Source of the DNA: Deltaproteobacteria bacterium
Lineage (GTDB): Bacteria; SAR324; XYD2-FULL-50-16
NCBI GenBank assembly: GCA_029881655.1
Contig: JAOUME010000014.1
Coordinates: 1 to 34,945 of the forward strand
DNA length: 34,945 nt
Direction of reading: 5' to 3'
Positions 1-34,945 of this stretch are shown piece after piece (the first letter of the stretch is position 1; each line of letters starts with the position of its first letter). The position numbers were made by a program, and so were the translations under genes. The notes under the pieces were generated by a model. The model ran no database searches. It was given only the letters and a program-made list of their open reading frames with translations, and was not told where the DNA came from.

Positions 1-846
1 TTAATCAATTTCAATGTCTTGGTTAATGGCTGTAAAGGAAGTTGCACGAGCTGGTGGGAGGTCCAAACCGTCAGATATACACCCGCCGGATGGGGCGCGG
101 CAACCCAGCAGACCACGTCCGGCAATCACGCTTATACTTATCCCGGCGTTAAAATCGACTCAACCGGAAAAGGACTCGCGGTGCACCGGGATGACAACGC
201 GAATTACTCCTCAATGACCTTTAACGGTTCCTGGGGCAGCCGCTTGGATAACATAACAGGCACCACAACGGCAAGCGGGGGTGTTTTAAAAATGAGTCCC
301 AGCGGAGTGGGGGTTTTATCATACAGAACCCCTTCTACAGGTCAGTCCAATCTTTATACCCTGACTTATAATGCCGGAGCCTGGGATACTCCCGTTCAAA
401 TGAATACCGATATCACCACCCCAATATCCTGCAATCAGATCGAGATCGATCCGGCGGGAAATGTCATATCCGTCTGGATTCAAAACAACGGAACCCGGGA
501 TCAACTCTTCGCCGTAAGATACGACGCTTCGGCTGGAACCTGGGGAACGGTCACACCGATCGATGACCTTTCTGCGGGGGCGGCTTCGACCTGCGGTATC
601 AAAACCGATAAGAGCGGCAATATGACCGCCTATTGGTTGCAAAACGACGGCAGCGTTAATAATGTTTATCTGAGCCGCTACGATATTTCATCCAGTAGCT
701 GGTCGCTGCCTCAGATCATCGATAACCTGACGACGAACGCTATGAAGCCCCGCCTCGCTCTAAATGATGAGGGGGAAGGTCTAATAGTCTGGGCACAAGA
801 CGATGGGACGGGGGTCTTTAACCTCCATGGCTCCTTCGCCCGGTAG
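1..846 (+). CDS. Secreted repeat protein, C-terminal part (5' truncated by window)
   Basis: The reading frame is open from the first base to the TAG at 844-846, so the gene starts upstream of the window; the TTG at 19 is only an internal codon. The protein ends in about three imperfect repeats of 55-60 residues. Each has the pattern aliphatic-D-x-x-G-N/E-x-x-x-V/A-x-W-x-Q-N/D-D/N-G followed by an RYD-x-S-x-x-W strand (for example VWIQNNG, YWLQNDG and VWAQDDG). This resembles beta-propeller or WD-like extracellular repeats, rich in Gly, Thr, Asn and Asp with almost no Lys, as expected of an exported protein. I recognise no enzyme motif. Function unknown; a surface or periplasmic binding role is inference. 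Confidence 0.7.
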   Translation, partial: LINFNVLVNGCKGSCTSWWEVQTVRYTPAGWGAATQQTTSGNHAYTYPGVKIDSTGKGLAVHRDDNANYSSMTFNGSWGSRLDNITGTTTASGGVLKMSPSGVGVLSYRTPSTGQSNLYTLTYNAGAWDTPVQMNTDITTPISCNQIEIDPAGNVISVWIQNNGTRDQLFAVRYDASAGTWGTVTPIDDLSAGAASTCGIKTDKSGNMTAYWLQNDGSVNNVYLSRYDISSSSWSLPQIIDNLTTNAMKPRLALNDEGEGLIVWAQDDGTGVFNLHGSFAR

Positions 847-893
847 CTTTTGGCTAAACCCTCGGGGTTAGTTGTCAAATCTCAACCCTCGAT

Positions 894-930
894 ATAAAAG
901 CTTCAGTCAAAATTGGGCAGGAGCTTTTAT
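894..930 (+). terminator. Possible hairpin after the repeat-protein gene
   Basis: ATAAAAGCT at 894-902 can pair with AGCTTTTAT at 922-930 across a 19-nt loop, about 50 bases after the stop codon. The stem is AT-rich and no clear T-run follows. A second imperfect hairpin (CTAAACCC/GGGGTTAG) lies at 854-871. Either may end the upstream transcript, but the support is weak. Confidence 0.25.
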
Positions 931-991
931 TCGTGTCCGCTCAAGAGCAGGCGACAATTAAAGTCTAATTATTTCGGTATTTGAAATGAGA

Positions 992-1068
992 TGGCGGGGT
1001 TGACGGGACTCGAACCCGCGGCCTCCAGCGTGACAGGCTGGCGTTATAACCAACTTAACTACAACCCC
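992..1068 (-). tRNA. tRNA-Asp (GTC)
   Basis: Read on the minus strand this is a complete cloverleaf of 77 nt. The acceptor GGGGTTG pairs with CAACCCC, the anticodon stem CCAGC/GCTGG encloses loop CTGTCAC with anticodon GTC, and the T-arm contains GGTTCGAGTCC. The discriminator G is followed by an encoded CCA. It lies just downstream of tRNA-Val on the same strand, probably in one transcript behind clpX. Confidence 0.95.
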
Positions 1069-1075
1069 GATTTGA

Positions 1076-1151
1076 TGGTGGGCGCTACAAGGATCGAACT
1101 TGTGACCCACGGCTTGTAAGGCCGTTGCTCTCCCAGCTGAGCTAAGCGCCC
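1076..1151 (-). tRNA. tRNA-Val (TAC)
   Basis: This is a complete 76-nt minus-strand cloverleaf. The acceptor GGGCGCT pairs with AGCGCCC (one end mismatch-free), the D-arm reads AGCTCAGCTGGGAGAGC, and the anticodon stem ACGGC/GCCGT encloses CTTACAA with anticodon TAC. The CCA is encoded. It lies 7 bases upstream of tRNA-Asp in the transcription direction and about 90 bases downstream of the clpX stop. Confidence 0.95.
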
Positions 1152-1238
1152 GGGTGGTGTTTATCAGATAAGCTTAAACACTGTTGGAGCGCTTGTCAAT
1201 AAGCAGTTGAGAAAATTCAGCGGATTTGCCGGTTTTGG

Positions 1239-2483
1239 CTAGCTTGCCTTGATCGCGGCGCCTTTTTTATAGACGATCAAAGGGTCGATGTTCTTTTCGA
1301 TCACCTCTTTGTTGACGATGATTTCCTCGATATTGTCCTTGGACGGGATATCGAACATGATCCCCAGCATACAAGACTCCAAAATCGCCCTTAAACCTCT
1401 GGCGCCAGTATTGCGAACGATGGCTTTTTTGGCGATGGCCCTGATGGCGTCTTCCTGGAAATTGACCTTGACTCCATCCATTTCGATCAGGCTCTTGTAT
1501 TGTTTGATGATGGCGTTTTTGGGCTCGTTGAGGATTTTGATCAGGTCCTCTTCCTCCAGCTCTCCCAGAGACGTGACGACAGGCAGTCTTCCCACGAATT
1601 CGGGGATTAAGCCGTATTTAAGAAGGTCTTCGGTCTCGATCTGCTGAAACAGGACGCCTTTGCTTTCATCCTTGGATGAGTTGAGCTTGGCTCCGAAACC
1701 CATTTGCTTTTTGCCGATCCGCTCGCTGATGATATCTTCGATACCGACAAAAGCCCCGCCCACGATGAACAGAATGTTGGAGGTATCCACCTGCAGAAAT
1801 TCCTGCTGGGGATGTTTCCTGCCTCCCTGGGGAGGGATGTTGGCGGTCGTGCCCTCGATGATTTTCAGGAGCGCCTGCTGGACGCCTTCGCCGCTGACAT
1901 CTCTCGTGATGGAGACGTTTTCCCCCTTGCGGGTGATCTTATCGATCTCGTCGATGTAGATGATCCCTTTTTCGGCTTTTTCGATATCGTAATCCGAAGC
2001 CTGAAGCAACTTTAAGATGATGTTTTCGACGTCCTCGCCGACATAACCCGCTTCGGTCAGGGTTGTCGCGTCCGCCATCGCGAAAGGCACCTTCAGTATT
2101 TTAGCCAAAGTCTGGGCCAAGAGCGTCTTACCGGTTCCAGTCGGTCCCAGCAAAAGCACATTGGATTTGTGGAACTCGACATCACCCGCCTTCATGGGCG
2201 AGTAAATCTTTTTGTAGTGGTTATAAACCGCGACCGAAAGGACCCGCTTGGCCTTGTCCTGGCCGATCACGTACTGATCCAGAATATCCTTGATCTGCTT
2301 TGGCTTTAAGAGGCTCGGCTGAGTATCGGTGGAACGTTCCTTTGCCCTTTCCTCTTCGATGATGTCGTTGCACAGTTCAATGCACTCATCGCAGATGTAG
2401 ACCGAGGGCCCGGCAATGATTTTCTCGACTTCGTCTTGGGTTTTGCCGCAGAATGAACAGCGTAAATTTGTTTGCTTGGCCAT
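1239..2483 (-). CDS. clpX: ATP-dependent Clp protease ATP-binding subunit ClpX
   Basis: Hexameric AAA+ unfoldase that delivers substrates to ClpP in the cytoplasm. The 414-residue product has normal family length. An N-terminal C4 zinc finger is visible (CSFCGK near residue 9 and CDECIELC near 31), then Walker A GPTGTGKT, pore loop GYVGED, Walker B IIYIDEID, and the C-terminal sensor-2 region NTGARGLR. The ClpP-docking loop reads KKQMGFGA, so the usual IGF tripeptide is MGF; this occurs in other ClpX proteins and is probably tolerated. It is the last protein gene of the tig-clpP-clpX operon, 24 bases after clpP. Its usual partner in this operon is replaced here by a ClpP lacking the catalytic Ser and His, so a functional partner should be encoded elsewhere. 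Confidence 0.97.
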
Positions 2484-2507
2484 TGAATTCTTTTGTTCAG
2501 GTTTTAG

Positions 2508-3089
2508 CTATTTTCTTTTATCCATGGTGACATCGATGATGCCGTAGTCTTTCGCTTCCTTGCTGGTTAAGTAGCAGTCCCGCTCGGTATCCTTCGCGAT
2601 CTTCTTTTTGTCCTGCGTGGAATGCTTAGCCAGGATGTCGATCAGTTTCGTCTTGATCCTGATGATTTCTTTCGTCTGAATCTCGATATCGGTCGCCTGA
2701 CCTCCAATACCGCCGATCGGCTGGCGAAGCAGTACCGTTGAATTAGTCAATGCAATTCTCTTTCCAGCCGCGCCGGCCGCGAGCAAAATTGCCGCAACAT
2801 TTCTGGCCTGACCGATGCAGATCGTTTGTACATCAGGCTTGATGTACTGCATCGTATCGTAAATTGCCAACCCGGCGTTCACCTCGCCGCCGGGCGAATT
2901 GATGTAGAAACTGATATCCGCGTCAGGTTTGTCGGCTTCAAGAAACAAAAGCTGAGCGATGATCACGTTGGCCGAGTAGGTGTGAATCTCATCTCCCAGA
3001 AAAACGATGCGGTCCTTTAAAAGCCTGGAGTAAATATCGTAGGTCCGCTCACCCCGGTTTGTCTGTTCGATTACATAAGGTATGCTCAT
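2508..3089 (-). CDS. clpP: ClpP-family protein with degenerate catalytic triad (ClpR-like)
   Basis: At 193 residues it has ClpP length, with the conserved SPGG (65-68) and [21 protein letters not shown] framework and [10 protein letters not shown] at the handle helix. The catalytic serine of the GQAASMG motif is Asn97 (GQARNVA), and the catalytic histidine of the MIHQP motif is Arg122 (LLRQP). Only the aspartate (ERD, Asp171) is kept. I checked the codons (AAT and CGC) on the minus strand. The fold and oligomer surfaces look intact, so it probably assembles into a ring but cannot cleave peptides by the normal mechanism, as in cyanobacterial and plastid ClpR. Its ATG overlaps the tig stop by 4 bases, so it is translationally coupled. 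A second, active ClpP elsewhere is expected but not visible. Confidence 0.93.
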
Positions 3090-4342
3090 GATTTCAGTGC
3101 CTGTTGAGTGATAAAATCAAGTACGGTTTCCTCCTTGACCATTTGGTAGGAATCCTCCAAAAAACGCTTGCCGTACTCGTTGCTTAAAAGTTCCTTGGGA
3201 TTGATTCCCATGATCTGAGCGCTGACGTTGAACCGCCTGTAAACCTCTTCTTCCTGAACTTTCAATTTTTCCCTGTCTACCACCTTATCGATCAAAAGCG
3301 CAAGCCGGATAAGGTGCTCGGCCCGGCTTTCCGCTTCGGCCTGAATATCCTCATCCTTGATCTCCTTGCTTCTGGGATTGCTTTTGGCGTTCTTGACCTG
3401 AAATTCGATTTCCTCTCTTAAGGGCGCGCTGGGGAGTGGAAAAACCAGGATTTTCTCGAGTGTCTGTTTGATCTGGTCCCGGTGACCGTTCTTGATCTCC
3501 AGTTCTTTCAGCTCTGTCAGCTCGTCCAGCACGAATTTCTCGAAATCAGCCTCGGTTTTGATGTCCTCTCCGAATTTCTTAAAAAATTCCGGGGTGAATT
3601 CGGGGGTCTTTTTTTCCTGGACTTCATTGACCTTCAGCCAGAACTCGGCTTTTTTGCCCTGGAGCTTTTTTTGCTGGTGATCGGCCGGCAGGGATATTTC
3701 GAAGGTTTTTTCCTCCCCGGCTTTCATCCCGAGAAGATGGGCCTCCACCTCCGGCAAAAGCTGCTTAGATCCCAAAATATAGGCGAAGTTCTCGTCTTTT
3801 CCCACTGGGCCGTCTTCCGTCTTGCCGTCAAAATCGATGATCACCTTGTCCCCGTCCTTGGCCTGCTTGCTCTTTTTTATGTAATCCGCGGCCGCGTCAA
3901 GATGTTTTTGTTTCTGCAGACTGATATCCTCTTCTGTGACCTGGACCTCTTTCTTCTCCAGTTTGAAAACCTTGGGATCGGGTATCTCGAAATCGGCCCA
4001 AACTTCGAGGGTAGCGGTGAAAACGAAGGGTTTGGACTGCTCGATTTCCAGGTTGTCGATTTCGGGCTGGCTGGCGGCCTTGATGTCTTCCTGCTTGATC
4101 GCCTTCTGGTAGTATTCCGGTACCAGCTTTTCGAGGGCCTCCTGTCTCATGTGGCTTTGGAAGCGTTTTTCGATCATGGACTTGGGTGTTTTTCCCTTCC
4201 TGAAACCTGGGACGTTGACCTTGTCCTTGATGGCGCGGTAGGCGTTATCGTATGCTGTCTTGACTTTCTCGGGCGGTACCGAAACCTTCAGTTTGACTTT
4301 CAGGTCTTCGAGTTTTTCAACTGTGATATTAAGTGAATCCAT
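3086..4342 (-). CDS. tig: Trigger factor, ribosome-associated chaperone/PPIase
   Basis: Ribosome-bound folding chaperone. The 418 residues cover all three domains: the N-terminal ribosome-binding domain with the signature [10 protein letters not shown] near residue 44, an FKBP-like peptidyl-prolyl isomerase domain around 150-240 ([12 protein letters not shown] ... [20 protein letters not shown] ... GEEKTFEI), and the helical chaperone C-terminal domain to the end (rich in Glu and Lys). It is the first gene of the tig-clpP-clpX operon, a standard bacterial arrangement, and its stop overlaps the next start. The ATG at 4342 gives the expected N-terminus ([20 protein letters not shown]). Confidence 0.96.
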
Positions 4343-4506
4343 TGGGTTGTCTTTTTGTGATGTGTCAGTCTTTTTTGATCTAGAGCCTAGTTTTATCAGG
4401 AGTATCTAAAGGGCGACCGGTTTAATCAATCGGTGAAAACCTTTTCTTAATATTCCTGGAAACAAGATGTTATAAAAGGGGAAAAGGGTAAATACCCATT
4501 CTGACA

Positions 4507-4535
4507 AGGTTAGTTTTTCTAACGGAAACTGTCAA
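4507..4535 (-). promoter_or_regulatory. Candidate sigma70-type promoter upstream of tig
   Basis: On the minus strand, a consensus -35 TTGACA (4535-4530) is followed after 17 bases by TAACCT (4512-4507), a weak -10. It lies in the 366-base non-coding gap (4343-4708) between tig and the carbonic anhydrase gene, pointing toward tig with a leader of about 150 bases. I see no other gene or clear structure in that gap. Confidence 0.3.
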
Positions 4536-4675
4536 TAACCAATCCCTGTCCAAGAGGTTTTTTAAAGGCGAAATGAAGAGGGCGACCGGGGATAAAAGCC
4601 GGGATTTGGGCTAAGGGTTTCGGGGGCAAAGAGGAAATGAGGGATTAGAAGGAATTTAGGGTGAGAAGATGGGAA

Positions 4676-4702
4676 GCCCCCTCTTTTTTATTAAGAGGGG
4701 GC
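4676..4702 (-). terminator. Strong hairpin after the carbonic anhydrase gene
   Basis: GCCCCCTCTT (4676-4685) pairs perfectly with AAGAGGGGGC (4693-4702), a 10-bp stem with a 7-nt loop beginning 7 bases past the carbonic anhydrase stop. The T-run (4706-4710) is on the plus-strand side. As a minus-strand terminator it lacks a clean U-tract, but its position fits the end of that gene. Confidence 0.55.
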
Positions 4703-4708
4703 AGGTTT

Positions 4709-6202
4709 TTAATTGTTGGTGACGGTTCTGCTTCCGATAGGCTGAACCGGCCTTTTATTGCCGCTCATGATGGCGGTAAACTGGGCCAGTTGGGCCGCGC
4801 TGACGCTGACGGGTGTCTTTAAGACATTCCAGCTGACAGCTTCGGTACAAGGCGGTGTCGTCAGGGAGCCGTCAAAATGGAAATAGCTTTTATCGACCGG
4901 CAGAAGGTCTCCTCCGTTGACCGTCAGGTTGGCGACGGACTGATGGGAGACTTCGGTGGTCGGGAAATTATCGAAAATCGGCGTGAAATTCGCGTTGTCG
5001 CCCGTTGAGTCCCCATTGATGAACAGACCTAAGACCGCCAATTCGCCATCGGCGTTTTTATGGACGAAATGAGCTTCCATATCGTAAACCGTTCCATCGA
5101 CCGTATTCTCGCTTTGATTGTGAAAGTGGAACTGCAAAAGGTCGTAGCTCTGCCCATTGATGGTGATGGAGCTTCCCGCTTCGTATTCGACCTGCAGGGT
5201 GTGGCCGTTGTTGGTCAGGACCAGCGGCACATCATGGTAGTCCGCAGAAATATCGCCCAGGGTTCCGGTTGTGGTGTTGGCCGTGACGATATCGATGGGG
5301 GACTGCTCGACTCCGTTACTACAAGTCGCGTAGGCTGTTTCATCGCCCCACAAGGCGGGATTGGTGTAATCCCAGTGGGGAGCGGCAGAGTGACCGGCGG
5401 TCTCGACTGTAAAGCCGTCATTGACGACGGTTCTGGCTCCGATCGGCTGGGTCGGTCTGGCGTTTCCACCGTGAACGATTGTGGTGAACTGGGCCAGTTG
5501 AGCTGCGCTGATACTGACGGGAGTCTTTAAGATATTCCAGCTGACCGCTTCTGTACAAGGCGGCGTCGTCAGAGAGCCTTCATAATGGAAAAAGCTCTTG
5601 TCCACCGGCAGGATATCGCCTCCGTTGATTTCGACTCCGGTTACATGTTGATGTGAGACTTCGGTGGCCGGGAAATTGTCGAAGATGGAGGAAAGTCCCG
5701 CATTGTCGGCGGTGGCGTCGGCGTTGATGAAGACACCCAGAACTGCGAGATCGCCGCTGGCGTCTTTATGGACGAAATGGGCTTCCATGTCGTAGGGCGC
5801 GCCGTCAACCTTATGTTCGCTGGGGCTGTGGAAATGAAACTGCAGCAATTCGTAGCTCTGGCCATTGATGGTGATGGTACTTCCAGCTTCGTATTCGACC
5901 TGCAGGGTGTGGCCGTTATTGGTCAGAACGAGAGGGGTTGCAAGATATGAGGTGGTGAGAACCCCTTCGACGCCAGTGGCGGTGTAAAAGCCCCGGATAT
6001 CGACGGGTGACTGCTCGACTCCGTCCTTGCAGGTGGCGTAGGCGTGATCGAGGTCGCCCCATCCGGCTGGATCGGTGTAATCCCAGTGGGTACCTGTGGT
6101 ATGCGTATCTCCCGTCGGGTCGGCGGGGGTGTCCGAACTTTTGTTGCAGCCGAAGACGAACAGTCCGGCAATGACGATCATTAGAATTGATAATTGTTTC
6201 AT
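4709..6202 (-). CDS. Exported lipoprotein with two tandem alpha-carbonic anhydrase domains
   Basis: Zinc enzyme interconverting CO2 and bicarbonate, here on the cell envelope. The 497-residue product starts at ATG 6202, which has GGAGG a few bases upstream; a longer frame to 6277 lacks this signal. A lipoprotein signal (MKQLSILMIVIAGLFVFGC, Cys19) precedes two homologous halves of about 230 residues. Each half has HWDY, the zinc ligands FHFH and EAHFVHK, a proton-shuttle NNGHT, the SEx(H/N)xVDG acid and the LTTPPCTE active-site loop with its disulfide partner ATC(K/S)(D/N)GVEQSP. The second half has SEN where the first has SEH, but the key Glu and zinc ligands remain, so both may be active. 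The gene is monocistronic, with a hairpin after it. Confidence 0.93.
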   Translation of the reverse strand: MKQLSILMIVIAGLFVFGCNKSSDTPADPTGDTHTTGTHWDYTDPAGWGDLDHAYATCKDGVEQSPVDIRGFYTATGVEGVLTTSYLATPLVLTNNGHTLQVEYEAGSTITINGQSYELLQFHFHSPSEHKVDGAPYDMEAHFVHKDASGDLAVLGVFINADATADNAGLSSIFDNFPATEVSHQHVTGVEINGGDILPVDKSFFHYEGSLTTPPCTEAVSWNILKTPVSISAAQLAQFTTIVHGGNARPTQPIGARTVVNDGFTVETAGHSAAPHWDYTNPALWGDETAYATCSNGVEQSPIDIVTANTTTGTLGDISADYHDVPLVLTNNGHTLQVEYEAGSSITINGQSYDLLQFHFHNQSENTVDGTVYDMEAHFVHKNADGELAVLGLFINGDSTGDNANFTPIFDNFPTTEVSHQSVANLTVNGGDLLPVDKSYFHFDGSLTTPPCTEAVSWNVLKTPVSVSAAQLAQFTAIMSGNKRPVQPIGSRTVTNN

Positions 6203-6521
6203 GTTCCTCCAAGAGTTAATAAATGATAATAATAGTGATGTAGAGAAAGTAAATTGGATTACACAAAAAATAAACAAAAAAAATGCGCTAGGGATGGTTT
6301 TTTTAAACTAAAAGGTGCGGGTCATGATAAAATATGGATTTTGAGGACCATAAAAAATCTTAGCGCAGGCTAAGGCTTTGGCTCGAATTTGGAGCTGTCC
6401 TCCGCCGTCTTTTCCCGCACGACATCACTTTATACCCGGCATGGGCAAGTGGGGCCATTTCGCGAACAGAAAGAAAACAGCATCTCGTTAATATCAGGAA
6501 GCAGTGAAATCGTAAGAGACT
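6203..6521. other. Non-coding gap between carbonic anhydrase and racemase genes
   Basis: This 319-base stretch has an AT-rich part (6203-6310), probably the carbonic anhydrase promoter and leader, and the first copy of the 71-bp direct repeat (6394-6464). I found no convincing gene; the short plus-strand frame here shares no recognisable motif. Confidence 0.5.
6394..6464 (+). repeat. 71-bp direct repeat, copy A
   Basis: Bases 6394-6464 are identical over 71 bp to 9107-9177, in the same orientation, starting GCTGTCCTCCGCCGTC and ending GGGGCCATTTCGCG. The flanking sequence diverges at once on both sides. A 19-bp part (CCGGCATGGGCAAGTGGGG) also occurs inside the DUF1611 gene near 7842. The pair encloses the racemase and DUF1611 genes. 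Confidence 0.9.
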
Positions 6522-7586
6522 TCAGGCGTGGTATCGCTTATGGACGAAAGGAGAGGTCATCACCGCCAGGAGGGCCCCGTAATCCAAGGAGAAACGAACT
6601 TCATCACCTACTTGAAGATCCGTATTCTTTCCATCCAGCAACACATGATCGCTGCTGGCCCCGATGATTTCCAATGGACTGGTTGGCTGAATACCCACAA
6701 CCGTGACATCTTGTCTCCCCAGGGCGAGGATTAGCCGTTGCATCTGGCCTTTGTCCTTAAATCCCTTGACGACCCCAAAGGCATCCTGGCCGAGTTGGCC
6801 ATATGGCATGGAGGGTTTTGTTTTGGCTTCGATGATTTCGGCCACTAACTGAAACGCGTCGACGTTCAATCCCGAGATGGGCTTGCGAGACAGGGTTTCA
6901 CAACCTAAGAGGATCGATTCGCCGATTCGCAGGTTGTTGATCCGGCCGAAGTCTTTCGTTTCGCGGAACCAGTCGTAATTCGCGGAATTGCCGCCTGAAA
7001 CCAGCTCCAATCGGAGGGGCAGTTCACGTTCGAGCTGATTTGCCAACTCCGAGAGTACAGCCATATTCTTCTCATCGGGGTGAACTCCGCCATAACAGGC
7101 CAGATTGCCCCCGATCCCGATCACCTCAAGACAAGGCAAAGTCAAAACCTCGCGAACGAAGGAAAAAAGATCGGTCGGCAGCACACCTTCGCGCAGATCA
7201 CCCAATTCGACCATAATCACGACCTGATGAATTATATTTTGCAGGTGGGCCCGATGGGACAGGCTCTTGAGTGTCTCAAGTTCGGTGTTGAAGCTGACAT
7301 CGGCGAGAGCCACAACGGATTCGGCACTGCTCAAAGGAGTGCGAAGCAACACATACCTGGCGGCCAAACCTTGGGCGCGCATTTTAGCGATATTTTCAAG
7401 ACGTGAATCGGCGATCCAGCGGACTCCGCCATGAATCATGGCCTCGCTGATCTTAGGTTCCCCCAGCACGGCTTTGGTAACCCCCATCAGCGAGATCCCC
7501 TTTGTGCCGTAAAGACGCGCTAAAAAACTAGCGTTTTCCCTGATTTTAGATATCGAAATCTCGACTCTAGGCAGTGGTTTTCCCAT
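6522..7586 (-). CDS. PLP-dependent amino acid racemase, alanine/ornithine racemase fold
   Basis: Fold-type III PLP enzyme, by family expected to racemise a free amino acid (the ornithine/lysine racemase branch fits better than Alr). The 354-residue product has the PLP-lysine motif GVTKAV (Lys38) near the N-terminus, followed by a TIM-barrel pattern (ADSRLENI, VMVELGDLREGV, GIGGNLACYGG, LVSGGNSANYDW, NNLRIGESILLG), then a C-terminal beta domain ending SPFVHKRYHA. The GGNSAN and RIGESI blocks hold the phosphate-binding and active-site face in this family. It starts 6 bases after the DUF1611 stop, so the two form an operon. The exact substrate cannot be read from the sequence. Confidence 0.85.
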   Translation of the reverse strand: MGKPLPRVEISISKIRENASFLARLYGTKGISLMGVTKAVLGEPKISEAMIHGGVRWIADSRLENIAKMRAQGLAARYVLLRTPLSSAESVVALADVSFNTELETLKSLSHRAHLQNIIHQVVIMVELGDLREGVLPTDLFSFVREVLTLPCLEVIGIGGNLACYGGVHPDEKNMAVLSELANQLERELPLRLELVSGGNSANYDWFRETKDFGRINNLRIGESILLGCETLSRKPISGLNVDAFQLVAEIIEAKTKPSMPYGQLGQDAFGVVKGFKDKGQMQRLILALGRQDVTVVGIQPTSPLEIIGASSDHVLLDGKNTDLQVGDEVRFSLDYGALLAVMTSPFVHKRYHA

Positions 7587-7592
7587 CCCTGA

Positions 7593-8699
7593 TTAAGCGG
7601 AAATCCGAATTAACTTCATTCGGTTATGTTCCTGCAATTCGGGGAAGCGGTCATAGAGAGTCTCAATCAGTTTCTGGCATCCATAAGACAATACGTCCGT
7701 CGTCGGTAAGCCATGTTGTTTTTCGTATTGCTCGATGAAATCCCCAACCTCTTGATCGGTCAGATTCTCGTGATTTAACGTGATCGCGATTACTTTTGCC
7801 GGTGAAATGGTTTCAATCAAAGCGATCTCATGGGCCAGCTCCGGCATGGGCAAGTGGGGGAAATCGCAGCGGAACTGTCTGGCCGGAGGGTGCTGAAGGA
7901 TCACGCTGTTTGGCATGCAACCTTTCAAAATACCGATGGAGCTCATAAAAGCGGGATGGCTGACCGAACTCTGTCCCTCAATCAAGATGATGTCTGGGCG
8001 ATCATGTTCAACTGATTGGAGAACCGCGTGTTCCAGTTCGCCGATCACGAATTGCGAAGTCAAGGCATCGATCGATGAGCCGTATTTGGCTCCTTGCATC
8101 AGGCTCGTCTGTCCCGTGGCGATCATGACCGATCGAACTCCCTGGGCGTTGAGAGCTTTGTTGAGCTCGATCGCCGTGGTCATCTTGCCGCTGGCGCAAT
8201 CAGTACCCAAAACCGCGACTATTGGAACGGTCACATTCGCTATTTTCCCCGTAAAGATCCGCAAATCTTCGAGTTTCGGCGGTTTTCGAACGTCTTTTAT
8301 CTGAACGCCGAATTTTGCGGCAATGCGTTTAAACTCCGGATCGTCCGAGAAAAATTGATGCAGGCCGCTAACCAGATGCATCCCTCGCTTCATGGCGTCC
8401 AGGATTAGGTTTCTCTCTTTCAGACAGATGAAAGTCTCCAAAGGAGCCTTGCCGTAGATGTAGTAGTCCGGGATTTCAGGCAGACGTAGCAAAGCGTCGT
8501 TCAGAGTTGAAAAAACTGGGATCCCGTTAGCCACTTCTCCAAGGATTTCACCTGTATCTTTGCCGGCCAAATGGCTATCTATTACCCCTTTAATGTCATA
8601 TAATTCTGAGTGTCTTACCAGCCCTGCGGCGGTTTTTCCGTCAAAATTTCCAAATTCCTTCTCGCAATAAATCAATGCGGTGTTTTTTATCGCTTTCAT
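7593..8699 (-). CDS. DUF1611 (DgcN-like) P-loop protein
   Basis: COG3367/DUF1611 family; characterised DgcN members work with an epimerase partner in D-glutamate metabolism. The product has about 368 residues: an N-terminal Rossmann-like domain (GKTAAGLVRHS, GVIDSHLAG) and a C-terminal P-loop domain with GTDCASGKMTT (165-175), LIEGQSSVSHPA and HPPARQ, all typical of the family. I chose ATG 8699, which has GAGAGAAAG upstream; ATG 8714 and TTG 8738 are in-frame alternatives without a better signal. It is the first gene of a two-gene operon with the racemase, implying a linked step on a D- or N-acyl amino acid. Part of its coding sequence matches the flanking 71-bp repeats. Confidence 0.85.
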   Translation of the reverse strand: MKAIKNTALIYCEKEFGNFDGKTAAGLVRHSELYDIKGVIDSHLAGKDTGEILGEVANGIPVFSTLNDALLRLPEIPDYYIYGKAPLETFICLKERNLILDAMKRGMHLVSGLHQFFSDDPEFKRIAAKFGVQIKDVRKPPKLEDLRIFTGKIANVTVPIVAVLGTDCASGKMTTAIELNKALNAQGVRSVMIATGQTSLMQGAKYGSSIDALTSQFVIGELEHAVLQSVEHDRPDIILIEGQSSVSHPAFMSSIGILKGCMPNSVILQHPPARQFRCDFPHLPMPELAHEIALIETISPAKVIAITLNHENLTDQEVGDFIEQYEKQHGLPTTDVLSYGCQKLIETLYDRFPELQEHNRMKLIRISA

Positions 8700-9290
8700 A
8701 GCGCTTTCTCTCATATTAGGTTCATGTTTATGATTCAACTATTTGAATTATAATGTTATTGTCTTCTCTTCGCTGGTGGCGGTCCTGATGGCACTATCCG
8801 TTCCTTCGAACTCGGTTCACCCTGTGAAAACCTGACCCGATTAAAGCCTGGAAATGGCGATTAGCTTGAAGGTAGCTTGAGAAGATGATCGGCAGGGGTG
8901 CTTAACCCTTGAATTGGGTGATCTTCCCCCAGTATAGAGGAAATTCAGCAATGCCTAGAGTTGAATACCTATGCGTTTTGAATCAGCGTAGCACAGATAA
9001 AGCGGCACTGTACGAAAAAAAAATCAAGGAAATCAAATTTCTGGCCCGAGATACTCTTGAATGCCCGAGGGCACTGGGCTGGATGGAGTTCGGGGTTGGA
9101 CTCGCGGCTGTCCTCCGCCGTCTTTTCCCGCACGACATCACTTTATACCCGGCATGGGCAAGTGGGGCCATTTCGCGGGTAAGGGGTGAAATCTTATTTG
9201 GGGCAGGAGTTATGGGGCTGGCGGGATTTTTGGACCTACCCGGGTGGAACTCAAGCCCCTTAATCGGGCAGGAGTTTGGGTCATTGTCAG
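8700..9290. other. Intergenic region holding repeat copy B
   Basis: About 590 bases between the DUF1611 start and the M14 hydrolase stop. It contains the second 71-bp repeat (9107-9177) and probably the DUF1611-racemase promoter near 8730-8760 (AT-rich). A plus-strand frame of 184 codons (8909-9463) runs through it but overlaps the M14 gene by about 170 bases and shows no recognisable domain, so I do not call it a gene. Confidence 0.5.
9107..9177 (+). repeat. 71-bp direct repeat, copy B
   Basis: Identical to 6394-6464 in the same orientation. Read on the minus strand, one frame gives WPHLPMPGIK, which lines up codon for codon with PHLPMPEL in the DUF1611 protein. The repeat may therefore be a dispersed element or a duplicated coding scrap. 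Confidence 0.9.
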
Positions 9291-10283
9291 TTAAATCGCG
9301 TCAGTCTTGGGGAGTTGATAGCCGAAGGCGAAAACCTGTTTTCCGGGATAGACCGCCGAATTGTCCGCGTGCCCTAAAAGGATTCCCGAGTGTTTGCCGT
9401 AAAGGGTCTCGATGGGACGGCCGAAAATGTCGTAGACCTGGGCGATCTTTTGCCTTTCTCTGATCCGGTCTCCCGGCTCAACGAAGTAGCGGATGATGCC
9501 GGCTTTTGTCGTCAGGGGAAGGTTATGATACATCAATTCGCCCCAGCCGCTTTTTTTCCTGTCGGGCATGATGGGAAATCGCTCCTCAAGAGGCTCAACC
9601 ATCTCAAGATAAACCAATAGATTCCAAATCGCGCTCAGCCCAAGGATAATGTTTTTTTCGTTGATCACATAGGATTCCCCCAATTCGAGCGTAATGGCGG
9701 GAATCTTTTCTCTAAGACAGGCGTGGCTCAGGGAGCCATAGACCGTCTCCGAATCCCTGACGACCAAAATCCCGGTCTTCTTCAGATATTCTCCACAAAG
9801 ACTCATCGCTTCGGGGTCGAGGTCGGGTATGGGCGCATCCAGAAGGCCGTATGGTACCGAATGGATCCAGTCGTGATGCAGGTCGATAACCAGGCTCGGC
9901 TTGTTCTCCAGGATGGTAGAGAATATCTTTTCAGCGATTCTCTGACCCAGAGAACCGGTCGCTTTTCCCGGAAAGGACCGATTCAAATCCTCTCCGGAAA
10001 GCGAGATAAACCGGTTCGCCGTTTCGAACCCGATGGGATTCATCAAAGGTATGGCGTTGATTGTTCCCTTTAGAAGACTTTTCTTGCGCAGTTTGCGGAA
10101 TACCTCGTGGATGATCGCCATGCCTCCGATCTCCTCTCCATGACCACAAGCGGTCAGCCAGATATCAGGACCTTCTTTTAACCCCCTGGCGCACATCAAC
10201 GGCAACTTTCTTTGGGAGAAATCCGACGCCGTTAAAATCTTTAGAGTCGAATAGTGAAAACTCGTTTGCGATTTGTTCATCAT
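9291..10283 (-). CDS. M14-family succinylglutamate desuccinylase/aspartoacylase-like hydrolase
   Basis: Zinc-dependent amidohydrolase that removes an acyl group from an N-acyl amino acid. The 330-residue product has the zinc-binding CGHGEE (His48, Glu51), the arginine motif NPIGFETANRF with EDLNRSFPG, the third ligand in DLHHDW, and the catalytic glutamate in LELGES. A C-terminal beta domain (YHNLPLTTKAGII ... VEPGDRIRERQKIAQVYD ... SGILLGHADNSAVYPG) has the biotinyl-lipoyl-like fold usual for the AstE/ASPA branch. No signal peptide, so cytoplasmic. It lies on the same strand as the racemase and DUF1611 genes, about 550 bases upstream of them, and may serve the same amino-acid-derivative pathway; that link is inference. 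Confidence 0.85.
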   Translation of the reverse strand: MMNKSQTSFHYSTLKILTASDFSQRKLPLMCARGLKEGPDIWLTACGHGEEIGGMAIIHEVFRKLRKKSLLKGTINAIPLMNPIGFETANRFISLSGEDLNRSFPGKATGSLGQRIAEKIFSTILENKPSLVIDLHHDWIHSVPYGLLDAPIPDLDPEAMSLCGEYLKKTGILVVRDSETVYGSLSHACLREKIPAITLELGESYVINEKNIILGLSAIWNLLVYLEMVEPLEERFPIMPDRKKSGWGELMYHNLPLTTKAGIIRYFVEPGDRIRERQKIAQVYDIFGRPIETLYGKHSGILLGHADNSAVYPGKQVFAFGYQLPKTDAI

Positions 10284-10371
10284 AGCTCAAAAGCCTGACA
10301 GTTGGATTGATTTACAATGTTTAAGGTAGTTGACGCGGTCGGTTTAACGGCGTGAACAAGTAAAGGGACCT

Positions 10372-11322
10372 TTATTTAATTGGCCGATAACCCTCTTCTT
10401 CCCAAGTCAGAAAGTGGCTTCCGATCACCGCCGACGTGTTGAGAATGATCACCAGCGCCCCTGGATCCAACTGGTAGACGATGTCCTTCAAACGACCGGT
10501 TTCGGTCATATTGATAATGGTATAGACGATATCGGTCTCCTTTTTGCTATAGCCCCCGCGCGCGTTCAGGAAGGTTACTCCCCTGTCCAACCCCTTCATG
10601 ATGCCCGAGGCCACGGCCTCGTGATAGTTTGTTATGATCATGACCGCGTTTCTTTGAGAAAACCCTGATTGAACCTTGTCGATCATCCACGCGTTGCAAA
10701 AGATATAGATCCCTGAATAGAGCGTCGTCTGGAGATCGTTGAACGCGAAGGCGCAGAGCAGGACAAAGAGGTTAAACAGGTTGAAGGTCGTTCCCAGCGG
10801 TATGGAAAAACGCTTTCTGATATAGGTCCCCAGGATATCGAGACCTCCGGCCGAGCCTCCGAACCTGAAATAGAGCCCGTTCCCGAAACCGGCGAAAACG
10901 CCCGCGAAAATCGCTGTGATCAGTTTGTCTTCCACGGGAAATGAAATGCCCTTTGTCAGCTCGAAAGACAGGGAGGAAATGATTGTTCCGATCAGGGAAA
11001 TAAGAATGAATTTAGGGCTTATTTTTCTCCAGCCCAAAAGAAAGAGGGGGATGTTCAAAACGAAATAGATTACCCCAAGCCTCCAGCCATCAGAAAGATA
11101 AAAGATAATCAAGGAAACGCCGGTCAGTCCGCCGGAAAAAAGTTCTTTCTGGATGATCAGTCCGTTGATCCCTAGGGCGAAGATCGGAATTCCAATCGAC
11201 ATCGACAGAATCGTGCGCCAAAAAACAATCCCCCGGACATCGTCAATCAGTTCCTTCCAGTCGTCTAACCCTTGCTGACGAAGTTTCTTGATTCGGTCCC
11301 TGGAAAATCTCATGTGCCTCAA
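10372..11322 (-). CDS. YitT-family integral membrane protein (DUF161 + DUF2179)
   Basis: The 316-residue product begins with a charged cytoplasmic segment (about 35 residues), followed by five or six hydrophobic helices: TILSMSIGIPIFALGINGLI, GVIYFVLNIPLFLLGW and FILISLIGTIISSLSFEL, then a glycine-rich block FAGFGNGLYFRFGGSAGG that is a hallmark of the family. The C-terminal soluble DUF2179 domain follows from about residue 225 (AVMIITNYHEAVASGIMKGL ... GRLKDIVYQLDPGALVIILN), resembling a small ligand-binding ACT-like fold. The transport substrate of the family is not settled. It is monocistronic and divergent from the binding-protein gene at 11839. Confidence 0.9.
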   Translation of the reverse strand: MRHMRFSRDRIKKLRQQGLDDWKELIDDVRGIVFWRTILSMSIGIPIFALGINGLIIQKELFSGGLTGVSLIIFYLSDGWRLGVIYFVLNIPLFLLGWRKISPKFILISLIGTIISSLSFELTKGISFPVEDKLITAIFAGVFAGFGNGLYFRFGGSAGGLDILGTYIRKRFSIPLGTTFNLFNLFVLLCAFAFNDLQTTLYSGIYIFCNAWMIDKVQSGFSQRNAVMIITNYHEAVASGIMKGLDRGVTFLNARGGYSKKETDIVYTIINMTETGRLKDIVYQLDPGALVIILNTSAVIGSHFLTWEEEGYRPIK

Positions 11323-11838
11323 TCGATAGCTCGCGCCTTTAAACCATCCGCGGTGTTCTTCAATGTCAGGTGGCGGAGGCTTCGGTTATAAGCGAACATC
11401 ACACGTCCGCTCCGGTCTCGTTTAAGACTGGAACCAGCCTATTTCTGACGTTATCCCTAGCCATTCCGGTTGTCAATTTCAATGCAATCATATCAGATCA
11501 GGAAGGTCATTTCTAGCGCTATTTTTCCAGGGGAGAATTCAGATTGACGCAATTAACTGCTATGAATCATTCGTTTTCATGTTGCCTCCTCTGGATTGTG
11601 TACTAATTATTTCAATTATAACCTGCGAGGCAGTTCTTGTTTAGTGCAATTTTAGATTACCATAGGTACTTTACAGTACCATTTAATTTTCATCAAATAA
11701 TCTATTTTTCAAAGTCTCCCTAAATTTTACCAGATCAAATCATAACAAAATTTTAATTATTTTTCTTGTTGAATCACTAAAGATAAATTAATATCAAATA
11801 AACCTTATTTTGATTTTAAAAATACAAAGGAAAGACAA
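11323..11838. other. AT-rich divergent intergenic region
   Basis: This 516-base gap separates the YitT gene (minus) from the binding-protein gene (plus). Composition shifts sharply from mixed to AT-rich at about 11580, which likely marks the left edge of the accessory block that continues to 16.4 kb. No ORF of interest; a promoter is annotated separately. Confidence 0.5.
11766..11794 (+). promoter_or_regulatory. Candidate sigma70 promoter for the binding protein-kinase genes
   Basis: TTGTTG at 11766-11771, a 17-base spacer, then TAATAT at 11789-11794, 45 bases before the ATG at 11839. An AAAGGAAAG ribosome binding site follows at about 11826-11834. The spacing and match are good, but the whole region is AT-rich, so a chance match is possible. 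Confidence 0.5.
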
Positions 11839-13020
11839 ATGTATAAATATTCAGCTATATTACTGTTTTATTTGATTTATAATATCTCATTTGTTTATGC
11901 TGCTGTCAGACCGGTCCTAATAGCATTTGATGGCGAATATGGTCTTCAAAACAGCACTTCAGCTCAAATGATCGAAAAGGGTCTCCGTATAGCTATCAAA
12001 GAGATTAATGATCAAGGAGGTGTTTTAAATGGCAGGCAGCTAGGATTAATCACCAAAGATAACAGGTCTGTTCCGGCAAGGGGAATCCAAAACGTCAAAG
12101 AATTTGCAGAAAACAAGGATGTTGTCGCTGTTGTCGGGGGCCGTTTTAGTCCTGTTATCCTCAGTGTTATACCAATAGTTCATGAGGAAAAAATTATTCT
12201 GATGGATGCCTGGGGTTCAGCTGATAAAATCACAGATCATGATTATCAGCCGAGTTTTACTTTCAGGGTATCTTTAAGGGATAAATACGCTATGCCGACC
12301 ATGATAAAACATGCAATATCAAAAGGTGGTAAAAAAATCGGTTTACTACTGCCAAATACAGGCTGGGGAAGAAGTAATCAAAAGGCTGCCCGCAAATATA
12401 TTAAAGAATCCAAATCTGATATCCAGTTAAAGGAGATTTGGTATAACTGGGGGGACAAGGATTTTATAACAGCTTATGAAACCTTTTTACAATGGGGAGC
12501 AGAAAGTTTATTGATGGTCGCCAATGATATTGAAGGTTCACTGGTTGTCCGTTTGGCAGCTAGTTATCCTGAAAAAAAAATTTTACCAATCATAAGTCAT
12601 TGGGGGGTGACTGGCGGTTATTTTGTTGAGGCCTGCCAAGGATCACTGGATAAAATTGATTTTTCTGTAGTACAGACATTCAGTCTCTTCAAAGCTGATC
12701 CTGCCATCCGTGCCAAAGTAATGAAATATGCTGGGGAAATGTTTGGAATAAAAGATATCAAAGATATCCAATCACCTGTCGGCTTCGGCCATGCTTACGA
12801 CATTGTTCATCTTTTAGCAAAAGCCATTGAAGCTGCAGGTTCCTCTGACCGCTCTAAAGTCCGAGAAGCTTTAGAGGAAGTCAGTGATTATAGAGGCCTG
12901 GTAAAATATTACAAAAAGCCTTTTAGTCCAACAGATCACAATGCACTGGAAATGAGTGATGTCTTTATGGCAGTTTTTGATAAACAGGGAGTTTTAAAGC
13001 CGATAGAGACCAGAAAATAA
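11839..13020 (+). CDS. Periplasmic amino-acid-type binding protein (Leu/Ile/Val-binding family)
   Basis: The 393-residue product has a signal peptide (MYKYSAILLFYLIYNISFVYA) and a Peripla_BP_6/LivJ-type fold. The N-terminal segment includes GLRIAIKEINDQGGVLNGRQ and VVAVVGGRFSPVILSVIP, followed by GKKIGLLLPNTGWGR, and near the C-terminus AYDIVHLLAKAIEAAG. These are standard class I binding-protein elements for branched-chain amino acids, amides or similar ligands. No permease or ATPase genes are nearby; the next gene, 20 bases on, is a membrane histidine kinase. It therefore probably acts as the ligand receptor of that kinase rather than a transporter component. The gene is much more AT-rich than the backbone genes. 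Confidence 0.88.
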   Translation: MYKYSAILLFYLIYNISFVYAAVRPVLIAFDGEYGLQNSTSAQMIEKGLRIAIKEINDQGGVLNGRQLGLITKDNRSVPARGIQNVKEFAENKDVVAVVGGRFSPVILSVIPIVHEEKIILMDAWGSADKITDHDYQPSFTFRVSLRDKYAMPTMIKHAISKGGKKIGLLLPNTGWGRSNQKAARKYIKESKSDIQLKEIWYNWGDKDFITAYETFLQWGAESLLMVANDIEGSLVVRLAASYPEKKILPIISHWGVTGGYFVEACQGSLDKIDFSVVQTFSLFKADPAIRAKVMKYAGEMFGIKDIKDIQSPVGFGHAYDIVHLLAKAIEAAGSSDRSKVREALEEVSDYRGLVKYYKKPFSPTDHNALEMSDVFMAVFDKQGVLKPIETRK

Positions 13021-13040
13021 CTTTTTTAAAAGAGTTGGAG

Positions 13041-15683
13041 ATGAAGTTAAGTTTGGCAGCAAGAATAACCCTGGCAATAACTACTATCTCTATATTCTTT
13101 ATCTGCGGAATCGCCACCTTCTCTTATCTAAATCTCAGCAAAGCTTATGAAGAAAGCTCTCGGGAAATACTTGAGTCTAACATTAAAGCTTTCGCCGACA
13201 TCCAAACCAGCCTTATAAACGGAATCTTTGAAAACCAAACAGAAATGTCAGCCAATACTTTAATTGGCAATGCAATTGTTGATGATTTGGGGCGGGATGT
13301 TTATCTGGTTAATTTTTTTTCAGGTTATAAAATTATTGAAGGAATCAATGTCCAAATATTAATGACTGATTTTAAAGGTGATATTCTTGCTAAAAATGAT
13401 CCAAAATCCTCTCTTTTAATAGACCAATCCTGGGTTTCTGAGGCAATTGATAAAAACATTACCCTTGCTGTTGTTAAAAACTGCTGTGGAGATCAATATT
13501 TAGTGATAACTAAACCTATTATCTTTGCTAATACAGGTCTACCTGAAGGAGGACTAATCTATCAGTTTTCTTTAAAAAAGCTACTTAATTTAAAAGAAGT
13601 CAAACAACATATTTTCACCTCTGATCAAATAACCGGAGGTCAGCTTACCTATCTGGATTTAAAAACCAAAGAAACAGGAACAATTATTATAGGCAAGAAA
13701 ACTAAAAATGCTTTGGTTGAATCTGTAGATTTATCTTTAAACCATGACTTGCAAAATATCAAGTTTTCCATAAGCATCTTTAGTGATAAGGGTATTCTTC
13801 AGAAAGCTTTGGAGAGTATTTTTTCCAAATTCCTTCTCCTTGGGATTATTTCTATTATTCTGGCATTTTTTCTCAGTTTGTTAATATCTAGATTTTTAAC
13901 CAACAGGATAAAGGAACTTGAGAAAAATGCTAATGAAATTGCCAATCAAAGTGATTTTTCCAAACGTTTGACAGTTAGAGGTAAGGATGAAATCACTAGT
14001 TTTTCAAAAGCTTTTAACTATGTCCTTGAACGACTGGAAGAAATTAACAGGGATATGGAGAATCAGGCCCAAAGCAATATCCGTAAACTTTATAGAGCAA
14101 TAGAGCAAAGTCCTGTCTCTGTTGTAATCACTGATCTGGATGCGAACATTGAATATGTAAATCCAAAGTTTTCTAAATTGACGGGTTATAGTTTTGAAGA
14201 AGTTTTGGGACAAAATCCTCGAATCCTCAAATCAGGGAGCCAATCGCAAGATTTTTATCACAATATGTGGGAACAACTAACAACAAAAGGCTTATGGCAG
14301 GGAGAATTGATCAATAAAAAAAAAGATGGAGAACTCTATACTGAGAATGCCTCGATCTCTGTAATTTTAGATGAAAACGGAAAACGGTCTCATTATGTTG
14401 CTGTTAAAGAAAACATTACACAAAGAAAGACTTATGAGATTTCTTTAAAAGCTGCCAAAGATGAAGCGGAAAAAGCCAATTTGGCAAAATCTTCTTTTCT
14501 GGCAAATATGAGTCATGAAATCAGAACACCAATGAATTCCATTCTCGGTTTCGCAGAACTCCTTTCATATGATTCCCAAAATAGTAAGGATAGAAACTAC
14601 CTAAAATCAATCCAGGTCGCAGGCAATACTTTGATGGTTTTAATCAATGATATTCTTGATTTATCTAAAATCGAAGCCGGAATGTTGGACATCAATCCTG
14701 AACCTGTTGATTGTATTCAGATAATGAATGAAATAGAAATGGTTTTTGTACAAAAAATTAAAGAAAAATCCTTATTTTTTGAAGTTGAAATAGATCAGGA
14801 TAACTCTGAGTTGTTAATGATTGATGAATTTAGGTTAAAACAAGTATTATTAAACCTTGTTGGAAACGCAGTGAAATTTACTGAAAACGGCGGTATCAAA
14901 CTGGTTTTAAATATTACTGCTTCTGGTGAAGACATGGTAGACCTGAAAATCTCGGTTATAGATACAGGCATTGGAATCAGAAAGGAGGATCAAAACAGAA
15001 TTTTTAATCATTTTCAACAGCAGAATAGCAAAATCTCAAAAAAATATGGAGGTACAGGACTTGGACTGACAATTTCAAAACAACTAGTAAAGATGATGAA
15101 TGGAGAGATTACTTTAAAAAGCCAGGAAGGCAAAGGATCGACATTCATACTTACTTTATACCAAGTGCCAATTTTTAAAACTGATAATAAGAAACCAAGC
15201 AAAGAAGATTCATTTGATTTACATAAAATTTCCTTCAAACCATATCATGTTTTGATTGTAGATGATATGGAAATGAACCGCTATTTGGTAAAAGAAACCT
15301 TGATCCGCTGCGGTTTAAAAGTTATTGAGGCTGACAATGGTGAAGCAGCGGTTTTTATTGTTCGTGAACGTAAGCCGGATTTAATCTTAATGGATTTACG
15401 GATGCCCATCATGAATGGATTTGAAGCAACAGAAGTAATCAAGCAAGATCAAAATCTAAAGAATATCCCAGTAATTGCCTTGACAGCTTCACATCTGGAT
15501 TTCAGTGAAGGCTCGGTCAATCATAAAATATTTAATGGATTTTTACTAAAACCTGTAAAGATTGAAGAATTAGTCAATGAATTAAAAAGATTTTTAAGCC
15601 TTGAAAATAAACCTGTTAAAAGCAATCATATTAAAAACAATCATAAAAAATTCATATTAGAATTGCCGAATGATAAAAAATGA
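13041..15683 (+). CDS. Hybrid sensor histidine kinase (sensor-HAMP-PAS-HisKA-HATPase-REC)
   Basis: Inner-membrane two-component sensor of 880 residues from ATG 13041 (TTG 13035 is in frame but less likely). Order: TM1 about 8-28; a periplasmic sensor of about 235 residues, probably Cache-like; TM2 about 264-285; HAMP to about 340; PAS about 345-460 (SPVSVVITDLDANIEYVNP); HisKA with SHEIRTP and phosphoacceptor His492; HATPase with NLVGNAVKF, DTGIGI and GTGLGL; and a receiver with VLIVDD, phospho-Asp785 (LILMDLRMP) and the KP motif. No DNA-binding output. It starts 20 bases after the binding-protein stop, which likely presents ligand to the sensor domain. A short overlapping ORF follows it. AT-rich, like its neighbour. 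Confidence 0.93.
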   Translation: MKLSLAARITLAITTISIFFICGIATFSYLNLSKAYEESSREILESNIKAFADIQTSLINGIFENQTEMSANTLIGNAIVDDLGRDVYLVNFFSGYKIIEGINVQILMTDFKGDILAKNDPKSSLLIDQSWVSEAIDKNITLAVVKNCCGDQYLVITKPIIFANTGLPEGGLIYQFSLKKLLNLKEVKQHIFTSDQITGGQLTYLDLKTKETGTIIIGKKTKNALVESVDLSLNHDLQNIKFSISIFSDKGILQKALESIFSKFLLLGIISIILAFFLSLLISRFLTNRIKELEKNANEIANQSDFSKRLTVRGKDEITSFSKAFNYVLERLEEINRDMENQAQSNIRKLYRAIEQSPVSVVITDLDANIEYVNPKFSKLTGYSFEEVLGQNPRILKSGSQSQDFYHNMWEQLTTKGLWQGELINKKKDGELYTENASISVILDENGKRSHYVAVKENITQRKTYEISLKAAKDEAEKANLAKSSFLANMSHEIRTPMNSILGFAELLSYDSQNSKDRNYLKSIQVAGNTLMVLINDILDLSKIEAGMLDINPEPVDCIQIMNEIEMVFVQKIKEKSLFFEVEIDQDNSELLMIDEFRLKQVLLNLVGNAVKFTENGGIKLVLNITASGEDMVDLKISVIDTGIGIRKEDQNRIFNHFQQQNSKISKKYGGTGLGLTISKQLVKMMNGEITLKSQEGKGSTFILTLYQVPIFKTDNKKPSKEDSFDLHKISFKPYHVLIVDDMEMNRYLVKETLIRCGLKVIEADNGEAAVFIVRERKPDLILMDLRMPIMNGFEATEVIKQDQNLKNIPVIALTASHLDFSEGSVNHKIFNGFLLKPVKIEELVNELKRFLSLENKPVKSNHIKNNHKKFILELPNDKK

Positions 15684-15879
15684 AATTCAAAAACTCAAAT
15701 TAGAGGTTGATTCACTGTTGATCCCTCTCTGGAAAAAATTGGATTCTTATTTTGAACTAGATGATATGCTTCAGTTTGCTAAAATATTACATCAGCTAGG
15801 AGAAAAATTTAAACTAATGTCTTGGAATAATTTCGCCGAAGAATTGAAGGAAAAGACAAATCATGTTAAGGTAGTGTAA
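15670..15879 (+). CDS. Small protein resembling the C-terminal tail of hybrid kinases
   Basis: The 69-residue product (MIKNEIQKLKLEVDSLLIPLWKK...) starts 14 bases before the kinase stop in another frame. Its pattern (L-x-x-L-W-x-x-L-x-x-Y-x-x-D-D-M-x-x-F-A-x-x-L-H-x-L-G) matches the helical segment that often follows the receiver domain of hybrid kinases, as I know such proteins. There is no Hpt-type histidine motif. It may be a naturally split tail expressed by translational coupling, or the result of a frameshift in the kinase gene. Confidence 0.6.
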   Translation: MIKNEIQKLKLEVDSLLIPLWKKLDSYFELDDMLQFAKILHQLGEKFKLMSWNNFAEELKEKTNHVKVV

Positions 15880-15972
15880 AGATTTATGTGTGAAATTGAT
15901 CTGAGGTAGAAAAAAAGGTATTTCTCCCCTAAGGTATGATTGCGAGATCAACCCAATAAAGGAGAAATATCC

Positions 15973-16204
15973 ATGAAACTGGAGATTACAGTAGCGGAAG
16001 CGCAAGAATTGATCAAGGGAATCAGTACACCAGAGAGCTTTTTGGATTCGACGCGCTTTGACGCTCAAGAGGCGGTCGGGGACTTTCTCTCTCAGCTGAT
16101 GGCGGTGAGTTAAGCGAGTTTTTAGGTCGTCAGCCCTATGAAAGGAAAGAAGCGAATTCAAACCACCGCAATGGAAAATACGAACGCAAGCTCATCTATT
16201 GCTT
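15973..16204 (+). pseudogene. IS256-family transposase remnant (frameshifted, truncated)
   Basis: An ATG at 15973 opens a frame (MKLEITVAEAQELIKGI...) that stops after about 46 codons. A shift of frame near 16100 continues in good IS256/mutator style: GGELSEFLGRQPYERK followed by SNHRNGKYERK, the block where family members read FLGxxxYER...xNHRNG. The catalytic DDE region is missing; the sequence stops resembling a transposase near 16204. The stretch before it (15905-15972) contains GGTATTTCTCC and, inverted, GGAGAAATATCC, perhaps a transposon end. The remnant marks past insertion in this block. Confidence 0.7.
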
Positions 16205-16432
16205 TAATCTTATTTGCCTCTACTTGAATTTTTGCCATTGGTATTAAATGGTTTGGTTCCTATAACAATCCAGTCGCGTAACATATCTTCTCAAATAATA
16301 TCTTGGCTGGTCCAGTTGATTTGCTTACTTTTTCTAAAATATTAAAATCTCGCGCTTTCACCTCCAAAATCAATTATGTTCAAAACCCTATTATATCCGT
16401 TATTTAAGATCAACGACTTTTAACCGCCCTTT

Positions 16433-16556
16433 CCGTGAAACATTTTTTGGCCTCCGTTTTTCGCGGGATAACTGCTTAAAACACCAAATAAATCAAATAG
16501 TTGTAAAAGCGGGTACCCGAAAACAGGGGTAGTTTGTGCGACCTGATGTTTCACGG
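16433..16556 (+). repeat. MITE-like element, left inverted copy
   Basis: A 124-bp unit with terminal inverted repeats CCGTGAAACAT (16433-16443) and ATGTTTCACGG (16546-16556). It is the inverse of 19099-19223: about 65 bp at the inner side and about 35 bp at the outer side are nearly identical, and the middle has diverged. Weaker similarity continues outward for about 45 bp. The 228 bases between the transposase remnant and this unit hold no recognisable gene. Confidence 0.8.
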
Positions 16557-16587
16557 CCTTGATCATACCCAGAGTCCTTTGAGCGGC

Positions 16588-17745
16588 TCAGGGTTGGTTT
16601 AAGGGCAACTGCTCCTGGTAGACGGGATAGAAAATGGGCTCCTTGTTTTCATAGCCGATCCGCTTGCGCCGGCCCTCGTCCAGCAGGTGGTAGGTCACCA
16701 GCACCTCCAGCCGGTCGTACCTGGCCCGCTCGGCATCACTCACCTCGAAGCGGAAGCTCCGGGTCTGGTTATAAAGCAGCCGCGTATCTTCAAGCTCGAT
16801 AATGAAAGGCCGCCACATGAAGCGCCGCTTGAGTTTCCAGCTCTCCTGCCGCCCCGGATTGCCCTGGCGGTCCACCAGCCTCATGCTTAAGGTCAGGTGC
16901 CTGTCCGGCGTGCCGGTCGGCAGGGCATGCGCCGCCTTGATATTGGTCAGGCTCGCCGTGATGGCTTGGCCCCCCCGGGTTTGCTCCCGGCTGAGTTCGA
17001 CCTTGAGGGACTCCTTGACGCTGGGTGGATGATGGCCACCCCGGAAGAGATGCCTTCCGACTTGACGGCTCGGGAAGCCTTCGACCAGCGGCCTCTCGGT
17101 CTTGGGCAGGTGGCAGCTCACGCAATCGGCCTTCTGGCCTCCCTGCCTGATTTCCATGACCGTGCCGCAGGGCGGAATCTTGAAGAAGACGTCCCACCGG
17201 TCATTGGTGACCTGATGGCATTGCCGGCAGCTGTAGATGCCCTCCGCCATCTCCGGGACCGCCCGGACGGCGTGGGGCGCGTCGGGTCTCTCGATCGGGC
17301 CGATGATCCTGCCGTCCCGGACGTGGCAGACCGCGCAGGTCACTCCCTCCTGTTGCAAGGCTCGGTCGAAGTCGGGGTTCGGCTTTAAGATGGGATCGAA
17401 GCGCTCGGAATCCCGAAACCCCAGCACCAGGTTCTCCTGCTGATTCTCCAGCGGTATATGGCAGTTAAGGCAGATCTGCTGGGAGCCATCGAAGGCGAAG
17501 TCCACCTGATAATAAGGGTCGGTCCAGGCTTTGGCGTGCATGCTCTTAGACCACTCTTCATAAATCGCCTGATGGCAGGAGCCGCAATAACTCGCGCTGA
17601 GCGATTCGATTCCCTCGGGCATTTCAACCTTCATCGGTAGGGCAAAGCGGTCTTCCACCACAAAGATGTTCATTGGGCGAAAGAACCTCCAACCGAAAAA
17701 AGCGATCAGACACAAGGCCAGTACCAGCCATAGCTTCTTTTTCAT
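16588..17745 (-). CDS. Membrane-anchored pentaheme cytochrome c
   Basis: Periplasmic electron-transfer protein of 385 residues. An uncleaved signal or membrane anchor (about residues 3-20) precedes five CxxCH sites: CGSCH (54-58), CLNCH (92-96), CAVCH (137-141), CRQCH (173-177) and CVSCH (208-212), spaced in the style of cytochrome c554-type multiheme domains. The last 150 residues carry no heme site and have a beta-sandwich character with the family phrase HALPTGTPDRHLTLSMRL. It follows the TVP38-rhodanese gene by 57 bases on the same strand, probably one operon. GC-rich composition and the inverted repeats suggest acquisition by transfer. The redox partner is not evident. Confidence 0.9.
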   Translation of the reverse strand: MKKKLWLVLALCLIAFFGWRFFRPMNIFVVEDRFALPMKVEMPEGIESLSASYCGSCHQAIYEEWSKSMHAKAWTDPYYQVDFAFDGSQQICLNCHIPLENQQENLVLGFRDSERFDPILKPNPDFDRALQQEGVTCAVCHVRDGRIIGPIERPDAPHAVRAVPEMAEGIYSCRQCHQVTNDRWDVFFKIPPCGTVMEIRQGGQKADCVSCHLPKTERPLVEGFPSRQVGRHLFRGGHHPPSVKESLKVELSREQTRGGQAITASLTNIKAAHALPTGTPDRHLTLSMRLVDRQGNPGRQESWKLKRRFMWRPFIIELEDTRLLYNQTRSFRFEVSDAERARYDRLEVLVTYHLLDEGRRKRIGYENKEPIFYPVYQEQLPLNQP

Positions 17746-17802
17746 GCTCTCTCCATATCGCGAGTCAATAGCGCTCGGAACATCCGGCTCGTCTCCTATG
17801 GT

Positions 17803-18792
17803 TTATGCGGGGTCTTCCTGGTTTGAGCGCAAGGAAAAGCCCTTTTCGCTCCATTGCTTTATGCCTCCATCCACGACGGCAACTTTTTGGAATCCTTCCT
17901 TCCTAAGTAGTTCATAGGCTTTGAAGGATCGAATCGAGGTGGTACAGATCAAAGCGATGGGTTCCTCCTTATAGCCTAAAAGCCCGTCCATGCTCTCTCG
18001 CAGCCGGGCCAGCGGGATGTTTTGCCCTTGTGGAATGAAGCCTCTGGAGCGGTAGTCCTCCTCATCTCGAAGATCCACTAGCAACAATTCGGATCCACTT
18101 AGGCCTTCTTTCAACTCCTCCACGCTCATCATGGCGGGCTTGCTACTTTTGCGAGCGAGATAGAGCTTGGGGAGATAGATCACCAGCGCCAACAATCCCA
18201 AGGCCAGCAACGCCTGAGGTCCGATTTGCGCCAGATTGTCCTGCCCGGCCAGAGCATTTTTGCCGACCACCCCGATATAGGTATAGACAAAGGCGCCCGG
18301 AAGCATGGCCAGATAGGTCACAGCCAGATAGGTCCAAAAGCGGATGCGGGTCAAACCGAGAGCGTAGTTGAGCAGATTGAAGGGGAACAGGGGGATCAGC
18401 CGCACGAAGGCGACGAATTGCCAGCCTTCCCGCTCCACGCCCTGTTTCAACTGGGCCAGCCTTCCCCGGGTTTTGGATTCCACCCAGTCTCCAAGAAGGT
18501 GTCTGGCCGCGAGAAAGGAAAGCCCCGCTCCCACGGTGGCTCCGGTGAGATTGTAAAAGGTGCCGGGGCCCAGGCCGAAGACCGCCCCGCCGGCCAGGGT
18601 GAGCAGGGAGCCCGGCAGAAACAGCAAGGTCGCCAAAGCGTAAAGCCCCATAAACAGAAAAGGCCCGGCCCAGCCAAAGCCTTCCACCCAGGCCCGCAAA
18701 TCAAATGAGGCAAACGCCTGACGGTTCAGCAGAGTCCAGGCGATTCCAGCCAATATCAGCGCGGCGACAACCAGCCTTATAAGCTTCTTCAG
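17803..18792 (-). CDS. TVP38/TMEM64 (DedA-like) membrane protein fused to a rhodanese domain
   Basis: The N-terminal ~210 residues form a SNARE-associated TVP38/TMEM64 domain: several hydrophobic helices, LPGSLLTLAGGAVFG, then the signature FVRLIPLFPFNLLNYALGLT. The C-terminal ~110 residues are a rhodanese (LLVDLRDEEDY, RGFIPQGQNIPLARL, ALICTTSIRS with the active cysteine, VDGGIKQW). Fusion suggests membrane-linked sulfur or redox handling, alongside the adjacent cytochrome. The start is unclear. No ATG fits; TTG 18753 lacks a Shine-Dalgarno sequence, whereas a perfect AAGGAGG sits 4 bases before an in-frame CTG at 18792 that restores a natural N-terminus (LKKLIRLVVAALILAGIAW). I annotate from CTG, with moderate confidence in that choice. 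Confidence 0.85.
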   Translation of the reverse strand: MKKLIRLVVAALILAGIAWTLLNRQAFASFDLRAWVEGFGWAGPFLFMGLYALATLLFLPGSLLTLAGGAVFGLGPGTFYNLTGATVGAGLSFLAARHLLGDWVESKTRGRLAQLKQGVEREGWQFVAFVRLIPLFPFNLLNYALGLTRIRFWTYLAVTYLAMLPGAFVYTYIGVVGKNALAGQDNLAQIGPQALLALGLLALVIYLPKLYLARKSSKPAMMSVEELKEGLSGSELLLVDLRDEEDYRSRGFIPQGQNIPLARLRESMDGLLGYKEEPIALICTTSIRSFKAYELLRKEGFQKVAVVDGGIKQWSEKGFSLRSNQEDPA

Positions 18793-19442
18793 ACATCCTC
18801 CTTGGAACGGTGGTTGAAAGTTTATCGCTCAATCCCTGGTAGGGCCGGCCGGGTTGAAAGAGCGATGAATCCGGCTCGGTCAAGACCGCCACCAGGCATA
18901 AATCCTGCTGTCAAGCCCCAAACGCAAGCGCATTGTACTTAAAAGGTTAATGGATGGCGCGGCTGGAGTCAAGCGGGCAATCTTAAGCGGAGCTTCCGGC
19001 CAGCGGAGGTCAGGCGAGGTTTGGCCCGGCGGGGGCTGGAGAATCGGCCAGGCTCAAACCGATTTCGGAGCCAAACGGGGCTCTGGTTATGGCCTAGGCC
19101 GTGAAACATCAGGTCGCGCAAACTACCCCTGTTTTCGGGTACCCGTTTTTACAACCAGTTGAAATAAAAGGGAAATTGAGGTCGATTTCTTTTGGAAAAC
19201 GGAGGCCAAAAAATGTTTCACGGAAAGGAAGGATAAAAGACGATGATTTCAAATAGCTGATATAAAAGGTATTAATAATGATTGGATTAGAGGGTGGAAT
19301 AGGGCCGCTCTATCGGATTTTACCCCTTCAACGCGCAAATAAGCGAAGATTTATCTACGATTGAATCCCGCCGCTTAATTGAGGCGGAATATCACGAATC
19401 GAATTATGACGGAAATAAATTAGAGGGGATGTTTCTAACCGG
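18793..19442. other. Gap with the right MITE-like copy and a decayed frame
   Basis: The first 300 bases are GC-rich with no recognisable gene. The right inverted element is at 19099-19223. From 19303 a frame stays open to 19518 without a usable early start (QISEDLSTIESRRLIEAEYH then YDGNKLEGMFLTGW) and looks like coding debris; I cannot assign it. Confidence 0.4.
19099..19223 (-). repeat. MITE-like element, right inverted copy
   Basis: A 125-bp unit with ends CCGTGAAACAT (19099-19109) and ATGTTTCACGG (19213-19223), inverted relative to 16433-16556. The inner part has a perfect palindrome CGGGTACCCG near 19136-19145. Outward similarity to the left copy continues to about 19260. Confidence 0.8.
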
Positions 19443-19500
19443 CTGGAAATTTTGGAGCGAGAAACCGGATTCGAACCGGCGACCCCAACCTTGGCAAGGT
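19443..19500 (-). repeat. attL-type 58-bp direct repeat with partial tRNA-Gly
   Basis: Bases 19443-19500 equal 23306-23363 exactly. The repeat holds the 3' 48 bases of tRNA-Gly (CCA end, T-arm and most of the anticodon arm) plus 10 bases beyond the CCA. After 19500 the tRNA sequence breaks off. This is the signature left when an element integrates into a tRNA gene. Confidence 0.9.
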
Positions 19501-19805
19501 AGGATTAACCAACATTAATTTTGACAAAAAACATGTAAAACCAGTATGGTAATGGTTTTGCGCGACTTTTAATCAACGCAGGATTTCAGTCTCAAATCCC
19601 TTCGAAACCCCCTGAAATGCGCAACTATACGTCTCGGTTTGTCACCATTCTGTCACCAAAAAAGGATTGAATGGGTGGGGAATGATTTTACACTAGCTAT
19701 GGAGAAAGGAAAATACTATTGATTTTGGAAGATATATTGCCATGCTTCCTTCCACAACTAATAAGTTACCCTGGACCCAGATATATCTCGGTTTGTTTCT
19801 AATTT
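19501..19805. other. Left-end non-coding region of the island
   Basis: About 305 bases without a gene. It holds two TGTCACC direct repeats at 19640-19646 and 19651-19657, 11 bases apart (about one helical turn), which may be arm-type recombinase binding sites or transcription factor sites. Confidence 0.45.
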
Positions 19806-20984
19806 TTATTTCGAGTCAACAGATGGAAATTTGAAATGGATTGGGGGCTTTTCCTTGATAGATATTTCAATAAAATATTGAATCGATAGAATTAAATGTA
19901 CTTCGTCGATTTTTGATTCATCTAATCGATTTTCTATATTTGGGAAAAGTTCAGGATCAAATGGACAATTTCGATTGACATCAACTAAGGCAGTATCAAA
20001 AAGAAGTCCTTCAGCTTGGCCATAGTTATCATCAAGCAAATAGACCTTTAAAGTTTTACCATTGGGAGTTTTGCAAGTTCCTAGTAAATTATTGTTCCCC
20101 GGTTGTGATTCGAAGCCGATACAATGGGGATTATTAAAAAACTCTTCTTTTTGACGCCACCATAAGTTTGTGAAGATTACCGGGTTTTCTAAGTTAAGCC
20201 TGTCAACTTGGTCAAATAGCTGGTTTATTTCACTAAGGGTTCCAATCTCTTCAGACTTGGAAAGTAAGTTGTGTAAAATTATACTTTCTTCTTCACCAAC
20301 CATCTGTTTAGCAAATGTGGTTTCAAACATTACATTGTTTGTTAATGTATCTGTAAAAATGCTTTTTGGTATTGAGCGACTTATTGTGATGGGTTTACCA
20401 TTGTTCCCTATGCAAAAATTATAATTCCCTAGAATTTGATTTAGTCGAAGTTCTTTATCGTAACTTTCTTTAATTTGACTGTTAAATACCTCTAAATTTC
20501 TTGTGATGTCTGCCTTTTTTGTGTTTTCTTGGTATTTGTCATTGGCTACATTGTAGCAATCTTTAAACCACTGTAGAGCTGATCCTTTGCCAGGTTTATT
20601 TAATTGATCTTTTAACCATGGCCAATCACTTGCCTCAGTTGGTTCATTTTCACTCTCCAGAATATGTCTAATTGATCCGAAGTCATTTCTTTGGCGAAAT
20701 ATGCCACGAAAGAATTCTGGGTTTTTTTCAATCTGTAAAATAAGGTTACTGTCTAAGCGATATGGGGGTGAATGAACCAAAATAATTGCACTTAGAATAG
20801 TAATGAACCTATGGTAACCAACAAAAAATGTATCTTCTTTATGTTCCTCCCATAAAAGCCAATTATTTTCATATTTTGAAATATGTTTATCTTTCTCAGG
20901 TATAATTAAAGAAACAACATTTTTAGAAAGTTTGGAAACGATTTCTATAAAATCCTGTTCAAAAAATGGAGAAGGTTCAGACAC
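19806..20984 (-). CDS. Hypothetical soluble protein, tRNA-Gly island cargo
   Basis: I do not recognise this 392-residue protein. It has no signal peptide or membrane helix and is acidic to neutral, rich in Asn, Glu, Phe and Ile. The N-terminal half looks helical (DFIEIVSKLSKNVVSLIIPE, KYENNWLLWEEHKEDTFFVG); a WLKD and LQWFKDCYNVANDKYQEN segment follows. The C-terminal third looks beta-rich (CIGFESQPGNNNLLGTCK, TLKVYLLDDNYG, GLLFDTALVDVNRNCPFD) and ends in HLILSIQYFIEISIKEK. It starts 63 bases after the upstream membrane-protein gene on the same strand, so they are probably co-transcribed. Its AT-rich composition and location suggest a mobile accessory function such as defence, but no domain proves that. 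Confidence 0.75.
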   Translation of the reverse strand: MSEPSPFFEQDFIEIVSKLSKNVVSLIIPEKDKHISKYENNWLLWEEHKEDTFFVGYHRFITILSAIILVHSPPYRLDSNLILQIEKNPEFFRGIFRQRNDFGSIRHILESENEPTEASDWPWLKDQLNKPGKGSALQWFKDCYNVANDKYQENTKKADITRNLEVFNSQIKESYDKELRLNQILGNYNFCIGNNGKPITISRSIPKSIFTDTLTNNVMFETTFAKQMVGEEESIILHNLLSKSEEIGTLSEINQLFDQVDRLNLENPVIFTNLWWRQKEEFFNNPHCIGFESQPGNNNLLGTCKTPNGKTLKVYLLDDNYGQAEGLLFDTALVDVNRNCPFDPELFPNIENRLDESKIDEVHLILSIQYFIEISIKEKPPIHFKFPSVDSK

Positions 20985-21047
20985 TTCTTGTTCTCTTGCG
21001 TTGCTCTTCCACTCTTTATGTTTCTTATAAGCCCGCTGAAGATAAAT

Positions 21048-22742
21048 TTATCCTAACCCAATTAGACTTTTCTGGACACCTGATTCTATAGCTTGTGGAT
21101 AATTGTTAAACTGTTGTAAAACTAAATTGAAAGAATTCTGATCACTATATTTTAAAGCGTAGAAACCAAAATCTTGTAGTGATTTAAAAAGCCGAGGGAT
21201 CGATATTTTTTCAAAATAATTTTTTTTATCAACAGAGGGGAACTCATTATCTAAAGTGTGCCCGATACCCCACAATAAAGACCCAATGCGTTGGATTTGC
21301 AATCTAACAACATCAGTTCCACGAGTTGTCCTCAGTTCTTGTTGGAGAAGGTAGTAAGCTTGAGTTGAAAATAAGTCAATAATTGAGACCAATGCAGACT
21401 CACATTGCTTATCATAAATCAACAGTGCCAATATTCTTTGTTGAAGATTTGCTAAAATGACCACACTTGAAAGATCAATAGGTGTTCGATCCAATGCTTT
21501 AAAATAAGCTTCTACAATAAAATCGAAGATCAGATCACGATAGTCTATGTAATGGTCATCAAAGTAGGATTGGGAGTAGTGGTAATTAACATAATTAGAT
21601 TTCTCTAAAAGTATCATAATCTGCTCCTCTAATTGATGAGGTAAAGCTAAGGTCTCATTTTGAAGAGTATATCTGATCAATTCTTCTAACCTTCTGACTA
21701 ATGCTGGAGCTGGAAAGCGTCCCGGTTTAATTGTAACACATTTTTTTAAATTTCTTTTCAAATCTTCTTCTTGTGAAAACATAGGTTTCCATTGCTTTGG
21801 AATATACACAGCAACCAATAAGTCTCCAAAACGGCAATCTTTATTTTCACCAACATTGATTTCGATGAAAGAAGGTTTTTGTTCATCTTCCTCTAAATAA
21901 TTATTCCAAAATTGTTTCACTTTTTCATCGATTTCTTTTATTCGTCCGGAATCAATCGATGAAATAAAACCATTATCTTCAGCCCTTATTTTTATTATTC
22001 GAAAATCCGGTAAAGGGTTGTACCATGTAGTGACTTGTTTTTTTGAGAATTGTGTTGTGTTGCTTTTAAGGAAACGATCCATCGAAGTCACATGATCTTT
22101 AAGGACCTTATATCTTTCCAAATCTTGAATCTCATAAAAATATACAATCCGAAGGATACGTATAAATAAGATCAAAGTAGATAAGATAGAAAAAAAGGGA
22201 ATTAATATTGAAACCTTTTCATCACTAACTAATCCAAGATAACCCATTGTTGTGCTGAGAATTATTGATATTGGTACTGCCCAAGAATAATGGAGGTACA
22301 ATTCCCACTTTGGAATAAGTTCATTAACAGATTTTGAACGAGTTTCAAGAATTAGAATGATTAATGGAAATAATATTGATAAAGATGTAGCAGCAATAGC
22401 TATATAATTAGTTTTACTAACTATCTCTTTAGAATGTGTAAAATCGGTGATCCAACTATGAGAGCTAACGACTTCGAGCAGATGTAATGCAAATGGCCAA
22501 AGAAACAACCAAAAGAAAAAAGTTGACCAATGTGGGGCTGTCAACCGCCTCCCAGTAGCTTTTGCCCAATACCAAAGACTTACGTTTGTGCTGAAAGGTT
22601 CAGTTTCATATATTGCAAATGATAGAAAACTTAAAATAAAAAGGATGTAGGTTAAGTATATTGAATAATCATAAAACCAAAATAATCCCCCAAGTATAAT
22701 CAAAAATACTGGAAATATCCAACTAAACCATTTTTCATCCAT
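21048..22742 (-). CDS. Hypothetical multi-pass membrane protein, tRNA-Gly island cargo
   Basis: I do not recognise this 564-residue protein. The first ~205 residues hold about six hydrophobic segments (near 6-24, 28-46, 72-92, 110-135, 150-172 and 177-198). A charged linker follows (RIVYFYEIQDLERYKVLKDH), then a cytoplasmic region of about 340 residues. That region is mostly helical in its last half (PHQLEEQIMILLEKSNY ... YRDLIFDFIVEAYFKALDRT ... LALLIYDKQCESALVSIIDL). No nuclease, ATPase or protease motif is visible. The tail repeatedly alternates Leu, Ile and Asp/Glu as in helical repeats. It precedes the soluble gene at 19806 by 63 bases; the pair is the sole cargo of the island. Confidence 0.78.
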   Translation of the reverse strand: MDEKWFSWIFPVFLIILGGLFWFYDYSIYLTYILFILSFLSFAIYETEPFSTNVSLWYWAKATGRRLTAPHWSTFFFWLFLWPFALHLLEVVSSHSWITDFTHSKEIVSKTNYIAIAATSLSILFPLIILILETRSKSVNELIPKWELYLHYSWAVPISIILSTTMGYLGLVSDEKVSILIPFFSILSTLILFIRILRIVYFYEIQDLERYKVLKDHVTSMDRFLKSNTTQFSKKQVTTWYNPLPDFRIIKIRAEDNGFISSIDSGRIKEIDEKVKQFWNNYLEEDEQKPSFIEINVGENKDCRFGDLLVAVYIPKQWKPMFSQEEDLKRNLKKCVTIKPGRFPAPALVRRLEELIRYTLQNETLALPHQLEEQIMILLEKSNYVNYHYSQSYFDDHYIDYRDLIFDFIVEAYFKALDRTPIDLSSVVILANLQQRILALLIYDKQCESALVSIIDLFSTQAYYLLQQELRTTRGTDVVRLQIQRIGSLLWGIGHTLDNEFPSVDKKNYFEKISIPRLFKSLQDFGFYALKYSDQNSFNLVLQQFNNYPQAIESGVQKSLIGLG

Positions 22743-23112
22743 AAATATGTTTTTAAAAAAGATTGAAATTTTTAATAATGATTTCTTGAAAGTTCGATTT
22801 AATTCATTTTTTGATTACAAAAATACTAACATAAATCCGTCAACTTGAAAATGCATTTGTTTTTAATGAGATAGGGGGAATCTCTAAAAAACCGAATATT
22901 GATCTGCTTTTTGGATGTAGAAATATTAAGGACAGAATATCTTGTGACTTCATTCCGATTGATCCAACAGTAGATCACCCTCAATGTAATCTTTTACCGT
23001 TTCCTTACATTTCCTCACGCCAGTCTGCTAAAACTATTGATTTTACGCTCTAATTTAAACAATAGTAGGTCATCAATTCCTCAAAACCTTTCATTATTTT
23101 AAGGAGACAGAG
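22743..23112. other. Non-coding stretch upstream of the island genes
   Basis: About 370 AT-rich bases, probably containing the promoter of the two island genes. A plus-strand frame of about 65 codons without a start (IDLLFGCRNIKDRI then CDFIPIDPTVDHPQC) stops near 23052 and may be coding debris. Confidence 0.4.
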
Positions 23113-23214
23113 ATGACAAAACCAGTCGGTCAAAAAAATCCGTTTACAAAAATACAGGTGAAGGCAATCAAGAAGATTTTACTCGGTGAAAATAACCTGC
23201 GAGTGAATTGCTAA
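23113..23214 (+). pseudogene. Truncated tyrosine recombinase (phage-type integrase) N-terminus
   Basis: An ORF of 33 codons (MTKPVGQKNPFTKIQVKAIK...) with a strong AAGGAGACAG ribosome binding site 6-8 bases upstream. From memory of the family, the N-terminal portion of some tyrosine recombinases reads QVKAIRxILxxExNLRDLALF. Here the match stops right after the NLR and becomes VNC-stop. All catalytic parts (R, H, RHxxH, Y) are absent. It lies about 90 bases from the tRNA-side repeat, where an integrase gene of this type would sit. Confidence 0.55.
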
Positions 23215-23252
23215 GTTGGACTTTGAAACTGTTAATTTGATGGAAAGGATCT

Positions 23253-23274
23253 GTCACAAATGAGGTTTTGTGAC
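23253..23274. repeat. Inverted repeat near the right end of the island
   Basis: GTCACAAA (23253-23260) and TTTGTGAC (23267-23274) are exact inverted repeats 6 bases apart, about 30 bases from the att repeat. The core TGTCAC recurs at the other end of the island (19640, 19651). Confidence 0.5.
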
Positions 23275-23305
23275 GATGATGCGACTTAGGTGTGACTCTA
23301 ACCTA

Positions 23306-23363
23306 CTGGAAATTTTGGAGCGAGAAACCGGATTCGAACCGGCGACCCCAACCTTGGCAAGGT
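23306..23363 (-). repeat. attR-type 58-bp direct repeat within tRNA-Gly
   Basis: Exact copy of 19443-19500. It overlaps the 3' 48 bases of the intact tRNA-Gly and extends 10 bases past its CCA. Confidence 0.9.
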
Positions 23364-23391
23364 TGTGCTCTACCAACTGAGCTATTCTCGC
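23316..23391 (-). tRNA. tRNA-Gly (GCC), island integration site
   Basis: Complete 76-nt cloverleaf on the minus strand: acceptor GCGAGAA/TTCTCGC, anticodon stem with loop TTGCCAA giving GCC, T-arm GGTTCGAATCC, encoded CCA. Its 3' part is duplicated at 19453-19500. Last of a run of six tRNAs on the same strand. Confidence 0.95.
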
Positions 23392-23402
23392 TTCATTTTT
23401 TG

Positions 23403-23488
23403 TGGTACGAGAGGGGAGACTCGAACTCCCACATCGTTAAGATACCAGATCCTAAATCTGGCGCGTCTACCAATTCCGCCACTCTCGC
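23403..23488 (-). tRNA. tRNA-Leu (TAG)
   Basis: 86-nt class II tRNA with a long variable arm (TATCTTAACGATGT region). Anticodon stem CCAGA/TCTGG encloses TTTAGGA with anticodon TAG; acceptor GCGAGAG/CTCTCGT with encoded CCA. Confidence 0.93.
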
Positions 23489-23506
23489 GGCTGTTTTACC
23501 CCATGA

Positions 23507-23583
23507 TGGTGCGCCTGGTAGGATTCGAACCTACGACCTTTGGATTCGAAGTCCACTGCTCTATCCAGCTGAGCTACAAGCGC
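23507..23583 (-). tRNA. tRNA-Arg (TCG)
   Basis: 77-nt cloverleaf; acceptor GCGCTTG pairs with CAGGCGC (one G-T pair), anticodon loop CTTCGAA with TCG, T-arm GGTTCGAATCC, encoded CCA. Confidence 0.93.
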
Positions 23584-23589
23584 GTAGTC

Positions 23590-23666
23590 TGGGGCGAATG
23601 ACGAGGCTTGAACTCGCGACCGCCGGAGCCACAATCCGGTGCTCTACCAACTGAGCTACATCCGCC
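23590..23666 (-). tRNA. tRNA-His (GTG)
   Basis: 77-nt tRNA with the extra G at position -1 opposite the discriminator C, diagnostic for tRNA-His: the 8-bp acceptor GGCGGATG pairs with CATTCGCC. Anticodon stem CCGGA/TCCGG with loop TTGTGGC, anticodon GTG; CCA encoded. Confidence 0.95.
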
Positions 23667-23677
23667 GTAATACGTTC

Positions 23678-23754
23678 TGGTACGCCCGAGAGGATTCGAA
23701 CCTCTGACCTACTGATTAGAAGTCAGTTGCTCTATCCAGCTGAGCTACGGGCGC
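23678..23754 (-). tRNA. tRNA-Arg (TCT)
   Basis: 77-nt cloverleaf; anticodon stem ACTGA/TCAGT encloses CTTCTAA with anticodon TCT. Acceptor GCGCCCG/CGGGCGT with encoded CCA. Second arginine isoacceptor in the cluster. Confidence 0.93.
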
Positions 23755-23785
23755 ATCAGTCACCCATCATTCATCTCACAAGGCC

Positions 23786-23863
<78 letters not shown>

Positions 23864-23918
23864 GATGCCTTATAAACACATATTTGACTGTGTTTTTCGG
23901 GCTGTGTCAACATCAAAA

Positions 23919-24659
23919 TCAGACTTCGCTGATAACATTAAGACTACCTGAAAGCGTCTGGAGCTGTTTCTCGAAGTGGAGCTTCAAGCCCGACTCCGCC
24001 AGGTCGATCATCTCTAAAAGTTGTCTTTTGGTAAAGGGATTTCGTTCGGCGGTACCCTGTACCTCGATGAGTTTCATCTCATCGGTCATGACGAGGTTCA
24101 AATCGACCTCCGCCCGGCTGTCCTCGCTATAGTCCAGATCAAGCAGGATTTCCCCCTCGACGATACCGAGGCTGATACCCGCGACCTGATTTTTGACCGG
24201 AAAACTTTTAAAAAACTGAAACTCCCGCTGAATTTTTTTCAAAGCCAGCGCTAAAGCGACAAATCCCCCGGTGATCGAGGCGGTTCTGGTGCCGCCGTCA
24301 GCCTGGATCACGTCGCAGTCAACCACCAGACTCCGCTCGCCCAGGGCCTGGAGATCGACCACACTCCTGAGACTCCGGCCGATCAGGCGCTGGATTTCCA
24401 ATGTCCGGCCTCCCACGCTGCTTCTTTCTCTCCTGATCCGGGTATTGGTGGAGCGCGGCAGCATGTTGTACTCCGCGGTGACCCAGCCGGTTCCCTTGCC
24501 CCTTAAAAAAGGCGGAACCGATTCCTCGAAACTGGCGGTGCAGATCACCTTGGTTTCTCCCGTCTGAACCAGCACCGAGCCTTCGGCGTGCATGGTGTAG
24601 TCCGGGGTGATGATCAGTTCTCTGGGGTCTTTCGGGCCTCTGCCGTCGCGTTTGCTCAT
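23919..24659 (-). CDS. rph: Ribonuclease PH
   Basis: Phosphorolytic 3'-5' exoribonuclease that trims tRNA precursors. The 246-residue product has the family N-terminus (MSKRDGRGPKDPRELIITPD), the phosphate- and RNA-binding EYNMLPRSTNTR ... RTLEIQRLIGRSLRSVVD, DCDVIQADGGTRTASITGG, and the C-terminal LDYSEDSRAEVDLNLVMTD with VQGTAERNPF. Length and motifs are complete. It lies directly upstream of the six tRNA genes on the same strand, which fits its role in tRNA 3' processing, although co-transcription is inference. Its start is 8 bases from the stop of the upstream HEPN-like gene. Confidence 0.97.
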   Translation of the reverse strand: MSKRDGRGPKDPRELIITPDYTMHAEGSVLVQTGETKVICTASFEESVPPFLRGKGTGWVTAEYNMLPRSTNTRIRRERSSVGGRTLEIQRLIGRSLRSVVDLQALGERSLVVDCDVIQADGGTRTASITGGFVALALALKKIQREFQFFKSFPVKNQVAGISLGIVEGEILLDLDYSEDSRAEVDLNLVMTDEMKLIEVQGTAERNPFTKRQLLEMIDLAESGLKLHFEKQLQTLSGSLNVISEV

Positions 24660-24667
24660 CGGTTATC

Positions 24668-25213
24668 TTATTTTATTAAAACATTATAGGCGTTATCAAA
24701 CAGGGTCTTTTCAGTTTCTATCTTACGTATAATCTCTCGGTCAAAGGCGTTTAAGAAATCTTCCAAGTAGGTTTCTACGTTAAACCAGTATTGCCCAGAT
24801 TTAATTTCAACGATTCCCATTGTATCTCCATTCTTGAGCATTGAAATAGCGCTTTTACCTTTAATATAATACTGATGGGCCATGCCGTTGCGAAAAGTAT
24901 CATATATTTTGTTGTTTCTCTTTAACAATGTTTCATATCCCCTTCCGAGTTTTTTAAAAAACGCGTTAAATGTATCGGCATTATTTTCTGTTGTAATAAA
25001 TTTCCCGGCAAACTCCGTATAGCATAGCAAGGCCAAAGCCGCCATAAAGTTTCCTCCGCCGGCTTCTATACCGAGTTTCTTAAGTCCGGCTTTTCCATCT
25101 TCCGTCCTTGATATTTCGGCCAGTTTGATCTCCCTTTTAATATCGGTCTCTATAAACGAGCGTACTTCGGAAAGCTTTTTCTTAACTTCATCAATTTTTG
25201 AATCATCTGGCAT
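24668..25213 (-). CDS. Small helical protein with HEPN-like RNx3H motif
   Basis: The 181-residue protein is predicted mostly helical. Between residues 100 and 125 it reads KIYDTFRNGMAHQYYIKGKS, which contains R108-N109-x3-H113, the R-N-x3-H pattern of HEPN domains; such proteins are often RNases in toxin-antitoxin and defence systems, but some are inactive. The N-terminus is a charged helix (DEVKKKLSEVRSFIETDI). A GGGNFMAALALLCYTEFAG helix and a C-terminal amphipathic segment (YLEDFLNAFDREI) frame it. More AT-rich than rph. It lies immediately before rph (8-base gap), so transcription of rph may pass through it. No obvious antitoxin partner is adjacent. I am sure it is a gene, less sure of HEPN activity. 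Confidence 0.7.
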   Translation of the reverse strand: MPDDSKIDEVKKKLSEVRSFIETDIKREIKLAEISRTEDGKAGLKKLGIEAGGGNFMAALALLCYTEFAGKFITTENNADTFNAFFKKLGRGYETLLKRNNKIYDTFRNGMAHQYYIKGKSAISMLKNGDTMGIVEIKSGQYWFNVETYLEDFLNAFDREIIRKIETEKTLFDNAYNVLIK

Positions 25214-25269
25214 AAGTCGATAAAAAACAATTTGATTGCCGATTTATGTTATTAATAATAATCTTTAGT

Positions 25270-25599
25270 TTAAGTTTTCCACCATTTATCTTTTTTAAAC
25301 GTCGGTGGCAGTTGCTGTCCGGCGTTTTTGATCTTGGAGGACAACTGGGCCGAGACGGTGTGAACGAAGGATTCGATCTGGAAATCGGGACAGAGCCGGG
25401 CTTTGTTTTTTTCCTTGGACGAGGAGCAGTCGCTCCATTTCCAGTATTTTTTACCGTCATCGGTTTTTTTTTGCTGATACATTTTCCTGGCGCCCTTGAG
25501 ACAGGCTTCCGGCGTTTTTTTTCCATCCAGAGTAAAGGGCTTGAGGAAATATCGGCAAAAATTACAACCAGGGTTTTTTATTTTTATTTTTCGATCCAT
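25270..25599 (-). CDS. Small Cys-rich hypothetical protein
   Basis: The 109-residue product begins MDRKIKIKNPGCNFCRYFLK and has a C-x2-C pair at the N-terminus, then KTPEACLKGARK, KWSDCSSSK and ARLCPDFQ. These five or so cysteines could bind metal or form disulfides. No signal peptide; strongly basic (many Lys). The frame is preferred over two overlapping alternatives because the cysteine, Trp and Pro spacing looks like a folded domain. It lies 64 bases from the divergent protease gene and 56 bases upstream of the HEPN-like gene on the same strand. Family not recognised. Confidence 0.6.
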   Translation of the reverse strand: MDRKIKIKNPGCNFCRYFLKPFTLDGKKTPEACLKGARKMYQQKKTDDGKKYWKWSDCSSSKEKNKARLCPDFQIESFVHTVSAQLSSKIKNAGQQLPPTFKKDKWWKT

Positions 25600-25662
25600 A
25601 GTCAGCGATGAGGGGAATTATTACTGGCAAATACACTATAAATTGATCATCAGATATATTCA

Positions 25663-28602
25663 ATGAGAAAGCACAATCCATTAAAGCCAGAATTTCAAGA
25701 AAGCCTATTAACTGTTGGTTTCGCCATAAACATTATTTCGGTGTCACTGTTTTTGTTTTTATTGACGCCGATGGCTTTCGCCGGAGAGGCGATCAAGAAA
25801 AGCCCCAATGATGACCGGTCATACCGGAGTCTGGTTCTGCCGAACAGGCTTGAGGTGCTTTTGATCTCCGATCCCAAGGCGGATATGGCGTCAGCCTCTT
25901 TGGCGGTCAGTGTGGGACAGTCCCATGACCCTTTCGATCGACAGGGATTGGCCCATTTTTTGGAGCACATGCTTTTTCTGGGCACGGAAAAATACCCCGA
26001 CACCGAGGAATTTGGAAAGTATCTCTCTGAGCATGGCGGTTTTAGCAATGCCTTTACCGGTCTGGACCGCACCAATTATTTCTTTAATGTCCAAAAGGAT
26101 TATCTAAAAGGAGCCCTGGACCGGTTCGCCCAGTTCTTCATCGCGCCGCTTTTTGATCCGGAGTTTGTCCAAAGGGAGCTTAACGCCGTTGACTCAGAAC
26201 ACCAAAAAAATCTGATGGACGACTGGCGGCGGATGTATCAAATCATGAAAACCACCGCGAATCCAAAACATCCCTTCTCAAAATTCAGTACCGGCAGTAT
26301 CAAGTCGCTTAAGAAAAACGACTCGGATTACGGCAACATCAGAGATGATCTCATCGCTTTTTATAAGGAGCATTACTCCGCGAACCGGATGAAACTGGTT
26401 GTCCTGGGCAAGGAAAACCTCGATGAGCTGGAAAATTACGTGAGGGCGTATTTTCTCGAAATCGAGAACCGGGACTTAAAAGAGGTGGCGAACCCGATCC
26501 CCATAATTGAGAAAGAGCTTCTGCCCAGGAAAATCAGCATCGAGCCCGTCAAGGAAATCAGGCTGTTAAAGCTGGAATTTCCGACCCCGCCCCAGCATCT
26601 GTATTACCACTCCAAACCCGATACGCTCCTGTCTCAACTGATGGGTGATGAAGGCAAGGGAAGTATTCTGTCATACCTGAAATCGAAAGGCTGGGCATCG
26701 GAGCTTTCCGCGGGTGGTGGGATTGGGGATAAGAACTTCTCCTTTTTCGACGTGACGGTCACCCTGACGATCGAGGGAATCCGTCATCAGGACGAAATCA
26801 TACAGAGCGTGTTTAATTATATCGACTTGATCCGGAAGGAACAAAGCCTGGAGCGTTATTTTAAGGAGCTCAAAAAAATGGCGGAACTGAATTTTCAGTA
26901 TAAGGAAAAGGAGGAACCCTCGGGTTACGTCTCCCTTCTTTCCTCCGAGCTTTTTGATGTCCCGGTTAAAGAGGTCCTGATCTCAAGATACCTTTATGAT
27001 CGCTACGATCATGATAAAACCTGGGATTTACTTGGGTATTTGAGACCCGATAACCTTCAGGTCCTTTACGCTTCGCCGGAGGTCAAGGGGAGCCAAACCG
27101 AAAAATGGTACCAATCCAGGTACCGGATAGATAAAATATCAATTGACCAGCAAAAAAAATGGGCTAAATCCATTAATAAGGAGCTGTTTCTGCCGAAACC
27201 TAACCGGTTTATCCCCGAAAAGATCACTCTTAAATCCAAGTTCCTGGATAGAGAGACGCCTTTTTTGATCAGGGATAAACCCTTATTGCGCGTCTGGTTT
27301 AAAAAGGATAATCAATTTAAGGTTCCAAAAGGCAATGTCCAACTGAAGATTTCGACGGCCAAGGCCTATGATAGTATCGAAAACGCCGTTATGACCCACC
27401 TGTATACCCGCCTGCTGGATGAGAAACTGAACGAATTCAGTTATCCGGCCAGGATGGCGGGGCTGAATTATTCGATCTCCAATTCGGTTAAGGGACTGGA
27501 CCTGGCCTTTGGGGGCTATGCCGAGAACCTGGGGACGCTTTTTGAAAAAGTGATCGACACCATGAATCATCTGGAGTTGGATCAAAATAAATTCGATATC
27601 GCCAAAAATAAATTTCTTGAGGACAGAAAAAACAGGAAGCTTTCTAAATCCTTTCATTTGGCGATGTATGAGACCTATTATCTTTTGTCTGAAACCATCT
27701 GGCATGACGACGAGTATATCGAGGCCATCGGGCATGTGAGGTTTAAACAGCTCAAGGATTTTATCCCAAAGCTGCTTAAGGGACTTAAGATTGAAATGTT
27801 CGCGCATGGAAATTTTTCGACCGGGGAGATAAATAAGCTCGCGGACTACTTAGAGAAAACCTGGGATATCAACCAGGCGACCTCACCGGAGATAACCGAA
27901 AGGCTCTTGGTTATGAATCAGGGTGAAAAGTTAAATTACCGTTTCAAGGTCAAGGATAATAATTCCACCATCCTGCTTTACCATCAGGCCGGCAAATCAG
28001 ATCCCAGGAAAAAGGTCCTGCTCGATTTTCTGAGCACCGTCATGGAAAAACCTTTTTACAATCAACTAAGAACCGTTGAACAACTCGGTTACCTCGTCTG
28101 GTCTGGAGACAGGGAACAGTTTCAGGTGGGCGGGTTTTTCTTTCTGATTCAGTCGAGCTCGAAAGATCCCGGTTTCTTAAGGGAAAGAATCGAGAAATTT
28201 CAAAAAGAATTCGAGCAAAAAATCGACAGCCTGACTCAAAAGGAATTTGATCGTTTCAAGGACAGTCTGATTGAAAAAAGAAGACAAAAGCCTAAAAATC
28301 TCTACGAGGAGACAATGAAATATTGGAATTCGATCGAAGACGAGAGTTATGATTTCGAGTTTCTTGAAAAAGAGATCGCCCAGCTTGAAAAACTGACGCT
28401 TGGGGACTTGAAAAAAATGTACGGCAAACTCTTCATCAATCCCGAGACCGCCAATCAACTCTCGGTTTACGCGATCGGAAACGGTCATGAGCTCAACGGA
28501 GAGAAAAATGATTTTATCAAGGACGTTAAATCCTTTAAGAAGAGCAAAGACTTTTATCCCAACCCTAAGGGCAAACTTAACAAGGCCCTTTATCTTAAAT
28601 GA
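25663..28602 (+). CDS. Pitrilysin/insulinase-family (M16) zinc metalloprotease
   Basis: The 979-residue product has the size and arrangement of protease III/insulin-degrading enzyme: four M16 domains in one chain. The inverted zinc motif HFLEH is at 98-102, with the third ligand Glu179 in ELNAVDSEH. An N-terminal hydrophobic segment ending LLTPMAFAGEA suggests export to the periplasm. Later family marks include HPFSKFSTGS, FFDVTVTLT, and LLYHQAG with YNQLRTVEQLGYLVWSG, a substrate-binding region. It degrades small peptides in related bacteria. Followed by three genes on the same strand that may form a loose unit with fxsA and ctpA. Confidence 0.93.
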   Translation: MRKHNPLKPEFQESLLTVGFAINIISVSLFLFLLTPMAFAGEAIKKSPNDDRSYRSLVLPNRLEVLLISDPKADMASASLAVSVGQSHDPFDRQGLAHFLEHMLFLGTEKYPDTEEFGKYLSEHGGFSNAFTGLDRTNYFFNVQKDYLKGALDRFAQFFIAPLFDPEFVQRELNAVDSEHQKNLMDDWRRMYQIMKTTANPKHPFSKFSTGSIKSLKKNDSDYGNIRDDLIAFYKEHYSANRMKLVVLGKENLDELENYVRAYFLEIENRDLKEVANPIPIIEKELLPRKISIEPVKEIRLLKLEFPTPPQHLYYHSKPDTLLSQLMGDEGKGSILSYLKSKGWASELSAGGGIGDKNFSFFDVTVTLTIEGIRHQDEIIQSVFNYIDLIRKEQSLERYFKELKKMAELNFQYKEKEEPSGYVSLLSSELFDVPVKEVLISRYLYDRYDHDKTWDLLGYLRPDNLQVLYASPEVKGSQTEKWYQSRYRIDKISIDQQKKWAKSINKELFLPKPNRFIPEKITLKSKFLDRETPFLIRDKPLLRVWFKKDNQFKVPKGNVQLKISTAKAYDSIENAVMTHLYTRLLDEKLNEFSYPARMAGLNYSISNSVKGLDLAFGGYAENLGTLFEKVIDTMNHLELDQNKFDIAKNKFLEDRKNRKLSKSFHLAMYETYYLLSETIWHDDEYIEAIGHVRFKQLKDFIPKLLKGLKIEMFAHGNFSTGEINKLADYLEKTWDINQATSPEITERLLVMNQGEKLNYRFKVKDNNSTILLYHQAGKSDPRKKVLLDFLSTVMEKPFYNQLRTVEQLGYLVWSGDREQFQVGGFFFLIQSSSKDPGFLRERIEKFQKEFEQKIDSLTQKEFDRFKDSLIEKRRQKPKNLYEETMKYWNSIEDESYDFEFLEKEIAQLEKLTLGDLKKMYGKLFINPETANQLSVYAIGNGHELNGEKNDFIKDVKSFKKSKDFYPNPKGKLNKALYLK

Positions 28603-28626
28603 CCCATAATGACCGAATGAAAAAAG

Positions 28627-28941
28627 ATGAAAACGGACGATCCCAACACTGATGAAATCAATCAGAGACTTTCAACTGCGATCCGAGCCACCATCAATCA
28701 GCAGATCGCGGAGAAAGACCCCATCGAAACCCTCCTGACCCTAGAGCGGCTTCAGGAGGAAGGATTCAGCGAGAATGAGGCCTATACCCTGTTGGGACAG
28801 GCAGTCAGCCGCGAGGTTGCCGAGGTGATCGTGATGGAGTTGCCTTTTAATCTCGAGCGTTTTATCAGGGCTTTGGAGCTCTTGCCCGAACCGTTCGCCA
28901 AAGCGAAACCGAGCGGGGATCAGGAGGACGAGTCCCTCTAA
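28627..28941 (+). CDS. Hypothetical acidic protein
   Basis: The 104-residue product is helical and acidic: ATINQQIAEKDPIETLLTLE, LQEEGFSENEAYTLLGQAVS, VIVMELPFNLERFIRALELL, ending in a disordered acidic tail. No signal peptide, membrane helix or catalytic motif. It lies 25 bases after the M16 protease stop, which supports co-transcription. The pattern of alternating short helices resembles small proteins of unknown function that assist other proteins, but nothing is specific. Confidence 0.65.
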   Translation: MKTDDPNTDEINQRLSTAIRATINQQIAEKDPIETLLTLERLQEEGFSENEAYTLLGQAVSREVAEVIVMELPFNLERFIRALELLPEPFAKAKPSGDQEDESL

Positions 28942-29044
28942 GGGGTATACCGACAGACTTACAGGAGCGGATAGCCGGGCGGGTCAAAAAACCAAACGCG
29001 GATGACTGGCGGATAATATTAACCCTTTCTTTGATTTTGTCTCA

Positions 29045-29410
29045 ATGTTTATCGGGATCGTTTTTCTTTTTTTTATCCTAATCGGTTTTGTGGATCTGGT
29101 GCTTTTGATCTTTATGGCTCATGGCGGTTTCGGGGTCTGGTTTTTGATTCTCTCTCAACTCGCGAGCCTGGCCGTCGGTGTCTATCATTTCCGGAAAATG
29201 GACGCCAACCTGCTTTTTTTTATCGATTCGGAATTGCAAAAAAACATTCCCATCGTCAACGAACTTTGGGAAGAGGCGATCTTGTTTACAGCCGTTATTC
29301 TGCTTTTGATTCCAGGGATTCTCTCTGACCTTTTGGGTTATTTCGGGCTTTTCCCTTTTTTCAGGAACATTTTTGTAAACCAGCTGGAATTGTTCAGGAA
29401 ATATTTCTAA
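29045..29410 (+). CDS. fxsA: FxsA-family membrane protein
   Basis: The 121-residue product has four hydrophobic segments (IVFLFFILIGFVDLVLLIFM, WFLILSQLASLAVGVYHF, AILFTAVILLLIPGILSDLL, plus a short GLFPFFRNIF). The second half carries the FxsA phrase LLLIPGILSDLLG, and the family length of about 120-150 residues fits. FxsA affects phage exclusion when overexpressed in E. coli; its normal role is not settled. It precedes the CtpA-type protease gene by 13 bases, so both are probably in one operon. Confidence 0.85.
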   Translation: MFIGIVFLFFILIGFVDLVLLIFMAHGGFGVWFLILSQLASLAVGVYHFRKMDANLLFFIDSELQKNIPIVNELWEEAILFTAVILLLIPGILSDLLGYFGLFPFFRNIFVNQLELFRKYF

Positions 29411-29423
29411 TCGGCTATAAAGC

Positions 29424-30587
29424 ATGGCATCTTTCCGTCCTATCTTACCGCTTTTTTATCGTTTTATTTTCATCGGCGTTTTTTTTCTGGTCTTTTTCCC
29501 CGTCTTTATCTTGGCGGACGGACTTGACCGTGAAATCAAGGAACTGGAAACCTTCAGCAAGTCATTTAGTCTCGTCAAGGACGTCTTTTTGTTTGAAAAG
29601 ACGGACAGGGAGCTGATCTTGTCCGCCATCAAGGGAATGGTGGAGGGGCTGGATGCTTATGGAGGGATTTTATCCCGAGGAGAACTGGAAAAACTGGAGA
29701 ACAACACCCTGGGGGAAAGAAAAGGGGTGGGAGTCAATCTGGATAAGGAAAACGGTTTTTTCGTTATCTCCAGAGTGATAAAAGGCTCACCAGCCGAGAA
29801 GGCTGGGCTGGCCCAGGGTTTGATCGTTACCCGCATCAATGATTACGAGATATCAAAACTAGGCGATGAGGAGATGTTAAAACTAATAGAGGATTCCACT
29901 TCGGATGAGCTGCGACTTGAGTATCATCACCCCTTAACCCCTCGGGAATCAAAAAAAATCAGACTTGAAAAATCCCAGTTCAAGGAAAATTCGGTCGAGA
30001 CACTCAATCCTTTGCCCGGTGTTTTGGTTTTTCGCATTCATCAGTTCATCAAGGATACCCCCCAGGAGATCAGGACTCAACTAAAGCTTCATGAGCACAA
30101 GGGCGTTATCCTGGATCTAAGAAACAACCCGGGGGGCCTTTTGATTTCCGCGGTTGAATTGGCGGAGATGTTTGTCCCAAAAGGGGTGATCGTGATGATC
30201 AGGGACAATAAGGACGAGATCGTCGATAAATATATCTCCAGGCGTTCCAAAGAGGACTTGATTCCGGTGGTCCTGGTTCTGATCAACCGTGAGACCGCCA
30301 GCGCGGCCGAAATTCTGGCCGGCGCGATCAAGGATCTTAAGGCGGGAGTGCTGATTGGCGAGAGGAGTTTTGGCAAAGGGGTCGTTCAGTCCATCTATCC
30401 GGTCTCGGATGATCTTTATATCAAACTGACGACCGCCAAGTACTACACAGCCTCCGGCATAAGCTTTCACCAAAAAGGCATTCAGCCAGATATTCCCGTT
30501 AAGGACTCAGCGTTGTTTACCCGTTATAAAAAAGACGATTTGATTTACAATAAAGCCCTTGAAATGATTGCCGGGCTTCTGAAGTGA
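29424..30587 (+). CDS. ctpA: C-terminal processing protease, S41 family, CtpA/Prc-type
   Basis: Envelope serine protease with a Ser-Lys dyad that trims proteins at their C-termini. The 387-residue product starts with a hydrophobic export or anchor segment (residues about 11-31), then a short helical region, a PDZ domain (about 95-165: GVGVNLDKENGFFVISRVIK ... SPAEKAGLAQG) and the S41 domain with RNNPGGLLISAVELA, nucleophile Ser293 in TASAAE and general base Lys318 in FGKGVVQ, 25 residues apart as in known members. It ends soon after the core, with no long C-terminal extension. Convergent with the Hpt gene; a hairpin lies between. Confidence 0.95.
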   Translation: MASFRPILPLFYRFIFIGVFFLVFFPVFILADGLDREIKELETFSKSFSLVKDVFLFEKTDRELILSAIKGMVEGLDAYGGILSRGELEKLENNTLGERKGVGVNLDKENGFFVISRVIKGSPAEKAGLAQGLIVTRINDYEISKLGDEEMLKLIEDSTSDELRLEYHHPLTPRESKKIRLEKSQFKENSVETLNPLPGVLVFRIHQFIKDTPQEIRTQLKLHEHKGVILDLRNNPGGLLISAVELAEMFVPKGVIVMIRDNKDEIVDKYISRRSKEDLIPVVLVLINRETASAAEILAGAIKDLKAGVLIGERSFGKGVVQSIYPVSDDLYIKLTTAKYYTASGISFHQKGIQPDIPVKDSALFTRYKKDDLIYNKALEMIAGLLK

Positions 30588-30589
30588 GA

Positions 30590-30613
30590 ATCCCCGGCAG
30601 TTAAACCGGGGAT
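30590..30613. terminator. Bidirectional terminator hairpin between ctpA and hpt
   Basis: ATCCCCGG (30590-30597) pairs with CCGGGGAT (30606-30613) around an 8-nt loop, 3 bases past the ctpA stop and just before the convergent Hpt gene stop (30623). T-runs on both sides are weak. Confidence 0.65.
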
Positions 30614-30622
30614 ATTTGGAGA

Positions 30623-30958
30623 TCAAATAAGGGCGATTTTAGAAATGGCTTCTAATTGCGAGACCAATAACAACGCGAGATCCTTGGGTAAGTCTTTGGC
30701 GCCATGCTCGATCTGCTTGGCGGTTTCGCTGGCGGCCAAGAGGCCGTAGTTTGCCGAAGAGCCTTTGATGTCGTGGGCGATTTTCTTGACGTTGTCAGCG
30801 TCGCTTTTATCAATGGCGTCTACGATGGCTTTCGCTTTGGTGAGACAATCATCGATCACTTCCACGATCATTTCCTGCAGGTCTTCCAAATCAAGCCCCA
30901 TCCTGTCGGCTGCGGCCTGCATGTCTTTGATGATGCCTTCCCGGCTAAAATCAGTCAT
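30623..30958 (-). CDS. Standalone histidine phosphotransfer (Hpt) protein
   Basis: The 111-residue helical product carries the Hpt motif AHDIKGSSANYG with the phosphoacceptor His62 in the H-x2-K-G arrangement. It would relay phosphate between a hybrid kinase receiver and a response regulator. The kinase at 13041 has a receiver but no Hpt domain of its own and could be a partner, though they are 15 kb apart; this is inference. The gene is on its own, with the ctpA terminator at its 3' side and a 110-base gap to the glycosyltransferase gene upstream. Confidence 0.9.
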   Translation of the reverse strand: MTDFSREGIIKDMQAAADRMGLDLEDLQEMIVEVIDDCLTKAKAIVDAIDKSDADNVKKIAHDIKGSSANYGLLAASETAKQIEHGAKDLPKDLALLLVSQLEAISKIALI

Positions 30959-31068
30959 AAATCTCTTTTGGAGTGAGTTTGAATCAAATAAAAGTTACTT
31001 TAGTTTAAATAAAGTTTTTCTAAAAGGAAAGGAAAAATATTCGGCGACAGACTCTGTTGCCGCGTTGA

Positions 31069-31848
31069 TTATTGTTTTTTTTTGGTTTTGTGCAGCTCCC
31101 ACAGCTTCGCGTATTTTAAAAACATGGAATAGGCGGCTCCTACGCTGATGATAAATCCGGGCATCCCGTCCAAAAACCCTCTCTTAACGACATAGGTCTC
31201 GATAAATTTTCCCGGCGGTTTCATGATCAGTTTCAAAAACGAGGGTTTTTTGTTTTCCTCATAAAAGATTCTGGCGCTGATGGAGGAAAAAAAATTGTTC
31301 TGCTGGACGTTGTGGCTAAGATCCCTGAAAACGAAATGTTCCAGGTCGCCTTTTAGCTCCCCGGCTTCCCCCTCGATCTCGACCCTGTCATGGGGATCGA
31401 CCCCGGACCATTTTCCCCGCGACCGGTTAAAAAGGCGGATGTTTTTATCGGGATACCATCCTCCGTGCATGATCCAGCGACCCATATGGAAGCTTCTGCG
31501 CGACATCCGGTAGCCGTTTTTGAGAGATTCAGGATCGGTATTTTGGAACAGCTCAAAGATGCTTTCTCGCAACTCGGGCGAGATTCTCTCATCGGCGTCC
31601 AGACAGATAACCCAGTCATGTTCGCAGGAATCCACCGCCAGCTGCTTTTGCCTGACGTGACCCAAAAAGGGCTGAATAATGACTTTAGCGCCCAGGGAAC
31701 CGGCAATTTCACGGGTCTTGTCGGTGCTTTCAGAATCGATGATAACGACTTCATCGGCCCAACTCAGGCTTTCGATGCAATCGGCGATATTGCTCTCTTC
31801 GTTCCTGGTGATGATGGCCGCGGAAAGAAAAACCTGATTGATCGGCAT
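31069..31848 (-). CDS. Family 2 glycosyltransferase, LPS-core type (WaaE/KdtX-like)
   Basis: Cytoplasmic-face glycosyltransferase of 259 residues. It begins with the GT2 nucleotide-sugar-binding fold (LSAAIITRNEESNIADCIES, WADEVVIIDSESTDKT, AKVIIQPFLGHVRQK), then the DxD-type motif WVICLDADERIS. A NIRLFNRSRGKW block and a C-terminal hydrophobic region (FIISVGAAYSMFLKYAK) follow, as in beta-1,4-glucosyltransferases of the lipopolysaccharide inner core. It is the last gene of the der-exbB-exbD-glycosyltransferase run; the gap to exbD is 62 bases. Function in LPS core assembly is likely; the exact sugar is not known. Confidence 0.85.
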   Translation of the reverse strand: MPINQVFLSAAIITRNEESNIADCIESLSWADEVVIIDSESTDKTREIAGSLGAKVIIQPFLGHVRQKQLAVDSCEHDWVICLDADERISPELRESIFELFQNTDPESLKNGYRMSRRSFHMGRWIMHGGWYPDKNIRLFNRSRGKWSGVDPHDRVEIEGEAGELKGDLEHFVFRDLSHNVQQNNFFSSISARIFYEENKKPSFLKLIMKPPGKFIETYVVKRGFLDGMPGFIISVGAAYSMFLKYAKLWELHKTKKKQ

Positions 31849-31910
31849 GGTTTATTTTGGGTTGAGCGCGGCTTTAAAAGTCGGCCGCGTTTGTTTCCTG
31901 GCAGATAACA

Positions 31911-32318
31911 TTACGGTTTTCGGGCGACCGTCCCGATAGAAAGTTTTTTAATACCGGCCTGTTTTGCCGCATCCATGATCGAGACGACCTTCTGGTGTCT
32001 GGCCCTGCCATCCGCCTTGATGACGAGGGCGCTGATTTTTCTCTGGTCGTTTTTCGCCCTTATTGTTTCTTCAAGCCCCTTAAAGGAAATCAGTTTGCCA
32101 TCCAGGTAGAGTTGGTCGTCTTTGGTTAAGATAATTTCCAGGGATTGAGGCTTGCGGTCCTTGGGTTTCTGGGAGGCCTCGGGAAGCTTTACGTCGATGC
32201 CGGGGTTGCTGATAAAGGTCGTGGACACCATAAAAAAGATGAGCAACAGGAAAATGACATCGATCAGGGGCGTGATTTCAATGTTGAGCTTTTTCGATTC
32301 CTTATGCTTAAACTTCAT
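31911..32318 (-). CDS. exbD: ExbD/TolR-family biopolymer transport protein
   Basis: The 135-residue product has one transmembrane segment near the N-terminus (about 16-36) with the conserved Asp of LIDVIFLLLIFFMVS, the proton-pathway residue, after the KLNIEITPLID lead-in. The rest is the periplasmic ExbD/TolR domain (SLEIILTKDDQLYLDGKLIS, VIKADGRARHQKVVSIMDAA). Functions with the ExbB-like protein in proton-motive-force coupling to an outer-membrane or peptidoglycan process. Start of exbD is 36 bases after the exbB stop. No TonB or TolA gene is visible, so the coupled system cannot be decided. Confidence 0.92.
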   Translation of the reverse strand: MKFKHKESKKLNIEITPLIDVIFLLLIFFMVSTTFISNPGIDVKLPEASQKPKDRKPQSLEIILTKDDQLYLDGKLISFKGLEETIRAKNDQRKISALVIKADGRARHQKVVSIMDAAKQAGIKKLSIGTVARKP

Positions 32319-32354
32319 AAAATACTCCGCTTTTTTTAAGGATCAGGGACAAAA

Positions 32355-32981
32355 TCAATGGGACTCCCTTGAAGTCAACAATTCGTGCAGGATTAATGAG
32401 TGGTGCTCCATATCCACTAAGAGATGCTCGGCTTTTTTAGAGATGTAATTATAAAAGACCAGGGTCGGTATGGCGATCGTCATGCCCGAGGCCGTGGTGA
32501 TCAGCGCCTCGGAGATTCCCCCCGCCAAAAGACTGGTATTGCCGCCGCCTTCCTGAACGACCGTATCGAAAACATGAATCATCCCCAAAACCGTTCCCAG
32601 AAGTCCGAGCAGAGGGGTGATCACCGCGATGGTATAGATCGCATTGAAGTACCGTTCCAAAACCGGGACCTCCTGGCGGCCGGCCTCCTCGAGCGAGGCT
32701 TTCAGATCTTCCCTTGGTTTGTCGGAGTTGATCAGGGCGATTCTGGCGATACGGGTCATGGGGGTTTTGGTTTCCTCGGTCCACTCCAATGCGGTCTTGA
32801 GGTCGCCGCTCTTGATGGCGACTTCGATTTCCCGCAGGACATCCACGCTGAGAATCTTTGAGCCGCGCAGAAAAAAAAGACGCTCGATGATCATCGCCAT
32901 GGCCAGAACCGAGCAGATCAATAAAGGGATCATGACGGGGCCACCGCGGGAGATAACATCCAAATTGATGAGATCGCTCAT
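32355..32981 (-). CDS. exbB: ExbB/MotA/TolQ-family proton channel protein
   Basis: The 208-residue product has three hydrophobic helices: near 14-34 (PVMIPLLICSVLAMAMIIERL), about 112-135 (YTIAVITPLLGLLGTVLGMI) and 155-178 (ITTASGMTIAIPTLVFYNYI). The signature of the family, TPLLGLLGTVLGMIHVF with GISEALITTASGM, is intact. It pairs with ExbD in an inner-membrane proton-driven motor. It begins 2 bases after the der stop, and exbD follows, so the three genes form one operon with the downstream glycosyltransferase. Confidence 0.93.
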   Translation of the reverse strand: MSDLINLDVISRGGPVMIPLLICSVLAMAMIIERLFFLRGSKILSVDVLREIEVAIKSGDLKTALEWTEETKTPMTRIARIALINSDKPREDLKASLEEAGRQEVPVLERYFNAIYTIAVITPLLGLLGTVLGMIHVFDTVVQEGGGNTSLLAGGISEALITTASGMTIAIPTLVFYNYISKKAEHLLVDMEHHSLILHELLTSRESH

Positions 32982-32983
32982 GT

Positions 32984-34324
32984 TTAAACACTCCTTTCGG
33001 GCTGGTTTTTAGATTTATCCCGGAAAAATATTCTAATCGGCGTTCCTTCAAATCCGAAGTACTGGCGGAACTGGTTTGCAACGTATCTCTGATAGGATAC
33101 ATTGATCGTCTCGGGATGGTTTGAGGTGATTATAAAGGTCGGGGGACAGGTCGTGACCTGGGTGCTGTAAAAGATTTTGGTCCGGTTTTTACCTTTTGAA
33201 GGCGGACTGTGTCTGGCGGTGATCGTCTGGATGATTTTATTTAAATCAGAGGTCTGGATTCTTTTGCTGTATTGCCCGTAGACCTCCAGAACCTTATCCA
33301 TGACCTGAGTGACGCGCTGTCCCGACTTGGCGCTGACAAAAATAATCGGCGCGAAAGTCAAAAACGCGAGCTTATCGAAGATCTCGGCTCTCATCTTCTC
33401 TAAGGTGGTGCTGTCTTTTTCGATAAGATCCCATTTGTTGACCAAAATCACCAGCGATTTCCCCCTCTCCAGAATATAACCCGCAATTCTGGCGTCCTGT
33501 TCGACCACCCCCAAGGTCGCGTCCAATACCAGCAAGACGACATCGCTACGCTCAATGCTCCTGATCGAGGCGATCATGCTGTATTTCGAGATCAGCTGAC
33601 TGACCCGGCTTTTTTTCTGTATCCCTGCGGTGTCGATGAGCCGGATGGGTCTCTTGCGAAACTGAATCAGGTGGTCTACCGGGTCTCGGGTGGTGCCGGG
33701 TTCGTCGTGGACGATCTGCCTTTCGACCTGCAAAAAACGGTTGGTCAGCGATGATTTGCCGACATTCGGTCTGCCGATGATCGAGATGGAAAGGGTCTCG
33801 GCCGCCGCTTCCTTCTTGTCCTTTTCCTTGATCTCAGGGAAATCCCGGGCTATTTTCTCGAAAAGATCCGTGAGGCCGCGGCCATGCGCGGCAGAAATCG
33901 TAAAGACCTCCTCGGCTCCGGATTCGTAAAACTCGGCGGCTTCGCTCTCGTGAGACTCGCCATCGACCTTGTTGACGATAAAATAAACCGGTTTCTCCGA
34001 TTTTCTTAAAAAGGAGTAGATGCTTTGGTCCTGGATGGTCCAGCCGGCCTTTCGGTCCAGTAGAAACAAGATGGCGTCGGCTTCCTCCACCGCCAGCTGA
34101 GACTGCTGACGCATCAGCTTGGGGATGGTATCGGAAACATCCGGCTCGAAACCGCCGGTATCGACCAGGATGAAATGATAATCCTTGTAATCGATGATCG
34201 CCGTATTCCGGTCCCGGGTCACACCCGGCTCTTCATGCACGATTGCGATGTGTTTACGGCAAAGTCGGTTAAATAAGGTCGATTTGCCAACATTGGGTTT
34301 CCCGACCAGGGCAAAGATGATCAT
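32984..34324 (-). CDS. der: GTPase Der (EngA), ribosome assembly
   Basis: Essential GTPase for 50S ribosome maturation. The 446-residue product has the tandem G domains unique to Der: first GKPNVGKST (7-15) with DTGGF and NKVD, then GRPNVGKSS near residue 180 with DTAG and NKWD, followed by a KH-like C-terminal domain (SPPSKGKNRTKIFYSTQ ... TINVSYQRYVANQFRQYFGF ... PIRIFFRDKSKN). Complete and typical in length. It is the first gene of the der-exbB-exbD-glycosyltransferase run; about 170 bases separate it from the mutL gene upstream. Confidence 0.97.
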   Translation of the reverse strand: MIIFALVGKPNVGKSTLFNRLCRKHIAIVHEEPGVTRDRNTAIIDYKDYHFILVDTGGFEPDVSDTIPKLMRQQSQLAVEEADAILFLLDRKAGWTIQDQSIYSFLRKSEKPVYFIVNKVDGESHESEAAEFYESGAEEVFTISAAHGRGLTDLFEKIARDFPEIKEKDKKEAAAETLSISIIGRPNVGKSSLTNRFLQVERQIVHDEPGTTRDPVDHLIQFRKRPIRLIDTAGIQKKSRVSQLISKYSMIASIRSIERSDVVLLVLDATLGVVEQDARIAGYILERGKSLVILVNKWDLIEKDSTTLEKMRAEIFDKLAFLTFAPIIFVSAKSGQRVTQVMDKVLEVYGQYSKRIQTSDLNKIIQTITARHSPPSKGKNRTKIFYSTQVTTCPPTFIITSNHPETINVSYQRYVANQFRQYFGFEGTPIRIFFRDKSKNQPERSV

Positions 34325-34491
34325 TTAGTCTTGGGTAATTGATGAATAATAAGATGCCCGGTTTATGAAATAAACGCCTGGGTTTTAATTTGAAATGTAT
34401 TGGATTTTAAGAAAATTGTGAAGGGGATTTGTTTTTTTAGAGGAATTTAAAATGAACCGGGTTAATTACCGCGCGCATATCGACGGGGAAT

Positions 34492-34945
34492 TCATAAAAT
34501 CCGTTTGAATCTTTTATCTAAGTCCCGAAGGCTGATTTCGATCAGAACGGGTCTGCCATGGGGGCAATAAACCTGGAGGTCCAGATTCTCCAGCTGATCG
34601 GCCAGGGACTGCATCTCTTTTTGGCTTAGGCTCTGGCCCGCCCTGACGGAGGAGTGACAAGCGATTTTTTCAAAGACCTCATTATAGAAGACTTCCAGTT
34701 TACCTGACTTGCCGAATCGGGCGATTTCATTTAAGACATCCCGGATCACCTCTCCAATATCCTGATCCTTCAGCACAAAAGGGATTTCCTTGACGCTGTA
34801 ATCGTTACCCCCGAAATGCTCGATGACGAAACCGAGCTTGGCCCAGGATTCCTGGTATAGCTCCAGCAAGAGTCCGTCCTGGGGCGGGAGTTCCAGGAGT
34901 TGCGGGATCATCAGGGGATGCGTGGCCAGGCTGTTGGAATAAAAC
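34492..34945 (-). CDS. mutL: DNA mismatch repair protein MutL, C-terminal end (truncated by window)
   Basis: The frame is open to the right edge of the window (FYSNSLATHPLMIPQLLELP), so only the C-terminal ~150 residues are seen. They match the MutL dimerisation domain: HPLMIPQLLELPPQ, then FVIEHFGGNDYSVKEIPFVL, ACHSSVRAGQSLSQKEM and VYCPHGRPVLIEIS near the end. CPHGRP is the conserved C-terminal motif in MutL proteins with endonuclease activity, as is the ACHSSVRAG segment; the DQHAxxE motif lies upstream of the window and cannot be checked. Confidence 0.9.
   Translation of the reverse strand, partial: FYSNSLATHPLMIPQLLELPPQDGLLLELYQESWAKLGFVIEHFGGNDYSVKEIPFVLKDQDIGEVIRDVLNEIARFGKSGKLEVFYNEVFEKIACHSSVRAGQSLSQKEMQSLADQLENLDLQVYCPHGRPVLIEISLRDLDKRFKRIL

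Follow-up and report, generated by a model that had tools for sequence, protein, structure and literature searches.

Integrative islands at tRNA genes and the tRNA-Gly unit

The marks by which Islander recognizes islands in tRNA genes are an intact tRNA gene, a displaced 3' fragment of it lying downstream in unchanged orientation, a length of 2-200 kb and, for a putatively active island, an integrase gene, and the sizes of such islands peak at 13.6 kb and 39.9 kb (PMC4383910). In E. coli, integrase-only islands that carry defence cargo have been described as well (PMC10121019).

The window analysed here (34,945 nucleotides) is the whole of contig C170, from a draft genome of 304 contigs with a completeness of 88.7%. 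It contains an exact direct repeat of 58 bp, which extends to 67 bp at 97% once its edges are counted and which bounds a unit of 3,863 bp (Table 1). The repeat consists of the last 48 nt of tRNA-Gly(GCC), one of six tRNAs within positions 23316-23863, together with 10 nt downstream; its inner edge lies within the anticodon arm, as with integration by tyrosine recombinases. The displaced 3' copy lies downstream of the tRNA gene with its orientation unchanged. When a 25-nt probe from the tRNA-Gly 3' part was run against the window, it found 2 sites, compared with an expectation of 0.00 (0 in 100 shuffles). The GC content drops to 33.3% between the repeat copies, whereas the conserved flanks have 50.1% and 47.6%. 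We also considered TGTCAC motifs near the unit ends as integrase arm sites and found no enrichment beyond chance. A second tRNA-Gly of the genome (CCC) resides in a Cys-Gly-Leu cluster on another contig (G000:C110, 1882-1957, locus L037) and is 88% like the repeat.

The locus resembles Islander islands in its intact tRNA gene, in the same-orientation 3' fragment downstream, in the anticodon-arm crossover and in a length above 2 kb (PMC4383910). It differs in having a stub of 33 codons where an integrase gene would be expected, and its 3.9 kb is far below both size peaks (PMC4383910). With the E. coli integrase-only islands it shares a small number of genes, the tRNA site and the lack of other mobility genes (PMC10121019), whereas its cargo matches no known defence family and its integrase is broken. 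The repeat, its place in the tRNA gene, the composition and the integrase match described below together support the view of the unit as a decayed integrative island, a remnant that is ordinary in kind: a tRNA-borne element minus its integrase. The same evidence bears out a sequence-only reading of this DNA, which had proposed a tRNA-Gly island delimited by an exact 58-bp att-like repeat.

Table 1. Coordinates of the features of the tRNA-Gly locus in the window.
Feature	Position	Strand	Basis
Stretch from tig to tRNA-Gly, missing in relatives of two genera	4343..23315		Gene order in G007, G002 and G006
Outer att-like repeat, displaced tRNA-Gly 3' fragment	19443..19500		Exact repeat
Putative cargo gene, 3' part (392 aa): helical, then alpha/beta	19806..20984	-	ORF, low-confidence model
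Open, coding-like stretch of 63 bp, from TAA to GTG of ORF 2	20985..21047	-	Coding score
In-frame TAA between the two ORFs	21048..21050	-	Read-through translation: 978 residues, sole stop
Putative cargo gene, 5' part (564 aa): TM region and helical cytosolic part	21048..22742	-	ORF, hydropathy, low-confidence model
Tyrosine recombinase N-terminal stub, 33 codons	23113..23214	+	Alignment to WP_114865695.1
att-like repeat, tRNA side, 58 bp	23306..23363		Exact repeat; overlaps tRNA-Gly(GCC)
tRNA-Gly(GCC), intact, integration target	23316..23391	-	ARAGORN; Rfam tRNA, 71 bits

Integrase remnant

The stub stretch VGQKNPFTKIQVKAIKKILLGENN aligns with the N-terminus of WP_114865695.1 (L084), a tyrosine recombinase of 210 aa from a Sulfitobacter plasmid, with a score that was equalled in 0 of 2000 shuffles; the recombinase itself matches Phage_integrase with an E value of 1e-12. 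Three recombinases related to it match the stub at the same place, and between 0.3 and 0.7% of shuffles equal their scores. The recombinase family emerged from a search whose query joined the stub to a hand-written consensus, so that the shuffle alignment, and not that search, tests the stub itself. Scans of the viral contigs revealed no integrase N-terminal motif.

The frame of the stub stops at 23214, ahead of the catalytic domain (PF00589), and thus leaves no catalytic part, so that, on the known chemistry of tyrosine recombinases, this copy should not catalyse excision. The island has lost its integrase, and the integrase scrap reported from the letters alone is substantiated by the similarity to a tyrosine recombinase N-terminus.

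Organization of the cargo

Both cargo ORFs share one reading frame, which runs from 22742 down to 19809 as 978 codons interrupted by a single stop (Table 1), and the listed start of ORF 2 (20984) is merely the first GTG past the TAA. The 63 bp ahead of this GTG contain no stop in frame; compared with coding stretches their coding score is at the 27th percentile, compared with non-coding ones it is in the top 4%, and we estimate the chance that such a stretch is open in the right frame at about 5%. No Shine-Dalgarno sequence precedes the cargo ORFs, which is uninformative on whether there are one or two genes, since housekeeping genes of this genome are also without one. The shared frame and the coding-like 63 bp favour a single broken gene; alone they are no proof.

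Further evidence comes from a locus in G005, which represents another genus of the same family as the source organism. A search of 52 genomes of the phylum with the cargo gave a single lead, on contig G005:C24 (E 0.0135), where a membrane ORF of 231 aa is followed on the same strand by an ORF of 620 aa (locus L034, 4370-7103); in this one weak homologous locus found, the membrane and soluble parts thus adjoin. The membrane parts of the two loci match with a pairwise E value of 6e-5 and a z score of 6.4, whereas none of 42 hydrophobic control proteins exceeded 3.3. A collinear alignment of the 620-aa protein with the remainder of the window cargo protein is possible. Its best local match covers window cargo residues 551-661 and spans the TAA (hhalign p 0.047, z 3.6); in the junction control, one protein out of 137, which was ImmA/IrrE-like and unrelated, outscored it. 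Because this match covers both sides of the window TAA, the relative probably reads through the corresponding place. The G005:C24 locus is a likely, if unproven, homologue. In both loci a large helical protein comes after a membrane part, and the two have a similar C-terminal part and collinearity in common. They differ in that identity is about 22-24% and that the parts in G005:C24 lie in separate ORFs, on a contig that has a TrwC relaxase but lacks a tRNA.

From the frame and its stop, which are observed, we infer that the cargo was probably one gene of about 978 codons, later broken by a nonsense codon. The sequence-only reading had seen two AT-rich minus-strand genes here; the long ORFs and the low GC content stand, whereas the common frame with its one TAA speaks against two separate genes. 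Two real operon genes, a membrane sensor or effector and a soluble partner starting at the GTG at 20984, would account for two long ORFs on one strand and for the separate membrane and soluble ORFs of the G005 relative, though these are split elsewhere; this arrangement is nevertheless unlikely, given one frame with one stop, the coding look of the 63 bp ahead of the GTG and the soluble ORF of the relative that covers both sides of the window stop. The proposal of a two-component membrane-plus-cytosol system lacks support, as the ORFs are most likely halves of one broken gene, and the pair is unfit for two-gene cloning or modelling before the stop codon has been checked. There is a smaller chance still that the TAA is a sequencing or assembly error and that the 978-codon gene is intact in the living organism: the draft state and incompleteness of the genome, and the occurrence of just one stop in 978 codons, would suit an error, but the neighbouring integrase is truly decayed, which fits real decay of the cargo.

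Predicted protein and family searches

Hydropathy analysis of the cargo N-terminus revealed five segments above 1.6 (residues 5-23, 26-44, 74-92, 114-132 and 179-197), and the low-confidence model of the 5' part adds a long helix at residues 139-171, so that six TM helices are plausible; we read the charges as placing both ends in the cytosol. In the low-confidence model the remainder is mostly helical, with strands in the C-terminal third of the second part. The AlphaFold single-sequence models have mean pLDDT values of 45 and 40, too poor for a fold search. The predictions make a membrane-anchored, mostly helical protein the most likely product.

The impression from the letters alone that the cargo carries no known motif agrees with the absence of any significant match in Pfam, PADLOC, NCBIfam and PDB; among the PADLOC defence models only HerA appeared, with an E value of 0.021 and with the second ORF alone. 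The sole PHROG match, phrog_8353 (E 6.6e-5), was dropped, as it covers 32 residues and has chance-level matches elsewhere. The cargo, in which a TM region at the N-terminus precedes a helical soluble part, resembles DUF2254 (PF10011) in layout and size. DUF2254 also occurs in this genome, but a profile of 25 members showed no significant similarity to the cargo sequence, and kinship with this family was supported neither by the Pfam scan nor by hhalign or hmmsearch.

Searches of the genome contigs with each cargo half and with the whole protein yielded no homologue, and neither did searches of viral contigs, plasmids and phages (the latter two by tblastn; the whole protein up to an E value of 10). 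Among 192 relatives and 52 genomes of the phylum searched with the cargo, only the G005 locus stood out, and the same locus alone stood out when 383 genomes were searched with the G005 protein and a two-row profile; the other matches of the G005-protein search that we inspected (an ABC transporter, an ImmA/IrrE-like protein and similar) were rejected. Judged by these sequence searches, the cargo represents a new and very rare family. With no relative in the searched libraries and one weak relative in 383 genomes (two-sequence profile), the cargo represents unexplored protein space on mobile DNA. We regard it as quite improbable that the cargo stands for a mobile family of large, helical, membrane-anchored proteins that is restricted to the clade and forms a new phage-defence or element-maintenance system, its membrane and soluble parts being produced as one chain or, through splitting or stop-codon readthrough, as two, with the in-frame stops of both known loci regulatory and not a sign of decay.

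The site in related genomes

In G007, G002 and G006, which belong to two other genera of the same family, the genes for the M16 peptidase, rph, the six tRNAs, tig, clpP, clpX, tRNA-Val and tRNA-Asp are ordered as in the window flanks, and in 2 of the three the extracted stretch also includes the S41 peptidase. In the window flank, positions 24668-25213 beside rph encode a protein of 181 aa that hits no Pfam family above the cut-off. The distance from tRNA-Gly to the start of the tig match is 141-241 bp in the three relatives versus 18,973 bp in the window, so that the unit bounded by the 58-bp repeat accounts for the tRNA-proximal 3.86 kb in an accretion of 19 kb. The limits of 19443-23363 given in the sequence-only reading accordingly hold for the repeat-bounded unit, while against the relatives the insertion is larger (Table 1). 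The empty site that the same reading had proposed to look for is seen only for the whole gap between tRNA-Gly and tig; a site lacking just the repeat-bounded unit was not found among the relatives compared, since G007, G002 and G006 lack all 19 kb.

The remaining 15.1 kb from tig to the outer repeat (4343-19442) are missing from the same gap in the three relatives, and the window probe revealed no second tRNA-Gly fragment at their far end. This stretch encodes a double-domain carbonic anhydrase, an alanine-racemase-like protein, DUF1611, an AstE/AspA-type protein, an AT-rich pair of a binding protein and a sensor kinase, a multihaem cytochrome and a DedA-rhodanese protein, as well as what we read as a YitT-like membrane protein. 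As the pair of multihaem cytochrome and DedA-rhodanese protein is present elsewhere in G003 and G005, part of the 15.1 kb is probably relocated family DNA and not the cargo of one element. A tRNA-Gly near the DedA gene in these two genomes was rejected as an empty site, given that the arrangement differs and the two lie kilobases apart.

The repeat could instead be a tRNA fragment duplicated by rearrangement and not an integration scar, in keeping with the lack of a relative whose site is missing just this unit and with the absence of the additional 15 kb from the relatives' gap, which implies that the area has been rearranged. We consider this very improbable, because the fragment corresponds to the 3' end of the tRNA, has the expected position and orientation and stops in the anticodon arm, and because the repeats enclose foreign-looking DNA with an integrase stub beside the tRNA-side copy.

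Several smaller features of the 15.1-kb stretch were recorded. Positions 11839-15683 (+), with 35% GC, encode a Peripla_BP_6 periplasmic binding protein (E 8.6e-34) and an 882-aa sensor kinase with a receiver, and look like a second foreign segment. A 71-nt sequence at 6394-6464, in the gap that follows the carbonic anhydrase, recurs without change 2.7 kb away at 9107-9177, within or next to a short ORF. The carbonic anhydrase (4709-6277) is of the alpha type, and its two tandem domains, 77-85% identical in DNA, are a recent internal duplication.

Proposed history and function

Taken as a whole, the locus is best explained as a decayed tRNA-Gly island that has lost its integrase and carries one broken membrane-protein gene as cargo, a reading to which we assign a probability of roughly 0.68. 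It draws on the repeat of the tRNA 3' end, the 33% GC content, the stub, the single frame with its single stop, the coding-like 63 bp, the relatives without the insertion and the G005:C24 locus. It is weakened by the modest match of the G005:C24 soluble part, by the split ORFs and the TAG of that locus, by the chance that 63 bp are open and by the lack of an intermediate empty site.

Under this explanation, the element would have entered the anticodon arm of tRNA-Gly(GCC) through a tyrosine recombinase of the short family (about 210 aa), as the present anatomy suggests, and its insertion would have rebuilt the tRNA-Gly gene and pushed the old 3' end of that gene out to 19443. The integrase later shrank to its stub of 33 codons, which would leave the element unable to excise alone. 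The cargo would once have been a single gene whose protein began with five or six TM helices, continued with a long helical stretch in the cytosol and ended in an alpha/beta region; one in-frame stop now cuts the gene into two ORFs. The least secure step concerns the role of the cargo, which may have served the mobile element in an accessory function at the membrane, with phage defence or element maintenance as the most plausible options. Such a role is suggested by the company that genes of this kind keep in small islands (PMC10121019), by which analogy phage defence is possible; the function would now probably be lost or reduced.

The G005:C24 locus has a break of its own, with an in-frame TAG in the region between its separate membrane and soluble ORFs. 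Readthrough or suppression of the window TAA, yielding both a short and a long product, might be suggested by an in-frame stop at each of the two loci, but it is extremely improbable, as the stops differ in kind (TAA and TAG) and in place, which fits decay better. The G005:C24 contig also contains small genes resembling RelE and antitoxins.
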